Of a DNA stretch of 64,000 nucleotides, positions 1-64,000 are shown one piece after another. The translations under genes were made by a program, and so were the position numbers. Each line of letters begins with the position of its first letter. Position 1 is the first letter of the stretch. The stretch is taken from contig JAJPJK010000002.1 in assembly GCA_021324265.1 (NCBI GenBank), positions 1 to 64,000 of the forward strand, written 5' to 3'. The notes under the pieces were generated by a model. The model saw only the letters and a program-made list of their open reading frames with translations, was not told where the DNA came from and ran no database searches. Source of the DNA: Thermoproteota archaeon. Its GTDB lineage: Archaea; Thermoproteota; Thermoprotei; Gearchaeales; Gearchaeaceae.

Positions 1-572
1 CAATAAGAAAAGCTCCACCTAAGACCTTCAATGTTCATGTAAATGGCGTATTCAAGGATAAGGTAATTGGGCAAATACTAGGGAGGGAACCTGAACACAT
101 ATTACGAAGAACTGTTGAGACAACGCTAGCAGAGCTCATGGATGATTATACCAATCTTTGTTATCAATATGTAAAGCTCAAGTTCCAAATCATTAAAGTT
201 GAAGATAATGAAGCCTATGCTAAGTTCAAGGGATATGAGCTCACTAGGGATTACGTTAGGAGCCTCGTGAGACCGGGCAGTTCTGCGATCTATGCCATTT
301 ATGATGTAGTTACTAAAGATAATGTCGAATGCAGAATTCAGGCATTGGCTATAACTGCTAAGCGAATATCGCACTCTAAGGAAAGCCTCATAAGGAAAAG
401 GATATGGCAAGTATGCGAGGAAAAACTCTCTAACATGAGCCTAGACGACCTTGTTCAGTATGTTTGCTTGGGTAAGCTTTCTGCGGATATTTTGATAGAA
501 GCCAAAAAAATTTATCCACTAAAGAAGGTTGAAGTAATAAAGATCAAAATACTTACGCCTTATTTCACTTAG
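1..572 (+). CDS. rps3ae: Ribosomal protein eS1 (S3Ae), 5'-truncated by window edge
   Basis: Small-subunit ribosomal protein eS1, which sits near the platform and mRNA exit region of the 30S subunit. The ORF track begins at an internal ATG (138), but the frame is open back to the window start and the extra residues (GREPEHILRRTVETTLAEL) fit the family. The core 'SLVRPGSSAIYAIYDVVTKD' and 'ALAIT' are typical of eS1. The N-terminus lies outside the window. Its 3' end overlaps the convergent GTPase gene by 8 bases. Confidence 0.93.
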   Translation, partial: IRKAPPKTFNVHVNGVFKDKVIGQILGREPEHILRRTVETTLAELMDDYTNLCYQYVKLKFQIIKVEDNEAYAKFKGYELTRDYVRSLVRPGSSAIYAIYDVVTKDNVECRIQALAITAKRISHSKESLIRKRIWQVCEEKLSNMSLDDLVQYVCLGKLSADILIEAKKIYPLKKVEVIKIKILTPYFT

Positions 573-1758
573 CCGCGACGATCTTTATAACATCCCTGTG
601 CTTTAAAACATAATCTGCACCAATTCGCTGCTTCTTTCTTACATCTATTGCATAGATGAAATTATCTCCTAGCTCTGTATGTATAAGATAAGCTAGCTCT
701 CTTGCAGTTGTATTGTTTGGGACAAGGAATACATCAGGTAGCACGCGGCCTTCGTGATCTGTTAGCTTGTTTTGATCCTCCACAGGGAATACAGCAATAT
801 AATTCAAAAGCTTAAAATAACAAGTTTCTATCGCATCCTGTACACCTGTTGAACCAAATCTTTTGAGTACATTATTTCTGATATAGTTTAGCGCATTTCT
901 CTTTTTTTCATCGATGTCTTTCAGTATTTTGAAATCGTTAGCGCCTGGTAAGTATTCGATGATACTTTGTTCAGCAGCTTTGCGAAGCGCAAGCTCAGCT
1001 TCTGCTGAAGTAGGCACTATTATTCTATCCTTAAAAATTTCGCGCATCCTTTCCAGATTCTTCCACGATTCTGGTATATCGATTTTGTTGGCTGCAATGA
1101 GTATAGGCTTTGCCTCCATTATTAACATCCTTATAAAGTTTTTAGTATCCTCTGTATTCCATTGACTAGGTTTTTTCGATATTTTTTCCAGAACTTTGGC
1201 GATTTGTTTCCTCGTTATTGAAAATCCGCTCAATTTTCTTTCCATATAATCGAGAACTTTCGATTCATCTTCTTGTGCAAGCCTCTTCATGTCTTTTTCA
1301 AAATTTTCTTGAAAATGCGAGTAAATCCACATTGTAATCTCTTCATCGATGAATTTCACATCCTCAATTGGGTCATGCTGACCCGGTTTTATAATCCTCC
1401 CTTCTATATCAGTAGAGCCTGAAGCGTCAACGACATGAATAAGCGCATCACTTTTTCTCAGCTCATCTAAAAATTTGTTTCCCAATCCTCTCCCCTTCCA
1501 TGCCTCTGGAACCAAGCCAGCGACATCAAGCACCTCTATAGGAACAAACCTTGTGCCATTAATACATGTTGAATTTCTAGGATTGTCTTTTACTTTAAAT
1601 TCTTCGCAAACACATTTCACTCTAACATATGCAATACCCTTGTTAGGTTCGATAGTTGTGAATGGAAAAGGTGCGATTTTTACATTTTGCATAGTCAATG
1701 CGCTGAAGAATGTGCTCTTCCCAGCATTTGGCTTCCCTATGATTCCTATGATCGGCAA
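565..1758 (-). CDS. ychF: YchF/OLA1-like translation-associated GTPase with TGS domain
   Basis: Obg-superfamily P-loop NTPase of the archaeal YchF type, thought from the family to act with ribosomes. Visible motifs are G1 'GKPNAGKST' (residues 8-16 from the chosen start), G3 'DVAGLV', G4 'NKID' and a C-terminal TGS domain (about the last 75 residues). Archaeal members keep NKxD, unlike the human ATPase OLA1 with NxxE. The track start (1827) is a TTG that would overlap the divergent ABC gene. I prefer the TTG at 1758, which gives 397 residues beginning just before the first beta strand, the usual length, and leaves a 43-base divergent promoter region. The start is uncertain. Confidence 0.9.
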   Translation of the reverse strand: MPIIGIIGKPNAGKSTFFSALTMQNVKIAPFPFTTIEPNKGIAYVRVKCVCEEFKVKDNPRNSTCINGTRFVPIEVLDVAGLVPEAWKGRGLGNKFLDELRKSDALIHVVDASGSTDIEGRIIKPGQHDPIEDVKFIDEEITMWIYSHFQENFEKDMKRLAQEDESKVLDYMERKLSGFSITRKQIAKVLEKISKKPSQWNTEDTKNFIRMLIMEAKPILIAANKIDIPESWKNLERMREIFKDRIIVPTSAEAELALRKAAEQSIIEYLPGANDFKILKDIDEKKRNALNYIRNNVLKRFGSTGVQDAIETCYFKLLNYIAVFPVEDQNKLTDHEGRVLPDVFLVPNNTTARELAYLIHTELGDNFIYAIDVRKKQRIGADYVLKHRDVIKIVAAK

Positions 1759-1801
1759 TTCAAGTAATAATGTTTTAATCGTTTTAAACGTCTTTTTCTC
1801 T
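1759..1801. promoter_or_regulatory. Divergent promoter region, GTPase / ABC ATPase
   Basis: A 43-base A/T-rich gap between the preferred divergent starts. It contains 'gttttaaacg', which sits about 20-25 bases before the ABC gene's ATG and could serve as its TATA element. No Shine-Dalgarno sequence is visible before either start. This reading depends on the start choice for the GTPase. Confidence 0.4.
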
Positions 1802-2497
1802 ATGGTTGAAATCCTGAAGCTTATCAATGTTCATAAAATATACAGAACTGGGGATTTTGAGATTCACGCCTTGAAGGGGATAAATTTAAGCGTAGATAAA
1901 GGAGAATTCCTAACCATTACTGGTCCTTCTGGATCTGGTAAAACAACGTTACTTAATCTTATCGCTGGACTCGATAAGCCTACAATAGGTGAAGTTTATT
2001 TTAAGAATTTTTTGTTGAACAACATGAGTGATGATGAGCTCGCTTATTTGAGACTGAATGAAATTGGCTTTATTTTCCAGTCCTTTAATTTAGTGCCGTG
2101 GCTGACTGCTTTGGAGAACGTTATGCTTCCAATGCTTATCGCAGGTAAGAGCAGAGAGGAAAGAAAGTCTAGGGGCATAGAACTATTAAACCTTGTGGGC
2201 CTTGAAGAAAGAATGGATCATAAACCTATTGAGCTCAGTGGCGGCGAGCAACAAAGAGTTGCCATTGCAAGAGCGCTTGCTAATAATCCATCCATCATAC
2301 TTGCTGATGAGCCTACTGGAAATCTTGACTCAAAAAGTGGAAAGATGGTATTGGATCTTCTTAATGAAATATCCAGAAAAAAAGAAGTCACTGTAATACT
2401 TGTTACGCATGATCTAGAGCTAGCTAAAAGTTCAAGGAAGATATTGAGGATGCGAGATGGAACATTATTAGAGGATTCATGGAAAACCGAATCTTAG
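1802..2497 (+). CDS. ABC transporter ATP-binding protein, LolD/MacB type
   Basis: A 231-residue nucleotide-binding subunit with every ABC motif: Walker A 'GPSGSGKTT' (41-49), Q-loop Gln about 93, signature 'LSGGEQQ' (145-151), Walker B 'IILADE' (165-170), D-loop and switch His about 203 ('VTHD'). The long ORF in the track (from 1475) is a read-through upstream; homology begins at the ATG at 1802, and the upstream extension is antisense to the GTPase gene. The sequence class is that of lipoprotein-release or peptide-export ATPases that pair with a FtsX-like permease. No permease is encoded nearby; the next gene is the giant secreted protease. Confidence 0.92.
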   Translation: MVEILKLINVHKIYRTGDFEIHALKGINLSVDKGEFLTITGPSGSGKTTLLNLIAGLDKPTIGEVYFKNFLLNNMSDDELAYLRLNEIGFIFQSFNLVPWLTALENVMLPMLIAGKSREERKSRGIELLNLVGLEERMDHKPIELSGGEQQRVAIARALANNPSIILADEPTGNLDSKSGKMVLDLLNEISRKKEVTVILVTHDLELAKSSRKILRMRDGTLLEDSWKTES

Positions 2498-2546
2498 AGA
2501 AACTTTAAAATTTAAATTCTAATACTTCATCTTCTTTTCAACGAAA
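2498..2546 (+). promoter_or_regulatory. Promoter of the giant protease gene
   Basis: 'ctttaaaatttaaattc' lies about 28-44 bases before the ATG at 2547 and is a good archaeal TATA candidate. The start codon follows without a Shine-Dalgarno sequence, suggesting a leaderless or very short-leader transcript. Confidence 0.45.
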
Positions 2547-5500
2547 ATGGGTAAAATAGCTAGTAAGATTGCTGTAGTGATTGCAATAGCTCTAATAGCT
2601 ACCTTCATAGTGCAAATAGTATTGCCTGTTGCTTATGCAAGTACCAATTCAAGTCTGAGCGGTTCAATGAAAGCTTCGCCGTTTCCGAATGTTATGCCGA
2701 AGTCTGCAGATCTCCCAATACTATCGACATTACCGAATGGAAAAGTAGACCCAGAGGTATATAAGCAAATAAACAATGGCGCTACAAGCATTGATGCAAT
2801 AATTTATGTTGACTGGAGTAAGAGGAATGATCTATTGCAAAGGTTGCCTCCTGGTTCAACATTATTGCCACATGCAAGCGATATCATGAAATTCTTACCA
2901 CTTATAATGGTGAATTTACCGGCTAACAAACAAGTGATTGATAACCTTGCTGCACTTCCTTATGTGAAGATGATAACTATAAATGCCAAGTTCAATGTAA
3001 GAGATGCACTACAGTTTATAGATCCAAGGCAAGACGCTGAAAACTGGAAATCAGGGTTGTATGGTCAATATCAGCAAGCAAATGCTTACTACGAGAATTT
3101 AGCAAACGTAGCCAACGAGACAGGTGTCGAGGCGCTATGGAAGATGGGTATTACTGGAAAGGGAGTTTTAATAGGCATCCTCGATACTGCAATTAATCCA
3201 AGGCATCCAGATTTCTTCTTCCCTAATGGTACTAGCAAAATAGTTTACACATATAGTCCCTATAGCTTGGAGGATGCATATTCTAACTACATTGATATGT
3301 TATTTTATGCCGGCCATGGTACGCATGTTACGTCTATAGCTGCAGGTTCAGGAGTAGGTTCTGGACAAGGCTGGTATTACAATCCTAGTCTCGGTGCATA
3401 TGTAAGGGCAAGCATTGCACCTGGTTTAGAAAAAGGTATGGCCCCTGATGCAAAGATTGCTTTCTTCAAAATATTTTCAACGTATTCTCCAGAATTTGAT
3501 CTTGCAGATTTAGTTGCAGCGATAGTTCAAGCCGTAAAGGTTGGGGTAGATGTCATAAGTGCTAGCTGGGATTTCATTATTTATGATGCATACACTCAGG
3601 CAATAATCTATACTGTCGTTGCATGGGTGATTCAGAACGGTATAGTTTGGGTTAATGCTGCAGGCAACTATGGTCCTGGCTATACGACTTTAGGCTGGCC
3701 GGCAGCTCAGGAAAGCGTTATTACTGTAGGAGCTACATATCCTTCAAACTACGCTACAACTGTAAATCAACAAAAGGTAGTATACTTCTCGAGCAGAGGT
3801 CCAACATATCCTTCCAACTCATTCTTCCAGAACGGTGCTGATATATTGCCCACTATGGGTCCATTGAGTGCAGGTAGAACAAAGCCAGACGTTGTTGCTC
3901 CAGGTGTATCTATAATGGCAGCTAATGCAGGCTTCGAATATCCAGTGCCAGATAGTACAACTACAAATCCTGATGAAATAATGTTTGGAACCAAGTATAA
4001 GGCATTGTCTGGTACATCAATGGCGACACCAGTTGTTTCTGGTATAGTAGCTTTGCTGCTTCAAGCCTTCCCTGGTGCAACGCCAGCTGCAATAAAGGCA
4101 GCATTAGTAAAGGGTGCTGTACCTACTTCAACTGTTTTAGGTGTAACAGATCCAAACATCGAAGGTGCTGGACTTGTAAATGCTTTGAATGCTTATAATA
4201 TACTTAAGAATGCTCCAAGCACGCCCAATAAGATAAATCCACCATATTATGCAGAGAGTTCTAAATTAATGCCTAACGATTATAAGCAGATATTTGCCGG
4301 GGTTAAAATACTCGTTGATGACATAACTGCAACAAGCACCTATTCTCAAGAGCTTGGTCTAAGGAGCATTTCGCCTCTGTATGCATATGATAATTTCTTA
4401 AATGACTTGAAAGCTAGAGGAGCAACGATCGATTATCTTTCAAATGTTTTCAATTACGCATACGTTACACAGCAAGTTAATCAGGTTGTTGAAAGTCCAC
4501 ATCCTTATCAGCCTCTAACAAATGAATTTTATCATATATATTATCCTGGCGCAGTAAGCATAACATTGAACTTTACGCAGATAGGACTAGGGCCTGATGC
4601 TACCCTAGAAGTATTTAGTTGGGATTATGTTTCTCAAATTTTGATAGGTCCAGGACCATTTTCAGCCACTAATTTGATAGTACCTGTACCCGGACCAGGA
4701 GCTCATATAAGGCTAATTACAGGACAAGCGATTGATTATGGTTTCAAGGTCGGTTATTATGATGTAACATTGATCAAACCACAACCTACATTCATTCCTT
4801 CATTAAAGAAGGAAATAACTAACAAGTATTATTGGCTAAACGCAACTAATGGATATACAAATAATGTATTTACACTTACACAACCATTAAATGTACCTAA
4901 CTATCCTGATAATTCACCTTTGAACGAAGTTGGATTCTTCAATATAACATATGATGAACTTTTGAATATTACAGGTATTAGAAATGTAATAAGTGATTGT
5001 TATATTCCATATTTAGCTAAAGGGTCTTTTATATTGTACGATCTCTGGTTACCTGTTGCAAGTTTCGGTTTTGAATTCAAAAATGATACTTTGACAGTGA
5101 ATGCAACCCTCATAGATATAACAACTAATACATTAATTCCAAATGTTAAACTGAATGTAACAGTATATAGTGCATTGTTTAGAAGCAATAATTCAGCTGT
5201 ACCTGTTGGAACTCCTGTTGATGTAGTGGCGCAGGATACATATCCAGCTCTCTTCAATGGTGGCAGTGCGATTTATGGCCCTGCAATGAATTTAACTGGA
5301 ACGCAAGGGCCAGTTTGGATAAGGTTGAATACAACATTAAGTCCAAACTATAGAATCTTTGTCAACGCAACGAATCCTGTCGTATTTACCCTCAAAACGA
5401 ATGGAAACAATAAAGGTGGTTCAGGCATAAATGCACCATATGTAGCGCTAGGCAGCAACGCTTTCTATAAACCAAGTGATAATCCAGCGTTAAATGATGT

Positions 5501-8500
5501 ATCTTACTTTGATCTCGTTTTGTTCGATTTCGGCCCTCAAACACTAACAAAGCCCAATGCAGAGTTCTTTGCACAGTATGATTTTGTGTTTATACTAACG
5601 CCTTGGTATGTGGATAACGACTGGATAAATGCAACAGAACTCAAAAAGTATGTCGATAACTATTTCGGTCATGTATTGTTCGTTGGTGGGTATATACCAA
5701 GATATAGTTTCTTCTTCCCTGAGACAATGGACGAGGCATCATATATGTTGCCAATGGGATCTGAAGTGGGCACCGGTGTGAAAATGAACAACTACACGTT
5801 ACCATTCGGTATAGACTGGGTAGGTAGAACAATAGGCGGTTCAGCGAATATATTGGTAAGTAATCCAGTATTTGCTCCTTGGGAAGATCCGACTGGAGCT
5901 TTGCAAGATCCAAGCATATACTTAGGTCATGAAATAATGAGCATGCGTATAAACGCGACAAGCTATAAGGCTCACACTGCAATATGGGCTAGAGATCCAG
6001 TATATCCTGCAATAGCGTTCTACACACCTGTAGGGCAAAACTGCTCGAGTGCCTTATTCATAAGCGATCCATTCGTATTATCTGATGAATCATACATGAG
6101 CGACAGCTTCCCGTTCCATGAGTGGTTCGCTTTGAGATCAGTTGCACTAATGCTCAATCCACATGCACCATATCCATATGTACAGCTAGTTAACAATTAC
6201 TTCTACCCAATAGGCGGTATAGACCCTGCAGACCAATTACTTTCAGTGCAAGTATCAGTATTCTACAACAAAATTGCTGTAAACTCTACTGTATGGACAA
6301 TTAACTTTACCTTCTCGAACTTATTGCCATACGCTGTAGCATTGAACGTTACTCTTAAGATATTAAGTAATTCAACGATCGCTGGATTGAAGCCCGTAGC
6401 TGGGCTTCCAATGGATTATGTAACGCTCACTTTACCTGCAGCTACAAGGAATTCAACAACTGGTGAGCTAATGCCTTCAAGTGCAACTGTAGCTTTAGGA
6501 GGCTTAGTGTACACAAAGCCGCTATCTACATCATTTGTTCCATTCACCTACTATCCTAACTACAATGCATTATGGGGCACTTTCGAGTTTATTGCCAATG
6601 TCTATGCGAATTTCACAGATACTGGAATGATCGATATGAGCACTCCAAGATATACAGCCACGAGTTTTGTAAATATACTGAATAAGGCTCCAAGACAAGG
6701 ACCTTTGCCACTTGTTGGTGCATCTGAACCTTCAAGCTTCGATAGCTATACTGCAAACCTAATTGCAAAGTATCCTCTTGACTGGAAGTATGTGAACGTT
6801 ACTGTTGAATATCCAGCGCTTAACGTTACACAATTGACTGCCAAGCTAACTGGAAACGTAACCAACGTGGCTCAATTCTTCGCTACTTCAGAATCTGGAA
6901 TTACATTCCTAGGCAACACAATGAATATAACTCCTGAGAGCGTTCCATTCTGGCCGTTCAGCATTGTTAAGTATATATTCTTCTCACTGGTTGTTCCTGA
7001 TGGATACTATGCTTCAATGCCTCATACTGGGCATTATTTTGCACCAGTATTAGTATTCATAATGCCCGGTTTAGCAAGCGGAACATACACTGGCACGCTT
7101 GAACTAACGGATCCTCAAGGCAACGTAGTAGCAACTACACAAATAACTATAACAGTTAATACAAGTCCAATAGCAAGCGTTGTATGGGACGATGGTCTCT
7201 ATGCAGATAATAGGCCTGCGGTATCTGATAGTTCATTATATGGAGGTCAAGGCGTTAGTGTCTTTGTAAATCATGACTGGCCAATGCTACCATGGGTAAA
7301 TGCTTTTGAAGCATGGAGAGATGTTGCCAAGATACTGAATGTCAATCTCAAACCTACTGGTGCTTTAACTGCAGCTTTAGCTGTATATGGTGCAGGCTTG
7401 ATTCAGAGCAATCCTGTATATCTAAGGGATACCGTGCTTAAAGAAATGCTCAATTCAACCTTCTCTAGTATGCAAGGCTATATGCTCATGGAGAATTATT
7501 ACTTCAATCCTAACGGCTACATATATTTAACGCCAGGCAATCCTGAGGTATCTCTAACAGCAAATCAGACTCTAATGAAGATATTGGGTGTTAACAAGGG
7601 TTCATTGATAGTTATATCTCAGTTTGGTACTGCTAATGCAACTAACCCCGTATCTGGCATGCCCAATCCATACAATATGAACTGGTTGCTAAGTGCTGTT
7701 GGTTCAAGGTTGGTATTCCCAACCGGCGATGGCACAAGTGCAGCTAAGGGTGTAATGCCGGTAGCAAGTGGTGCTGTACCCAATGCTCCTCTTGTCGCAG
7801 GATTTGCAACTAGAATGTTACCTGCAGGTATTCCATACAATACCATCGATCTATACTATAACAATGCGTACTTCTTCTTCTATAACGATGAGACAAATAG
7901 GAAGCTATTCGTCAATGTGACAAGTGGCTCACTTGAAAGTGTTGCGCAGTTCTATGTTGAAAATGAACCTATTCCGTATGTCTATAATCCAGCCTTTGGT
8001 CTAGTTGTTCCAATGCCTGATTACGGTGCATATCAAACAGTTCCAGGTAGATGGGGCGCTGTTCTTGCGCTCGATACACAATTAAGCAATGCAAACTATG
8101 CAGGCGGTAATGTAATCGCCTTTGGTGAATATTCATGGTTCAGTAATTACTACTACCAGTATCGCTACACTCACTATGGTTCAATACCAGGAAGGACAGA
8201 TGCATATCTTAGTGGCGCAGTATGGAGCTTCAATGCAGAAATATTCCTTAGAGCCATATTCCAGTTCGTAGGAGGCTTCTATACAAGTACGGTTCAAGGT
8301 CTAGCTGCTGCACAGACCTTACTGAATACATTACAAGATCTTGCCAATGCTGCAACCAATGCTGGTATGCAAGTACCTTCTACATTCTACACGCTAATAG
8401 GTGATGCTCAAAGCGCTATAACAACAGCTAATAGTAAATCCTTCGATGGAGATTATATTACAGCATCTCAGGCTGTTGCAAACGCTACTAACTATCTCAA

Positions 8501-9416
8501 TACAGCCAAAGACGCATTGCTTTCAGCCTTAGAATCACAAGTAAATAGCGCAAAGAATGAAGCTGCAGGATTATTAGGCAATGCTACGAAATTGTTTGAT
8601 CTAACTGAAAGTTACGGTGTTGATCTAACACAAGCTAAAGCAGTACTTGCTAATGCAACAACATTATTCAATACCGCCAATGCTGTGTTCGCTAACTACA
8701 GCGCAGCAATGCCATCAACATGGGGCAATCTCGTTACTGCATATACAGGTTTCCTCAATGCTAAGGCTGTAGCAAGCAATGCTTTGCTGAGCACTGGAGA
8801 TGCTGCATTAACTGTTGCAACGAACTTAAGAGATCAGGCAAGCCAAGTAATTACAACAATAAACAACGAACTCAGCCAGCTTTCAAGTGCAGGCTTAGGT
8901 GTATCATCTGATACACAAGCAATGATTACTGCTATAACGAATAGTTATAACACTGGAGTGTCTGAGCTCAACATGTTCAACTCATCTGACGTGATGACTT
9001 ACAGCCATGCACTTAATGCGATAGTAGCCTTCAGAAATGTCTTAGGTAACAAAACAGAAGTACTCAACGCCATATTGAGCGACGCTAAGCTCGCTGTTGA
9101 GGCAAATCTCGCTAACTTGAGATCTGCTATAGGCCAAGTTAGAGCAGTACCTCATGATGAAAAGACTGTTGCAGGTATCGATGCGTTGGTGCCATATCTC
9201 GAAGCAAGGATACAAAGTGCTAAATCTATAAGCGATCTAGTAAGTATAAACAGCCAGATATCCAGCTACATAACACAAGTTCAGAATGCAGTTACAACGC
9301 CTACAACAACTGTTCCAATACTTACAATAGCGATAATAGTAATACTGGTGATAATACTAATATTTGCTCTAGTATACGCTGCAACGAGAAGGAGAGCAAG
9401 CGTAGCTGTATTTTAA
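2547..9416 (+). CDS. Giant secreted, membrane-anchored subtilisin-like (S8) serine protease
   Basis: A 2289-residue cell-surface protease. Residues 1-31 form a Sec-type signal peptide ending near 'AYA'. About 45-150 resemble an I9-like propeptide. The S8 catalytic domain spans roughly 190-550, with Asp213 ('GILDTAIN'), His257 ('GHGTHV'), the oxyanion Asn in 'AAGNYGPG', and Ser491 ('GTSMATP'). More than 1300 residues of beta-rich, sequon-rich (NxT/S) sequence follow. About 1930-2240 is an Ala/Asn-rich helical stalk. A 'TTPTTTVP' linker leads to a transmembrane helix (about 2256-2279) and a short 'RRR' cytoplasmic tail. This layout recalls S-layer-anchored proteases such as that of Staphylothermus; that link is an analogy, not a demonstrated homology. 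Only catalytic domain, signal and anchor are certain. Confidence 0.9.
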   Translation: MGKIASKIAVVIAIALIATFIVQIVLPVAYASTNSSLSGSMKASPFPNVMPKSADLPILSTLPNGKVDPEVYKQINNGATSIDAIIYVDWSKRNDLLQRLPPGSTLLPHASDIMKFLPLIMVNLPANKQVIDNLAALPYVKMITINAKFNVRDALQFIDPRQDAENWKSGLYGQYQQANAYYENLANVANETGVEALWKMGITGKGVLIGILDTAINPRHPDFFFPNGTSKIVYTYSPYSLEDAYSNYIDMLFYAGHGTHVTSIAAGSGVGSGQGWYYNPSLGAYVRASIAPGLEKGMAPDAKIAFFKIFSTYSPEFDLADLVAAIVQAVKVGVDVISASWDFIIYDAYTQAIIYTVVAWVIQNGIVWVNAAGNYGPGYTTLGWPAAQESVITVGATYPSNYATTVNQQKVVYFSSRGPTYPSNSFFQNGADILPTMGPLSAGRTKPDVVAPGVSIMAANAGFEYPVPDSTTTNPDEIMFGTKYKALSGTSMATPVVSGIVALLLQAFPGATPAAIKAALVKGAVPTSTVLGVTDPNIEGAGLVNALNAYNILKNAPSTPNKINPPYYAESSKLMPNDYKQIFAGVKILVDDITATSTYSQELGLRSISPLYAYDNFLNDLKARGATIDYLSNVFNYAYVTQQVNQVVESPHPYQPLTNEFYHIYYPGAVSITLNFTQIGLGPDATLEVFSWDYVSQILIGPGPFSATNLIVPVPGPGAHIRLITGQAIDYGFKVGYYDVTLIKPQPTFIPSLKKEITNKYYWLNATNGYTNNVFTLTQPLNVPNYPDNSPLNEVGFFNITYDELLNITGIRNVISDCYIPYLAKGSFILYDLWLPVASFGFEFKNDTLTVNATLIDITTNTLIPNVKLNVTVYSALFRSNNSAVPVGTPVDVVAQDTYPALFNGGSAIYGPAMNLTGTQGPVWIRLNTTLSPNYRIFVNATNPVVFTLKTNGNNKGGSGINAPYVALGSNAFYKPSDNPALNDVSYFDLVLFDFGPQTLTKPNAEFFAQYDFVFILTPWYVDNDWINATELKKYVDNYFGHVLFVGGYIPRYSFFFPETMDEASYMLPMGSEVGTGVKMNNYTLPFGIDWVGRTIGGSANILVSNPVFAPWEDPTGALQDPSIYLGHEIMSMRINATSYKAHTAIWARDPVYPAIAFYTPVGQNCSSALFISDPFVLSDESYMSDSFPFHEWFALRSVALMLNPHAPYPYVQLVNNYFYPIGGIDPADQLLSVQVSVFYNKIAVNSTVWTINFTFSNLLPYAVALNVTLKILSNSTIAGLKPVAGLPMDYVTLTLPAATRNSTTGELMPSSATVALGGLVYTKPLSTSFVPFTYYPNYNALWGTFEFIANVYANFTDTGMIDMSTPRYTATSFVNILNKAPRQGPLPLVGASEPSSFDSYTANLIAKYPLDWKYVNVTVEYPALNVTQLTAKLTGNVTNVAQFFATSESGITFLGNTMNITPESVPFWPFSIVKYIFFSLVVPDGYYASMPHTGHYFAPVLVFIMPGLASGTYTGTLELTDPQGNVVATTQITITVNTSPIASVVWDDGLYADNRPAVSDSSLYGGQGVSVFVNHDWPMLPWVNAFEAWRDVAKILNVNLKPTGALTAALAVYGAGLIQSNPVYLRDTVLKEMLNSTFSSMQGYMLMENYYFNPNGYIYLTPGNPEVSLTANQTLMKILGVNKGSLIVISQFGTANATNPVSGMPNPYNMNWLLSAVGSRLVFPTGDGTSAAKGVMPVASGAVPNAPLVAGFATRMLPAGIPYNTIDLYYNNAYFFFYNDETNRKLFVNVTSGSLESVAQFYVENEPIPYVYNPAFGLVVPMPDYGAYQTVPGRWGAVLALDTQLSNANYAGGNVIAFGEYSWFSNYYYQYRYTHYGSIPGRTDAYLSGAVWSFNAEIFLRAIFQFVGGFYTSTVQGLAAAQTLLNTLQDLANAATNAGMQVPSTFYTLIGDAQSAITTANSKSFDGDYITASQAVANATNYLNTAKDALLSALESQVNSAKNEAAGLLGNATKLFDLTESYGVDLTQAKAVLANATTLFNTANAVFANYSAAMPSTWGNLVTAYTGFLNAKAVASNALLSTGDAALTVATNLRDQASQVITTINNELSQLSSAGLGVSSDTQAMITAITNSYNTGVSELNMFNSSDVMTYSHALNAIVAFRNVLGNKTEVLNAILSDAKLAVEANLANLRSAIGQVRAVPHDEKTVAGIDALVPYLEARIQSAKSISDLVSINSQISSYITQVQNAVTTPTTTVPILTIAIIVILVIILIFALVYAATRRRASVAVF

Positions 9417-9447
9417 ACCTTTTTAATTAATTTCCTTTTTTTATCTT
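9417..9447 (+). terminator. Oligo-T terminator and downstream promoter
   Basis: Directly after the protease stop codon there are two T-runs ('cctttttaattaatttcc' then seven Ts), the kind of U-tract archaeal polymerases terminate on. The central 'tttttaatta' is also about 20-29 bases before the ATG of the next gene and could be its TATA element, so terminator and promoter may overlap. Confidence 0.5.
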
Positions 9448-10389
9448 ATGTTTAGAATTTTGATTAGCGATCCCATTTCATCTTCTTGTATTGATGGATT
9501 GAAGAATGAGGGCTTTGAAGTTATTTATAGGCCTGATATTTCAAAGGAGGAACTTTTAAGAGAAATAGTTGATGTACATGCATTAGTTGTTCGAGGTAGG
9601 ACGAAAGTCGATTCAAAGCTCTTGGAATCAGCGAAAGAGCTGAAAATTATTGTTCGTGCCGGTGTTGGCTTAGATAATATCGATCTAAACAATGCAACTT
9701 CTAGAGGTATTACAGTAGTCAATACTCCTGAAGCGGTAACGGGTGCTGTAGCTGAGCTTACTCTAGCACTTGTTCTTGGTTTGTTGCGAAAAATATACAT
9801 CGGCTACGAGTCCTTGAAAAGGGGAGAATGGGTAAAGAGCAAGCTCATTGGAAGCGAGTTGCGCTTTAAAACTGTAGGTGTTTTAGGTTTGGGAAGGATC
9901 GGTGCAGAAGTTGCTAAAAAGTTCAAGGCATTGGGATGCAGAGTTATAGCCTATAACAGAAGCGATAAAAGTGAGCTAGCAAAAAATTTGGGAATAGAGT
10001 TCACACGAGATCTGGATTATTTTCTAAATAGCTTAGATATTTTAACCATTCATCTTTCGCTCAATGATGAGACATTTCATTTTCTAAATGAAAAAAGACT
10101 TAGGAAATTAAAGAAAGGCGCTATAGTTGTAAATACTTCAAGGGGTGCGATAATCGATGAAAGAGCTCTACTACTTTTGCTGAAAGAAGGACATATTAGC
10201 GGCGCAGCATTGGATGTTTTCGAATTCGAACCGCCAAGTAGTGAAGTGGAGAAGGAATTATTATCTATGGAGAATGTCCTCGCTACTCCTCATATAGGTG
10301 CGCAGACGCGTGAAGCGATGGAAGAAGAAGCTAAAGAGGTTGTTCGTATAATAAAAGATTTCTTCAAGAAGATTAAAATAGGGGAATAG
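9448..10389 (+). CDS. serA: D-3-phosphoglycerate dehydrogenase-like D-2-hydroxyacid dehydrogenase
   Basis: A 313-residue NAD-dependent dehydrogenase, likely catalysing the first step of serine synthesis from 3-phosphoglycerate. It shows the Rossmann motif 'GLGRIG' (147-152), 'AGVGLDNID' in the substrate domain, and the catalytic residues Arg232 ('NTSRG'), Glu261 ('FEP') and His282 ('PHIG'). It is the short form without the C-terminal ACT domain, as in many archaea. Substrate specificity (3-phosphoglycerate rather than glyoxylate or another 2-oxoacid) is inferred from family resemblance. It is followed by eL15 after 13 bases. Confidence 0.85.
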   Translation: MFRILISDPISSSCIDGLKNEGFEVIYRPDISKEELLREIVDVHALVVRGRTKVDSKLLESAKELKIIVRAGVGLDNIDLNNATSRGITVVNTPEAVTGAVAELTLALVLGLLRKIYIGYESLKRGEWVKSKLIGSELRFKTVGVLGLGRIGAEVAKKFKALGCRVIAYNRSDKSELAKNLGIEFTRDLDYFLNSLDILTIHLSLNDETFHFLNEKRLRKLKKGAIVVNTSRGAIIDERALLLLLKEGHISGAALDVFEFEPPSSEVEKELLSMENVLATPHIGAQTREAMEEEAKEVVRIIKDFFKKIKIGE

Positions 10390-10402
10390 TTAAGTTTAGA
10401 TA

Positions 10403-10849
10403 ATGGGTTTAGCAAAATATAGTAAGCTCATTAAGGATAGTTATGCTAATGATCTGAGATTAAGATTGGCTGAGTGGAGAAGGCAACCTACTGTTTTAAA
10501 GCTAGAGCATCCAACACTTATATATAAGGCGAGAATGTTGGGGTATAAAGCAAAACAAGGCATCATAGTGGTTAGAGTTAGAGTCAAAAAGGGAAAATTT
10601 TCAAGACAGAGACCAAATACTGGTAGGAGGCCTAAAAGGATGGGTACTGTAAGGCTCTCAATAAAGAAGAATCTCAGACTAATAGCTGAGGAAAAAGCTC
10701 AGCGCAAATATCCAAATTTAGAAGTCCTCAATTCTTATTACGTTGCTGAAGACGGTATGTATAAGTGGTTTGAAGTCATACTCGTTGATCCATACAGTAC
10801 AAGCATAAAAAGCGATAAGGATCTTAAATGGATATACAGAAATAGCTAA
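10403..10849 (+). CDS. rpl15e: Ribosomal protein eL15
   Basis: Large-subunit protein eL15, 148 residues. The strongly basic segment 'KGKFSRQRPNTGRRPKRMG' and 'LNSYYVAEDGMYKWFEVILVD' are hallmarks of the family. It is somewhat shorter than many archaeal eL15 proteins (about 190 residues), ending shortly after the 'DPYSTSIKSDKDLKWI' segment. One base separates it from eL13, so the two are presumably co-transcribed. Confidence 0.93.
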   Translation: MGLAKYSKLIKDSYANDLRLRLAEWRRQPTVLKLEHPTLIYKARMLGYKAKQGIIVVRVRVKKGKFSRQRPNTGRRPKRMGTVRLSIKKNLRLIAEEKAQRKYPNLEVLNSYYVAEDGMYKWFEVILVDPYSTSIKSDKDLKWIYRNS

Positions 10850-10850
10850 G

Positions 10851-11267
10851 ATGTCTGAGATTCCTGAGATTAGTGCGGAAAAGATGGAATTTGAGGAGTT
10901 AAAGAAGAAGCTTGTAGCTTATGTAAGGTCTAGAGCTGGTAAGAAAAAGCAAGCACGGGGTTTCAGTAAAGGTGAGCTAGAGGCTATAAATCTAAGTGTT
11001 GAGCAAGCATTAAAGATAGGAATTCCCGTCGACCTTCGTAGAGATACAGTTTATGAGGAAAATATAGAAACGTTGAAGAGTATAGATTTAAAACGTTTAG
11101 CTGAGCTAGCTTCCAAGTTTATCATTAGAAAGAGGAAAGTCAAAGGAAAACATAGGAAAAGAGTATTTAGAGGTCTTACCAGTGCAGGTAAAAAAATGAG
11201 AGGACTTAAAAAAGATGCATTAAGGCATACGCATAAGCACAAGTGGAAGCATGGGAAAGGTAAGTAA
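10851..11267 (+). CDS. rpl13e: Ribosomal protein eL13 with basic C-terminal extension
   Basis: The middle of this 138-residue protein ('ARGFSKGELEAI', 'ALKIGIPVDLRRDTVYEENI') matches eL13, found in Crenarchaeota and eukaryotes but generally absent from Euryarchaeota. Known archaeal versions are often nearer 80-100 residues. Here the last 40 or so residues form an extremely basic, His-rich tail ('RHTHKHKWKHGKGK') that probably binds rRNA. The 3' end overlaps the next small gene by 17 bases. Assignment to eL13 is by recognised motif; the tail's role is inference. Confidence 0.82.
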   Translation: MSEIPEISAEKMEFEELKKKLVAYVRSRAGKKKQARGFSKGELEAINLSVEQALKIGIPVDLRRDTVYEENIETLKSIDLKRLAELASKFIIRKRKVKGKHRKRVFRGLTSAGKKMRGLKKDALRHTHKHKWKHGKGK

Positions 11268-11457
11268 GGGAGTAAAGTGTAGCGTTATTGGTTGCAATAA
11301 TGAGGCAGAAAGATCGATCTCAGCTCAGCGAGCATATCTTTCAAATTCCTTAAAGCTTCCCTCAAATATTTCGCAGGCTTATCTTTGTAAAGAGCATTAT
11401 AAAGTCTGGAAAAAAGATACAAAGGAGATCAGGGAAATTGAAAGGCTTAGATGGTGA
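11251..11457 (+). CDS. Small conserved archaeal zinc-binding protein
   Basis: A 68-residue protein with Cys10 and Cys15 ('CSVIGC') plus Cys46 and His49 ('CKEH'), enough for one zinc site. The charged helix at the end ('KEIREIERLRW') resembles a short conserved family I associate with Crenarchaeota. It overlaps eL13 by 17 bases upstream and the methyltransferase gene by 20 bases downstream, implying translational coupling. Role unknown; ribosome- or RNA-related function is suggested only by neighbours. Confidence 0.75.
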   Translation: MGKVSKGVKCSVIGCNNEAERSISAQRAYLSNSLKLPSNISQAYLCKEHYKVWKKDTKEIREIERLRW

Positions 11458-12460
11458 ACTTTTATGTATTAGGTTAGTCTCAGATTATCCCAATCTTTCC
11501 GAAAAAGAGATACTCTATTCTCTTGAAGATTCAGGATTTTATTATGAGTATTTGGGTAGCCGTGGCCCTTTACTTATTTTGAGAAGTAGTGAATTCATTG
11601 TTCCATATTTGCTTTATCGATGTTCGAAAATAAAAGAAATCATTAAACTTTTCCATATAGGTACAGTTAAAGATTTTGAAAATTTGAATGATTTTGATTT
11701 CGAAGGAAGTTTCGTTGTGAGAATAGATTCTTTTGATCTTGAATACAAGGCATGCGTTCCTAGAATGGAGAAAGATATAGGTGCAATCTTCTTCCGAAGA
11801 GGAAAAAAAGTAGACTTGAAGAAGCCAGATGTTATAATAAGGGGATACATTAAGGATGGTTATCTTTATTTAGGCAAACTTCTTGCCATTGCCAATAGAT
11901 CTCAGTTTTTTCAACGTAGACCGAGTAAGAAACCAGCATTTCATCCTTCTTCAATGATGCCTGAAAATGCTAGGCTTATGATAAATCTCGGCAAAGCCCC
12001 TTTAACTGGTGTTTTTCTCGACCCCTTTTGTGGTGTCGGAGGCATTCTTATTGAGGCTGCATATATCTCGAATTTATGTATAGGTATAGATATCGATCCC
12101 AAGATGTTAAAGGGCTGCCAGAAAAACATAAAATATTACGGTTTTTATAACGTTGATCTCATTTTAGCAGATGCCTTGAAAATTCCTTTAAGACGCTTCG
12201 ATTGCATTGTGAGCGATACGCCATATGGCATTGCATCTTCTCTTAAGAAGAGAGATCATGAAAAGCTTGTAGAAGATTTCCTCAATGAAATTAGGAGAGG
12301 TAGAGTTAGGATATGCATCGCTACTGTTAAGCCTGATCTCGAAGCCAGAGGCTGGAAAGTCATTCTTAAATTTCCTCAGCGTGTAAGGAAATCATTAATA
12401 AGATGGCTTTATGTTTTAGAGCATAATGGAAATAGTATTCTTGGGCACATCGGGGAGTAA
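11438..12460 (+). CDS. trmG10: tRNA (guanine-N2) methyltransferase, TrmG10/Trm11 family
   Basis: A 340-residue protein starting with TTG. The N-terminal half would carry the THUMP-type tRNA-binding region; the C-terminal half is a Rossmann methyltransferase with motif I 'DPFCGVGGILIEA' and acidic-loop 'GIDIDP'. The catalytic motif reads 'DTPYG' instead of the usual DPPYG, one substitution at the second position. Family members methylate N2 of G10 in tRNA. The gene overlaps the preceding zinc-protein gene and the following RNase Z gene (35 bases), forming a tight tRNA-processing run. Confidence 0.82.
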   Translation: MKGLDGELLCIRLVSDYPNLSEKEILYSLEDSGFYYEYLGSRGPLLILRSSEFIVPYLLYRCSKIKEIIKLFHIGTVKDFENLNDFDFEGSFVVRIDSFDLEYKACVPRMEKDIGAIFFRRGKKVDLKKPDVIIRGYIKDGYLYLGKLLAIANRSQFFQRRPSKKPAFHPSSMMPENARLMINLGKAPLTGVFLDPFCGVGGILIEAAYISNLCIGIDIDPKMLKGCQKNIKYYGFYNVDLILADALKIPLRRFDCIVSDTPYGIASSLKKRDHEKLVEDFLNEIRRGRVRICIATVKPDLEARGWKVILKFPQRVRKSLIRWLYVLEHNGNSILGHIGE

Positions 12461-13325
12461 GCCCACTAAATACAGGGGCTTGCCTTCAGTTGCAATAGTA
12501 CATGAGGGAGACATATATCTTTTCGACTGTGGTGAAGGCACACAACGGCAATTTTTGCAGGCCGGACTTAATTCAAACAAGGTTAAATGTGTTTTCATAT
12601 CTCATATCCATGCAGACCACTGGTTCGGTTTGCCTGGATTGATATGGAGTACTGGCCTCGATATGAGGAAGGAGGATTTGCTCGTATATGCACCGAAAGG
12701 ATTTTTGCAAATATTTTCCGTCCTAGACGCTGTTCTGCATCCTTATAGGCTTTTTAAAGTGATCTTAAAGGAATTCGATGAGGGAATGATTTATGAAGAC
12801 AAAAAAGTTGAAGTCTATGCGATAAGAGCCAAGCACAGTATTGAAGGATTTTCATTCAAAATGAAAGAAAAAGACAGGCCTCCCAAAATACTCAAGGAAA
12901 AGTTAGTTGAGCTGAATATACCTGAGGGGCCACATTTAAAAAAGCTCAAAGCAGGGAAGCCAATAACATTGCCTGATGGTAGGTTAATAAGGCCAGAACA
13001 AGTGCTTGCTGAGCCTAAGAAAGGACATGTAATCGTTTACAGCGGCGATACAGCTCCTAATGAATCACTAATAGAGTTTGCAAAAGGAGCGGATGTATTA
13101 ATTCACGAGGCTACTTTTAGCGATGAAGAGGAAGCTATGGCTAGGGAATCGAAGCATTCTACTAGCAGAGATGCAGCTAAGATAGCAAAAAAAGCTGGCG
13201 TAAAGTTTCTAATATTAACACATATAAGCGCTAGGTATAAGGATGTTAGTTTGTTACTTTCACAAGCAAAAGAAGAGTTCGAGAATGTTATAGTTGCTCA
13301 AGACTTTTATCGCCTTGCTCTTTAG
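12426..13325 (+). CDS. rnz: Ribonuclease Z (tRNA 3'-end endonuclease)
   Basis: A 299-residue metallo-beta-lactamase enzyme that cuts the 3' trailer from pre-tRNA. It has the opening 'MEIVFLGTSGSKPT', the metal motif 'HIHADH' (60-65), the phosphate-binding 'SGDTAP' and the late 'HEATF' and 'HSTS' residues typical of RNase Z. This fits with tRNA genes in this window lacking an encoded CCA: RNase Z would trim and the CCA enzyme (14.8 kb) would add the ends. Its 3' end overlaps the convergent UPF0201 gene by 38 bases. Confidence 0.95.
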   Translation: MEIVFLGTSGSKPTKYRGLPSVAIVHEGDIYLFDCGEGTQRQFLQAGLNSNKVKCVFISHIHADHWFGLPGLIWSTGLDMRKEDLLVYAPKGFLQIFSVLDAVLHPYRLFKVILKEFDEGMIYEDKKVEVYAIRAKHSIEGFSFKMKEKDRPPKILKEKLVELNIPEGPHLKKLKAGKPITLPDGRLIRPEQVLAEPKKGHVIVYSGDTAPNESLIEFAKGADVLIHEATFSDEEEAMARESKHSTSRDAAKIAKKAGVKFLILTHISARYKDVSLLLSQAKEEFENVIVAQDFYRLAL

Positions 13326-13731
13326 TTTTCCTCAAACTTTTAGGTATCGGTGCAATATAGTCAATAATTTTCCTAGGCTCTTCTGCAAGGATCTCTATCT
13401 CTATGGCTCCGAGTGTTGCCTCTCCTTCAACGGTAACAAAGGATATCTTGTTTGCGAAAGCAGCTTGCTTGTTGAGTTTGAATCTTATGACATTATCTTC
13501 AAGCCCTTTTTCAAAAATACTTCTTGCAGTTAGCTCTATCCTCTGTCTCTTTATGAGGCTTGCAATTTTATCCAAAGCTTTTAGCGAGTAAGCTTTAGCA
13601 ACGAAATATCTTTTTCCATTTTCTTGGTATGTGTCGAGCCTTTCGAAATTGATGATGTTTTCTATTGCTATTCTTACTTTCCCTTCATCTTCAGTATTCC
13701 TAATTTCCGTTTTAACTGTTATTTCAGGCAT
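13288..13731 (-). CDS. UPF0201 family protein (predicted RNA-binding)
   Basis: A 147-residue archaeal protein of the UPF0201/COG1325 type, sometimes described as exosome-related. Visible features are an N-terminal 'EITVKTEIRNTEDEGKV' strand-helix region and 'RIELTARSIFEKGLEDN', the family's conserved core. No catalytic motif is seen. It overlaps the upstream UPF0200 kinase-like gene by 8 bases (same strand) and the convergent rnz by 38 bases. Molecular role unproven. Confidence 0.8.
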   Translation of the reverse strand: MPEITVKTEIRNTEDEGKVRIAIENIINFERLDTYQENGKRYFVAKAYSLKALDKIASLIKRQRIELTARSIFEKGLEDNVIRFKLNKQAAFANKISFVTVEGEATLGAIEIEILAEEPRKIIDYIAPIPKSLRKTKEQGDKSLEQL

Positions 13732-14242
13732 TCAATATCCTATCTATAATGCTCATGAAAGAATTTTTAAGTTCCTCTTCGTTGCCTTCATTAACAACCA
13801 TATAATCAGCGAGTGCTATTACATTTCCTAATCCTAAGGCTAGCTCTCTTTCATCTCTTGCCTTAAAGCTTGTGTAATCGCTTGGATCATCTTCCCTTTT
13901 CCTATTCAATGCTCTTTTGTATCTTGTAGCAGGGCTTGCATGTATGGCAATTAAGCTTACTTCTCCTATCTTCCTGAAATACTCTACTTCCTCCATATTC
14001 CTTATACCTTCTACAATTACATCTTTGTTCAATTTTCTGATCTCTTCTGCAATATATCTAGCTATGGCGTCCTTTCCATATTTTTCTCTTATTTCGAAAA
14101 TGAATTTAGAAGCGTCTCCTTTCATTATTTCCCTAACCTTATCTCCCATGCTTATTACGCTTATCCCTTTTTCCTTAGCGAAGCTTGCTGCAAGCGTTTT
14201 CCCAGCTAGAGGCATACCAGTAATGCAGATTATTCTTACCAT
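13724..14242 (-). CDS. UPF0200 P-loop nucleotide kinase-like protein
   Basis: A 172-residue P-loop protein with Walker A 'GMPLAGKT' (8-15), an adenylate-kinase-like fold, and the segment 'NRKREDDPSDYTSFKARDE' characteristic of UPF0200/COG0237-related archaeal proteins. It has been compared with dephospho-CoA kinase, but the archaeal dephospho-CoA kinase characterised in Thermococcus is an unrelated protein, so I do not assign that activity. First gene of a two-gene minus-strand operon with UPF0201. Confidence 0.8.
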   Translation of the reverse strand: MVRIICITGMPLAGKTLAASFAKEKGISVISMGDKVREIMKGDASKFIFEIREKYGKDAIARYIAEEIRKLNKDVIVEGIRNMEEVEYFRKIGEVSLIAIHASPATRYKRALNRKREDDPSDYTSFKARDERELALGLGNVIALADYMVVNEGNEEELKNSFMSIIDRILNA

Positions 14243-14280
14243 CCGGTTAAATTTTAATTGGACATATTTAAAAATAGATA
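14243..14280. promoter_or_regulatory. Divergent promoter region, UPF0200 / thpR
   Basis: A 38-base A/T-rich gap. 'taaattttaatt' is 22-33 bases before the plus-strand ATG and 'catatttaaaaatag' lies 20-35 bases before the minus-strand start, so each could act as a TATA box for one direction. No Shine-Dalgarno sequence is seen. Confidence 0.4.
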
Positions 14281-14826
14281 ATGCGTTGTTTCATCGCTGT
14301 AGATATAAACGATCATAAGTTACTCGATAATCTAAATAAAGTTGCCATGATGCTCAATTTGCAAGGTGTTAAGCCTGTCGAGCGTGAAAATATGCATATT
14401 ACACTTCGCTTCCTTGGAGAAATCTCTGAGAAAGTAGTTGAGGAAATCATAGCCAAACTTAAGAATGTATCATATAAGGAATTCCAAGTTAGGGTTTTTG
14501 GTTTGGATGCTTTTCCTAACACAAGATGGCCCCGCGTTGTGTGGGCCGGGATAAAAGAAGGTCATGCCGAGTTGATTCAGCTTCAATCAATCATAGAAAA
14601 TGAGCTTCAGAATTTGAAACTTAGGTTAGAAAGGGAAAAGTTCCATCCTCACATAACTTTGGCTAGGGTTAAGGACAGAAGAAGCCTAAGTAAAGTTGTG
14701 GAAATTATAAATTCATACAAAGAGGAGGAATTCGGAAACTTTTCTGTAAAGGATTTCGTTTTGAAGCAGAGTATCCTCAGATCAAGCGGGCCAATATACA
14801 ATGATATAATGCGCTTCAAGCTATGA
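14281..14826 (+). CDS. thpR: RNA 2',3'-cyclic phosphodiesterase (LigT/ThpR)
   Basis: A 181-residue 2H-phosphoesterase with two HxT motifs, 'HITLRFLGE' and 'HPHITLARVKD', which form the active site that opens 2',3'-cyclic phosphates at RNA ends. The ATG overlaps nothing upstream; downstream the stop overlaps the cca start by 4 bases (ATGA). Coupling with the CCA-adding enzyme suggests a shared role in tRNA 3'-end repair or maturation; that link is inferred from the operon. Confidence 0.92.
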   Translation: MRCFIAVDINDHKLLDNLNKVAMMLNLQGVKPVERENMHITLRFLGEISEKVVEEIIAKLKNVSYKEFQVRVFGLDAFPNTRWPRVVWAGIKEGHAELIQLQSIIENELQNLKLRLEREKFHPHITLARVKDRRSLSKVVEIINSYKEEEFGNFSVKDFVLKQSILRSSGPIYNDIMRFKL

Positions 14827-16178
14827 ATATCGAAAATATTCTCGATCAAGCTAGAGAGAAAACGAAGGTTAGCGAAGAGGAACGTGAAAAACTCAATGAA
14901 ATTGTGAAAGAAGTCATAGAAAAACTTGAAGAAAAAAGAAAGGAACTAGGTATAGAGGCAAAAATAGAAGTCCATGGTTCATATGCCCATGATACATGGT
15001 TGAGCGGAGATAAAGATGTGGATGTATTTGTATTACAAAAGAATGAGCGTGTCATAGAAGATGCAATGAAGCTTGCGAAATCTACTTTTAAGGATTATCA
15101 AGAAAGGTATGCTGAACATCCTTACATTACTGTATTCTACAAGGGTTACAATTTCGACATCGTGCCAGCGTATATGATAGAAAAAGGAGAAAGGATAAGG
15201 ACAGCTACTGACAGGAGCAGACTGCATACACTTTATCTCAACGAGGTATTGAACGATGAGTTAAGGACTGAGATTCGGTTGCTTAAGCTTTTTTTGAAGA
15301 CGCTAGATCTCTATGGGGCAGAAATAAAAATTGAGGGGCTTTCTGGGTATCTATGCGAACTTTTGATCGTTCATTACCGCTCATTCTTAAACTTGATTAA
15401 ATCTGCGATAAAGTGGGTTCCTTATAAGACAGTAATAGGAGACTGGAAAGGTAATCCTGAGCCCTTTGTTTTCGTTGATCCTGTAGATAACACTAGAAAT
15501 GTTGCTTCTTCATTTAAGCGTATTGATGATTTCAGATATGCATGCCTTTTATTCTTGGAGAAACCATCGCTTCGTTTCTTTGAAGGAAGGAAGTTTTCTT
15601 CTCAGCTAAATGTAGCGCTCGAAATCTCAAAGGGAAGAGGAAGCCATATTGTATGCGTTGAGTTTGATTACCCGAGTGTTGTGCCAGATATTTTTTGGGG
15701 TGAACTTAAGAGAGCAGCTCGTAGTCTCATCAACTTCCTTGAAAATTTTGATTTCGAGGTATATGATTTTGAGCTTTATGCTAATGAGATCGATAAGGCC
15801 GCCATAATACTCGAGCTCAGGGATAAAGAACTGAATGAATTGAGAACTCAACAAGGACCGCCACTGAGCAATATTCCCAATACTCGATCTTTTTTAAGGA
15901 AGCACAGTGGTGAGCCGATTTTCCTGAAGGATGGCCGTTTATTCGTGATAAATAAGAGAAAGATTTCGAGCTTTGAAGAAGCTTACATGAAGTGGTGTTC
16001 AACGCATGCATTGCCTAAGGATATTGAGAAATCTTTGAAAAATGCGAAAATATACACTGCTGAAAAAGTTAATGATGTAGGAATAAAGAGAAAAATCGTG
16101 GATCTTACTTTGAAAGATTTCTGGTGGGTAAGGGAGGATTTGATAAATAAGTACAAAATCGAGTTTGATGTGGTATAA
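14823..16178 (+). CDS. cca: CCA-adding tRNA nucleotidyltransferase, class I
   Basis: A 451-residue class I (archaeal) CCA-adding enzyme, which builds or repairs the 3' CCA of tRNA from CTP and ATP. The nucleotidyltransferase motif 'HGSYAHDTWL' and the metal-binding acidic pair Asp65/Asp67 ('DKDVDVFV') are clear; the length is normal for the class. All six tRNA genes in this window lack encoded CCA, so this enzyme is required. It sits between thpR (4-base overlap) and a kinase gene (11-base overlap). Confidence 0.95.
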   Translation: MNIENILDQAREKTKVSEEEREKLNEIVKEVIEKLEEKRKELGIEAKIEVHGSYAHDTWLSGDKDVDVFVLQKNERVIEDAMKLAKSTFKDYQERYAEHPYITVFYKGYNFDIVPAYMIEKGERIRTATDRSRLHTLYLNEVLNDELRTEIRLLKLFLKTLDLYGAEIKIEGLSGYLCELLIVHYRSFLNLIKSAIKWVPYKTVIGDWKGNPEPFVFVDPVDNTRNVASSFKRIDDFRYACLLFLEKPSLRFFEGRKFSSQLNVALEISKGRGSHIVCVEFDYPSVVPDIFWGELKRAARSLINFLENFDFEVYDFELYANEIDKAAIILELRDKELNELRTQQGPPLSNIPNTRSFLRKHSGEPIFLKDGRLFVINKRKISSFEEAYMKWCSTHALPKDIEKSLKNAKIYTAEKVNDVGIKRKIVDLTLKDFWWVREDLINKYKIEFDVV

Positions 16179-16872
16179 GGAAATACTTTGCTATCCTCGT
16201 TATTCTGATGAAGAATTTAAATCAAGGAAACAAGAATTAGCTGAGCTAGGCATTGAAGATTTAATTGAAGATGGAAATACGATCATATTTGGAAAGAGGA
16301 TATTGGGTAAAGGTACAACTTCGCTAGTCGTCAAAGCTCTTTATCATGGATTTTTTGTAGCTCTTAAAATAAGGAGGACAGATTCTAATAGGGAATCTGT
16401 GGAAAATGAGGCCTTAATCTTGAAAATGCTCAATGATACAGGCATTTCTCCCAAAATTTTCGCATACTCAAAAAATTTCATAGTAATGGAACTCATACGC
16501 GGTATAAATCTCGATGACTTTATCTTACGAGCTAGCAATGAAGAAATAAAGCCAGTGCTCGTTAAACTTTTGCTTAGCTGTATCTTGTTAGACAAAATGG
16601 GCATAGATCATGGAGATTTAACAAACGCTTCTGATCATGTAGTAGTATACGATAAAAATATTAGGATAATTGATTTCGAGTCAGCGAGTACGAAGAGAAA
16701 ACCACAGAATCTTACAAGCATAATTTCATATCTTTTTCTATCAAATCGTTCCTTCAGCCAAAAGCTCTATGGAATAATAAATAAACAGGAAGATGAGTTG
16801 ATTTTGCTTTTAAGGAAATATAAGAAAGGAGAATATGGCGCTTTGAATTCATTAATCGAAGATTTGAAATGA
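16168..16872 (+). CDS. Small archaeal Ser/Thr protein kinase-like protein (COG2112 type)
   Basis: A 234-residue compact protein kinase fold. Visible features are a Gly-rich loop ('GKGTTSLV'), catalytic Lys in 'VALKIRR', 'HGDLTNASDH' in place of the usual HRD loop, and 'IDFE' in place of DFG. This form matches the archaeal predicted kinase family COG2112, related to RIO and Bud32-like kinases. The track's first codon is a TTG; the ATG at 16168 is more likely. It overlaps the cca stop by 11 bases, the third gene of a thpR-cca-kinase operon. Substrate unknown. Confidence 0.82.
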   Translation: MWYKEILCYPRYSDEEFKSRKQELAELGIEDLIEDGNTIIFGKRILGKGTTSLVVKALYHGFFVALKIRRTDSNRESVENEALILKMLNDTGISPKIFAYSKNFIVMELIRGINLDDFILRASNEEIKPVLVKLLLSCILLDKMGIDHGDLTNASDHVVVYDKNIRIIDFESASTKRKPQNLTSIISYLFLSNRSFSQKLYGIINKQEDELILLLRKYKKGEYGALNSLIEDLK

Positions 16873-16873
16873 T

Positions 16874-17638
16874 CTATTGTTTATTTTCCAACTTTTTGCC
16901 TATAATTATCGTTCCTTCATAAAGCACATAGACTGGTATAAGTAAAGGAATTACACTAAGAAAAGTTGGATCCGGGCTTATAAGACCAGCTATGAAAGCA
17001 ACGATGAGATATATAAGGACTCTATTTTTACTGAGAGTTCTTACTTTGAGTATTCCTGCCTCTATTAAAGGAAGTATAAGTGTAGGCAAGGAAAATAAAA
17101 CGCCGCCAAGAATTACCATGAGCACTACCATATTGATGAAATCGTTGAGATTTATGAGTAGTTCTATGTTTAACGGTTCGTAAAGGAAGATGAGCGCCCT
17201 GAAAGTAAGCGGAAGAATGAAAATGGTTGTATAAATAGCGCCTGTTACATAAAGAATACCGAAGGGAAGGAGATATTTTCTGATGACCTTTTTTTCTCGT
17301 TTGTATAGTGCAGGCGAGATGAAAGCGTATATTTCTTTAAACGCATAGGGTATTGTTATAGCGAGGGCGAGATAAAGAGCCATTTGTATTACAGAAAAAA
17401 GCGGTGAGGTTATCGAAATTGAGAAAATTTTAGCTCCTTGAGGTAGATAAGCGACTTCCATTGTTCTAATAAGCCAGAAAATCAAAGTATCGTAGAAAAA
17501 TATACTTGATGTTTTAAGATCGAAAGGATTCGGCGCAGGCAGTGCTAAGAATACCAGTAAAGAAATTATGAAGACTAACAGTATTCTTTTAATTCTTCCT
17601 GCAAGCTCATCAATGTATTTCCAGGCACTGGAATCCAT
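16874..17638 (-). CDS. tatC: Twin-arginine translocase subunit TatC
   Basis: A polytopic membrane protein of about 254 residues with six hydrophobic segments; it recognises twin-arginine signal peptides of folded exported proteins. It begins 'MDSSAWKYIDELAGRIKR', with the family's N-terminal cytoplasmic helix, and carries 'SPLFSVIQMALYLALAITIP' and 'GLISPDPTFLSVIPLLIP'. The track start at 17698 is a read-through; the ATG at 17638 fits the family N-terminus. Divergent from tatA, ending one base after the convergent kinase gene. Confidence 0.92.
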   Translation of the reverse strand: MDSSAWKYIDELAGRIKRILLVFIISLLVFLALPAPNPFDLKTSSIFFYDTLIFWLIRTMEVAYLPQGAKIFSISITSPLFSVIQMALYLALAITIPYAFKEIYAFISPALYKREKKVIRKYLLPFGILYVTGAIYTTIFILPLTFRALIFLYEPLNIELLINLNDFINMVVLMVILGGVLFSLPTLILPLIEAGILKVRTLSKNRVLIYLIVAFIAGLISPDPTFLSVIPLLIPVYVLYEGTIIIGKKLENKQ

Positions 17639-17676
17639 CTGGAATATACATATAATAGTTTGGTAGTTATTATAGT
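17639..17676. promoter_or_regulatory. Divergent tatC/tatA promoter region
   Basis: A 38-base gap between the starts of tatC (minus) and tatA (plus, GTG). 'atatacatataatag' provides TATA-like sequence in both directions. A shared region of this size would couple expression of the two Tat subunits. Confidence 0.45.
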
Positions 17677-18000
17677 GTGGAACTGATCTATAACGCATGG
17701 GGGCCGGCAGAATGGATACTGTTAATATTCATACTACTAATTTTATTTGGATCAAGGAAAATACCTGAAGTAGCTAGGAGTTTGGGAGAGGCTGTAAGAG
17801 AATTTAGGAAAGCTATGAGCGAAACAGAACAGGCAATTAAGACGTCTCCTGTTCAAGAAAATAAACCTTCTTATCAAGCATCATCGCAGGATCCTATAAT
17901 CGATCTTGCTAGGAGGAAAGGAATTAGCGTGGAGGGCAAGACTAGGGCACAAATTATAGATGAGCTAGCCAAGAAGATAAAAGAAGAAGAATCTACTTAG
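17677..18000 (+). CDS. tatA: Twin-arginine translocase subunit TatA
   Basis: A 107-residue protein starting with GTG. It has one N-terminal transmembrane helix ('EWILLIFILLILFG') followed by the TatA hallmark 'FGSRKIPEVARSLGEAVREF' amphipathic helix and a charged C-terminal tail. TatA oligomers form the passage for folded substrates delivered by TatC. A C-terminal segment ('DLARRKGISVEGKTRAQIIDEL') resembles a small helical SAP-like motif, which is unusual for TatA. The 3' end overlaps the convergent membrane-protein gene by 8 bases. Confidence 0.92.
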   Translation: MELIYNAWGPAEWILLIFILLILFGSRKIPEVARSLGEAVREFRKAMSETEQAIKTSPVQENKPSYQASSQDPIIDLARRKGISVEGKTRAQIIDELAKKIKEEEST

Positions 18001-18409
18001 ATTTTTCCAAGGCTTCTACAACTAACTTCTCAAGAGCTATTATTCGCTCTCTCAGTTCCTTATTAGCTTCATCATTGTTTTGAATTTTCGCATTGACTTC
18101 CTTGATGAGCTCGTATGCAATTGTGAGTTCGTTATTGATCCTTTTTAAATTGGCGACAAGCTCTTCAGTATATTCTTTAACGTTTCTTTTCAATGAATCT
18201 TCGATACTCCAATATATGAAATATGATGATGCCATAAAGGCTATTATGACGGCTGCAAAGACGTGAATGCCACCAAGCTTATTTGCGAGATCAACTAAGG
18301 AATATTGTTCCAAGTTCAAAGTATAAGCAAGGACTAGCATAGTTAAGATGAAAGCAAAAATGGCGACTAATCCTGTTATTATTGCTCTAAGAATGCTTGA
18401 TAGACTCAT
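17993..18409 (-). CDS. Membrane protein with C-terminal coiled coil, function unknown
   Basis: A 138-residue protein I cannot assign. Two transmembrane helices (about 9-30 and 48-68) precede a long charged helical region ('ELTIAYELIKEVNAKI', 'ELRERIIALEKLVVEALEK') with heptad spacing, so it is probably an oligomeric membrane-anchored coiled-coil protein facing the cytoplasm. Monocistronic, divergent from purB and overlapping tatA by 8 bases at the 3' end. Confidence 0.7.
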   Translation of the reverse strand: MSLSSILRAIITGLVAIFAFILTMLVLAYTLNLEQYSLVDLANKLGGIHVFAAVIIAFMASSYFIYWSIEDSLKRNVKEYTEELVANLKRINNELTIAYELIKEVNAKIQNNDEANKELRERIIALEKLVVEALEKSK

Positions 18410-18475
18410 GTATTTGCAATAAAAACAACAGATATAAATTTCACAATAAATAAAGCGAATGCTTTTAAATTATGT
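18410..18475. promoter_or_regulatory. Divergent promoter region, membrane protein / purB
   Basis: A 66-base A/T-rich gap. 'acaataaataaagcg' lies about 20-35 bases before the purB ATG at 18476 and 'gatataaatttc' further upstream could serve the minus-strand gene. No other feature is seen. Confidence 0.35.
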
Positions 18476-19834
18476 ATGTCATGCCCAGTATTCACGAGAT
18501 ATGCTACTGATGAAATGCTAAAAATATTCAGTGAAGAGTCGAAGATTGAACGTTGGCTAAAAGTTGAAGCTGCTTTGGCCCAAGCACAAGCTGAGTTAGG
18601 CATTATCCCTAAGGAAGCTGCTGATGAGATCTCAAAAAAGGCTAATTTGGAATATGTAAAGCTGAAACGTGTCAAAGAAATAGAAGAGGAGATAGATCAT
18701 GACTTACTCGCGGTTGTTAATGCACTAGCAGAGGTCTGTGAGCATGGGCATGGAAGGTTTGTTCACAGAGGCGCTACGAGCTATGATATTGAAGATACTG
18801 CCTGGGCATTGGCTTTCAAAGAGGCTTTGATGTTGCTCAAAAATTCCTTCATTGATCTTACAAGAATCCTATTAAAAAAGGCCATGGATTACAACGATCT
18901 AATATGTATAGGAAGAACCCATGGTCAGCATGCACTGCCTACCACATATGGGATGAAATTCGCTCTCTGGAGTTATGATACTTATAGGAATCTGAAGCGC
19001 TTAGATTTCCTTTTTGAAAACGATATCCTCGGCAAGATGAGCGGGGCTGTTGGAACAATGGCAGCATTCGGTGACAAAGGAATCGAGCTCCAGAGCAAAG
19101 TTATGGAGAAACTTGGGCTAAACAATGCTTTAATAACAAACCAAGTTGTGCAACGCGATGTATTTTCAGATATGATATATTTCATTGCGTTAAGCGCTGC
19201 TAATTTGGAAAAAATAGCAAAGGAAATAAGAAACCTGCAGCGAACAGAGATCTCAGAAGTTCTTGAACCTTTTTCAGCAAAGCAAGCTGGTTCTTCTACA
19301 ATGCCTCATAAAAGGAATCCCCATAGATCTGAGCGAATTTGTAGTCTTGCAAGGTATCTTCGCTCACTTGTGAGCGTTTCTCTTGAAAACATTCCTTTGG
19401 AACATGAAAGAGATTTAACTAATAGCGCAAATGAAAGGATTATCCTGAGTCATTCCTTCATACTACTACATTACATGATAAAGGAAATGATTGATATAAT
19501 AAAAAACTTGGAGATCAATGAAAAGAACGTTAAAAGGAATCTCAATTTATTAAATGGAATTTACTTAGCTGAGCGCGTTATGCTGGCGCTAGTTGATAGA
19601 GGAATGAAAAGAAGCGATGCATATGAGATCGTTAAGAATACAGCTATAAGGTGTTATGAGAATGGGCTGGATTTCTTTGAAGAACTTTATAATAATGAAG
19701 AAGTTAAAAGTAGACTTGAAAAAAATGAACTCAAAAATTTACTGGATCCTACTGGTTATATAGGAGAATCGAAAAAAATTGTAGAAAGTGTAGTTAAAGA
19801 AATAGAATCATATCTTAATATTTCCAAACAATAG
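18476..19834 (+). CDS. purB: Adenylosuccinate lyase
   Basis: A 452-residue fumarase/aspartase superfamily enzyme acting twice in purine synthesis, releasing fumarate from SAICAR and from adenylosuccinate. The superfamily signature 'GSSTMPHKRNPHRSE' is intact, and 'RTHGQHALPTTYG' supplies the conserved His region. Length is typical. It is monocistronic on the plus strand; its 3' end overlaps the convergent redoxin gene by 20 bases. Confidence 0.95.
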   Translation: MSCPVFTRYATDEMLKIFSEESKIERWLKVEAALAQAQAELGIIPKEAADEISKKANLEYVKLKRVKEIEEEIDHDLLAVVNALAEVCEHGHGRFVHRGATSYDIEDTAWALAFKEALMLLKNSFIDLTRILLKKAMDYNDLICIGRTHGQHALPTTYGMKFALWSYDTYRNLKRLDFLFENDILGKMSGAVGTMAAFGDKGIELQSKVMEKLGLNNALITNQVVQRDVFSDMIYFIALSAANLEKIAKEIRNLQRTEISEVLEPFSAKQAGSSTMPHKRNPHRSERICSLARYLRSLVSVSLENIPLEHERDLTNSANERIILSHSFILLHYMIKEMIDIIKNLEINEKNVKRNLNLLNGIYLAERVMLALVDRGMKRSDAYEIVKNTAIRCYENGLDFFEELYNNEEVKSRLEKNELKNLLDPTGYIGESKKIVESVVKEIESYLNISKQ

Positions 19835-20345
19835 CGCATCCGAAGGGTCTAGTAACTGTTTCCTTTATTTCCTTTCTATTCAATAATGAATCTAGAACAT
19901 TCCTCAGATCATATGTCTTAACCAAAGTAGGATTTCTATTATCATCGATCCTTCCTTGGTATCTCAACTTTCTATTTTCATCGAATACGAATACATGTGG
20001 CGTACAAACTGCACCTAGAGCCTTTGCTAAATCCTGATTTTCATCCTTTAAGTATGGAAAGTTATAATTTGCTTCCTTAGCCTTTATCTTCATTTTCTCC
20101 ACTGTTTCCTCATTTCCTGCGTTTGAATTTACAGCCAATATTTGCACACCTTTATCTGCATAGTCTTTTTGTATTTTTACTAATCGTTCCTCATAATCTC
20201 TGTATACAGGACATTTATTGGATGCGAAAACAATAACAAGTATTTTTTTATCTTTGAAGTTAGCCTCCGTTACTTCTTTTCCATCTAGATCTTTTAGTTT
20301 AAAGCTTGGCATAGGATCGCCTATGCTAACTTTAACCGTGCTCAT
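19815..20345 (-). CDS. Thioredoxin-fold redoxin (PRX-like, AhpC/TSA superfamily)
   Basis: A 176-residue thioredoxin-fold protein. The N-terminal 'GDPMPSFKLKDLDGKEV' strand, the redox Cys in 'FASNKCPVYRDYEERL', and 'CTPHVFVFDENRKLRYQG' are typical of the PRX-like group in which the usual CxxC is replaced by a single CP motif. Likely a thiol peroxidase or disulfide-handling protein; the acceptor is unknown. Cytoplasmic, as no signal peptide is seen. Confidence 0.85.
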   Translation of the reverse strand: MSTVKVSIGDPMPSFKLKDLDGKEVTEANFKDKKILVIVFASNKCPVYRDYEERLVKIQKDYADKGVQILAVNSNAGNEETVEKMKIKAKEANYNFPYLKDENQDLAKALGAVCTPHVFVFDENRKLRYQGRIDDNRNPTLVKTYDLRNVLDSLLNRKEIKETVTRPFGCAIVWKY

Positions 20346-20380
20346 CGCATATTTTTTATCAAGTCCATAATATTAGTATT
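20346..20380. promoter_or_regulatory. Divergent promoter region, redoxin / unknown gene
   Basis: A 35-base gap between divergent start codons, containing 'catattttttatc' and 'ataatattagta', both A/T-rich enough to act as TATA elements at the usual distances. Nothing else is visible. Confidence 0.35.
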
Positions 20381-20722
20381 ATGGCCTTAACTACAGTTTC
20401 ATTGGAAAAAGTTAAGAGGGATATTATTGCAATACTGAATTCAAATGGCGTAGAAGCTGAAGAAGTCGCGTATTGCGCAGCTAATATTGTTTACAGGAGA
20501 GGATATGCTTCATATGTCTATTCGCACGATTTGGCTTCTTTGGAAGCCAAAATAAAGGATTTCATAACAAGTGAGGAATATTCGAAGTCGAAATCGAAGA
20601 TATACGTTTGGTCTTCGTATGAGGGGCAATATAGATACGTATATTTAGGATACTTTTTGCCAAAAAGCAAAGATGGCTTGGTTCAAATGGTTATTCTAGC
20701 CGTGAACGTTGCGCAAGCATGA
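20381..20722 (+). CDS. Conserved-looking hypothetical protein, 113 residues
   Basis: I do not recognise this protein. It is small and soluble, with an N-terminal helical part ('VSLEKVKRDIIAILNSNG') and an aromatic, strand-rich second half ('YVWSSYEGQYRYVYLGYF'). The ATG is preceded by a plausible promoter, and codon usage looks like that of neighbours, so I take it as real. Its last 32 bases overlap the convergent MFS gene. Confidence 0.65.
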   Translation: MALTTVSLEKVKRDIIAILNSNGVEAEEVAYCAANIVYRRGYASYVYSHDLASLEAKIKDFITSEEYSKSKSKIYVWSSYEGQYRYVYLGYFLPKSKDGLVQMVILAVNVAQA

Positions 20723-21851
20723 TGAAAAGTGCAAGCAGTGCCGATATTGAGAGCGGTATGGCTGGTAGAATGAAGGGATAGCTTGGACCCCAAAGATTCA
20801 AAATATAGCCTGAAATACTTGCACCTAAAGCTACTCCGCTTAGATTGAATATTTGAAGAATACCACTTGCAGTGCCTCTTCCTTCTCCTCCCACGCTTGT
20901 AACAACGTAGCTTGAAGAAAGATAGGCCATTGCTAAGGCTATCCCTAACAAAGGCGCAACGACATAAAGATATGAATATATGTTCTCAAATAACGCTATT
21001 GATGCTATTAATCCTATCAAGGATGCTGAAAAAAGCGTTAATAAAGGAGTTTTCTTTTCGCATATATAGCTTGTCATGAAGAAAAAGGGTATTCCTATTA
21101 GCGACGTAATAGCCAAAAATATTCCAACTTGTGCAGCAGCAATTTGATCTGCGATGTTTAAAACTATTCTTAGTGCATTTCCTAAGCTACCTGCGATCGT
21201 TCCAATGAACATGTATATTGAAAACATAGTTAGGGAAGCTGAGATGAGAAATCTTAAATTCGCCCTAACTTGCTTTATAGAATCTCCAATTTTTGCTCTT
21301 TTGATATCTTTAAAAGCTGTAAAATAAACCAAGGAAAAAAGGATTACATGAATGACTATTGATACTATGAATACATATCTAAACCCTTGGCTCAAAGTGA
21401 TGACCGAGGAGCTTCCTGCACCGACTATTATACTTAAGGAAACAAGAGTATAGAATATAGACAGTGGATATCCTCTTCTAGCAAATTGATCCCCTATGAA
21501 AGCTAAGGCCGTTGGAAATATTATGGCATCGAAGAACGCGTTAATTATTCTAGCAATTATCAGATATGTATAATTTGGGGCTAAGAAATAAATGACGAAA
21601 GCAATTATATCTCCTGGCACAGCTATTAGAATTGCGTTTTTTCTTCCTAATCTATCGATTAAATAGCCTAGAGGAAAGCTTACAATAATAGCTATGATAG
21701 AATAAAGTCCTACAATGAAACCAGCAATAGCTTCACTGGCTCCAAGTGAATGTGCATAGTTTGTAAGAATTGGTGAAACAAGAGCAGTATCTATTACGCT
21801 TGCAAAAGCTAGGAATGCTAGAACAGGGTATATACGTCTTGGCTCTGCCAT
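20691..21851 (-). CDS. MFS transporter
   Basis: A 386-residue major facilitator with about twelve hydrophobic segments. The loop 2-3 motif 'GYLIDRLGRKNAILIAVPGD' is the standard MFS signature. It is likely an inner-membrane efflux or uptake carrier; substrate cannot be inferred. Its start lies 58 bases upstream of the end of the herA gene, so it is probably its own transcription unit with TATA-like sequence in 'tatatatacattaatata'. Confidence 0.9.
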   Translation of the reverse strand: MAEPRRIYPVLAFLAFASVIDTALVSPILTNYAHSLGASEAIAGFIVGLYSIIAIIVSFPLGYLIDRLGRKNAILIAVPGDIIAFVIYFLAPNYTYLIIARIINAFFDAIIFPTALAFIGDQFARRGYPLSIFYTLVSLSIIVGAGSSSVITLSQGFRYVFIVSIVIHVILFSLVYFTAFKDIKRAKIGDSIKQVRANLRFLISASLTMFSIYMFIGTIAGSLGNALRIVLNIADQIAAAQVGIFLAITSLIGIPFFFMTSYICEKKTPLLTLFSASLIGLIASIALFENIYSYLYVVAPLLGIALAMAYLSSSYVVTSVGGEGRGTASGILQIFNLSGVALGASISGYILNLWGPSYPFILPAIPLSISALLALFIMLAQRSRLE

Positions 21852-21909
21852 CTTACCAAATTTAGAGAAAGTCTTTTAAAATCTTATATATACATTAATA
21901 TAGATTTGT
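21852..21909 (-). promoter_or_regulatory. Intergenic region with MFS promoter
   Basis: A 58-base gap between the end of herA and the start of the MFS gene on the minus strand. 'cttttaaaatcttatatata' lies at promoter distance upstream of the MFS ATG; no hairpin is evident. Confidence 0.35.
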
Positions 21910-23622
21910 TTAATATCCAGGGATATCCATTTTTGGTAGAGCTTTTATATAGTTTTCCTCAATCTCTTTTGCAAACTCTTTATAATCCCTTATAGTAATT
22001 ATTGCTGGCATTTTGATAGCTTCTCCAAACACTAGAGCCTCTCTTCTCTTTAGGCTTTCTACCACAGGTAAAAAGAGGTGTGAGTATTTCAAACCTTTTG
22101 TTGAAGCTTCAATGTCTACTTCGGTTGTAAGAGAAAAGATAAAAGAATTCCATAACATACCCATAACATCTTCACTTATCTGTGAAGGCCTTTGATCGAT
22201 TATGCAAAGTATTATGCCTCTCTTCCTTAGCTCTCTTGCAATTTCTCCAAAAGCCGTTTTATAATATAATTTTCCAGAAAGGAATTTATGAGCTTCTTCT
22301 AAAAAAATCACGATTTTGTATTTAAGTTGCCTGTTACTCATGATTTCGTTTATGGCCTTTTGCCATATTTTCTTTGAAAGTAAATGAGCTATAAGCGTAT
22401 ACGCCCGTGGGTCATCTCCATATCTACCAAAACTTATTATGACGCTTCGCTCACCATAAAATAATTCATTCACTATTTCGCTTATCGTGTCCTTTTTATC
22501 TATGGCGATGAATTCATATCTCCTCATTGAGCTAAGCTTACCTTTACCTGCCCTGAAAGAAGCGAGTGCACCAGTACCTATGTCTTTGATTTTTTCTTCA
22601 ATTCTATTTTCAATTATTTTCAATTCCTTTTCTAAGTCCTTTCTTTCATCAAGATATCCAAGCAAATATAGGATCCAAGCATGCTTTTTTAAACTATCAT
22701 CTAGTTGCTGAACTCGTTCAAAAACATCATTGATCATCCTTTTGTATTGATGAAGATAATCTAAGAAATTTTGGGTGAGATCTAAATTTTCTTTTAATAT
22801 TTCTAAATCTTCAACATCGAGCTCTCTAGGATCAATATTGAATTCTTCCAATCTAAATTCCTTCGATAAAAGTATATCTGGCGTATATATTTTGAAATCG
22901 TTCTTAAAAAGTAGACCAACTCCGTCTGCGTAGTCATTTCCATGCTGATCCTTTACTTTAAGACCATATTCGCTGTGCATATCGAAGATCAAAAGCTTTA
23001 TTGGTTTATCGAGTTTATTCTTTTTGTTGGAAATGATTATAAGAGAAGCTATGATATTTCCCAAATGAGTTTTCCCTGTTCCTGATTTACCAAAAATTCC
23101 AAAAGAGCCTCTTGTGAGCAGATCGATGTTTATGGGTATCATGACTTTTAGTTCTGAATCCTTCACTGGATGTTTTGAAAAACCAATTCCCCAATTCACT
23201 TTTTCATCGAGATTCCCATAAAAGGTTTCAATGTCCTCCTTTTTTGGTGGAACAACTTTTCCAGCATGAACTGGTATAGTATCTACTTCTTCAACACCAT
23301 ATTTGCTTGTTTGGGCAAGAGGTATTAATCTCATTGATGTCGATAGCTTTTTCGTTGCGCTCAAGCTTTTTAATGCTACATCACCTATGTTCTTTGCTTC
23401 GCTATTTTCTGAGAGATATTTTGCCGCGTTTGATGCTCTTTCTGAACCTGCAGAGTGAAAAACTTCCGATATTATCGACAAGTATTTTCTTTTCTTTCCT
23501 TCAATGATCGCTATAGAGTTCGTGGCTATATCTTCAGTAGCTTCGTAATCACTCAGTATTGACTCTATACCTGTGCTTGTGCTAGCATTTGTAACATATC
23601 CTAATTCTTTTGTTTCACTCAT
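21910..23622 (-). CDS. herA: HerA-type bipolar DNA helicase/translocase
   Basis: A 570-residue HerA/FtsK-superfamily ATPase. The N-terminal 100 residues look like a HAS-barrel ('ELGYVTNASTSTGIESIL'). Walker A is 'GKSGTGKT' near residue 180, Walker B 'KIVIFLEEAHKFL', followed by the arginine-finger region and 'VFGEAIKMPAIITI'. A helical insertion (about 265-370) separates the core strands. In archaea HerA rings load on NurA to resect double-strand break ends after Mre11-Rad50 action. It is third of three overlapping genes (nurA, unknown, herA), 8-base overlap with the preceding one. Confidence 0.9.
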   Translation of the reverse strand: MSETKELGYVTNASTSTGIESILSDYEATEDIATNSIAIIEGKKRKYLSIISEVFHSAGSERASNAAKYLSENSEAKNIGDVALKSLSATKKLSTSMRLIPLAQTSKYGVEEVDTIPVHAGKVVPPKKEDIETFYGNLDEKVNWGIGFSKHPVKDSELKVMIPINIDLLTRGSFGIFGKSGTGKTHLGNIIASLIIISNKKNKLDKPIKLLIFDMHSEYGLKVKDQHGNDYADGVGLLFKNDFKIYTPDILLSKEFRLEEFNIDPRELDVEDLEILKENLDLTQNFLDYLHQYKRMINDVFERVQQLDDSLKKHAWILYLLGYLDERKDLEKELKIIENRIEEKIKDIGTGALASFRAGKGKLSSMRRYEFIAIDKKDTISEIVNELFYGERSVIISFGRYGDDPRAYTLIAHLLSKKIWQKAINEIMSNRQLKYKIVIFLEEAHKFLSGKLYYKTAFGEIARELRKRGIILCIIDQRPSQISEDVMGMLWNSFIFSLTTEVDIEASTKGLKYSHLFLPVVESLKRREALVFGEAIKMPAIITIRDYKEFAKEIEENYIKALPKMDIPGY

Positions 23623-24268
23623 ATTTCAGTAGCCTGCCCAGTGATATGTTGACTTGTTCAGCCAGATGGTCGAATTGATTTTCCAATAAATCCTTCTGCA
23701 TACCGTTTAAGATATCTATTAGCTCCTCCTTTGAAAATATTTCCTTCAACCTTTTAAAAAAGGATTCTAGAAAGTATCCAAATAAACTCCTTTCTTCATT
23801 TGGCATTGCATTATATATAAGCGGGAGGTATTTTAGAGAAGGTTCCTTATTAAGGTGGATTTCTCTTATAATTTCTTTCTCAGGCAAAAAGACGAGGTCA
23901 TGAATCAAGGGGATCTTCTCAGGTCTTCCTTGATATATTTCATTTCCTCTAATGTAACCAACAGTAACTGCTTCACATACCGCTCTATATTTATCCATTA
24001 TATCTCTGTATTCCTTGGCAAAATCCTCCCTTTTCCTTTTGAAAGGCTTAGGAATATCGCTAATTGGGACGATGGGTTTGATGGATAAAGAAATAACAAC
24101 ACCCATTATTAGCTCACTTCCAGCAAGCACCAAAACAAAAGAGGGATACTCAGGTATCTTTTCCAAATGATATGTTTGAAATATGAACTTATTGTGGTAA
24201 GATTCAACTATTTCTCCTATAGCATTTTCTATCTCCTTTGATTTGAAAATTTCTAGCCAATCTGTCAT
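23615..24268 (-). CDS. Unknown protein encoded between nurA and herA, possible HAS-barrel-like
   Basis: A 217-residue protein not recognised with certainty. The N-terminal half is strand-rich ('FVLVLAGSELIMGVVISLSI', 'AVTVGYIRGNEIYQG', 'IPLIHDLVFLPEKEIIREIH'), which loosely resembles the beta-barrel that precedes the HerA ATPase core. The C-terminal 80 residues are helical ('FLESFFKRLKEIFSKEELI'). It overlaps nurA by 4 bases upstream and herA by 8 bases downstream, so it is translationally coupled to both and likely works with the HerA-NurA complex. The barrel resemblance is my inference from pattern only. Confidence 0.75.
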   Translation of the reverse strand: MTDWLEIFKSKEIENAIGEIVESYHNKFIFQTYHLEKIPEYPSFVLVLAGSELIMGVVISLSIKPIVPISDIPKPFKRKREDFAKEYRDIMDKYRAVCEAVTVGYIRGNEIYQGRPEKIPLIHDLVFLPEKEIIREIHLNKEPSLKYLPLIYNAMPNEERSLFGYFLESFFKRLKEIFSKEELIDILNGMQKDLLENQFDHLAEQVNISLGRLLKYE

Positions 24269-25380
24269 ATTAAACTGGATAACTTTCTTTCTAGTTTTTT
24301 ACTCACCATGATCGGCGATATGCCTGGAAGTTGATTGCTCAATAAGCTTAAAATAAATCTCCTATCTTGTTCGCTTAGATAAGCCTGTTCATGAGCTCGA
24401 GCCATGCAATATGGATAGCCATCTCCTATAATACTTTGCAGAAGAACTATCTTATGTATTTCATCAATTCTTCCTTTTAAATCACCTAGAAATTCCACTC
24501 TTAGGACGTTTCCATCAAATATCTTGAGATAAAATGCATATACTTCTCTATTTATTAGGGAAGTGGGATGGTTGTAAATCTTCATAAGCGGGCTTCTTTG
24601 ACCTGGCTTAAGTATTCTATCAAAAAGTTGTTTATCTGTAACCTTTACATCATTCAAGTTTGAGACTTTGCTGAGAAAGTTTACGAAAGATCTGCTCATG
24701 CTATAAAAAATTGCAATAGGTATAGTATTGCTATTAATCATTTCCTCTAAGTTTTGAAGAAGTTTATTCATCAATTTCTTTATCACGTCATCTCTTGCAC
24801 TAGAAAGAAAACCCGAGGATATACTTTCGTCTAGAAACACATATGCCCCACTAAGATCTTGTTTTTCTAGCAATTCACTGAAAACTTGGCTATAGCAATC
24901 TAACCGCATATATTGAAGGATCCAAGAAGGTAGCTTTGTTTCTTCTATTAAGTCTTCGATTTGCTTTTTTGTGAAAAATAGTGGTATGCTATTCTCGAGA
25001 TATTCTCCATGAAAATAATCGTAGAAAAAGTATCCGGTATTAACTAATATAAAATAGGGTGTGATGTGATGAGAAAACATTTCGCTAGTATCGAACGCAA
25101 TAACCTTTGAACCCTTTATTTTTTCGAATGCCCAACGATTATTCATGAGTCCTTGTTTTATATCTTCAACTTCATCATAGTTTTTACAATCCAAATTCTC
25201 TACTGGTAATGCTATTTCTTGCTTGCTTTTTGTATCGAGCCAACTGTCCAGCTTATTTTGTTCAAGGCCTAAATATGCATTCCTTAATCTTTCTATAATC
25301 GACTCCTCTATCTTAAGTTCTTCTATAAGATATGAAGAAGCTGTCTTCAGAATTCTTATTGTCAAATCATGATTTAACAT
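24265..25380 (-). CDS. nurA: NurA 5'-3' nuclease
   Basis: A 371-residue protein with the NurA-domain acidic residues: 'IAFDTSEMF', 'FLDESISS' and, near the end, 'GYPYCMARAHEQAYLS', the usual C-terminal motif. NurA is a toroidal manganese-dependent nuclease that partners HerA to produce 3' overhangs at DNA breaks. The track's first codon is TTG at 25383; the ATG at 25380 is the more likely start. It leads the nurA-unknown-herA overlapping set, 26 bases after the THEP1 gene. Confidence 0.88.
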   Translation of the reverse strand: MLNHDLTIRILKTASSYLIEELKIEESIIERLRNAYLGLEQNKLDSWLDTKSKQEIALPVENLDCKNYDEVEDIKQGLMNNRWAFEKIKGSKVIAFDTSEMFSHHITPYFILVNTGYFFYDYFHGEYLENSIPLFFTKKQIEDLIEETKLPSWILQYMRLDCYSQVFSELLEKQDLSGAYVFLDESISSGFLSSARDDVIKKLMNKLLQNLEEMINSNTIPIAIFYSMSRSFVNFLSKVSNLNDVKVTDKQLFDRILKPGQRSPLMKIYNHPTSLINREVYAFYLKIFDGNVLRVEFLGDLKGRIDEIHKIVLLQSIIGDGYPYCMARAHEQAYLSEQDRRFILSLLSNQLPGISPIMVSKKLERKLSSLI

Positions 25381-25406
25381 CAATATGATTTAGGAATTTG
25401 AATATA

Positions 25407-25946
25407 TTATACTGTTTTCTCCAAAGAGGACTTTATTTCTGCATACAAATTTTCAAATAAGTTGTTCCAATTATCTCTTGTTAGGATAAATAATCGCCTT
25501 TCATTTGGAGGGATCAAGTTAGCGAAATTTATATGTTTTCTATGAAGAGTTGCGAGGAGATGTCTATCAGATTTGAGTATTTGAATTATTAAATTCTTGA
25601 ACTTTTCGCTGGACAGTTCCATGCTACCTATTTCATCGCATATTATAAGACTTCTTGAATCCATCGCTCTTTCAAGAGTTTTAACTGCGAAGTCATCAAT
25701 TCCTCTTATATTTATGTGATAACTTCCTAGCATCGGGCCTCCAAAATCCTCTTTCTTAGAAGCCAAAATTTCTTTTCTTCCTGTTTTCAAGTCATTTATA
25801 ATGAAGCCCATTCTAACACCATGCTCTCTTATCTCGATGGTTACAAATCCATCGCAACTTATGTTACTTGATTTTAAGCGTTCGAAAAGTTTCAAAATCA
25901 ATGTTGTTTTTCCTGTGCCTGGCTCACCCGTTACTAACCATTTCAT
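25407..25946 (-). CDS. THEP1-family nucleoside triphosphatase
   Basis: A 179-residue P-loop NTPase of the THEP1/COG1618 family. Walker A is 'GEPGTGKTT', Walker B 'IICDEIGSMEL', and 'GFVTIEIREHGVRMGF' is a family hallmark. Characterised thermophilic homologues hydrolyse ATP, GTP and other NTPs with modest rates; the cellular role is unknown. The GTG start in the track is possible, but the ATG at 25946 forms an ATGA overlap with the trpS stop and is preferred. Confidence 0.87.
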   Translation of the reverse strand: MKWLVTGEPGTGKTTLILKLFERLKSSNISCDGFVTIEIREHGVRMGFIINDLKTGRKEILASKKEDFGGPMLGSYHINIRGIDDFAVKTLERAMDSRSLIICDEIGSMELSSEKFKNLIIQILKSDRHLLATLHRKHINFANLIPPNERRLFILTRDNWNNLFENLYAEIKSSLEKTV

Positions 25947-27091
25947 TCCATTTCCCACATTTGTTTAGCGAGCTTGCCTTCATATTTGAAGACATTTACG
26001 AGTTCTTTAGCATTTTCTCTTTTTTCCCTGAATACCGTTAAGAATTTATTAATTTTCTCCACGAGTATCTGTTTCAATTCACCAGAAAGCATTTTACCAC
26101 TGCGATAATCCTCTTCAATTTTCTTTATTTTTGCATCATCTTCTTCGAAGAAGTAATATAACCATTGAAAGCTTACGTCCACTTCTGGATTTCCTCCAAG
26201 TTTACGGTGTAATTCTATCGTAGCTTGCCCACCTGAGTATGCATGTTTCATTATTTTACTACTAACAGTCTTTTCATCATCTTTTAGAAATATGCATGTC
26301 TCAGGCTTGGAAGTACTCATTTTTTCCCATATTCCAGTAAGCGCAGGTATGAGCTTAAGATGAAGGGCGGCAGTTTTATAATAGCCCATACCTTCAGCTA
26401 TATCGCGCTGAATTCTCCAGTAAGGATCCTGATCTATGCCTGCAGGTATGAGGCATCTTCTTTTCTCAAAGAAAGTAGGGGCCATTTGTATTGCAGGATA
26501 AAAGATAATGCCTATATTGGTTGAATTTTCGAAACCGAATACTGCCTTTGCCAAAGAAAAGTTTATCTTTTTCGCTATTCTCAAAGCTTTGGGATAGAGC
26601 TTTGAAATGTATTCAGTGTCTTGAAAGATGAAAGTCCTGTTTTCATCGAAGCCCACTGCTATTATATCGAGGATATTATCATATGCCCATTTCTTTGTAG
26701 CATCTTCATAAGTGAGATCATCTCTTTGGAGGTATCTCTCTTCATCTGCGATCATAATGTAGACATTGACCTTGAATTTTTCCTGGAGCCATTTTGTTAA
26801 GTAAAAAGGTAATATGTGGCCGATATGCATAGGCCCTCCAGGCGCTCTTCCTGTATAGAGGAAAAATCCTTGACCACTCTTTATGTCCTTGAGGATGAGT
26901 TCGAAGTCTCTATGGGAAAACACTATGTTTCTTCTAAAGAAGATATGCATTTCACCTGCAAGAGAAGCAAGTTCATTCTTTAGTGTCTCATCGAATGCTT
27001 TTGTCCCGAATTGTTCAATTAATTTATTGTAATCTATTTTACCTTTGGCTTCCCAAGGAGTAATGCTAAAGTCCTCCACAATATAGACCAC
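25943..27091 (-). CDS. trpS: Tryptophanyl-tRNA synthetase
   Basis: A 382-residue class I synthetase of archaeal/eukaryotic type, charging tRNA-Trp. The HIGH element is 'PMHIGH' (87-92) and the KMSKS loop reads 'KMSTS'. 'AGIDQDPYWRIQRD' is the typical TrpRS dimer and active-site segment. Start is GTG at 27091, three bases after the inositol-phosphatase-like gene's stop, and the end overlaps the THEP1 start by 4 bases. Confidence 0.95.
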   Translation of the reverse strand: MVYIVEDFSITPWEAKGKIDYNKLIEQFGTKAFDETLKNELASLAGEMHIFFRRNIVFSHRDFELILKDIKSGQGFFLYTGRAPGGPMHIGHILPFYLTKWLQEKFKVNVYIMIADEERYLQRDDLTYEDATKKWAYDNILDIIAVGFDENRTFIFQDTEYISKLYPKALRIAKKINFSLAKAVFGFENSTNIGIIFYPAIQMAPTFFEKRRCLIPAGIDQDPYWRIQRDIAEGMGYYKTAALHLKLIPALTGIWEKMSTSKPETCIFLKDDEKTVSSKIMKHAYSGGQATIELHRKLGGNPEVDVSFQWLYYFFEEDDAKIKKIEEDYRSGKMLSGELKQILVEKINKFLTVFREKRENAKELVNVFKYEGKLAKQMWEME

Positions 27092-27094
27092 CTG

Positions 27095-27895
27095 CTAATC
27101 ATTTTCGAGCATAATAGCTTTTATCTTTTTCGCAAGTTCAATGTTATTAATACCCAATACTGCAATCCTTTTGTTATCGAGTAATTTCATTCTATCTATT
27201 TCTTCTCCCATTACTTCAACATAACCACCCGCAACCTTTATCATGAATAACCCTCCGACAAGGTCTAGAAACCTCACTCTCGGTGTTGGAGCTATGAATG
27301 CATCAAGCCTACCAGCTGCAACGTATGCGGTATCTAAAGCTATGGCTCCCAAAAATCTTATGTATCTTACAGATTCCAAAATTTTATTCAATCGATTAAC
27401 AAATTTGAGGTTTTCTTTTGTTAGTTTGACATCTATGCTAGCTATAACATCGTTGAGATCTTTTGTATTTGATGTCTTCACTTCTTTACCGTTCAATAAG
27501 ACTCTTTCTCCATCGCATAAGAATAACTCTCCTCTAATGAGATCAATTGTACCCGCAGCAACAACATCTTTAAACTCATTACCGTTAGCTATAGCTATTG
27601 TACTTGCACAAAATGGTAAATCTCTTGCGGTGTTTGTACTTCCATCTACGGGGTCTATGATCGCGATCCCTTTACCGTGGCCGTCAATAATGCCTTTTTC
27701 TTCAGTTAGTATTGTACCTACGTAATTCTTTAACTCTTGTACTATTGTTCTTTCCACATAATCATCGAAAAACATTGTAACATCGCCTCCGTAACCCCTC
27801 GATTGACTTTCTTTAAATCTTTTGTCTTTTTTCGCTTCATTGAATGCAGCTTGGGCTGTTATGAGTGTTTTTTCTATTAAATCCAATTTGTTCAT
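27095..27895 (-). CDS. Inositol monophosphatase / fructose-1,6-bisphosphatase family protein
   Basis: A 266-residue lithium-sensitive-type phosphatase with 'TEEKG' and the metal-binding 'IIDPVDGSTNTARDLPF' motif; the second motif near the end is degenerate ('RVRFLDLVGGLFMI' instead of WDxAAG). Archaeal members hydrolyse inositol-1-phosphate and sometimes fructose-1,6-bisphosphate. The altered second motif leaves the substrate uncertain. First gene of the minus-strand run toward trpS. Confidence 0.8.
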   Translation of the reverse strand: MNKLDLIEKTLITAQAAFNEAKKDKRFKESQSRGYGGDVTMFFDDYVERTIVQELKNYVGTILTEEKGIIDGHGKGIAIIDPVDGSTNTARDLPFCASTIAIANGNEFKDVVAAGTIDLIRGELFLCDGERVLLNGKEVKTSNTKDLNDVIASIDVKLTKENLKFVNRLNKILESVRYIRFLGAIALDTAYVAAGRLDAFIAPTPRVRFLDLVGGLFMIKVAGGYVEVMGEEIDRMKLLDNKRIAVLGINNIELAKKIKAIMLEND

Positions 27896-27934
27896 TGTTT
27901 ATCCTAATTGTATCCGTATATAAGACTCTGTAAG

Positions 27935-28008
27935 TGGGGTCGCCAGGATTTGAACCTGGGGCCTCACGGTCCCAAGCCGTGCATTCTACCAAGCTAAACT
28001 ACGACCCC
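27935..28008 (-). tRNA. tRNA-Pro (TGG)
   Basis: On the minus strand: acceptor 'ggggtcg' pairs with 'cgacccc', anticodon stem cacgg/ccgtg encloses loop 'cttggga' with anticodon TGG, and the T arm is 'ccaggttcaaatcctgg'. No intron and no encoded CCA. A/T-rich 'aaattaaaatt' upstream is a likely promoter. Confidence 0.95.
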
Positions 28009-28063
28009 CTCAATTTCATTATTTAAAAACCAATTTTAATTTATCTTCTGCTTAAATGGAATT
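28009..28063. promoter_or_regulatory. Divergent promoter region, tRNA-Pro / sua5
   Basis: A 55-base gap with 'tatttaaaaacc' and 'aattttaattta', the latter about 21-32 bases before the sua5 GTG and 24-35 bases upstream of the tRNA-Pro gene, so one A/T box may serve both directions. Confidence 0.4.
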
Positions 28064-29098
28064 GTGAAAACAAAGGTAATAAAAGTAAACCCATTTCATC
28101 CCGATCAGGAGATAATAAAGGAAGCTTCAGATTTGATCCTTAAAGGTGAGCTCGTCGCTTTTCCAACAGAAACAGTCTACGGTTTAGGTGCGGACGCAAC
28201 TAATTCTAATGCGGTTAGAAAGATTTTTTTGGTAAAGGGAAGGCCACCGGATAACCCGCTAATTGTACATATAGCAAGGCATGAAGAAATTAATGAAGTA
28301 GCCATTAAGATCCCAGAAAGAGTTTACGAATTGGCCAAGCGATTTTGGCCTGGCCCTTTAACTTTTATTTTATATCGAAGCCAAAAGATTGTTGATGAAG
28401 TATCTGCAGGGCTAGATACTGTTGCTGTTCGTTGCCCAAGCCATCCGGTAGCGAATATGCTAATTATACAAAGTGGTAAACCAATCGCGGCTCCAAGTGC
28501 CAATAAATCAGGAAGGCCTAGTCCTACAAGAGCCGACCACGTTCTAGAAGATTTCAAAGGTGAAATACCACTTATTTTGGATGCAGGCCCTACGCTATAT
28601 GGTGTTGAATCAACAGTCATAGACATGACAAAAGACCCTCCTGTTTTGCTTAGGCCAGGCGCTATGCCTATTGAAGAAGTGGAAAAATACATCGGCGAAA
28701 TTGTAATACCTGATTTTGCAAGAGGATATGGTAAATATGAAGGTAAGGCATTATCACCTGGTATGAAATACAGGCATTATTCTCCAAACAAACCTTTGAT
28801 ACTCGTAGAGGGTGAGAATAAAGTTGCTGTGATTAAAGATTTACTAAAAGAGAATCCAAGATCGGGCTTGGTTCTTACAAAAGAAACTGCAACGCATTTC
28901 AAAGATCATAAAGAAATGATCATCATTGGCAGCAAGGAAAATCTCTACGAGGTCGCCTATAACCTTTTTTCTTCATTACGAGCTATGGATAAACGAAATG
29001 TTGAAATCATAATAACAGAAGATGTATCTGAAGTTGGTATAGGACTTGCTGTCATGAATAGGCTAAGAAAGGCAGCATCTAAAAATATAAGAGCATGA
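28064..29098 (+). CDS. sua5: Threonylcarbamoyl-AMP synthase (Sua5)
   Basis: A 344-residue two-domain Sua5. The YrdC domain (about 1-205) has 'GELVAFPTETVYGLGADA', 'KGRPPDNPLIVH' and 'APSANKSGRPSPT'. A linker with 'SPGMKYRHYSPNKPL' leads to the smaller Sua5 domain. It makes the TC-AMP used for t6A37 in tRNAs reading ANN codons, with Kae1 and Bud32 encoded elsewhere. Starts at GTG; no ATG is available in frame nearby. Confidence 0.95.
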   Translation: MKTKVIKVNPFHPDQEIIKEASDLILKGELVAFPTETVYGLGADATNSNAVRKIFLVKGRPPDNPLIVHIARHEEINEVAIKIPERVYELAKRFWPGPLTFILYRSQKIVDEVSAGLDTVAVRCPSHPVANMLIIQSGKPIAAPSANKSGRPSPTRADHVLEDFKGEIPLILDAGPTLYGVESTVIDMTKDPPVLLRPGAMPIEEVEKYIGEIVIPDFARGYGKYEGKALSPGMKYRHYSPNKPLILVEGENKVAVIKDLLKENPRSGLVLTKETATHFKDHKEMIIIGSKENLYEVAYNLFSSLRAMDKRNVEIIITEDVSEVGIGLAVMNRLRKAASKNIRA

Positions 29099-29114
29099 TT
29101 ATATCTTTAAACGC

Positions 29115-30050
29115 ATGAAGTACACTACACTTGGCTATCTTGATGTTAAAGTATCCGTGATAGGATTAGGTTGTTGGCAATTCGGAGATCCTAATTGGGG
29201 TTGGGGAAAAGAATTGAATGAGGAATTAGCCATTAAAATAATACATGAGGCATACAATCTCGGAATAAATTTCTTCGATACAGCAGAGATTTACGGTGAT
29301 GGCGTTTCTGAAACTGTATTAGGAAAGGGGCTTAAAGAAATACGAGATAACGTTGTAATAGCTACGAAGGTTTCGCCTTCCCATCTTCGCTATAAAGATG
29401 TTTTGAAAGCATGTGAAAATAGTCTGAAGCGTTTGAATACTGATAGGATTGATTTATATCAGATTCACTGGCCAAACTTCTACATACCACTCAAAGAAAC
29501 CGCTCAAGCCATGGATGAGCTTTACAAACAAGGTAAAATTAAGGCCGTTGGAGTTAGTAATTTTCCTGTGCCGATGATCAAAGAATTTAAAAAGAATCTC
29601 AAAGTAGCCCCTTTGGTTTCAAATCAAGTTCAGTATAATTTAGTTGAACGTCTTGTTGAGAAAGAAATAGCAAAATACTGTAGGAGAAATGGAATGAGTA
29701 TAATAGCATATAGCCCTTTAGCGCAGGGCTTATTGACGGGTAAATATTCATCCTCAAACATACCAACTGATGCTATAAGAAGAAATAAGGCATGGTTTAG
29801 AAAGGAAAATTTAGACAAAATAATGAACTTATTAAGAGAACTTGAATCCCTTTCCAATAAATACAATAAGAAAATCAGTCAGATTTCCTTGAACTGGTTG
29901 ATATCGCATCCCAATACAATAGCTATACCAGGCGCAAAAACCCTTGAACAGTTAAAGGAGAACGTTGAGAGTTGTGATTTTGAACTCAGTAAAAGTGATT
30001 TCAAATATATTTCAAGGATAAGCGAAAACCTTGACTTAGACTATTTTTAG
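29115..30050 (+). CDS. Aldo-keto reductase
   Basis: A 311-residue TIM-barrel NADP-dependent oxidoreductase. The catalytic tetrad is visible as Asp/Tyr in 'FFDTAEIYGDG', Lys in 'VIATKVSP' and His in 'YQIHWP'. The C-terminal 'ISWLNWLISHP'-like region and 'AIPGAKTLEQLKENV' bind cofactor. Physiological substrate cannot be told from sequence. Sixteen bases after sua5, possibly co-transcribed. Confidence 0.92.
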   Translation: MKYTTLGYLDVKVSVIGLGCWQFGDPNWGWGKELNEELAIKIIHEAYNLGINFFDTAEIYGDGVSETVLGKGLKEIRDNVVIATKVSPSHLRYKDVLKACENSLKRLNTDRIDLYQIHWPNFYIPLKETAQAMDELYKQGKIKAVGVSNFPVPMIKEFKKNLKVAPLVSNQVQYNLVERLVEKEIAKYCRRNGMSIIAYSPLAQGLLTGKYSSSNIPTDAIRRNKAWFRKENLDKIMNLLRELESLSNKYNKKISQISLNWLISHPNTIAIPGAKTLEQLKENVESCDFELSKSDFKYISRISENLDLDYF

Positions 30051-30159
30051 TTGGTATTAGCCTTAAAATTTTAGGGCAGCTTTTCTTGGCCTGATATACT
30101 AATCCGTAAGAAAGAATAACTTTTAAGTTTTTTAGCCTAGTAAATTATTCTATTTGTTC
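30051..30159 (+). promoter_or_regulatory. Intergenic region with promoter of beta-CASP gene
   Basis: A 109-base gap. 'aacttttaagttttttag' about 25-42 bases before the ATG at 30160 is the likely TATA region. I looked for a small RNA or hairpin in the rest and found none I can support. Confidence 0.35.
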
Positions 30160-32031
30160 ATGAAACTCAAGTTCATAAGTGGGTGCTCCGCAGGTAAGCC
30201 GAATTTATTAACGCTAGTCAAAGATAGTGGGAAAGTAGTGGTCTTTGATTGTGGCTTCCAGAATGAAATGCCGGATTTTAGCAAGATTGAAGGCGAAGTA
30301 GAGGAGGTCTTCATAACTCATGCACACGCAGACCACATAGGCGGGCTTACAATGCTTAAACGCATGTTTCCTAAGGCCAGAATATTTATGAGTGAACCTA
30401 CGCTGGAGATAGGAAAAATAACTATTGGAAGCCTTGAGATCATGAACAAATACAAAATACCACAATCTGAGATCGAAGAGGTTATGAGTGATGTCGAAAC
30501 AGTCAAGGATGGAGTCCCCTTAAAGTTCGATGAATACAAAGTCCTACCGATATATGCTGGCCATTTACTTGGGGCGCTTTCTTATCTAATTAAATTTGAT
30601 TCTATGACAGTGCTCTATACAGGAGATGTAAGTGTTTCAGAATTACCTCTTGCTGGAAAGCTTGAAATATTGCAGGGCAATATAGATCTTTTAATATCTG
30701 AGACGAACTTCAGTTTAGGTTTTGATACATTTAGTTCAGCTGTTGAGAAAATTGCACAAATGGTTGCAGCTGCTACAAAAGTGAAGGGAAGGATTATCAT
30801 GCCTATGCCTGCTGCTGGAAGAGCTCAAGAGATTGCGATCTATCTTTCCTACAAGATGCTAAATGGGGAAATTCCGCATACAACAATCTATGTTGATGGA
30901 AGCATAAAGGATGTTATGAAGATATACGATAGATATAGTTCCTATTTAAGGGGTTATCTTGCTGAATATTATTTCAAGGTTCGATCCTCAGGCCTAATAA
31001 AGCTAGTAAGCGACGATATGCGTAAGGATTTGGTAAAAAATGAAAAGCCTCTCATAGTTTTGACTACTTCAGCGAATATGAAATATGGTCCAAGCTTATA
31101 TTACGCTGAGGAAGTTTTCTTAGATGAAAATTCAACAATATTATTTACAGGAAGAGTTGATGACAAGACGCTGGCTAAGCGCATAATAAATTCAAAGAAG
31201 GGCGAGCTGGTTGAGTTTAAGGGTATAGCATTAAGCAGAAAGTGCAATGTTTTGATAAACGAGGTAAATGAACATGGAAATGCATCCGATATGCTTGATA
31301 CCATCAAGAAGATAGGTATTAAATCTCTAATTCTGATGCATGGCAATGATGTTGTGAAGCAATACATGAGTCAGTTCTTCATAAAAGAAAATCCGCGCTT
31401 CTTTCTCATAGAACCTCTTGAAGGAGATTTGATAAACTTAGCTATTATATTCAATCTTGCCAGAAGTCAGAAGGCATTCTTGGATGAGGAATTCTTTGAA
31501 GCATTAATCGAGAGAATCATAGAAGCTATAAGATCCGATTATGATAAGGGTAGAATGCTTACAAGGGATTACGTTCAAGATGTTTTGAATAAGAATGATA
31601 TAATTTTAGAGATAAGAAATATAGAAAAAGCTAAGCAGTTCTTTTTCATAGCATTCAGATATGCTGTTAAATACTCCTATAAGGATTCGAGAATAGATTT
31701 CAAGTTTGTAAGTGATTTCTTGGAGGTGATTTCAGAGATAATCTCAGATATCTTAGGCAAAAGCAATTCGAATAAACTATTTGCTCAATTGGGCGAGACA
31801 GCAGCTAAATTCTTTAAAAATTTGGTTCTTAAGGGAGGAACGCTCAAAGCTGATTTAGGAATTAAGATCCAGTCACTTGAGAATTTGAAGGACATTCTAA
31901 ACGATTTCGAAACTAATTTCTCTCGCTTCGGAATTAAGGCGCCCAGTGTTGGAGAAATAAAGAAATTATGCGAGCAAGAACTCATTGTAGATAATACATA
32001 CAGAAATAATTACCTTAGGGTGTTCGGTTGA
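30160..32031 (+). CDS. Beta-CASP metallo-beta-lactamase nuclease with long C-terminal extension
   Basis: A 623-residue protein. The N-terminal metallo-beta-lactamase domain has 'ITHAHADHIGG' and 'LYTGDVSVSE'; the beta-CASP insert has 'MPMPAAGRAQEIAIYL' and 'TTSANMKYGPSLYYAEE', with later His motifs 'EHGNASD' and 'LMHGND'. Such proteins are endo- or 5'-3' exoribonucleases in archaea (aCPSF/RNase J relatives). It lacks KH domains, and residues about 430-623 form a helical extension I do not recognise. The ATG at 30160 is preferred to the TTG used in the track. Monocistronic. Confidence 0.82.
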   Translation: MKLKFISGCSAGKPNLLTLVKDSGKVVVFDCGFQNEMPDFSKIEGEVEEVFITHAHADHIGGLTMLKRMFPKARIFMSEPTLEIGKITIGSLEIMNKYKIPQSEIEEVMSDVETVKDGVPLKFDEYKVLPIYAGHLLGALSYLIKFDSMTVLYTGDVSVSELPLAGKLEILQGNIDLLISETNFSLGFDTFSSAVEKIAQMVAAATKVKGRIIMPMPAAGRAQEIAIYLSYKMLNGEIPHTTIYVDGSIKDVMKIYDRYSSYLRGYLAEYYFKVRSSGLIKLVSDDMRKDLVKNEKPLIVLTTSANMKYGPSLYYAEEVFLDENSTILFTGRVDDKTLAKRIINSKKGELVEFKGIALSRKCNVLINEVNEHGNASDMLDTIKKIGIKSLILMHGNDVVKQYMSQFFIKENPRFFLIEPLEGDLINLAIIFNLARSQKAFLDEEFFEALIERIIEAIRSDYDKGRMLTRDYVQDVLNKNDIILEIRNIEKAKQFFFIAFRYAVKYSYKDSRIDFKFVSDFLEVISEIISDILGKSNSNKLFAQLGETAAKFFKNLVLKGGTLKADLGIKIQSLENLKDILNDFETNFSRFGIKAPSVGEIKKLCEQELIVDNTYRNNYLRVFG

Positions 32032-32066
32032 TATCTTAATAAGCTAAACTGGGAAATTAAAAAATA

Positions 32067-32169
32067 GCGGGAGTCATCTAGCCTGGCAATGATGCCGGAC
32101 TCATAATGCAAGGCCTAGGGCAGGCATGCGTGGAATCCGGTGTCCCGGGTTCAAATCCCGGCTCCCGCA
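32067..32169 (+). tRNA. tRNA-Met (CAT), elongator type, with 29-nt intron
   Basis: Acceptor 'gcgggag'/'ctcccgc', T arm 'ccgggttcaaatcccgg', anticodon stem ccgga/tccgg with loop 'ctcataa' after splicing. An intron at 32106-32134 interrupts between positions 37 and 38. The anticodon stem lacks the GGG/CCC pairs of archaeal initiator tRNA, so it is elongator Met; a lysidine/agmatidine-type tRNA-Ile(CAT) is less likely. 'tcttaata' about 25 bases upstream is a promoter candidate. No encoded CCA. Confidence 0.87.
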
Positions 32170-32249
32170 TCTAAGAAATTTGTTTGGGTGAAATTTTCCT
32201 CTTTATTATGTGGCAAACTTTTTCTTTTTGGTCTATCTAATTTTAATGA

Positions 32250-33296
32250 ATGAAAATAGCAATAATAGGTGCAGGCCCTGCAGGCTCGAATTGTGCATAC
32301 TGGGCCGCAAAGGAAGGTCATGACGTTTATTTATTCGAAAAGGAGAAGGTACTAGCCAATAAACCGTGCGGTGAGGCAATTTTTGGTGAAGCATTCAATT
32401 TCACTCCTATTAAGCCCAATGAATCAAAGTGGGCTCTAAATTATATTTATAGAGCGGAGATATACTTCGAAAATGATCTTTTACTAGAAACTGAAACTAA
32501 GCCACTTGATGGCTATATAGTAAATAAGAGGGCATTTTTGGAAGAAATTGTTGAAGAGGCTAAAGCTCAGGGAGCAAAATATTTTAGAGAAGCTTTTGTT
32601 GATGAAAAAAGTTTCGATCTAGTAATAGATGCAGGAGGCTATACTTCGACCTTTGCTAGAAGAAAAGGTCTTTCCTATGACGGTTTTAAATTTTCTCCAG
32701 CTCTTCGTGGTTATGGTAAGACAGATAAGATAAGAGATGATACACTATATTTTCAAGTTTACGATTTTGGTTATGCTTGGATCTTTCCTTATGGAGAAAA
32801 TTTCTGCAATTTTGGCATCGGAGGTCACGTAAATTCCAGAGATGTTCTTCTTAACCATCTTTTTAAGTTTTTAAAGTTGTTTGATGTCGAAGTTAGCTCA
32901 AAGATTGAAGGAGCTCCTTTCCCTTCAAACGGTCCTCTCAGCGAACTTACAATCGGTAATATTCGTGTTGTTGGCGATACGGCGGGAATGGTAATGCCTA
33001 TAAGCGGTGAAGGTATCAGGTTCGCATTATATGCAGGAAGCATATGTTTTAAAGAAAACTATGAGAAACTCTTTCAGGCAAAATATGGGGAAAAATTAAG
33101 GACTGGGAAGAAAATTTTGGATCTATGGCTTCATATGACATTAGAAGATATAAAGGAGCTCATAAGAACGGTTGACCCCTCTGTTCTTGCGAAAGTATTT
33201 ATTGAAGGAGAAAAACCCAATGCCTTAGAGGGTATTAAGTTACTAAGGAGACCGAAGTTGTTTAGTAAAACAATCAAGTCTCTTTATTTAAGTTAG
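32250..33296 (+). CDS. Geranylgeranyl reductase-family FAD oxidoreductase
   Basis: A 348-residue flavoprotein with an N-terminal Rossmann 'IIGAGPAGSNCAYWAA', the 'KPCGEAIFGEAF' substrate-side motif and 'VVGDTAGMVMPISGEGI', the second FAD-binding motif. Archaeal members hydrogenate the geranylgeranyl chains of membrane ether lipids; this one may do so or reduce another isoprenoid. It is somewhat short for the digeranylgeranylglycerophospholipid reductase group, so exact substrate is open. Confidence 0.87.
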   Translation: MKIAIIGAGPAGSNCAYWAAKEGHDVYLFEKEKVLANKPCGEAIFGEAFNFTPIKPNESKWALNYIYRAEIYFENDLLLETETKPLDGYIVNKRAFLEEIVEEAKAQGAKYFREAFVDEKSFDLVIDAGGYTSTFARRKGLSYDGFKFSPALRGYGKTDKIRDDTLYFQVYDFGYAWIFPYGENFCNFGIGGHVNSRDVLLNHLFKFLKLFDVEVSSKIEGAPFPSNGPLSELTIGNIRVVGDTAGMVMPISGEGIRFALYAGSICFKENYEKLFQAKYGEKLRTGKKILDLWLHMTLEDIKELIRTVDPSVLAKVFIEGEKPNALEGIKLLRRPKLFSKTIKSLYLS

Positions 33297-33313
33297 TAAT
33301 TTTAAAATATTTA

Positions 33314-34285
33314 ATGGTTGGCTGGGTCGATATACTAACAGCAAAACAAGCTCGATTCTTCAAATATTTCATTGATAAGTATGGTCTTTTAGCTACTACA
33401 AGGGAGTATAGTGAGAGCTTAGCCGCAATAAGATCGCTTAATATAGATTGCACAGTGATAGGAAGACATGGTTCAACAGTTTTGGAGAAAATGATCAATA
33501 GTATAGAAAGAAGCCGAGAATTACTTAACTGGTATCTTAAAAATAAGCCAAATTTTCTTGTCTCACACGGAAGTGTTGAAGGAAATAGATTGGCCTTTCA
33601 AGCAGGAATACCGATTTTCGATTTCAATGATTCTCCTGAATCGATGTTCGCCTCTAGACTCACCTCACCTTTAGCAACTTATATGATCGTTCCTCAAGGA
33701 TGTGGAAATGAATTCAAAAAATATGGAGCGCAGCAGATAATTGAATATGAAGGTCTCACACAAGTTACATGGTTAAAAAGACACGATTATAATGAAGAAT
33801 ATCTTAAATCCTTTAATCTCAATGATAAGAAAATCACAGTTATAGTAAGAGAACCTGCATATCTCGCTTCCCATGTCGAGTCCGATTCTAATACTTTTAA
33901 AACCGTATTATCTGAACTCAGGAAATTGAGTGATGAAATCAATCTCATAGAGCTGGAGAGATACAAGGGTAAGTTTCTCGATGTTCCAACATTGCTCACG
34001 AAAACAGATATAGTAATAGCCACAGGTACAATGGTTGGCGAAGCGATCGTGAGCGGTGTACCATTGGTAATAGATTATTTACCGATATTGCAATTCATGT
34101 ATAGACGTTTTTCGAAAGAAGAATATTTCAAGCATATAACTCAACCAAGCATGATAATTGCCAGCGTAAAGGAGTTTTTGAAGAATCCTATGCCTAGAAG
34201 GGAGCCTTTATACAACAAAATGGAGGATCCCATGGACATTTTTGATGAGCTTCTGAGAGAAAAGTTTCCTCATTTGCTTGGATGA
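33314..34285 (+). CDS. DUF354 family protein
   Basis: A 323-residue protein recognised as DUF354 by 'GWVDILTAKQARFFKYF', 'VIGRHGSTVLEKM' and the C-terminal 'IATGTMVGEAIVSGVPLVID' region, which resembles the nucleotide-sugar side of GT-B glycosyltransferases. No function is proven for the family. It overlaps the following UPF0282 gene by 4 bases, and follows the geranylgeranyl reductase-like gene by 17 bases, so a lipid or cell-surface role is conceivable only by context. Confidence 0.85.
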   Translation: MVGWVDILTAKQARFFKYFIDKYGLLATTREYSESLAAIRSLNIDCTVIGRHGSTVLEKMINSIERSRELLNWYLKNKPNFLVSHGSVEGNRLAFQAGIPIFDFNDSPESMFASRLTSPLATYMIVPQGCGNEFKKYGAQQIIEYEGLTQVTWLKRHDYNEEYLKSFNLNDKKITVIVREPAYLASHVESDSNTFKTVLSELRKLSDEINLIELERYKGKFLDVPTLLTKTDIVIATGTMVGEAIVSGVPLVIDYLPILQFMYRRFSKEEYFKHITQPSMIIASVKEFLKNPMPRREPLYNKMEDPMDIFDELLREKFPHLLG

Positions 34286-35247
34286 ATATAAAAATAATCG
34301 GTGGTGAAACCCTAGGTACAAGAAGTTTAGCGACTTTAGTTGAATGCTCAAGTACTAAAGTTCTCATCGATCCAGGTGTTGCCTTAGGACCTAGATTTAA
34401 CCTTTTACCTCATCCCTTTGAGTATGAAGCACTTTATAGGACTAGGAAGGAAATAGAAACTCAAGCTGAACAAGCTGATCTCATATTCATTTCTCATTAT
34501 CATTTCGATCATTTCACACCTTTCTGGGCTGAAATAGATAATGTATGGACTTTCGCGGATTGGAAAAGTGCTAAGAAAATATACTCAGGAAGAGAAGTTC
34601 TACTTAAGGATCCTTATGAGAATATAAATAACAGTCAGAAGGGAAGAGCGTCTCAGTTTATTCCTAACTTGAAGAAAATCGCCAAATCTGTGCGTTCTGC
34701 AGATTCCAAGGAGTATATGTTTGGTAGCACAAAGTTGGTCGTTTCTGAGCCAGTTCCTCATGGTGAAGAAGGCACGCCGCTGGGCTATGTTATAATGTTG
34801 GAAATCGAAGATAAAGGAGAAAAGTTCCTCTTTGCCTCAGATATCGAGGGCCCTATAAGTGAAAAAGTTTTTGAAAAAATAGTGAATTTGAAACCTGATA
34901 TTTTATTCCTGAGCGGTCCTCCATTATATTTATTAGGAAGCAAACTATCTGATTACAATTTTTCAAGAGCCCTTAACAATCTTTCAAAATTGACTTCACA
35001 TATAGATATCATCATTTTAGATCACCATCTTTTCAGGAGCTCTGAAGCATTGAAATATGTGAGTGAACTGAAGGAAAGAGCTGATTCATATGGTTCGTTT
35101 ATCATGACGATTTCTGAGTTCAATGGTTCTACGATGAAAATGTTAGAGGCAAAAAGGAAAGAACTTTATGAAGACTACCCACCAAGCAAGGCCTTTATGG
35201 AATGGACGAGAAAAAAGATTGGTCTTCCACCAATAAGCTTAGAATAA
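34282..35247 (+). CDS. UPF0282 metallo-beta-lactamase fold protein
   Basis: A 321-residue MBL-fold protein of the archaeal UPF0282/COG2248 family. Metal residues appear in 'ISHYHFDHFTPFW', 'PVPHGEEG', 'FASDIEGPI' and 'ILDHHLFRS'. No characterised activity that I can name. ATGA overlap with the DUF354 gene indicates coupling. It ends two bases before the convergent tRNA-Arg gene. Confidence 0.87.
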   Translation: MNIKIIGGETLGTRSLATLVECSSTKVLIDPGVALGPRFNLLPHPFEYEALYRTRKEIETQAEQADLIFISHYHFDHFTPFWAEIDNVWTFADWKSAKKIYSGREVLLKDPYENINNSQKGRASQFIPNLKKIAKSVRSADSKEYMFGSTKLVVSEPVPHGEEGTPLGYVIMLEIEDKGEKFLFASDIEGPISEKVFEKIVNLKPDILFLSGPPLYLLGSKLSDYNFSRALNNLSKLTSHIDIIILDHHLFRSSEALKYVSELKERADSYGSFIMTISEFNGSTMKMLEAKRKELYEDYPPSKAFMEWTRKKIGLPPISLE

Positions 35248-35249
35248 GG

Positions 35250-35322
35250 CGGGCCCAATGGGATTCGAACCCATGTCGCTGGCTCCGAAGGCCAGCGCTC
35301 TATCCTGCTAAGCTATGGGCCC
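35250..35322 (-). tRNA. tRNA-Arg (TCG)
   Basis: Minus strand: acceptor 'gggccca'/'tgggccc' with discriminator G, anticodon stem ctggc/gccag around loop 'cttcgga' giving TCG, T arm 'catgggttcgaatcccatt'. No intron, no encoded CCA. Confidence 0.95.
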
Positions 35323-35393
35323 TAATTAGAAATTCATCCATCTAAGCTTAAATTTAACAATTTATTTATACGATCATACATTTACTCTAATTG

Positions 35394-35717
35394 ATGTCCC
35401 AGCTGAGAAAGGATATACTTTTCCATAATACAGTTGATGTCTGGATTCACTTTTGTGAAGTTTATAAAGTTGATTGGGGTGACATTCAAAGTTACCTTGA
35501 TTTCATCAATTATCTTTCATCTTTAGGCATAAGGATGAATCCTATGAATCTATGTATCAAGGAAACTGGAGGTATGTATCAGCGTGGAAAGAAGAAGGCA
35601 GATTTTCTTGATGCCCTAACAAAACTCAAAAAAGGTCGGCCAGTCTATACAATAAAGCTGGATAAAGAATTGGAAGAAAAAATCAATGAATACTTCAGAG
35701 CAAAAACATTGAAATGA
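35394..35717 (+). CDS. Hypothetical protein upstream of srp54
   Basis: A 107-residue basic protein I do not recognise. It has 'HNTVDVWIHFCEVYKVDWGD' near the N-terminus and a charged helical C-terminus ('KLDKELEEKINEYFRAK'). The stop overlaps the srp54 ATG by 4 bases, a strong sign that it is expressed with SRP54. ATG at 35394 preferred over the TTG before it; 'ttatttatacg' about 25-30 bases upstream is a TATA candidate. Confidence 0.7.
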   Translation: MSQLRKDILFHNTVDVWIHFCEVYKVDWGDIQSYLDFINYLSSLGIRMNPMNLCIKETGGMYQRGKKKADFLDALTKLKKGRPVYTIKLDKELEEKINEYFRAKTLK

Positions 35718-37024
35718 GTTTTCTAAAAGACTTTTCAAAATCACTAAAGGATGCGATAAATAAGCTCAAAGGTAGCACAGGCGACGAAGCTGCTCTGAAA
35801 GAATTCATCAGAGATATTCAAAGAATTCTGCTTAGAGCAGATGTTAATGTAAACATTGTTCTTGAACTTAGCAATAAATTACAAGCTAAAATTAAGGAAG
35901 ATCCTCCTGCAGGTTTTACTAGAAAAGATCTAATTCTAAAAGAGCTCTATGATAGTTTGATAGATATCTTAGGTGGAAGAAATAAGCATAGGCTTGAGCT
36001 CAATCCTAGTTCTTTGAACATTATAATGCTCGTAGGTATTCAAGGAAGCGGCAAAACGACGACTGCGGCGAAATTGGCATACTATTTAAAAAAGAGGAAT
36101 TATAGAGTTGGTCTAATATCTGCGGATACCTATAGACTGGGTGCTTATTATCAGCTGATGCAGCTAGCTCAAAAGATCGAAGTTCCTTTTTATGGTGAAG
36201 CTGAATCGAAGGATTCCATAATGATAGCTATGAATGGAATTAAGGCGCTATCTGGCTCATGCAATGTTCTGATCATTGATACAGCTGGCCGTCATAGGAA
36301 TGAAGCAAGTTTGATCGAGGAAATGAAAGAAATGGCAGCTAAGATAAATCCTACTCATGTGATTCTGGTCATCGATGCAACCATTGGGCAGGCAGCTTAC
36401 AATCAGGCAAAAGCTTTCAATGAAGCCACTAAGATAGGCAGTATAATTATTACCAAGCTAGATGGTTCTGCAAAAGGAGGCGGCGCAATAAGCGCAGCTA
36501 AGGCTACAGGCGCTAAGATATTATTTATAGGAATTGGTGAAAAAATTGAAGAATTTGAAGAATTCGATCCTGTTTCTTTCACTAATCAACTTTTAGGCTT
36601 GGGGGATATCGATCTATTGTCTAGGAAGATTGAAGAAGCAAGGGTTGAGCAAAAAATAAGAGCTGAAAAGTTCATGCGTGGCGAGTTCAATCTTAAGGAA
36701 CTCGTTGATCAAATAAAAGAATTCAGGAAGATGGGCCCACTTAGCAAATTATTGAATTTGATACCAGGCTTTTCGTTTGAGTTGCCAGATGAAGCTATGA
36801 AGGAAGCTGAGAAAAATTTAGACAAATGGGAAGCTATAATTAATTCTATGACGAAAAAAGAAATTACAGATCCCAAGATAATCGATCGATCTAGGGCTAG
36901 AAGGATTGCGAGAGGTGCTGGAGTAGATGTAAAGGATGTAGAGAGGTTGATAGACTCTTACAATATGATGAAAAGGAATGTAAAGAGGCTTAAGAGATTC
37001 GGTATTAATGTACCATATAGGTAG
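35714..37024 (+). CDS. srp54: Signal recognition particle GTPase SRP54
   Basis: A 436-residue SRP GTPase that binds signal sequences and 7S RNA and docks with FtsY. N domain 1-90, G domain with G1 'GIQGSGKTT' (108-116), 'DTAGRH', and 'TKLDGSAKGGG', then a Met-bearing M domain ending in 'SRARRIARGAGVDVKDVERL', the 7S RNA-binding part. Length is normal. It overlaps the upstream unknown gene by 4 bases and pus10 by 17 bases. The 7S RNA gene is not in this window. Confidence 0.96.
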   Translation: MSFLKDFSKSLKDAINKLKGSTGDEAALKEFIRDIQRILLRADVNVNIVLELSNKLQAKIKEDPPAGFTRKDLILKELYDSLIDILGGRNKHRLELNPSSLNIIMLVGIQGSGKTTTAAKLAYYLKKRNYRVGLISADTYRLGAYYQLMQLAQKIEVPFYGEAESKDSIMIAMNGIKALSGSCNVLIIDTAGRHRNEASLIEEMKEMAAKINPTHVILVIDATIGQAAYNQAKAFNEATKIGSIIITKLDGSAKGGGAISAAKATGAKILFIGIGEKIEEFEEFDPVSFTNQLLGLGDIDLLSRKIEEARVEQKIRAEKFMRGEFNLKELVDQIKEFRKMGPLSKLLNLIPGFSFELPDEAMKEAEKNLDKWEAIINSMTKKEITDPKIIDRSRARRIARGAGVDVKDVERLIDSYNMMKRNVKRLKRFGINVPYR

Positions 37025-38258
37025 TTTAGAAAAAATAAGCAGACTTATCAACGATTATAATATTTGTCCATTTTGTTTGGCTAGATTGCTGTATGAAAGG
37101 AATAAAGGTTTCCTAAAATTTCTTAAGAAACTTCATGCCGAATTGGTCTCCAAAAAGCTTTATTCCTTCAATAGAAATGAGCCTTGCTATTTGTGTAACG
37201 GTATCATGCCTGCTCTTCCTAAGACCATTCATGAGATCGAGTCAAAATTAGAATCATATAATTTCAAAAGTTTCAGCTTCGGTACTAAAATTCCTGAGAT
37301 ATTATATGCAAGGGAGGATTTCATTCGCTCCAAGTATAGTATGTCTTCTGGGTTATCGCTAAAGAGCTATCTTAACTATATGGTTTCAAACTATCTTTCA
37401 AGAAAGTTGGGTAAGGTGATAGATATCAATAGACCAGATCTAAGAATAGTATATGATTTTGGTAATGCTTTGCTAGAGATAACTCCTTCAAGCGTGTATA
37501 TTTATGGAAGATATCTTAAGTTGAAGCGAGGTGTCAGGCAGACAAAGCAGTTTTGTAGGTTATGTTATGGATTAGGTTGTAAAGCATGTAATTATAGGGG
37601 ATATACTGATGACCCGTCTATAGAAGGTTATATATTGGATCTTTTCAGAGATGAATTTTTTGGCGAAGCAAGCGTTTTGCATGCTGCAGGGAGAGAAGAC
37701 ATAGATGTGGTAACATTAAATACGGGTCGTCCTTTCGTCATTGAAGTCAAAAGACCACTTAAAAGAAGCGTGGATTTGATGAAGATTCAAGATGTGCTGA
37801 ATTCGAGAAACAAGGGTGTAGTTGAACTAAAAGGATTAAGGTATGTAGATCGCGAGATTATGGAGAAAATAAATGTATTTTCAAAATATGATGAGAAGAG
37901 TTACAGACTCGTCGTTAAGTTTCATAATGAAATAGATCAACTTATGTTGGAGAAAATTGAAAAAGAGCTAAGCAATCGCGTAATTGCACAGAGAACACCT
38001 TTGCGAGTTATTTATCGCAGGGCTGACAAAATTAGGTATAAGACGGTATATTCATTGTCTTCAAAATTATTGGATAAACAAACAGTTGAATTCATCATAA
38101 GATGTCAAGGAGGGCTTTATATCAAGGAGCTTGCTCACGGCGATCAAGGAAGAACAAATCCTAGTATATTTTCAATTTCAAAAATTCCTTTAGAAGTAAT
38201 AAGTTTAGATGTTATATCTGTGGCACCTGAGCTTGAGAAGAGGCTTGGGCTTGATTGA
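37008..38258 (+). CDS. pus10: tRNA pseudouridine synthase Pus10
   Basis: A 416-residue archaeal Pus10, which makes pseudouridine 54 and 55 in tRNA T loops. The N-terminal zinc region has 'CPFC' and 'CYLC', THUMP-like middle, and a catalytic domain with the active Asp in 'AGREDIDVVTLNTGRPFVIE'. A further Cys set 'CRLCYGLGCKACN' supports zinc binding. Start overlaps srp54 by 17 bases, and the 3' end overlaps the convergent eL21 gene by 47 bases. Confidence 0.94.
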   Translation: MYHIGSLEKISRLINDYNICPFCLARLLYERNKGFLKFLKKLHAELVSKKLYSFNRNEPCYLCNGIMPALPKTIHEIESKLESYNFKSFSFGTKIPEILYAREDFIRSKYSMSSGLSLKSYLNYMVSNYLSRKLGKVIDINRPDLRIVYDFGNALLEITPSSVYIYGRYLKLKRGVRQTKQFCRLCYGLGCKACNYRGYTDDPSIEGYILDLFRDEFFGEASVLHAAGREDIDVVTLNTGRPFVIEVKRPLKRSVDLMKIQDVLNSRNKGVVELKGLRYVDREIMEKINVFSKYDEKSYRLVVKFHNEIDQLMLEKIEKELSNRVIAQRTPLRVIYRRADKIRYKTVYSLSSKLLDKQTVEFIIRCQGGLYIKELAHGDQGRTNPSIFSISKIPLEVISLDVISVAPELEKRLGLD

Positions 38259-38538
38259 CGTTGTACTTTGTTATATGCTCTTTTGTAGTTATTATTTTTT
38301 TAATCTTACTTCCTAAGCGAACTTCAATTATGTAAGCTTTTCCCCTTTTTCCAACGATTTTTCCTACCATCCCTTGATATCGCTTATGAGGAGCAGTAGA
38401 CATATTTATGGGATTGATGTTAATATGAACAAATTCTCCTATTTCGTAATCTATCATGTATTGTGATAAACCTCTTCTCGCTCTACTGCTAGAAAATAAT
38501 TTCCTCATTCGTTTCCTGTATCCTTTTGTCGTAGGCAT
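38212..38538 (-). CDS. rpl21e: Ribosomal protein eL21
   Basis: A 108-residue eL21, large-subunit protein. 'TKGYRKRMRKLFSSSRARRG' and 'INPINMSTAPHKRYQGMVGK' are diagnostic. The Gln/Ala/Ser-rich last 16 residues ('NQAQASSQAQVPQI') extend beyond the usual core, and this tail is encoded by the stretch that overlaps the end of pus10 on the other strand. In many archaea eL21, rpo4 and the DUF655 gene form one operon; here eL21 is flipped and divergent from rpo4. Confidence 0.94.
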   Translation of the reverse strand: MPTTKGYRKRMRKLFSSSRARRGLSQYMIDYEIGEFVHININPINMSTAPHKRYQGMVGKIVGKRGKAYIIEVRLGSKIKKIITTKEHITKYNVNQAQASSQAQVPQI

Positions 38539-38592
38539 AGTAATTAATAAGGCAAATATACTTTATATTCTTATCAGTTTATTAAGAATAGA
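38539..38592. promoter_or_regulatory. Divergent promoter region, eL21 / rpo4, with inverted repeat
   Basis: A 54-base gap. 'tttatatt' (38562-38569) lies 24-31 bases before the rpo4 ATG and is the likely TATA box. An 8-bp inverted repeat, tattctta at 38566-38573 and taagaata at 38583-38590, spans from the TATA box to the start codon with a 9-base spacer and could be an operator or a leader hairpin. 'taattaataagg' serves the eL21 side. Confidence 0.4.
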
Positions 38593-38907
38593 ATGAAGGT
38601 CATCTTTTACAAGGACATAACGTTAGCAGAAGCATTGGAGCTATTGGAAAAAAGGGCTCAAGAAGGAGAACTTAACGAGAATCAAAAGAAAATGTATGAT
38701 TATTTAAAAAAGTTTACCCAAATAGATGCTGAAAAAGCAAAAGCGTTAGTCGAGAAACTAGTTACAGAGTATAATGTATCAAGGCCTGATGCGATACAGA
38801 TCGTTAATATGATGCCTTCTAATATCGATGAGCTGAGGAATCTTTTACAGAGCGAGAGATATTATAGCAACGAGGATCTACAGAAAATCTTGAAAGTACT
38901 TAAGTAA
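38593..38907 (+). CDS. rpo4: DNA-directed RNA polymerase subunit Rpo4 (RpoF)
   Basis: A 104-residue Rpo4, which pairs with Rpo7 to form the polymerase stalk. 'LTLAEALELLEKR'-type N-terminus and 'SRPDAIQIVNMMPSNIDELR' match the family, the latter being the Rpb4 HRDC-like helical core. Six bases before the DUF655 gene, a neighbour that follows rpo4 in many archaeal genomes. Confidence 0.93.
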   Translation: MKVIFYKDITLAEALELLEKRAQEGELNENQKKMYDYLKKFTQIDAEKAKALVEKLVTEYNVSRPDAIQIVNMMPSNIDELRNLLQSERYYSNEDLQKILKVLK

Positions 38908-38913
38908 TAACTA

Positions 38914-39543
38914 ATGGCCCAATTTTCTAGAAAGAGATTCTATTTTGAAGAATTTGCTATCATTTTAAGCTATAATATACAACAAAGATTTGTAAAGGAG
39001 AAGAAACAGCAACCTTTTTTCCCAAGAATTAAAGAGGTATATTCGCAAGCTTTGGGGAAGGATTATTACACGCTGCTCGAAGTGGTTTCAGATCCTAATG
39101 TAGTTATGCAAAAAGGTGAAATGGTCTACATAGGAAAGGGAAGTCCGAAGATAAAGCGGGTTAGTGCAAGGTTGGTTTATGACGAACTTGTAGATGATGC
39201 AAAGTATGAGCTTGAAAATACAATAAAAATGCTAGTAAAAGAAAATGAGAAAAAATTTGTAGACTTCTTCAATTCTGCAGGTCCTATTTCACCAAGAGTT
39301 CATGCAATAGAGATGTTACCAAGAATTGGGAAGAAAACAGTTGAGAAAATTTTGAACGAAAGGGCGATTAAGGCTTTTGAAAGCTATGAGGATATCAAAA
39401 AAAGGGTTGGCATACCCAATCTTGAAGAAATATTATTTGAAAGGCTAAAAGTAGAAATAACATCAAAGGAGAAACTTAACTTTTATTTGTTTGCTAAGGG
39501 AATACAGAACACAATGGAAGAAAGGGCTTCTAGGCAGTTTTAG
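38914..39543 (+). CDS. DUF655 protein with helix-hairpin-helix, predicted nucleic-acid binding
   Basis: A 209-residue DUF655 protein. An OB-like N-terminal region ('YTLLEVVSDPNVVMQKGEMV') is followed by a helix-hairpin-helix stretch 'HAIEMLPRIGKKTVEKIL', then a C-terminal helical part. Function not established. Co-occurrence with rpo4 and eL21 across archaea suggests a link to transcription or ribosome synthesis. It ends 3 bases before the convergent aIF5A gene. Confidence 0.88.
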   Translation: MAQFSRKRFYFEEFAIILSYNIQQRFVKEKKQQPFFPRIKEVYSQALGKDYYTLLEVVSDPNVVMQKGEMVYIGKGSPKIKRVSARLVYDELVDDAKYELENTIKMLVKENEKKFVDFFNSAGPISPRVHAIEMLPRIGKKTVEKILNERAIKAFESYEDIKKRVGIPNLEEILFERLKVEITSKEKLNFYLFAKGIQNTMEERASRQF

Positions 39544-39546
39544 CGC

Positions 39547-39936
39547 TCATTTCAATCTGGATATGAACTTATATCCCAAAACTTCCCAAACCTCTACTTC
39601 AGTACCGTTAGCAAGTTTATCTGCGAGCTCTTGTGGTTTGCTTACTTCATAAAATTCGTATGTCTTTAGATCCATTAACTGAACTGTATCTTTCCCCACA
39701 TTAATTACTTGTGCGAACTTCTTTTCGATTATAGGAATATTCACTTGTGCATCTGATGGAACTGTTAAAACTTTTTTTGAATTATCTATGATGCTTACTC
39801 CCACAATCCTCACTTTTGTAGAGCCATGTTTACCTGTTTTTGATTTTTCGACCTCTACTACTCTACAAGGAACATCCTCAATGACTATATATGATCCTTC
39901 CTTGATTGCACCAGCTTCAGTTATCTTGACGCTCAT
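39547..39936 (-). CDS. eif5A: Translation factor aIF5A
   Basis: A 129-residue archaeal IF5A that relieves ribosome stalling at polyproline. The hypusination site is Lys36 in 'SKTGKHGSTKV'; the KOW-like N domain and OB-fold C domain are both complete. The modification gene (deoxyhypusine synthase) is not in this window. Divergent from nadK across a 62-base gap. Confidence 0.96.
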   Translation of the reverse strand: MSVKITEAGAIKEGSYIVIEDVPCRVVEVEKSKTGKHGSTKVRIVGVSIIDNSKKVLTVPSDAQVNIPIIEKKFAQVINVGKDTVQLMDLKTYEFYEVSKPQELADKLANGTEVEVWEVLGYKFISRLK

Positions 39937-39998
39937 ATGCTTATACCATGCTAGAACCTTAAATAAATTATTATATCTATTATCTAAATGATCGCTAG
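39937..39998. promoter_or_regulatory. Divergent promoter region, aIF5A / nadK
   Basis: A 62-base A/T-rich gap containing 'cttaaataaattattatatc', which has TATA-like sequence at workable distance for both genes. No hairpin is seen. Confidence 0.35.
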
Positions 39999-40802
39999 GT
40001 GGATATAGGCATAATATCGAAGAAGGATGATAATTCTTTATCCATAACTAAGAAGCTCATCGATTTACTTAATGGCCATAATCTTTACTTTGATATTGAG
40101 CTTGCTCAAAAACTTCTACATGCTAAAAGCCTTGAAGAAGCAGATAGAATAGATATTATAATCTGGATAGGCGGTGATGGCACTTTGCTAAGATATGTGA
40201 ACAAAATAATTCGCTTCAAGGCTAAATTGCTGGGGATAAAAACTGGGGGTGTGGGTTTCCTGTGTGAGATCAGCCCAGAGGGGCTAAAGGATAATCTCAA
40301 GCTGATATTTGAAGGTAAATATACACTTGAGGGGAGATCTCTATTGGAGGTAAAAAATACAAATGAAACATATTATGCCTTAAATGATGCTGTGCTCTAT
40401 TCTTCTGAACTCGGAAGGGTTTCTAGCTTTGTTGTTAAAAAAGATGAAGAAGAGATCTTCAGCGGTAAGTGTGACGGTATTTTAATCTCTACGAGTTTGG
40501 GGTCTACTGCTTACATAGCGAGCAGGGGAGGCCCTATTGTTGACCCTTCACTTGATGTATTGATTTTTGATCCTTTAAATCCTCTTAAATGGGGGTCGAG
40601 GGTTCTAATTCTACCATTTAATTCTAAGTTAGAGGTTGTAAGCAGTAAGAATTGTAAACTTGTAATAGACGGTAACATAATTACGAATGTTGAAGTAGGT
40701 TCAAAAATTCATATAAGTGGCTCAGAGCAAAAATTCCAATTCATAAGATTAAAAAAGAACTTTTATGAGAAGGTTAAAAGTAGGATGCTGAAAGATGTGT
40801 AG
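39999..40802 (+). CDS. nadK: NAD kinase
   Basis: A 267-residue ATP-NAD kinase, making NADP from NAD. 'IWIGGDGTLLRYV' carries the GGDG motif, followed by 'GIKTGGVGFLCEI' and 'STSLGSTAYIASRGGPIVDP', the NAD-binding and catalytic region. Starts with GTG. The stop overlaps the nob1 start by 8 bases. Confidence 0.94.
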   Translation: MDIGIISKKDDNSLSITKKLIDLLNGHNLYFDIELAQKLLHAKSLEEADRIDIIIWIGGDGTLLRYVNKIIRFKAKLLGIKTGGVGFLCEISPEGLKDNLKLIFEGKYTLEGRSLLEVKNTNETYYALNDAVLYSSELGRVSSFVVKKDEEEIFSGKCDGILISTSLGSTAYIASRGGPIVDPSLDVLIFDPLNPLKWGSRVLILPFNSKLEVVSSKNCKLVIDGNIITNVEVGSKIHISGSEQKFQFIRLKKNFYEKVKSRMLKDV

Positions 40803-41280
40803 CCAGATATATGTTGTTGATTCTGCATTTTTCATTGAAGAACATAGGGAGAAAATAAGAACTGTTTATACCTCCCCAAAAGTTATGGAAGAAATAAGGA
40901 GCCTCAAAGCCAAGTTAAGGCTTGAGCTCTTCGATATCCAAGTATATATGCCATCAAAGTCCTCGATATCTTTTATAGAAAAGGCATCAAAAGAACTAGG
41001 AGAGCTTAAGTTATCAAAAGCAGACCTTGAAATATTGGCCCTAGCTCATGAACTCAATTCAAAATATAATGTAATTCTTTTAAGCGATGACTATTCTATT
41101 CAAAATCTTGCACGTTATCTAGGAATCAAATTCAGATCAGTATCGAAAAAAGCGATTTCTAAGATGATTACTTGGGAGAATTTCTGTCTTGTCTGTGGTA
41201 AAAAACTACCGCTTGGAAGTACTTCATGCATATATTGTGGAAGTAACGATGTTGGAAGAAGACCGAGAAAAAGATCATAA
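40795..41280 (+). CDS. nob1: rRNA endonuclease Nob1 (PIN domain plus zinc ribbon)
   Basis: A 161-residue Nob1, which cuts at the 3' end of 16S rRNA during 30S maturation. The PIN domain shows acidic residues in 'VVDSAFF' (Asp9), 'SKADLEILALA' and 'LLSDDYSIQN'. The zinc ribbon follows as 'CLVCGK' and 'CIYCGS'. A basic tail ends the protein. It overlaps nadK upstream and the m5C methyltransferase downstream (32 bases). Confidence 0.93.
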   Translation: MCSQIYVVDSAFFIEEHREKIRTVYTSPKVMEEIRSLKAKLRLELFDIQVYMPSKSSISFIEKASKELGELKLSKADLEILALAHELNSKYNVILLSDDYSIQNLARYLGIKFRSVSKKAISKMITWENFCLVCGKKLPLGSTSCIYCGSNDVGRRPRKRS

Positions 41281-42397
41281 TTCTTCTTGGGTTTTAGAAG
41301 TTTTCAAGAAAGCTTTCAGAGAAGAATATCTGGATGCCACAAAGAGTATTATGAAACCTACTTGGAGATATTATATACGTGCGAACACGCTAAGAACTAA
41401 TAGCAATGAAATTCTCTCAATTCTTAAAGCTGATGGCATTATTGCAAATTTTGATGAAAGGATTGAAGAGGCGTTGTATATCGAGGGTTATGTTGAACAA
41501 AGTCCATCTTTGCTTAGTTCATATGTAATAGCTAAGCTCGATGCAGCTGAAAGTTGTGCAGAAGGCGCGGATCTTTATAGACCCGGAGCGCTTTCATTGA
41601 GTAATGCGGAAAAGAATTCACGCATTAGCATTATTACGCAAGATTTTAGCGTTGCTGCAGAAGGAGAATTGGTAATGGATCTTGTTGAGTTTAAAAACTC
41701 GAAGAAAGGGCTGGTAGTAAAGAATTTGAAACCAAAATTCAAAAGACCTTCTATCCATAATCTTAAGGCATTTAAGTTAGGGCTAATATATCCTCAATCT
41801 TATCCATCACTGTTAACTGTAAAGGAACTGGATCCTCGTCGTAATGAAACGATTATTGATATGTGCGCATCACCTGGTGGAAAGCTTTCGCATATCATCC
41901 AGCTTACAAAAGGGGAAGCAAAAGTAATAGCTTGCGATAAATCTCATAAAAAGGTTGAAAAAATAAAGGAAACTTTATCTAGGCTTCAGTTACCGTTGCC
42001 AAGCCTCATCAAATGTGATTCTCGCTATTTAGATTTGGAAATAGGCAAGGAAGTCGCTGATAAAATACTTTTAGATCCTTCATGCACAGATCTAGGCTTA
42101 AGACCTAGAATTACATTAAATATACCTAAAAAAGATATTCAAGCTTATGCTGAATATCAAAGACAATTGCTAAAAGCTGCGAAGAACTTACTAAAAAAGG
42201 GTGGCATTCTTTGCTATAGCGTCTGCACCATTAGCTTGGAGGAAACAGTTATGAATTTCGAATATGCAGTTAGCGAGCTAGGATTTGAAGAATGTACGCT
42301 CGATTTTCTAGGCGAAAGGAGGGCCATTCATATCTTTAAACCTCATAAAGAAGATACGCCTGGCTATGTGATCTTCAAGGTCAGAAAGCCATCCTAG
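41249..42397 (+). CDS. RNA m5C methyltransferase, NSUN/NOP2 family with PUA-like region
   Basis: A 382-residue Rossmann methyltransferase. The N-terminal part (to about 185) includes a PUA-like segment ('YRPGALSLSNAEKN'). Motif I is 'DMCASPGGKLSHI'. The two catalytic Cys lie in 'DPSCTDLGLRPR' (in place of PCSGxG) and 'YSVCTIS' (in place of YSTCS). Target RNA, tRNA or rRNA, is unknown. The track start at 41189 lies deep in nob1; ATG 41249 gives a 32-base overlap and starts just before the conserved region. Confidence 0.88.
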   Translation: MLEEDREKDHNSSWVLEVFKKAFREEYLDATKSIMKPTWRYYIRANTLRTNSNEILSILKADGIIANFDERIEEALYIEGYVEQSPSLLSSYVIAKLDAAESCAEGADLYRPGALSLSNAEKNSRISIITQDFSVAAEGELVMDLVEFKNSKKGLVVKNLKPKFKRPSIHNLKAFKLGLIYPQSYPSLLTVKELDPRRNETIIDMCASPGGKLSHIIQLTKGEAKVIACDKSHKKVEKIKETLSRLQLPLPSLIKCDSRYLDLEIGKEVADKILLDPSCTDLGLRPRITLNIPKKDIQAYAEYQRQLLKAAKNLLKKGGILCYSVCTISLEETVMNFEYAVSELGFEECTLDFLGERRAIHIFKPHKEDTPGYVIFKVRKPS

Positions 42398-42432
42398 ATA
42401 AGTTTATAGATGCTGTAAATGAAGTGTTAACA

Positions 42433-44142
42433 ATGAATGAAAGGATTAGAGGAAATGCTTGGAAAATAAATTGGCAATCATGGTCAAAGGATACATTTGA
42501 AAAGGCAAAGAATGAAAATAAGCTCATATTATTGAGTCTATCAGGCGTGTGGTGCCATTGGTGTCATGTGATGGATGAAACTACATATTCGGATGAAGAG
42601 GTCATAAAGACATTGAATGAAAACTTTATCCCAATAAGAGTAGATGTTGACGAAAGACCTGATATAAGCGAAAGATATAACTTTGGTGGTTTTCCAACTT
42701 TTGCATTTTTAACTCCTGAAGGCGAGGTCATAACAGGAGGAACATATGTTCCTCCAGAACAATTCAAGGAGATATTGAAAGAGATAATCGAAATTCAAAA
42801 AAAGGCTAACCTCAAAGAACTCGTCGCTCAAACTGTATCTAGAAAGGCCGAGCTAAGAAAAGCAAATCCAAATGAAAAGATCATCTGGGATACAGTTGAT
42901 ATTCTGATTTCCTATTTCGACGAAAACTATGGCGGATTTGGGATAGAGCCCAAATTTCCAGTCAGCGATGCCATCTTGTTTCTAGAGAATATGTATGCAT
43001 TAACTAAAAAAACAGGATTCAGTGTAATGGTCAAGAAGACCTTAGAAGGTATCTCTAACGGGATATATGATCAAATTGAAGGCGGATTTTTCAGATACAG
43101 CGTTTCAAGAGATTGGAAAACTCCACACTACGAGAAGATGCTCGAAACGAATTCTAATCTTCTACATTGCTTCTCCTATTGGTTTTATTTGACTAAAGAT
43201 GAGAAATATGCAGATATTGCCTTAAAAACTGCGAGTTATTTGATCAATAAGTTACGCGATCCTGACACAGGTCTTTTTTATAGTAGCCAAGATGCCGATG
43301 AAGAATATTATATGCTTGGTATAGATGAAAGGAAAAAAAGGCCTCAACCATATATCGACAAGAACATCTACTCTTGCAAGAATGCGCAATGCGCTATTGC
43401 CTTTCTCAAAGCTGGAATTTATATGGAAAATGAGCAATACGTGAACATATCCAAAGAGGTATTTGATAAGCTTGTGTCTGATTACTTAAGAGAAGATGTC
43501 AAGCATAGCAAACATGTCGTTTATTCTTATCTAGACGATAATGTGTATCTCCTAGATCTTAGCTTGCAGCTTTATAGCTACAGTTTGGAGCAACGTTATC
43601 TTGAAGTTGCAAAAAAACTCGGTGAAGTGATAATTAGAGACTTCATTGATGTTAACGGTTTATTGAAGGATAATAAGCCTTCTGAAGATAACTTTGGGTT
43701 ATTGAAGGATCCATACCATCCGATATCAGAGAATTCGCTTGCAATGAAGGATTTGTACATTCTAAGCTTGCTTACAGGAAACAATGAATACGATAAGGTG
43801 GCGAAGGATATTGCATCAATACTCGCAGCGAATTATATGAACTACACAATTTTCGCAAGTTCATTTGCAAACAATTTACTCATGTTGCTTAATCCTATCG
43901 AAATACGCCTAGTATATAGAGATATAGAAAGCGCAAGAATTGTTATCCAAACTAAAAAACTAACCCGACATCCCTTGTTCTTAGTTGAGTTCTTAGATTA
44001 CAATTTGGATGAGATTAAGAAGCAATATCCTAAAGAAGCCATATATGTATGCAAGGGTCAGATGTGCTATCCACCAGTTAGCAGCGATGATGAACTTGAT
44101 AAATTGCTTGAGAAATTGGTTAGGGAAGCATTGAAATTTTAA
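42433..44142 (+). CDS. DUF255 thioredoxin-domain protein (YyaL/SPATA20 type)
   Basis: A 569-residue two-part protein. The N-terminal thioredoxin-like domain has the CxxC 'WCHWCHVMDE' and 'RVDVDERPDI'. The larger C-terminal part is an alpha/alpha-barrel resembling N-acylglucosamine 2-epimerase, with 'GGFFRYSVSRDWKTPHYEKM' and 'LFYSSQDADEE'. It ends with 'YVCKGQMCYPP'. It is shorter than most family members (around 650-750). Redox or sugar-related function is unproven. Start ATG 42433, although a GTG at 42424 is in frame. Confidence 0.9.
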   Translation: MNERIRGNAWKINWQSWSKDTFEKAKNENKLILLSLSGVWCHWCHVMDETTYSDEEVIKTLNENFIPIRVDVDERPDISERYNFGGFPTFAFLTPEGEVITGGTYVPPEQFKEILKEIIEIQKKANLKELVAQTVSRKAELRKANPNEKIIWDTVDILISYFDENYGGFGIEPKFPVSDAILFLENMYALTKKTGFSVMVKKTLEGISNGIYDQIEGGFFRYSVSRDWKTPHYEKMLETNSNLLHCFSYWFYLTKDEKYADIALKTASYLINKLRDPDTGLFYSSQDADEEYYMLGIDERKKRPQPYIDKNIYSCKNAQCAIAFLKAGIYMENEQYVNISKEVFDKLVSDYLREDVKHSKHVVYSYLDDNVYLLDLSLQLYSYSLEQRYLEVAKKLGEVIIRDFIDVNGLLKDNKPSEDNFGLLKDPYHPISENSLAMKDLYILSLLTGNNEYDKVAKDIASILAANYMNYTIFASSFANNLLMLLNPIEIRLVYRDIESARIVIQTKKLTRHPLFLVEFLDYNLDEIKKQYPKEAIYVCKGQMCYPPVSSDDELDKLLEKLVREALKF

Positions 44143-44163
44143 ATTAAAACAAGAATTAACATT

Positions 44164-45105
44164 GTGCAAGTGTATCGATGGTGGAAGAAAGATATACCTG
44201 AAGTGAAAGTAAAAAAAGCGAAATCAATTCTTCATAATTTTAGTACTGCAGAGCTAAATGAAAATGGTCTGGCCATAAATCCATACGTTGGTTGCCAACA
44301 TAGATGCTTATATTGCTATGCCACATATGAATGGGTTCCTGATTTTTACGACGAGATCTATGCAAAGTTTAATGCTGATAAAGTATTGATAAATGAACTC
44401 CCGATTTATGGGTCTAAAATTCCCGTGCTTATTGGCTCTGCTACAGATTCTTATCAACCTGTTGAGCTAAGGTTCAGATTGACGCGCAAGGTGATTGAAA
44501 TTCTGCAACGATATGGTGTCCCATACTATATTTTTACTAAGTCTACTGCTGTTCTTAGAGATTTGGATTTGCATAAGCGTTACAAAGATAAATGCTATAT
44601 AGTATGGTCATTGACCACGATAGATGAAAATGTGAAAAGAAAAATTGAACCTTTTGCAGCATCAGCTGAAAAAATTTTTGATGCAATGAAAAGAATGCGC
44701 GAAGCTGATATCATTTGTGGTTTAAATGTTGACCCAATAATGCCTGGCATCAATGATGATAAAAACATGATATCTATGCTGATAAAAAAGGCAAAGCAGG
44801 CTAATTGTAGTTTTATTTCAAGTGGTGTGTTAAGGCTTAGGGATGATATATGGGAGCGCATAAAACGGTTCTTAATATCAGAAAAGCGAGAGTCGCTGAT
44901 CCGAACATATGAACATCTCTATTTTAAAGAAGGTAAAAAAATTGGTTATTACTATTTCCCCAATGAAAGATATTCAAAGGACATAATTGGCTTTATAGAA
45001 GAAGAATGCATGAAGAATGGAATTCCATATGGTCTTCCTTTTATTGATATAGAGATTCGGTCTTGTTATATGGAATCTCAAAGAAAACTCATTGAGTATG
45101 CCTAG
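44164..45105 (+). CDS. Radical SAM protein, spore-photoproduct-lyase-like (COG1533)
   Basis: A 313-residue radical SAM enzyme. The iron-sulfur motif is '[10 protein letters not shown]' (CxxxCxxC) preceded by 'NPYVGC', and '[12 protein letters not shown]' follows, typical of COG1533. No photolyase activity should be assumed: most members are of unknown function. Starts GTG. The stop overlaps the acylphosphatase start by 14 bases, so the two are probably coupled. It does not look like QueE. Confidence 0.88.
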
Positions 45106-45379
45106 GCTAGTAAGGGCTCATCTTTTCATCGAAGGACTTGTTCAAGGTGTTTTCTTCAGGGCTTATACTAAAGAAGTTGCAAGAGAGAATAACGTGAATG
45201 GTTTCGTTAGAAATTTACCTGACGGAAGAGTAGAAGCAGTTCTTGAAGGTGAAGAAGAAAATGTCGCTAAGGTTATAGAATTCTGTAAGAAGGGACCTCC
45301 AGGCGCTATTGTTACAAATCTTGAAATAATTTGGGAAGAGTACAAAGGTGAATTTAACAACTTTAAAATTCTATATTAG
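45092..45379 (+). CDS. acyP: Acylphosphatase
   Basis: A 95-residue acylphosphatase that hydrolyses carboxyl-phosphate mixed anhydrides. The active-site Arg is in '[16 protein letters not shown]' and Asn in '[17 protein letters not shown]'. Normal length. Overlaps the radical SAM gene by 14 bases. Confidence 0.93.
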
Positions 45380-45413
45380 AATGTTTATATAGCGTTAATC
45401 AGACTTAAGTTTT

Positions 45414-45872
45414 ATGACTCAGTCAAGAACTGGCATATTCATTGAGGATGATTTCGATTATGCCCATTTCATACCCGGCCATCCAAAATGCTTCCCTCTT
45501 CATGGTCATACAGCTAGATTAGAGATAAGGATTCTCGGAAGCAAGAGGGATTTCGATATGATAATTGATTTTGGAGAGCTTAGATCTATGGTTAAAAGAG
45601 CCCTCTCTTCATTAGATCATAAGTTGATTGTGTCGAGGAAATATGTTAAGAGGATCGAAGATGGTCTCATTACAGTAGAATACAGCAAATTTAGCCTAAA
45701 GATACCCATTGAACATGTATACATAATGGATAGTGAAGTTACAACTGAAAATCTTTCTGAGGAAATATGCAAAATCCTCCTGAATTATCTTCCTGAAAAT
45801 ATTGAAAATGTCGAGGTAAATGTTTATGAAGGAAATAGAAAGGGAGCTTTCTCAAATAGAGCCAGAGAATAG
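45414..45872 (+). CDS. queD: 6-carboxytetrahydropterin synthase (QueD/PTPS family)
   Basis: A 152-residue PTPS-fold enzyme. Zinc-binding His occur in 'FDYAHF' and 'LHGHTARLEI', and the catalytic Cys in 'HPKCFPLHGH'. In archaea it makes 6-carboxy-tetrahydropterin for the deazaguanine precursor of archaeosine. The promoter 'gtttatatagc' lies about 25-33 bases upstream. The 3' end overlaps queC, consistent with one pathway operon. Confidence 0.92.
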   Translation: MTQSRTGIFIEDDFDYAHFIPGHPKCFPLHGHTARLEIRILGSKRDFDMIIDFGELRSMVKRALSSLDHKLIVSRKYVKRIEDGLITVEYSKFSLKIPIEHVYIMDSEVTTENLSEEICKILLNYLPENIENVEVNVYEGNRKGAFSNRARE

Positions 45873-46521
45873 GTCGTGTGTTCTATTATTCTCTGGCGGC
45901 ATAGATTCGACCGTTTTACTGTTCATGCTAAAGCGGATGGGATTCACTATAAATCTACTTACAATAAATTATGGAGATAGGAATCCTAAAGAAACGGAAG
46001 CATGCGAAGCCTTGGCAAAGATCGCGAAACCTGCAAGCTTCTTTGAAGTTGAGTTAGATTTCATGCGCGAAAGCATAACACTCTATCAGCAAAACGGAAA
46101 TGATATGATGAGGGATATAATTAAGGAACTCCCTACTTTTTACATCCCTGCACGCAATATGATATTTCTCTCCATTGCTGCATATTATGCTGAATTCCTA
46201 AACTCTCGCTTTATATTCACAGGGCATGTAAAGGAAGATGTCTCTCTTCTTCCTGATGTGAGCGATGTGTTTGTACAGAGGCTTAACGAATTATTAAAAT
46301 ATGGGACGTATGCAGGGAAGAAAGGAAAATTGAAAGTTATGTTACCTTTTTCTAATATTAGTAAGGATGAACTAGTAGAGTTTGCTGTAAAGTATGAAGT
46401 GCCTCTGGAGTACACGTGGAGTTGTCATGAGCTTGTAGATAATCATTGTGGAAGATGCAGAGGATGTATGGACAGGAAACGGTTCATGGATAATTATGAG
46501 CGAATTAAACGAAATGGATAA
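45820..46521 (+). CDS. queC: 7-cyano-7-deazaguanine synthase
   Basis: A 233-residue PP-loop ATPase turning CDG into preQ0, the base inserted at G15 of tRNA and then converted to archaeosine. The PP-loop is 'LLFSGGIDSTVLL', and the zinc Cys set is 'CGRCRGC' with an upstream Cys. An SD-like 'gaggt' precedes the first ATG by only two bases and the second (45826) by eight, so 45826 may be the true start. Overlaps queD. Confidence 0.93.
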   Translation: MFMKEIERELSQIEPENRSCVLLFSGGIDSTVLLFMLKRMGFTINLLTINYGDRNPKETEACEALAKIAKPASFFEVELDFMRESITLYQQNGNDMMRDIIKELPTFYIPARNMIFLSIAAYYAEFLNSRFIFTGHVKEDVSLLPDVSDVFVQRLNELLKYGTYAGKKGKLKVMLPFSNISKDELVEFAVKYEVPLEYTWSCHELVDNHCGRCRGCMDRKRFMDNYERIKRNG

Positions 46522-46550
46522 ATGCGAGATAGTTTCTCATAAGCTAGACC

Positions 46551-47267
46551 ATGAATATTGATATTTCAAAAGTAAAGGACATTCATGAGGAACATAAGGA
46601 TAGCGTGGTATACGCGGGCGTCACCAACCTCAATGTACTAATGAAGTTAAGAGATATGCGTCTACCTGTAAATCTAACCATATTGGTTCCTACGAACAAA
46701 AGAGGCGTCCATATGAGTAGGCTCATCGGTGCAGTAAAGAAAGTTTCAAATGACGATGACTACATTGAGGATCTACTTAGAAAGATATGTGAAGAGATTA
46801 ATAGGCTTCATGGCTCTGAGTGTAAGATCATAGCTAAGTTTGATTATCCTTTAAAACATTCAGACCAGTTTTTAAAAGTTAAAGTTGAACTTGGGTCAAA
46901 AGGTAGCATAAAATATGTTTTCAAACTATTGGGAATTACTGCATGTCCTTGCAGTAAGGAGATTACAGGCATTGGTCATATGCAAAGGGCAATGCTAATC
47001 ATAGATATAGAAAGTACTACCATTTTGGACTTCGATGATGTTGCTTCTAAGATGGCAGAGTGCTTTTCTTCAGTGCCTGCGGAATATTTAAAAAGGTTGG
47101 ATGAGGCAAAGCTTATCTTAAAGTCTCAGGAAAATCCTAGGTTTGTAGAAGACGTTGTAAGAGAAGCGCTTAAGAGGTTTAGTATGGCCAATAAAATAAT
47201 GTGCAGAGCATACGAATCTATTCATTCTCATGATGCATTTGCTATGTGGTACAGATCGTTATCTTAG
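46551..47267 (+). CDS. folE2: GTP cyclohydrolase, FolE2/MptA family
   Basis: A 238-residue T-fold enzyme of the type IB GTP cyclohydrolase family, catalysing the first step from GTP toward pterins and 7-deazaguanine. The conserved 'GVTNLNVLMKLRD' and 'ITACPCSKEITGIGHMQRA' segments are present, with the active-site Cys in the latter. Whether it makes dihydroneopterin triphosphate (FolE2) or the cyclic phosphate (MptA) cannot be read from the sequence; next to queD/queC it presumably feeds archaeosine. Confidence 0.9.
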   Translation: MNIDISKVKDIHEEHKDSVVYAGVTNLNVLMKLRDMRLPVNLTILVPTNKRGVHMSRLIGAVKKVSNDDDYIEDLLRKICEEINRLHGSECKIIAKFDYPLKHSDQFLKVKVELGSKGSIKYVFKLLGITACPCSKEITGIGHMQRAMLIIDIESTTILDFDDVASKMAECFSSVPAEYLKRLDEAKLILKSQENPRFVEDVVREALKRFSMANKIMCRAYESIHSHDAFAMWYRSLS

Positions 47268-47302
47268 AAAATTTTTATTGTTACGCTGTGAATATTAAAA
47301 TA

Positions 47303-47387
47303 GCTCCGGTAGCTCAGTTGGGAGAGCGCCCGGCTGAAGATGTCATCGGATACCGGGAGGTCGCTGGTTCAAATCCGGCCCGGAGCA
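47303..47387 (+). tRNA. tRNA-Phe (GAA) with 12-nt intron
   Basis: Acceptor 'gctccgg'/'ccggagc', D arm gctc/gagc, anticodon stem cccgg/ccggg, loop 'ctgaaga' after splicing, T arm 'gctggttcaaatccggc'. The intron is 47340-47351 ('atgtcatcggat') between positions 37 and 38; boundaries can shift by a base because of a repeated A. Twelve nucleotides is near the lower limit for archaeal tRNA introns. No encoded CCA. Confidence 0.9.
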
Positions 47388-47435
47388 TAGAATAAACCTA
47401 ATATATTACTTTTCTTCATGATATCTAAGATATAT

Positions 47436-47568
47436 CCCTCGGTAGCGTAGCCTGGTAACGCATCCGGCTGTAGGGTTTCCCCGTATAGGCAAGGTGGTCC
47501 TAGACCTCCGATGAGCCTATATCAAGGCAGAAACCGGAAGATCGCTGGTTCAAATCCGGCCCGAGGGA
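47436..47568 (+). tRNA. tRNA-Tyr (GTA) with 59-nt intron
   Basis: Acceptor 'ccctcgg'/'ccgaggg' gives the archaeal C1-G72 identity pair, D arm gcg/cgc, anticodon stem tccgg/ccgga, T arm 'gctggttcaaatccggc'. The loop is 'ctgtaga' once the intron 47474-47532 is removed at position 37/38. The intron contains the complementary stretches 'ccgtataggc' and 'gcctatatc', which may form its hairpin. Confidence 0.9.
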
Positions 47569-47607
47569 TTCAAAGATTTAAGATTAGTCGCATTATTTTT
47601 TGATTGT

Positions 47608-47682
47608 GCGACCGTAGTCTAGCCAGGACTAGGACACCGGCTTTCCGAGCCGAGGACCCGGGTTCAAATCCCGGCGGTCGCA
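47608..47682 (+). tRNA. tRNA-Gly (TCC)
   Basis: Acceptor 'gcgaccg'/'cggtcgc', T arm 'cccgggttcaaatcccgg', anticodon loop 'tttccga' giving TCC. The outermost anticodon-stem pair would be C27-A43, a mismatch; the other four pairs hold. No intron and no encoded CCA. Third of a tRNA-Phe, -Tyr, -Gly cluster. Confidence 0.87.
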
Positions 47683-47720
47683 TGAAAAAGTTTATAATGT
47701 TTCTTTGAGAGATTCACATA

Positions 47721-48083
47721 GTGAGCGAAGGAAACGAGTCCCTATTTAGAAAAATAAAAGAAAGAATAGGAAGCTTTGTGGAGGTAAGAACAATAGATGA
47801 TCGAGTTATAGTTGGGAAATTAGCTTCTTTCAACCCTGAGGATGGTAGTATTTTGATCGAGAAGGCAATTGAAAAAAACAGGAAAATCCCAAGTGTTTAT
47901 ATAAGTGGCGTAGCAGTCGCGCAAATAAATTTCTTTGAAAAGGGTAATGAGGAAGAGCAGATCGATGACAAGGTTGCAGCGTTACTAAAAGTAGATCCTA
48001 CATTGACATATGAGGAGATCGCCAAAATCTTAGATATACCTGTAAATTTGGCTCAAAAAGTTGTGAGAAGATTGATGAAATGA
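47721..48083 (+). CDS. LSm (Sm-like) protein with C-terminal helical domain
   Basis: A 120-residue archaeal Sm protein starting with GTG. The Sm1 region is 'GSFVEVRTIDDRVIVGKLAS' and Sm2 is 'VYISGVAVAQINFF', with a charged linker and a C-terminal helix-turn-helix-like part ('TYEEIAKILDIPVNLAQKVV'). Sm rings bind U-rich RNA. The extra domain sets it apart from the minimal SmAP1 proteins of about 75-80 residues. It lies just after three tRNA genes and just before a candidate C/D sRNA. Confidence 0.85.
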   Translation: MSEGNESLFRKIKERIGSFVEVRTIDDRVIVGKLASFNPEDGSILIEKAIEKNRKIPSVYISGVAVAQINFFEKGNEEEQIDDKVAALLKVDPTLTYEEIAKILDIPVNLAQKVVRRLMK

Positions 48084-48133
48084 TGAAAATGCCCTTATGA
48101 CCTATGGGATGATTAAGATCTTGAGTGCTGAAT
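48079..48133 (+). ncRNA. Candidate C/D-box guide sRNA
   Basis: A C box 'tgatga' (48081-48086), then 10 bases, a D'-like 'atga' (48097-48100), a C'-like 'atgatt' (48109-48114), 13 bases, and a D box 'ctga' (48128-48131). This is the size and spacing of archaeal C/D sRNAs that guide 2'-O-methylation. The internal boxes deviate from consensus, and the C box overlaps the LSm stop codon. Pattern match only; targets not identified. Confidence 0.4.
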
Positions 48134-48165
48134 AGCGATTTAAGAACTGCCGAGATATTAATTCG

Positions 48166-49194
48166 ATGAAAGTAGTTAGACTTTACAGACATGGAGGTGT
48201 AGAAAACCTAAAGCTAGAAGAGGACAGAATACCTGCACCAAAGGAAAATGAGGTCCTTGTGCGTATTCGTGCCTGTTCTATGAACAGATTGGATATATGG
48301 ACAAGGGTAGGCTATCCTGGCGTAAATATTCCTCTACCCATCATATTAGGGAGCGATATCGCAGGCTCTGTTGAAGATATGGGAAGCGAGGTTAGGAATT
48401 TCTCTAAAGGCGATAAAGTACTTCTCTATCCTGCCCTTGTTTGCAATAGGTGTGAGTACTGTATTGCAGGTGAACATTCGATGTGCGACGATCTTAGAAT
48501 ATTAGGTCATCTCGTTGATGGAGGTTATAGAGAATATATCGCAGTACCCGAGGATATATTATATAAAATTGATTCTTCAAGAAGCTTTGAAGAAGCCTCC
48601 TGTTTACCGGTAACCGGTACAACAGCATGGAGGGCTATATTTACCAAAGCTTCTCCAAAGCCTGGCGATGTCGCCTTTGTTTGGGGCGCAGGCAGCGGCA
48701 CAGGAATTATGCTCATACAACTTCTCAAAAATTTGGGTTGCAAGGTAATTTCTACAGCTGGGAGTGAAGAAAAGGAGAAGCGTGCTTATTCATTGGGTTG
48801 TGACTTAGTGATAAACTACAAGAAAGAAAATGTTGTAACGAGGGTTCAAGAATTCACAAATGGAAAGGGGGTAGATGTAGTGATAGATAGTGTCGGTTCT
48901 TCAACTTTTGAAACTAGCATCAAAATATGCAAGAAAGGAGGGAAACTTGTTTTCTTTGGCGCTACGAGCGGTGATCTTGTATCATACGGAGTAAGAATAG
49001 CCTATCGCAGACAGATAACTCTACTGGGCTCATATTTGGGTTCAAAATCTGAGTTTGCGAGGATGCTGAAGCTTTTCAATGAAGGTAAGCTTAAACCTGT
49101 CATAGATTCGATTTTTAAGCTTGATGAAGTTCAAAAAGCGCATCAGAGAATGGAGCAAAATCTCCATTTCGGTAAGATTGTCATCATACCTTAA
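48166..49194 (+). CDS. Zinc-dependent alcohol dehydrogenase (MDR family)
   Basis: A 342-residue medium-chain dehydrogenase/reductase. The structural zinc lobe has Cys in 'CNRCEYCIAGEHSMCDD'. The cofactor motif is 'WGAGSGTGIMLIQLLKNLGC'. In the catalytic zone 'ILGSDIAGSVEDMG' lacks the usual GHE glutamate set, so the catalytic zinc may be absent or differently bound. Substrate unknown. Its stop shares a base with the start of the THUMP gene. Confidence 0.9.
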   Translation: MKVVRLYRHGGVENLKLEEDRIPAPKENEVLVRIRACSMNRLDIWTRVGYPGVNIPLPIILGSDIAGSVEDMGSEVRNFSKGDKVLLYPALVCNRCEYCIAGEHSMCDDLRILGHLVDGGYREYIAVPEDILYKIDSSRSFEEASCLPVTGTTAWRAIFTKASPKPGDVAFVWGAGSGTGIMLIQLLKNLGCKVISTAGSEEKEKRAYSLGCDLVINYKKENVVTRVQEFTNGKGVDVVIDSVGSSTFETSIKICKKGGKLVFFGATSGDLVSYGVRIAYRRQITLLGSYLGSKSEFARMLKLFNEGKLKPVIDSIFKLDEVQKAHQRMEQNLHFGKIVIIP

Positions 49195-49679
49195 TGAAAC
49201 TTCTTGTTACATGCAAACCTCTTAAGGAAAAGAAAGCGCTGGAGGAAATTTTGAGTTTAATTTTTCAGATCGATGCACATGCCAGAGTAGATGAACATCA
49301 GATAAAGCCAGGCCTTTTTACTGTGGAAACAAAAGCAAAAAAAGAAGAAATAGCAAGGATTCTACTAAAAGCAAGACGCTCGTATATAAAAAAAGTTATT
49401 CCTGTCGAGATGATTACTCGTGATTTAATTGCGTTAAAAGAGCTTATTAAGAAAATCGAAAAGGGGAAAAGGATAGCTGTTAGGTGCTCACATAGGTTTG
49501 GAGTAAGCTCAAAGAATGTAGAAATTCTTTTAGGCAATATTGCGAAATCTGAAGGTCTTAATATAGATCTTGAAAATCCCGATTATGTACTGATCATCGA
49601 GCCTGTTCGTGATCTCTATTATGCCTCTATCCTTTCATTTCTGGAATATAAGATTCTGACAGGTAGAAAATCGATATAA
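49194..49679 (+). CDS. THUMP-domain protein
   Basis: A 161-residue protein formed almost entirely of a THUMP-like RNA-binding domain: 'GLFTVETKAKKEEIARIL', 'KGKRIAVRCSHRFGVSSKNV' and 'DLENPDYVLIIEPVRDLYYA' follow the THUMP pattern. No catalytic domain is attached, so it may act as a tRNA-binding partner, like Tan1-type proteins that assist tRNA acetylation. It begins on the last base of the alcohol dehydrogenase gene. Confidence 0.8.
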   Translation: MKLLVTCKPLKEKKALEEILSLIFQIDAHARVDEHQIKPGLFTVETKAKKEEIARILLKARRSYIKKVIPVEMITRDLIALKELIKKIEKGKRIAVRCSHRFGVSSKNVEILLGNIAKSEGLNIDLENPDYVLIIEPVRDLYYASILSFLEYKILTGRKSI

Positions 49680-49704
49680 ACCATTGATAATAATTAATAA
49701 CTAG

Positions 49705-50898
49705 ATGTCCGAAAATGATTTTGAAAGATATTTTCGATCATCTTATCTATTCAAAGATGAAAGTAAGTTATTCCCTGAGCATGTTCCTGCTTATCTTCCT
49801 TTTAGGGAAGAGCAAATCAAAAGACTGATATTCTTTTTTAGGGGGTTGGTAGAACCAGAAAATTTTGTTTTTTACAGGGCGATATGCTACGGTCCCGCGG
49901 GTACAGGTAAGACAGCTGTGGCGAAATTCTTCGGGAAGCTTATAATCGAGGAAGCAAAAAAGAAAGGTACAAATTTACGCTTTATACACATAAACTGTCA
50001 TCTTGAAAGGACTTATTTCATGATAGTAAGTAAGATAGCAGAAAGTCTCATAGCAGGCATTCCAAAGCGAGGCTTTTCTCCTAAACAATATCTTGCATGG
50101 ATTTTGGAATATCTGGAGGATGAAAACATTAAGTTATTGATTTGCCTCGATGAAGCAGACTATATCATAAGAAATGATCCTGAAATTTTATATGATCTAA
50201 CTAGATCCTCTGAGCTCGATTCAGCTAAAGTAAGGTTGAATTTATTGATCATTTTAAGAGATATATCGATTCTCTATAATCTAGACGAAAGTGTGCTTAG
50301 TACTCTTCAAAGAAATCTGAATCAATTCAATCCTTATACTTATTTCGAAATAAAGGAAATATTAAAGGAAAGGATAGGTGAGGCCTTTCTGCCTAATACA
50401 GTAGAAGAAGGTGTTATAGATAGTATAGCAATGAAAGCAGGCGTCGACAGGGGTGGAAGAGGCGATGCAAGGTTTGCACTAGAGCTCATTTGGAGGGCAG
50501 GTAAAATTGCGGAAATAGAAAACTCGCGCAGAGTAAATATTGAACATCTGAGGAAGGCCATGAGTGAAATATATCCAGGCATAACGAGCGAAGTATTCGA
50601 TACGTTGCTTGAAGAGGAAAAAATTTTGTTGTTATCTATTTGCAGGGCATTAAGAGAGGAAAAAGCTGCAATGGTGAGCACGAGGTCTGTGAAGGAATAT
50701 TATGACTTGATTTGCGAAAAGCTAAAGAGGAAGCCGAAAGGATATACTCAATTTTGGAGCTATATACAAAGCCTTAGGAATAAAAACTTAATTAACGTTT
50801 CTGTGATGAATGAAAAAAGGGGCAGAAGAGGCTACATTTCAATAGACTTTCCAATAGATAGCTTGGAGAATAAACTGCTTGAGTATGTCAAAGCCTAG
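49705..50898 (+). CDS. cdc6: Orc1/Cdc6 replication initiator
   Basis: A 397-residue AAA+ origin-binding protein. Walker A 'YGPAGTGKTAVAKF', Walker B 'ICLDEADYI', sensor 1 and 2 ('GDARFALELIWRAG') and a C-terminal winged-helix domain ('VKEYYDLICEKLKRKPKGY') are present. Only 25 bases separate it from the THUMP gene, and I see no origin-recognition repeats there. It opens the replication island and overlaps the next winged-helix gene. Confidence 0.92.
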   Translation: MSENDFERYFRSSYLFKDESKLFPEHVPAYLPFREEQIKRLIFFFRGLVEPENFVFYRAICYGPAGTGKTAVAKFFGKLIIEEAKKKGTNLRFIHINCHLERTYFMIVSKIAESLIAGIPKRGFSPKQYLAWILEYLEDENIKLLICLDEADYIIRNDPEILYDLTRSSELDSAKVRLNLLIILRDISILYNLDESVLSTLQRNLNQFNPYTYFEIKEILKERIGEAFLPNTVEEGVIDSIAMKAGVDRGGRGDARFALELIWRAGKIAEIENSRRVNIEHLRKAMSEIYPGITSEVFDTLLEEEKILLLSICRALREEKAAMVSTRSVKEYYDLICEKLKRKPKGYTQFWSYIQSLRNKNLINVSVMNEKRGRRGYISIDFPIDSLENKLLEYVKA

Positions 50899-51160
50899 TA
50901 GAGTAGAGGAATTGCTTGGTAGCAGATGGAAGGTTAGGATGATCAAGGAGCTAGTAAATGAAAATGAAATAAACATTAGCGCACTTGTTAAAAGGTCGCA
51001 TTCATTTTTCAGAACGGCAACAGAGTATATCGAGTTTCTAAAGGAAATAGGTCTTGTTAAAGAAAAGAGATTTGGGAAGGTTCGAATTGTGGTAGTGAAT
51101 AGGAATTCTGAATATTATTTTCTCCTAAAAAGGCTCATTGAAGTTATCGAAACAAAATAG
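50885..51160 (+). CDS. Winged-helix DNA-binding protein
   Basis: A 91-residue protein with one winged helix-turn-helix: 'RWKVRMIKELVNENEINISA' (helices 1-2), 'SFFRTATEYIEFLKEIGLVK' (recognition helix and wing). The ATG at 50885 overlaps the cdc6 stop by 14 bases. Likely a transcriptional regulator; the overlap suggests it may control or accompany cdc6 expression. Target unknown. Confidence 0.8.
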   Translation: MSKPSRVEELLGSRWKVRMIKELVNENEINISALVKRSHSFFRTATEYIEFLKEIGLVKEKRFGKVRIVVVNRNSEYYFLLKRLIEVIETK

Positions 51161-51199
51161 AAAGTTTATTTCAATTTAATTGGAATAAAATAGGGAGTA

Positions 51200-52168
51200 A
51201 TGAGTGAAGAATTACTCTGGATAGAAAAGTATCGTCCTAAGACCTTAGATGAGATTGTTAATCAGGAAGACATTATAAGAAGCTTGAAGAGGCTTATAGA
51301 AGAAAAGAATATGCCGCATCTACTTTTCACTGGACCTCCTGGTGTTGGGAAGACAGCTACCGCGTTGGCTTTCGTTCGAGAATTATATGGAGAGGAATGG
51401 AGGAATAATGTGCTTGAATTAAATGCAAGCGATGAAAGGGGTATTGATACGATAAGAGAAAAGATTAGGGAAAGATTCGCTAAAACTCTTCCTCTTGGAG
51501 ATATACCTTTTAAGATCGTCATCTTAGATGAGAGCGATGCAATGACAAGTGAAGCGCAAACAGCATTGAGGAGAATTATGGAGATTTATGCTAGGAATAT
51601 TCGCTTTATACTTACTTGTAACTATAGCAACCGAATCATTGAACCTATACAATCGAGAACAGTTGTTCTCAGATTTCTACCGCTTGAAAAGGAGCATGTG
51701 ATTAAAAGGCTAAATTATATCGCAAATAACGAGAAGGTGAAAATAGATGAACAAGCATTGGAAACAATTTTTGATCTCAGTAACGGTGATCTTCGAAGAG
51801 CAATCAATCTGCTTCAAAGTGCTTCATTGTTTGGTGAGGTCACTTCTGAAGTTGTATATAAAGTTGCGGGTGCTGTAAAGCCAAGGGAAGTGAAGGCGAT
51901 TTTCGACAGCCTAATAAAAGGAAATTTTGAAAGCGCAAGGGATGCGGTGCTGAAGATGCTTTTCAATGATGGCATTTCAGGGACGGAAATAATATACTAT
52001 TTGTATAGGGAAGTCTATAGGCTTAATGTTCCTGATGAATGTAAACTGAATCTCATTGAAGTCCTAGGCGAATATGAATATAGAATCCTTGAAGGATCAA
52101 GTGAAGAGATACAGCTCAATTCAATGCTCGCGAAGATGCAGTTAATTCTCAAAAATTATTCTAAATGA
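51200..52168 (+). CDS. rfcS: Replication factor C small subunit
   Basis: A 322-residue clamp-loader AAA+ subunit. RFC boxes are clear: 'WIEKYRPKTLDEIV' (II), 'LLFTGPPGVGKTATALA' (III), 'NASDERG' (IV), 'VILDESDAMT' (V) and the 'SRTVVLRF' stretch (VII) with SRT rather than the usual SRC. It works with RfcL to load PCNA. ATGA overlap with rfcL. The AT-rich 'tttcaatttaattggaa' upstream holds its promoter. Confidence 0.95.
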   Translation: MSEELLWIEKYRPKTLDEIVNQEDIIRSLKRLIEEKNMPHLLFTGPPGVGKTATALAFVRELYGEEWRNNVLELNASDERGIDTIREKIRERFAKTLPLGDIPFKIVILDESDAMTSEAQTALRRIMEIYARNIRFILTCNYSNRIIEPIQSRTVVLRFLPLEKEHVIKRLNYIANNEKVKIDEQALETIFDLSNGDLRRAINLLQSASLFGEVTSEVVYKVAGAVKPREVKAIFDSLIKGNFESARDAVLKMLFNDGISGTEIIYYLYREVYRLNVPDECKLNLIEVLGEYEYRILEGSSEEIQLNSMLAKMQLILKNYSK

Positions 52169-53430
52169 GCATAAAGAAGGAAGAAATATGGACGTTTAAG
52201 CATAGACCTAGGCGAGTTGAGGAAATTGTAGGTAATGATGAGGCTAAGAAGGAGTTTTTGGATTGGCTAGGGATCTGGATGAAAGGGAAGCCGCCAATAA
52301 AAAAAGCTGTATTGATTTATGGCCCACCAGGTGTTGGTAAGACACTTTTAGTCGAAGTTGCCGCAAGCCAATTTGATCTTGAACTTCATGAAGTGAATGC
52401 AGGAGATATCTATAGCTTGGAATTCATAAAGAAGGCTGCGCTCGAATCAAGTAAGGAGCTCAGTTTGGTGAATAAAATGAAAATTATAGTCGTAGATGAG
52501 CTGGATAGTATAGAAGGGCCAAAGGCCAATTATGTCCTTAATATTCTTATGGAATTAATTAATGAATCTAAGTTTCCTGTCGTTTTCATAGCCAACGATG
52601 GCTGGAAACCAATACTCTACCCTATAAGAAATGCATGTTTGATGATTGAGATGAAGCGACTTTCAAATAAGCTGATCGTTGGTTATCTTGCAAATATATG
52701 CAAAAAAGAAGGTTTGAAATATGAAGAGGAGGCTTTGAAAGTGATAGCTGAACGATCTGAAGGGGATATGAGGAGTGCGATCTTAGATCTGCAGTTTTGT
52801 TCAATATTTGGTAAAATAGGCGTGAAAGAAGTAAACATTGTATCTGCAAAAGACAGGCAAACTGATGTCTTCAGTGCGATAAGAAATGTTATTTATGCTC
52901 AAAGTTTCTTTTCTGCCAAGAGTGTGATCGATGAATTTCCATATGATCAGGATACATTGCTGCTATGGATTGAGGAGAACGTTTTTAGATTCTATACCAA
53001 TCCCCGTGATCTAGCTTTGGCATATGATCGATTGTCTAAGGCAGATATTTATAGAGCTAGAGCCAATAAGGAGAGATATTGGAGATTTATACTATATTTT
53101 TCTGATCTCATAACTGCTGGCGTAGCACTTTCTAAATCTCAAAGGCCTACCTATGCAAAGATGCAGTTTCCTCAAACTTTGCGGGTGCTATCTAGGCAAA
53201 GACAATCAAGAGAGATGCGAAACTATGTGTTGGAGAAGATCTCCAAGAGCAATCATCTCTCTTTAAGGAAAGCCCTGGATGAAATATTCTGGTTTCTTTT
53301 AGTAATGCTGAAAAATGAGGAATTTAAAAAACGGTTTGCTAAGAGGTATGAACTTGATGAAGATTTCATGAATTATCTCACAAACCTTGCTTCTAATATA
53401 GATGTGAAAATACAGTCAAGGTCTAAATAG
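52165..53430 (+). CDS. rfcL: Replication factor C large subunit
   Basis: A 421-residue clamp-loader subunit with Walker A 'YGPPGVGKTLLVEVA', Walker B 'VVDELDS' and sensor 'GDMRSAILDLQF'. The C-terminus ends in 'NYLTNLASNIDVKIQSRSK' with no recognisable PIP box of the QxxLxxFF kind that ends several archaeal RfcL proteins. Overlaps rfcS by 4 bases; 3' end overlaps the convergent AIR-synthase-like gene by 15 bases. Confidence 0.94.
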   Translation: MSIKKEEIWTFKHRPRRVEEIVGNDEAKKEFLDWLGIWMKGKPPIKKAVLIYGPPGVGKTLLVEVAASQFDLELHEVNAGDIYSLEFIKKAALESSKELSLVNKMKIIVVDELDSIEGPKANYVLNILMELINESKFPVVFIANDGWKPILYPIRNACLMIEMKRLSNKLIVGYLANICKKEGLKYEEEALKVIAERSEGDMRSAILDLQFCSIFGKIGVKEVNIVSAKDRQTDVFSAIRNVIYAQSFFSAKSVIDEFPYDQDTLLLWIEENVFRFYTNPRDLALAYDRLSKADIYRARANKERYWRFILYFSDLITAGVALSKSQRPTYAKMQFPQTLRVLSRQRQSREMRNYVLEKISKSNHLSLRKALDEIFWFLLVMLKNEEFKKRFAKRYELDEDFMNYLTNLASNIDVKIQSRSK

Positions 53431-54438
53431 TTTCCAAACCTCTTCTTCTTCACCTTCCTCTTCCAAATTCCTGGATTTTCCTTCCTTGTTTATTATTATC
53501 ATATTTCTTTCTCTTTTTAATGAACCAATTATTGACCAATTTTTTCCTTCTTCACTTAAAATTTTTTGAAGTAAATCTATCTTGTTTTTCACTACTACGC
53601 AAATCAAAGATCCAGAACTCAATGCCTTTAATGGGTTAAGATTTAATACATTGAAAATTTTCTCGGTAACATCGAGCTTGAAAATTTTTTCTTCCCATAC
53701 TTCGAAACCAGTTTCGAGGAAGTTACCCATTTCTTTTAGGGCTACAATTATTCCTCCTTCCGTAGGATCATGCGCATAAACAGCGATATTATTTTCGAAG
53801 ATTTTAATTCCTGGGTTGAAAACAGACAACTCGTTTAATAGTGATTTTGCTTTTCTTATATCCTCTTCGTTGATTTTCCCAAGAAGCAATTCTTCGAAGT
53901 CATTTGCGATTATAGCAGTTGCTTCTAAAGCTATTGGTTTTATTTGAACTATATAATAATTTTCAGGATTATTTTTAAGGTCTTTAATTTGTTTTATCCT
54001 CTCTTCGTAATTGCCAATAAGTTCACCGAGCATGAATGTAATAACGATTGGTTCTTTTACTGAAGGACTAAACTCAGTATGTCCTCCTACCAAGTTTATT
54101 TTGAATTCTCTAGCTTTATGTAAGATTTCTTGGTGCAGTATTGATAGGTCTTCTTTTTTGTAATGGGTCGGTAATATAATGCAAGTTAAAGCGAATTTCG
54201 GTCTAGCTCCCGCTGCGACTATATCATTACTCGCTATCGTGATTGAAAGGGCTCCGAGGTTTTTTCTTGCTCCAGTGATAGGATCAACGTGTACAGCAAT
54301 GACATTGCCAGTTCTAAGTATCGCTGCATCTGCTCCTATTCTCGGTCCTAGCAATACATTTTCATCGATATTGATTTGCTTAAGTAGGTTCTTCATTTCT
54401 TCTATTGTAAGTTTACCTATCTTCTTCTCAGAGACCAT
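53416..54438 (-). CDS. AIR synthase/HypE-related protein
   Basis: A 340-residue protein of the PurM/HypE/ThiL/SelD superfamily, ATP-dependent enzymes that activate amides or phosphorylate small molecules. 'RIGADAAILRTG' and 'AHDPTEGGIIVALKEMG' are the family signatures. It lacks hydrogenase neighbours, so HypE function is unlikely. The Glu-rich tail ('EEEGEEEEVW') is unusual. Divergent from gins23. Confidence 0.82.
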   Translation of the reverse strand: MVSEKKIGKLTIEEMKNLLKQINIDENVLLGPRIGADAAILRTGNVIAVHVDPITGARKNLGALSITIASNDIVAAGARPKFALTCIILPTHYKKEDLSILHQEILHKAREFKINLVGGHTEFSPSVKEPIVITFMLGELIGNYEERIKQIKDLKNNPENYYIVQIKPIALEATAIIANDFEELLLGKINEEDIRKAKSLLNELSVFNPGIKIFENNIAVYAHDPTEGGIIVALKEMGNFLETGFEVWEEKIFKLDVTEKIFNVLNLNPLKALSSGSLICVVVKNKIDLLQKILSEEGKNWSIIGSLKRERNMIIINKEGKSRNLEEEGEEEEVWKLFRP

Positions 54439-54475
54439 GACATGGTTTTTATTAATTAATTAATTAATAATTGGG
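54439..54475. promoter_or_regulatory. Divergent promoter with TTAA repeat, AIR-synthase-like gene / gins23
   Basis: A 37-base gap containing 'attaattaattaattaata' (54451-54469), an AATT/TTAA tetranucleotide run that can act as a TATA element for both directions. Length variation of this run could change promoter strength. Confidence 0.45.
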
Positions 54476-55015
54476 ATGGAGGAACTTTTGCTGGAAAGCT
54501 ATTTTAATTATGAAATGGCTAAAGTAAAGGTCAAAGTCATTCGCGATCACTCAGAGGTAAATTTTTTAGGTAACAGATTTGGCCCTTTTGTAAAAGGACA
54601 AGACGTAGAACTACCTAGAGCCTTGGCAAGATTGTTGGCAGATCAAGGCATAACTGAATATCCTTTCCCTACAATTTCGCTCGATGACATAAGGAAAAGA
54701 CATTATCAGGAAATTTCGAATAAAATCGAATTAAAAAAAATAGAAGATGACTTCTATCTTCAAGCAAAGGAACTTATTCTTCTAGCGCAGAAAAATGTCA
54801 TAAAAGATAGCCCTAGAGAAATAAAGAGATTATTGGATGAAATATGCTTGAAAAGGCTTGAGAAAATCTTCAGAAATGTCCTATATGTCGAGGATGTGAA
54901 GAAAATAAATCAACTCATGGCCTATGAGGAAAGATATCTATTCATGATTCTCCGCGATCTAGTGAAAAATTGGAGAGAAGACGTTTTAAATAATGCTTTC
55001 ATGAAAAAGATCTAA
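54476..55015 (+). CDS. gins23: GINS complex subunit Gins23
   Basis: A 179-residue GINS protein. The small B domain comes first ('GPFVKGQDVELPRALARLLA') and the helical A domain follows, the order seen in Gins23 (Psf2/3-like). GINS joins MCM and a GAN/Cdc45-like protein in the archaeal CMG helicase. It precedes mcm by two bases, the same gene pair as in Sulfolobus. Confidence 0.9.
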   Translation: MEELLLESYFNYEMAKVKVKVIRDHSEVNFLGNRFGPFVKGQDVELPRALARLLADQGITEYPFPTISLDDIRKRHYQEISNKIELKKIEDDFYLQAKELILLAQKNVIKDSPREIKRLLDEICLKRLEKIFRNVLYVEDVKKINQLMAYEERYLFMILRDLVKNWREDVLNNAFMKKI

Positions 55016-55017
55016 AA

Positions 55018-57054
55018 ATGGAAGAATTCAAAGATTACAAGGCATTATATAAGAAGTTTTTCAGAGAATACACACAGGATGATAAACCCTACTATTTGGG
55101 GAAGATTGGAGAAATGATAGCCTTGAACTATAGATCACTAACTTTTTCTCATAGGCATCTTTTTTCCTTTAATACGGAGCTTGCAGATCTTCTACTTAGG
55201 AATCCAGAAGAACAATTAAGTTATGCAGAAGAGGCATTAAAGGATCTCATATTAGAACAAGACGATGAGTTTCTGGAAAGGAATAAGAGGATATTCGTGA
55301 GGGTAAATGATATCTATCTCGACGAGTACAAGATTAAAATTAGGAATATTCGTGCCAACTATCTTGGTAGTCTAGTAGAAGTTAGAGGCGTCGTGACAAA
55401 ATGTAGTGCCATTAGATACAAACTCATCGGGGCCAAGTTCTTATGTGAGAATTGCGGTGCAGTTTTCGAAGCAAATATATCATCTTTGCGGAGGATCGAA
55501 TCTGTCAAGTGCATTAACTGTTCAGCGAAAGTTACAAAGATGCTCGATAAAAGTTTCATAGACGTTCAAAGAATAATTATACAGGAGCCGCTTGAAGAAG
55601 TCCCTGCAGGACAAATCCCCAGAACTCTTGAAGTGTATCTTGAAGGCGATATAGTTGACTTGGCCTATCCTGGCAATCACGTTACTGTAACAGGTATATT
55701 GAAAGAGAGGAAAATACCTGTTCAGGATGAACTCACATTCTCTTCCTATTTGCATGCTGTAGACTTGCAGGTAAGAGAAAGAGGCTTTGAAGAAGAAGAG
55801 CTGTCTCCTGAGGATGAAGAAGAAATTCTCAAGCTCAAATCAAGTTATTCGAATGTAGGTGAAGCAATAGTAGATTCGATAGCACCTTCTATTCACGGAT
55901 TAAGGTCAATAAAGAAAGCCCTTGCGCTTCAGCTTTTTGGAGGAGTATCTAAGCTCATGCCCGATGGTGTTAGGATAAGGGGAGATATACATGTTTGTCT
56001 CGTAGGCGATCCTGGTACAGCTAAGACACAGTTGCTAAGATATATGGTTCAACTTGCACCTAAAGGGGTATACACCACAGGTAAGGGTGCCTCGGCAGCT
56101 GGGCTTACGGCTGCTGTTGTGAAAGATAAAGCATCTGGTGATTTTTATCTTGAGGCTGGTGCACTAGTGCTTGCTGATCAAGGATTGGCTGCAGTAGACG
56201 AAGTCGATAAAATGAGAAATGAAGATAGAGTAGCAATGCATGAAGCTATGGAGCAGCAAACTGTAAGTATAGCCAAGGCCGGTATTGTTGCAACTCTCAA
56301 TGCGCGTTGCGCAATACTAGCGGCTGCAAATCCATCTTTGGGAAGATTTGAAAGAAATAAAACAATAGCAGAGAACATTGATCTACCTATAACTTTGCTT
56401 TCACGTTTTGATCTCATATTTCCTATCATAGATATACCTAGTAAAGAAAGTGATGCGAAGTTGGCTATGCATGTGCTAATGATACATGGAGGTTCGCAGG
56501 AACCATTTAAGAACGTCATAAGTCCTGAGCTCCTCAGAAAATATGTGATTTATGCTAAGAAAAATTTGCATCCTAAGCTTTCACAGGAAGCACAACAAGA
56601 AATTATGAACTTTTACCTTAGGATGAGGGAAGCTTCTAGCGAGGGATCTATGGCTATCACTCCTAGGCAGCTCGAAGCACTAATAAGGTTGACAGAAGCA
56701 CATGCAAGGATGAATTTAAGAAATGAGGCGAATCTTGAAGATGCTGTTGAGGCAATAAATTTAATGAAATACATGATGGAGACCGCAATGGTCGATATTA
56801 AGACCCAAAGGCTTGATGTGGATATCATAATGACCGGTCTTCCCAAATCCCAGCGAGATAGATTTGCTAAACTTAGAGATATTTTGGCTAGGTTGAACTA
56901 TGAAAAAGAACCTGTTGAATTAGAAGAGCTCTACCGTACTGCAGAAAATGAAGGTATTCCCAGAGCTGAGGCTGAGAAAATAATAAACAGGATGTTGCAA
57001 GAAGGAGATATTTTCACGCCTAAACAAGGTTACATAAAGAAAACGCCTTCTTAA
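55018..57054 (+). CDS. mcm: Replicative helicase MCM
   Basis: A 678-residue MCM. N-terminal domain with a zinc site ('CENCGA' and 'CINCSA'), OB fold, then AAA+ core with Walker A 'GDPGTAKTQLLRY', Walker B 'ADQGLAAVDEVDKM', arginine finger 'LLSRFDLIF', and a C-terminal winged helix. Normal length; no intein. Two bases after gins23 and two before hel308. Confidence 0.97.
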   Translation: MEEFKDYKALYKKFFREYTQDDKPYYLGKIGEMIALNYRSLTFSHRHLFSFNTELADLLLRNPEEQLSYAEEALKDLILEQDDEFLERNKRIFVRVNDIYLDEYKIKIRNIRANYLGSLVEVRGVVTKCSAIRYKLIGAKFLCENCGAVFEANISSLRRIESVKCINCSAKVTKMLDKSFIDVQRIIIQEPLEEVPAGQIPRTLEVYLEGDIVDLAYPGNHVTVTGILKERKIPVQDELTFSSYLHAVDLQVRERGFEEEELSPEDEEEILKLKSSYSNVGEAIVDSIAPSIHGLRSIKKALALQLFGGVSKLMPDGVRIRGDIHVCLVGDPGTAKTQLLRYMVQLAPKGVYTTGKGASAAGLTAAVVKDKASGDFYLEAGALVLADQGLAAVDEVDKMRNEDRVAMHEAMEQQTVSIAKAGIVATLNARCAILAAANPSLGRFERNKTIAENIDLPITLLSRFDLIFPIIDIPSKESDAKLAMHVLMIHGGSQEPFKNVISPELLRKYVIYAKKNLHPKLSQEAQQEIMNFYLRMREASSEGSMAITPRQLEALIRLTEAHARMNLRNEANLEDAVEAINLMKYMMETAMVDIKTQRLDVDIIMTGLPKSQRDRFAKLRDILARLNYEKEPVELEELYRTAENEGIPRAEAEKIINRMLQEGDIFTPKQGYIKKTPS

Positions 57055-57055
57055 A

Positions 57056-59173
57056 TTGGACATAGCACTTTTGAATAAATACGGTATACCTGACGATTTT
57101 ATAAAAAGACTCCAATCTCAGGGGATAACTAGATTGTATCCTCCTCAAGCTCAGGCTATTGAAAAGGGCGTTTTAAATTACAAAAATCTTTTAATCGCTA
57201 CACCAACTGCATCTGGAAAGACGTTAATAGCCATAATTTCCAGCATAAAGCATTTAGCTAAAGGTGATAAGGTTTTATATCTTTGCCCTTTAAGAGCACT
57301 AGCGTCTGAGAAGTATGAAGAATTTAAATTCTTTCTAAATTACAAGATAGCGCTTTCGATAGGAGACTATGATAGCGATGACGCTTGGCTCAGGAATTAT
57401 GATGTGATAATTAGTACCTATGAAAAAACTGATAGCTTGTTGAGACATAGGGCTCCTTGGATAAGTGATGTTTCTCTCGTAGTCATAGATGAAGTGCATA
57501 TGCTCGATAGCGATCGAGGGCCTACCCTTGAATTCCTTATTGCTAGACTTAAAAGACAAATTCCTAATGCCCAGTTTCTTGCCTTAAGTGCAACTGTTAA
57601 AAATGCTGAAGAAATTGCCTCTTGGCTTAATGCAGAAGTTATAGTAAGCGATTGGCGTCCTGTGCCTCTAAGGGAAGGTGTTTATAGATCAGGTATCATC
57701 CATTATAAAGATGGGGGCACTAAAAAAATACCCATAAGAAGCGGCGTAGCATTTGTTGATCTCGCGCTCGATATCCTCGATGAGGGGGGTCAGGCTCTTA
57801 TTTTCAACTCTACAAGGGCAAATGCTTTAAGGAATGCAGAAAAGTTAAAGGAATTTGTTCGTAAATATCTTAAAAAGAGTGAGATAGAAGAGTTACGAGA
57901 TCTTGCAAATAATATTGAAAGCAATGATTGGTTATCTCAGACCCTAAAGGATCAAATAATGAACGGCGTTGCATTCCATCATGCAGGGCTTTCCTATAAT
58001 GCTAGAAGAGTTGTAGAAAATGGTTTCAGGGATTCTCTTATCAAAGTTGTTTCCTCTACTACTACACTTGGGGCGGGCATAAATGTACCCGCTAGAAGAG
58101 TGATAATAAACGAAATATCTCGTTATTCAGTTGGTCTCGGTTATTCAGAAATCATGACGGTGAATGAGTATAAACAATTGGCAGGCAGAGCAGGTAGGCC
58201 AAAATATGATACTTACGGTGAAGCGATAATTGTAGCGAAAGGAAAGTACGATGTTGATGTACTCATGGATAGCTATATAAAATCGGATGTGGAACCTATT
58301 ACTTCTCAAATTAAAGATGAAAAAGCCTTGCGTTCTCATATATTATCTCTCATAGCCAACGAAATTGTGACAAACGAAGATGAGCTTAATAAAATATTAG
58401 AGGAAACGCTTGCTTCTAGACAAATCGGTTCAATGATATTGAGAAGGTTGTCAAAAAACGTTGTCAGCTATTTAATGAAAGCATCCTTTATAGTTGCGAA
58501 AGAAAAATACGTTGCGACGAGTCTGGGCAAAAGGATCTCTGAGTTGTACATAGATCCTTTAACAGGGGAGCAGCTTGAAAACGGTATTAAGAGCGTTCCG
58601 ATAAGTCTAGCAAAGGATGAGTTTTACTATCTTCTATTGATATCTTCGGTCGAGGATATGCAAAGATTATCCGTCTTTAGAAGCGAAAACGATTTTCTAA
58701 TAGAGGAGTTGGAAAAAGTTTTGAATAGGTATCCCTTCAGACTTGACCCTCTTGATGATGATTCTCTTTCGATACTTAAAACAGCAAAACTTCTAAAGAG
58801 CTGGATAAATGAAGAGAGCGAAGATGAGATAGCAGATAAGTACGGCATAGGTTTGGGGGATCTCTACAGTGTTGTACAAGTAGCTAGCTGGATATGCCAT
58901 GCAGCAAAAGAGATCGCTAAACTTCTGGATCAGCAAGAAGCGTATAATTTTCTAGAAACACTAGAAGGAAGAATAGAAAACGGTGTTAAGGAAGAGCTCC
59001 TTGAATTGGTTCAGATTCCGAGAGTAGGCAGAACTAAGGCGAGAATACTTTATAACGCAGGCTTCAGATCCTTATCCAAGCTTAGGGAGGCAAAAGAAGA
59101 ACAGTTAATCGCTTTGCCCATGATAGGCCCTGAGACATATAAAAGCATCAAGGATTTCTTGGCTCAGCTTTAA
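57056..59173 (+). CDS. hel308: DNA helicase Hel308
   Basis: A 705-residue superfamily 2 3'-5' helicase acting at stalled forks. Q-motif 'LYPPQAQAIEKG', Walker A 'ATPTASGKT', 'IDEVHML', 'SATVKN', 'QLAGRAGRPKYD', and a C-terminal ratchet and helix-hairpin-helix ('LVQIPRVGRTKARILYNAG'). TTG start two bases after the mcm stop. Coupled to mcm by position. Confidence 0.95.
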   Translation: MDIALLNKYGIPDDFIKRLQSQGITRLYPPQAQAIEKGVLNYKNLLIATPTASGKTLIAIISSIKHLAKGDKVLYLCPLRALASEKYEEFKFFLNYKIALSIGDYDSDDAWLRNYDVIISTYEKTDSLLRHRAPWISDVSLVVIDEVHMLDSDRGPTLEFLIARLKRQIPNAQFLALSATVKNAEEIASWLNAEVIVSDWRPVPLREGVYRSGIIHYKDGGTKKIPIRSGVAFVDLALDILDEGGQALIFNSTRANALRNAEKLKEFVRKYLKKSEIEELRDLANNIESNDWLSQTLKDQIMNGVAFHHAGLSYNARRVVENGFRDSLIKVVSSTTTLGAGINVPARRVIINEISRYSVGLGYSEIMTVNEYKQLAGRAGRPKYDTYGEAIIVAKGKYDVDVLMDSYIKSDVEPITSQIKDEKALRSHILSLIANEIVTNEDELNKILEETLASRQIGSMILRRLSKNVVSYLMKASFIVAKEKYVATSLGKRISELYIDPLTGEQLENGIKSVPISLAKDEFYYLLLISSVEDMQRLSVFRSENDFLIEELEKVLNRYPFRLDPLDDDSLSILKTAKLLKSWINEESEDEIADKYGIGLGDLYSVVQVASWICHAAKEIAKLLDQQEAYNFLETLEGRIENGVKEELLELVQIPRVGRTKARILYNAGFRSLSKLREAKEEQLIALPMIGPETYKSIKDFLAQL

Positions 59174-59198
59174 TAATGCAATTAGAATTCTTTCATCA

Positions 59199-60365
59199 AT
59201 GGTTAGATTGATTCACACAGCGGATCTTCATTTGGGCATAGGTTTCGCTCAGATATCAAGCTCGGCAGACTTCGAGGAAAAACGTTTTAGAGATTTCATT
59301 TCGAACCTTGAATTCATAAAAAATTATGCGCTAAACAATAAAGCGGATTTTTTTGTGATAGCTGGTGATGTTTTTCATAATCCAAGGCCTAGCATTCAGG
59401 CATTTAACGAATTTTCTAGGATAGTAGGTGAGCTAATAAAGAATAAAGTACACGTACTCGTAGTTATTGGAAATCACGATAGCACGAAAACTCGGGAGGC
59501 CTTGAGCTACCTTAAGAGCTACGACAATTTGGGCGTAGATTACTTTCATCTCTTCGACACCGCACGTGCTGAAGTCATTGAAGCTAAAAGCACAGGCGAG
59601 AAGATAAAATTTATCGGTCTTCCTTATCCGCATTTCCAATCCAATTACTCATATAGCGATTTCGTGAATTTTTTCGAACAAAAGTTGAGTGAAATTACAA
59701 AGGACAATGAAGGTGATTTCAGCGTTATAATCGGCCATCTTTATGTCGAAGGAGGGAAATTGGGCTCTGAGCAAAGAATAGCATCTCTAAGAGATTACCC
59801 CATACCTCCAAGGATCTTCGAACCATATGACCTAACTTGTTTGGGCCATTTACACACGCCACAGAGGCTGGGCAGCAAATTATTCTATTCTGGTTCTATT
59901 GAAAGGGTTGATTTCGGTGAAGAAGGTGAGGAAAAAAGCTTTCTAGATATAAAATTGGGTTCTAAGCTTGAAGTGAACAAAGTATCTTTGAAGCTTAGAC
60001 CTATGAAGACATATAGCATAAATGCGACCTCGATGAGTCATTCCGATCTAATTAATGAGATCAAATCTCTAGTCCTTGAGGAGGGAGCGATAGTTAGAAT
60101 AAGGATACGCATTTCAAGTAATACAAGCTATCCTCCAGTTAATCAAATAGAGAGAATCCTCAAGGAACGTTACAGCGTTGCAGGGTTCAAAATCGATGTT
60201 GAAAGGGAGGAATACCAAGAAACTAGGCTACCATCAACGAATCTTGATTTTTATTCTTTTTTAAACGAATATTTGAAGGCAAGATACAAAGACAGGCCAA
60301 ATGACTTCTTGGTAAAAGTATTCTCAGAGGCTAAAAAAATAATAGATGAGGCTCAATCGCAATGA
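59199..60365 (+). CDS. mre11: Double-strand break nuclease Mre11
   Basis: A 388-residue calcineurin-like phosphoesterase. Metal-binding motifs I-V are present: 'HTADLHLG' (6-13), 'AGDVFH', 'GNHDS', 'GHLYVE' and 'GHLH'. It forms the Mre11-Rad50 end-processing complex. ATGA overlap with rad50. HerA-NurA are encoded 35 kb away rather than beside it. Confidence 0.95.
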   Translation: MVRLIHTADLHLGIGFAQISSSADFEEKRFRDFISNLEFIKNYALNNKADFFVIAGDVFHNPRPSIQAFNEFSRIVGELIKNKVHVLVVIGNHDSTKTREALSYLKSYDNLGVDYFHLFDTARAEVIEAKSTGEKIKFIGLPYPHFQSNYSYSDFVNFFEQKLSEITKDNEGDFSVIIGHLYVEGGKLGSEQRIASLRDYPIPPRIFEPYDLTCLGHLHTPQRLGSKLFYSGSIERVDFGEEGEEKSFLDIKLGSKLEVNKVSLKLRPMKTYSINATSMSHSDLINEIKSLVLEEGAIVRIRIRISSNTSYPPVNQIERILKERYSVAGFKIDVEREEYQETRLPSTNLDFYSFLNEYLKARYKDRPNDFLVKVFSEAKKIIDEAQSQ

Positions 60366-62791
60366 GAATACATAAGATTTCCCTCGATAATTTCGCAAGT
60401 TATGATAATGCAAGCCTAGATATTGACAAGTTAGGCTGCGTTATTAATGTATTCGGCGCCACAGGAGCTGGCAAGACAACATTGCTCGTGGATTCAGTAT
60501 CTTTTTGTCTTTTCGGTAAGGCATATGGTGAAGACAGGACTGGTTCTGAGAGGTTAATATTGAGGCCTAACAAGAAGCTTGGAAGAGCAGAATTGATATT
60601 CAGTTCAGGGGAAAAAAGATACAAAATCATAAGGGAAGTTGAGCTCGGCTCTGGTTCTAGGGCTTCTTCGAAGGTATTGCTATTGGAGATGATTGGGAAT
60701 GAATGGAGGAACAAGGCTACGGGTGTGGGTGCCGTTAAGGAATTCATCGACAAGATCATCAAGATCGATTATGATACCTTTCTCAAAACAGTAGCGATTA
60801 GACAAGGTGATGTTACATCCATCCTTGAGACCAAGCCCGCTGAAAGGAGAGAACTCTTTTTAAAAATGCTCAATCTCGACTTCAAAAAAGAAAGCGAAAT
60901 TGCAAAAAACAAGAGGGATAAAGTAAAGGAAGAGCTTTCAAAGATAAACGCATCCATAGAGGAGAAGAACAAAAGAGTTGAAGAAGAACCCAAGCTATTG
61001 AAGGAAATCGCAAACATTGATCAGCAAGTTCTGCTGCTCTATAGATACAAAGACACCAAGCAGAAGGAAAGGAATGATTTGGAACAAACATTGAAAAATA
61101 AGGAAGAGGAGTATCACAAGCTTTCTACAGAGTTGCGAATTTATGAGGAAAACATGAAAGAATATAGGAATAAGCTCGATAGAAGAACAAGATTAGAACA
61201 AGAGCTAAACAAGGCCTTATCTGAGGCGGAAAAGGAATCCAGCTACCAGAAAGAATATCAGGAGATTACTGAAAGGCTAAGAAGGCTGGACGAATTTAGA
61301 ATTTTGAGCAATGAAATTAGGCATAAAGAACAAGAGCTTAAAAATATTGAGAAACGCCTGCATGAGGTTGAAAAACAGTTGAAAGAAATTAAAGAAGCTG
61401 AAGAAAAACTGAGCGAAATCGAAGAAAAGAAGAAGGAATTGGCTCAGTTATCGAAGGATAGAGAGCACTTGGTCGAAATGATTAAAAGTATAATTCAGGC
61501 TATGGAGAGTTCCAAAGCCATGCTCGAACAGACTAGGAGATTGAAGGACACGTTGGAGAGTGCAAATCTAGAAAAAAGGCAATGCCCGCTATGCGGTTCA
61601 TATCTTTCTGAAGAGAAATTTGATGAACTTTTCCATCATTTCTTGGAGGATGAAAGGAAATATCAAGCTGAGCTGAATAGGAAAGAAAAGGAGAAGACAG
61701 ATTATGAAGCAAAGTTGAATAGTTTAGATAGCAAAATTTCTGATCTACAAAGAAAGGTAGCGGCAGAGGATGTATATAAAAGGTTCATTTCGAGGAAAAC
61801 TGAATTGCTCGAAGAAAATGAAGGTTTAAGAAAAGATCTTGAAAGGATGAGAAAGGAGCTAGAAGATCTGAAAGACAACAAATTATATAATGAATTTAGA
61901 AATCTTGATCCAGAAGAGACAAGGAGAAGGCTTGAAATCCAAAAGCGAGAAATCGAGCTTGTTCTTGAAAAAATTAAGAAAGAACGCGGGAAAATTGAAA
62001 CTCTTCGCTTGGAGATAGAGAATTTGGACAAAGAAATCAAGGATATGGAGTCTCTACTGGCAAAGAAGCCTGGTGAGGAGCTCATCAAAAGCTTGGAGGC
62101 TGCGATCAGTGAGCTCAGTCTGAGATCCAAGAGTTTAGATGAAGAAATAGAAAAGATAAATCATGAAATTGGTAGCCTTGAAGGCCGCAAGAGGAGCTTA
62201 AGTGAAGAAATTGAAAGAATTGGGATCATAAAAAAGGAAATTGAAGAACTAGTAATTAGGAAGAAGGAATACGAAGAAATGTTCGATATTTACAGAATTC
62301 TTTGTGATGATATTTTCAATGAAAGAGGATTTCCGCTTAGATTTCTGGATAGCTATCTGGAAGATTTGAATCACATCATCAATACAGAATATCTATCTCC
62401 TATCCTTAGAAATAAAAGGGTTGAAATTAAGCGTGTAGAGAACAATATTGAAATCAAGGTCTTCGATGACATTTATGAAAGGGATTTAGCAACCTATTCC
62501 GGAGGAGAAAAGACAGCGCTGGGTTTCGCAATAAGATTGGCGATCGCAAAAACACTTGCGCTGAGAAGAGGTATTTCTCCGAAATTTCTAATAATAGATG
62601 AGGGCTTTGGGCCGCTTAGCATTGAGATCAGAGATCTTTTGTTGAGGTCAATTTTGAATTTGAAATCCGAGTATGAGAAAATCTTTATAGTTTCACATCT
62701 TGAAGATATACAGGAAAATCCAATATTTGATTCGATTATAAGAATTTATAAAGATGAAAATAATATAAGTCATATTGAAATTTTAAAATAG
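60362..62791 (+). CDS. rad50: DNA repair ATPase Rad50
   Basis: An 809-residue SMC-like protein. Walker A 'GATGAGKTT' (32-40), Q-loop 'AIRQGD', then about 500 residues of coiled coil with the zinc hook Cys408/Cys411 ('CPLC') in the middle, the signature 'SGGEKTALGFAIRLA' and Walker B 'FLIIDEGFGPLS'. It tethers and remodels DNA ends with Mre11. Coils are shorter than in eukaryotic Rad50, as usual for archaea. Confidence 0.96.
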   Translation: MRIHKISLDNFASYDNASLDIDKLGCVINVFGATGAGKTTLLVDSVSFCLFGKAYGEDRTGSERLILRPNKKLGRAELIFSSGEKRYKIIREVELGSGSRASSKVLLLEMIGNEWRNKATGVGAVKEFIDKIIKIDYDTFLKTVAIRQGDVTSILETKPAERRELFLKMLNLDFKKESEIAKNKRDKVKEELSKINASIEEKNKRVEEEPKLLKEIANIDQQVLLLYRYKDTKQKERNDLEQTLKNKEEEYHKLSTELRIYEENMKEYRNKLDRRTRLEQELNKALSEAEKESSYQKEYQEITERLRRLDEFRILSNEIRHKEQELKNIEKRLHEVEKQLKEIKEAEEKLSEIEEKKKELAQLSKDREHLVEMIKSIIQAMESSKAMLEQTRRLKDTLESANLEKRQCPLCGSYLSEEKFDELFHHFLEDERKYQAELNRKEKEKTDYEAKLNSLDSKISDLQRKVAAEDVYKRFISRKTELLEENEGLRKDLERMRKELEDLKDNKLYNEFRNLDPEETRRRLEIQKREIELVLEKIKKERGKIETLRLEIENLDKEIKDMESLLAKKPGEELIKSLEAAISELSLRSKSLDEEIEKINHEIGSLEGRKRSLSEEIERIGIIKKEIEELVIRKKEYEEMFDIYRILCDDIFNERGFPLRFLDSYLEDLNHIINTEYLSPILRNKRVEIKRVENNIEIKVFDDIYERDLATYSGGEKTALGFAIRLAIAKTLALRRGISPKFLIIDEGFGPLSIEIRDLLLRSILNLKSEYEKIFIVSHLEDIQENPIFDSIIRIYKDENNISHIEILK

Positions 62792-62827
62792 CCTTATCTT
62801 AATAAGTCCAGGAGCTTAAGATATGTT

Positions 62828-64000
62828 ATGAAGGGTTTTTTAGTAGGTAATGAAGAGGTTTTGAGGGATAGAAGTTATGAAGTCATAAACCCTGCGAATG
62901 AACAGGTAATTGATCGCGTTTCACTAGCAACTTTAGATGATGCAAAGAATGCAATAGAGACTGCAAAAAAGGCATTCGATTCTTGGTCTTCTACACCTTT
63001 GCACAAGCGTATTGAGCTTCTCTACAAATTAGCAGATTATATTGCATCGAATAGAGAAGATTTTGCAAGGATTTTAGCACTCGAGGCAGGAAAACCTATA
63101 AGAGATGCAAGAGTCGAGGCCACGAGGACTGAAAAAGTTTTTAGATACTCTGCCGAGGCTGCGAGATATTTACTTACTGGTGAGCTGCCTAGGTTGGATG
63201 CTTTTGAATATCCTGCGGGGAATGAGAAACGGATGGCTATGATAAAGAGAGAACCTATGGGCGTTGTTGTCGCCATAACACCTTTCAACTTTCCTCTTAA
63301 TTCTTTCGCTCATAAAGTTGCGCCAGCACTTGCTGTTGGAAATACAGTCGTCGTAAAACCTAGTCTAAGCACACCTTTATCAGCTCTGAATATTGCCAAC
63401 ATTATGCTCAAGCTTGGCTTTCCTCCGGGAGTAGTGAATGTCATTACTGGTTATAGTAGTGAAATAGGCGATCTTTTGATAACTCATGAAGATGTGAGCT
63501 TGATAACTTTTACAGGTTCTACAGAGGTAGGCCTTAAAATAGCTTCGAAGGCTGCTGGACATTCCAAAAGGATGATAATGGAACTCGGAGGTTCAGATCC
63601 GATGATAATACTTGATGACGCAGACATCGAGAAAGCAAGCACCGTAGCTACGAGGGCAAGATTCGAATATGCTGGCCAGAATTGTAACTCTGCAAAGAGA
63701 ATATTTGTTCAAGAGAAGGTATTTGATAAATTCTTAGAGCTATTTAAAGAAAAAACTGCAAAATTGAAACTCGGGAATCCTATGGACGAGAGTACAGATG
63801 TGGGCCCAGTAATTAGCTCAGAAGCTATAAAAAATATGGAGAGCTATATTGAAGATGCCAAGAATAAGGAATCAGAAGTTGTATTAGGAGGAATAAGGCC
63901 TTATTCAAGAGGTTACTTCCTTGCACCAACTATATTAAAGGCTGGAAGCCCAGATATAAAGGCATTGAATGAAGAGGTCTTTGGCCCAGTAGCTCCTGTT
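62828..64000 (+). CDS. Aldehyde dehydrogenase, 3'-truncated by window edge
   Basis: Absent from the ORF track because it runs off the window without a stop. From the ATG at 62828 there are 391 residues of an NAD(P)-dependent aldehyde dehydrogenase: 'ITPFNFPLNSFAHKVAPAL', 'FTGSTEVG', Glu252 ('MELGGSDP') and the catalytic Cys286 ('GQNCNSAKR'), then 'NEEVFGPVAPV'. It could be GAPN, succinic semialdehyde or lactaldehyde dehydrogenase; I cannot separate these by eye. Confidence 0.93.
   Translation, partial: MKGFLVGNEEVLRDRSYEVINPANEQVIDRVSLATLDDAKNAIETAKKAFDSWSSTPLHKRIELLYKLADYIASNREDFARILALEAGKPIRDARVEATRTEKVFRYSAEAARYLLTGELPRLDAFEYPAGNEKRMAMIKREPMGVVVAITPFNFPLNSFAHKVAPALAVGNTVVVKPSLSTPLSALNIANIMLKLGFPPGVVNVITGYSSEIGDLLITHEDVSLITFTGSTEVGLKIASKAAGHSKRMIMELGGSDPMIILDDADIEKASTVATRARFEYAGQNCNSAKRIFVQEKVFDKFLELFKEKTAKLKLGNPMDESTDVGPVISSEAIKNMESYIEDAKNKESEVVLGGIRPYSRGYFLAPTILKAGSPDIKALNEEVFGPVAPV

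Follow-up and report, generated by a model that had tools for sequence, protein, structure and literature searches.

A free-standing HAS-barrel protein encoded between nurA and herA is a candidate third component of the archaeal HerA-NurA end-resection machine

The known HerA-NurA complex contains six HerA and two NurA subunits, and NurA lies against the HAS-barrel side of HerA (PMC12977600, PMC9960219). The literature searched here treats HerA-NurA as a two-protein machine with the nuclease seated on this side of the HerA ring. The stretch of Thermoproteota DNA analysed in this work (64,000 nucleotides, referred to as the window) contains a third gene between nurA and herA, encoding a 217-residue protein denoted X, which raises the question of what X is and whether it belongs to the machine. 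All three genes are on the minus strand and, as the original prediction stated, the open reading frames are translated in the order nurA, X, herA, with overlaps read from the sequence of 4 bases (ATGA) between nurA and X and of 8 bases (ATGAGTGA) between X and herA. The features of the window discussed below are as follows.

25383-24265, minus strand: nurA, a nuclease of 372 residues (TTG start, with an ATG at 25380)
24268-23615, minus strand: X, 217 residues, a stand-alone HAS barrel followed by C-terminal helices
23852..24223, minus strand: HAS-barrel part of X (residues ~16-139), with its elements in the same order as in residues 8-135 of the partner HerA
23990..24031, minus strand: helix alpha1 of X (residues 80-93), aligned to the W76-Y95 region of Thermococcus HerA (TkHerA)
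23624..23828, minus strand: C-terminal helical part of X (helices 148-154, 157-177, 180-196 and 200-215 in the AlphaFold model)
23622-21910, minus strand: herA, a DNA-translocating ATPase of 570 residues with its own N-terminal HAS barrel (residues 8-135)
59199..62791, plus strand: mre11-rad50 pair, from open reading frames and translations, 35 kb from the X locus

Pfam matches identify both flanking genes, so that the locus encodes NurA and HerA together in an overlapping operon. NurA scores 45.1 bits against a cut-off of 21 (E 1.1e-11), and its residues Asp98, Ser100, Asp185 and Asp250 and an RAHE motif are invariant among nine X-adjacent NurAs (alignment A7). The HerA sequence matches the DUF87/HerA central domain (64.4 bits versus a cut-off of 23.2) and is remote from the NCBI-named HerA families, scoring no higher than 74 bits where the cut-offs are at least 800. 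A search of the window genome for a canonical HerA at E <= 1e-30 found none.

The window X sequence has no match in Pfam, NCBIfam, PHROGs, PADLOC, the sequences of the PDB or viral contigs. An AlphaFold model calculated with five homologues as input (pLDDT 84.5, pTM 0.82) comprises, by DSSP, strands at 16-23, 27-32, 44-49 and 52-65, helices at 80-91, strands at 94-107, 110-113 and 125-127, a helix at 131-139 and four further helices extending to residue 215, in agreement with the strand-rich N-terminal half and helical C-terminal half originally described. The helical insert lies between strands 4 and 5, as it does in the HerA N-terminal domain. In the window HerA model (pLDDT 86.9) the barrel elements are at residues 8-135, followed by the ATPase core, and the two barrel models agree element by element; in X the C-terminal helices occupy the position of this core. 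The best 50 matches of the X model to PDB structures (Foldseek) are all HerA-type ATPases, headed by HerA-DUF4297 (3.6e-8) and Thermococcus HerA-NurA (1.4e-7) and including Sulfolobus HerA (SsoHerA; 3.5e-6) and TdpA, and a comparison with viral proteins gave nothing below 0.001. The full-length HerA model matches TdpA, SsoHerA, SIR2-HerA and TkHerA best, with E-values down to 5e-25.

Profile comparison leads to the same family. A profile of 11 X sequences aligned with 23 HerA N-termini, which had been gathered with canonical HerA as the query and independently of X, at E 2.3e-9 (hhalign, probability 96), and a profile of 14 X sequences did so at E 9.5e-8, compared with 0.43 for a reversed control; an earlier canonical HerA set (E 1.6e-11) was circular, having been chosen through its matches to X, and was replaced by the independent one. 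Weak matches of the X profile in four further genomes (G054, G065, G076 and G392) proved to be HerA N-termini. The homologue from G556 exceeds the cut-off of the Pfam HAS-barrel family PF09378 (29.4 versus 25.2 bits), three other homologues match this family below the cut-off and the window X itself has no match to it. A joint alignment of X, SsoHerA and TkHerA is co-linear across the barrel. The C-terminal helical part has no family or PDB match; PDB hits of the X profile to designed helical repeats and the like cover only these helices (E >= 0.047) and were deemed to be chance, as was a Crocosphaera match covering 52 residues in a scan of named genomes.

On the basis of predicted structure, profile comparison and Pfam, X is a HerA-type HAS barrel that stands alone. 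X is not a HerA, since it has neither a P-loop nor a match to DUF87 or any other ATPase family. The profile-profile and structure searches that had been proposed for X alone thus returned the HAS barrel of HerA and no unrelated well-characterized family. The idea of a detached HAS-barrel-like clamp survives as regards the barrel; it does not as regards detachment, because the partner HerA retains a complete barrel and X is therefore an additional one. A simple recent duplication of the partner's domain is also unsupported, since the profile matches between X and partner HerA N-termini are weak to moderate (E 0.003 for the initial set of HerA N-termini; 9e-6 for the window type and 0.007 for the G202 type of HerA described below).

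Relatives of X were sought by protein and profile searches over the class and phylum of the window. Full-length homologues were found in G001, G003, G004, G048, G264, G289 and G202, and then in G532, G543 and G556. A tree of HerA ATPase cores separates the HerAs encoded beside X into a window-type clade and a G202-type clade, the latter being sister to HerAs of nurA-herA-mre11 operons that contain no X (support 99/97); a single clade of X-partner HerAs is rejected (p 0.0007; AU p 0.0002 with more rows). The X-adjacent NurAs form one group with moderate support (94/96), and placement of the G202-type NurA with the 'mid' NurAs of X-less loci is rejected (p 0.025 and 0.019). Addition of a divergent solo NurA from the window genome breaks this NurA clade, a single clade then being not rejected (p 0.21). 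X thus seems to be tied to NurA rather than to HerA. The descent evidence for this link is good but not final, since both trees contain long branches and the groups were picked after a first look. The divergent protein (397 residues; L143 4028-5221, minus strand, contig C20 of the window genome) is the third NurA-like protein of this genome, has neither herA nor X beside it and is placed near the X-type NurAs in the tree; a similar solo gene is present in G001 (contig C40, 30197-30847).

If X belongs to this type of NurA, then each such NurA should be accompanied by X. When 397 genomes were searched with the NurA profile, 11 had a match at E <= 1e-50, namely the eight of the sample already known to encode X together with G155, G246 and G160, which had given no hit to the X profile; the next NurA followed at 9e-21. 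All three of these genomes have a gene for a 211-215-residue protein between nurA and herA, in an operon of the order nurA-X-herA-mre11-rad50, and comparison with the profile of the other eleven X proteins (E 1.4e-16) identifies these proteins as X.

Including the window genome (G000) and these three, X is present in 14 genomes from several families and more than one class, with a steady length of 201-223 residues. The dN/dS ratio for the close homologue pair of G155 and G246 is 0.10 for X and 0.115 for NurA. X is a real gene, since it is kept in 14 genomes and its dN/dS ratio is low. Its homology to the first 140 residues of HerA, with the ATPase missing, could also be read as that of a decaying remnant of a duplicated HerA retained by chance beside the operon, but the taxonomic range, the uniform length, the dN/dS ratio and the blind prediction of X from NurA in three of three genomes make this explanation very improbable.

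The gene neighbourhoods are those of a regular operon member. The genome survey for the triplet, which the original prediction had suggested, finds X directly before herA in all 14 genomes and nurA directly upstream of X in 11 of them (G000, G001, G004, G264, G289, G202, G532, G556, G155, G246 and G160). In G543 the contig starts just before X, in G003 nurA lies ~2.5 kb past herA on the opposite strand, and in G048 an X-type nurA is on another contig (L142 3253-4437, plus strand, C101), apart from an X-herA-mre11-rad50 operon. These adjacencies, together with the HAS-barrel identity, support the earlier proposal of X as a candidate third subunit. Other HerA-like and NurA-like genes occur in nearly all of the X genomes tested, several of them as pairs without X. 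The window genome has a second herA-nurA pair of this kind (L015 6059-8669, minus strand, contig C4; 486 and 387 residues, herA first), as well as a 382-residue HerA-type ATPase lacking a HAS barrel whose gene overlaps that of a 175-residue sporulation-control-like protein (L014 8457-10129, plus strand, contig C15); a pair resembling the latter is found in G001 (contig C38). G543 has two herA-mre11 operons (L097 72-3630 and L079 108-4257, both plus strand), one with X and with its nurA side lost at the contig end, the other a nurA-herA-mre11 operon without X.

The position of the locus is kept between genomes of one family: the window (24265-27091) and the corresponding region of G001 (L010 8121-10987) share tryptophanyl-tRNA synthetase, a THEP1-like NTPase and nurA-X-herA in the same order. 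This conservation bears on the suggestion that the locus is an anti-phage HerA-nuclease system with X as its sensor or regulator. The window HerA does match PADLOC HerA models, and HerA-DUF4297 and SIR2-HerA are among the Foldseek matches; however, NurA and X both lack a PADLOC match, the operon partner is mre11-rad50 and the neighbours in the window are housekeeping genes such as that for the tRNA synthetase, and an anti-phage function is accordingly improbable.

The mre11 gene, often with rad50, is directly 3' of herA in nine other X genomes (G048, G289, G202, G543, G556, G155, G246, G160 and a second G532 piece; loci L011, L034, L036, L079, L080, L090, L139, L140 and L141), so that the gene order is often nurA-X-herA-mre11-rad50. 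The mre11-rad50 pair of the window belongs to a replication and repair cluster (49194-62791) which, as named from translations, also encodes an ORC/Cdc6-like ATPase, two replication factor C subunits, a GINS-like protein, MCM and a Hel308-like helicase. The proximity of mre11 could indicate that X is a structural adaptor, its barrel resting on the HerA crown and its helices recruiting Mre11-Rad50 or gripping DNA, and the classification of HAS-like barrels with DNA-binding small barrels in BrxHI (PMC12839542) is compatible with this. Yet loci without X also have mre11 behind herA (most of L052-L063), conservation within X is lowest in the C-terminal helices (-0.35 to 0.41, versus about 1.1 for the barrel), and X tracks NurA in a comparison that covered NurA and HerA. 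Such an adaptor role appears unlikely.

A more specific indication of function comes from the part of the barrel that contacts the nuclease in known complexes. In the Thermococcus HerA-NurA structure the HAS domain touches NurA through the alpha1 helices and the loops preceding them, with Trp76, Leu77, Asp91 and Tyr95 of TkHerA named for the contact (PMC12977600), and in Deinococcus the HerA barrels make the exit pore and bind NurA (PMC9960219). Across 12 genomes, alpha1 of X equals the remainder of its barrel in conservation (mean BLOSUM score 1.23 versus 1.12), whereas the same helix in the partner HerAs of these genomes is not conserved (-0.66 versus 0.90 for the barrel). In two sets of HerAs from loci without X the helix is near the barrel average (2.12 versus 2.32 and 0.28 versus 0.39). 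TkHerA Tyr95 corresponds to Tyr88 of X; among the first 11 homologues, three have Leu or Met at this position and one has Thr. The retention of alpha1 in X and not in the partner HerA suggests that X takes part in the docking of NurA. Taken with the NurA-linked descent, this is most simply read as NurA docking on X, with X in turn seated on HerA. The original alternative of a regulator of HerA-NurA loading is less favoured than a nuclease-docking adaptor, because X follows NurA and not one particular HerA.

The same two observations, a retained NurA-docking helix and descent with NurA, would also be expected of an antagonist or timer, that is, a decoy barrel holding NurA off HerA or DNA until Mre11-Rad50 has finished, with HerA assembly then displacing X. 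The X gene lies between nurA and herA and its product would therefore be made in step with theirs, and in Sulfolobus NurA is an assembly organizer that selects the HerA hexamer (PMC5715905), so that a competitor could time assembly. The lack of conservation of alpha1 in the partner HerA is nevertheless unexpected if HerA alone must dock NurA, and a fixed gene position between nurA and herA across wide divergence better suits a structural part. An antagonist is thus an unlikely reading, although the least unlikely of the alternatives to docking considered here.

With moderate confidence, X is probably the third component of the archaeal HerA-NurA end-resection machine and docks NurA onto HerA. 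It is a free-standing HAS barrel that would descend from the N-terminal domain of a HerA; in place of an ATPase core, whether since lost or absent from the outset, it has C-terminal helices. The most likely position for X is atop the barrel crown of the HerA hexamer, where it would offer the NurA dimer a docking surface; duplex DNA pumped by HerA would then pass through the HerA barrel ring and through X to reach NurA. Physical binding, stoichiometry, the route of the DNA and contact of NurA with X rather than with HerA are the parts of this arrangement that we infer. Points against docking on X include the complete barrel of the partner HerA, through which HerA might bind NurA on its own, the separation of nurA from X in G003 and G048, and the substitutions at Tyr88. 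More tentatively, and as a possibility somewhat short of probable, X may be an exchangeable coupler in a three-protein HerA-NurA system, in which the HerA motor was swapped while the nuclease side stayed constant, so that the NurA-X pair is found with two different HerAs.

The X locus resembles the HerA-NurA systems of Sulfolobus, Thermococcus and Deinococcus (PDB entries 4d2i and 9x1l) in that NurA and HerA are encoded together, usually with mre11-rad50, and in that HerA has a HAS barrel, a RecA core and a helix bundle. It differs from these two-protein systems in its third gene, whose product is a HAS barrel of a second kind, and in the unconserved docking helix of its HerA. The strand order of X is that of the HAS-barrel domain PF09378, but the barrel in HerA is fused to the ATPase core, whereas that of X stands alone and is followed by four helices. 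TdpA-TdpB, HerA-DUF4297 and SIR2-HerA likewise have a HerA-type ATPase ring that works with a partner enzyme, and both X and the window HerA have the HerAs of these systems among their top structural matches; the partner enzymes differ from the NurA of the X group, and the literature searched describes no barrel protein as a separate component of these systems. A third HerA-NurA component was not found in the open-access literature searched, a scope outside which the 2004 FtsK-HerA survey (doi 10.1093/nar/gkh828) falls. Both HerA-NurA and HAS barrels are established; what is probably new is an operon with a distinct HAS-barrel gene as its regular third member.

If the proposed role of X is correct, the coupling of a DNA pump to its nuclease would be a separable module, and an unrecognized component would be added to archaeal double-strand-break repair. 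X would also provide a handle on how HerA rings are matched to varied partner enzymes, those of anti-phage systems included.
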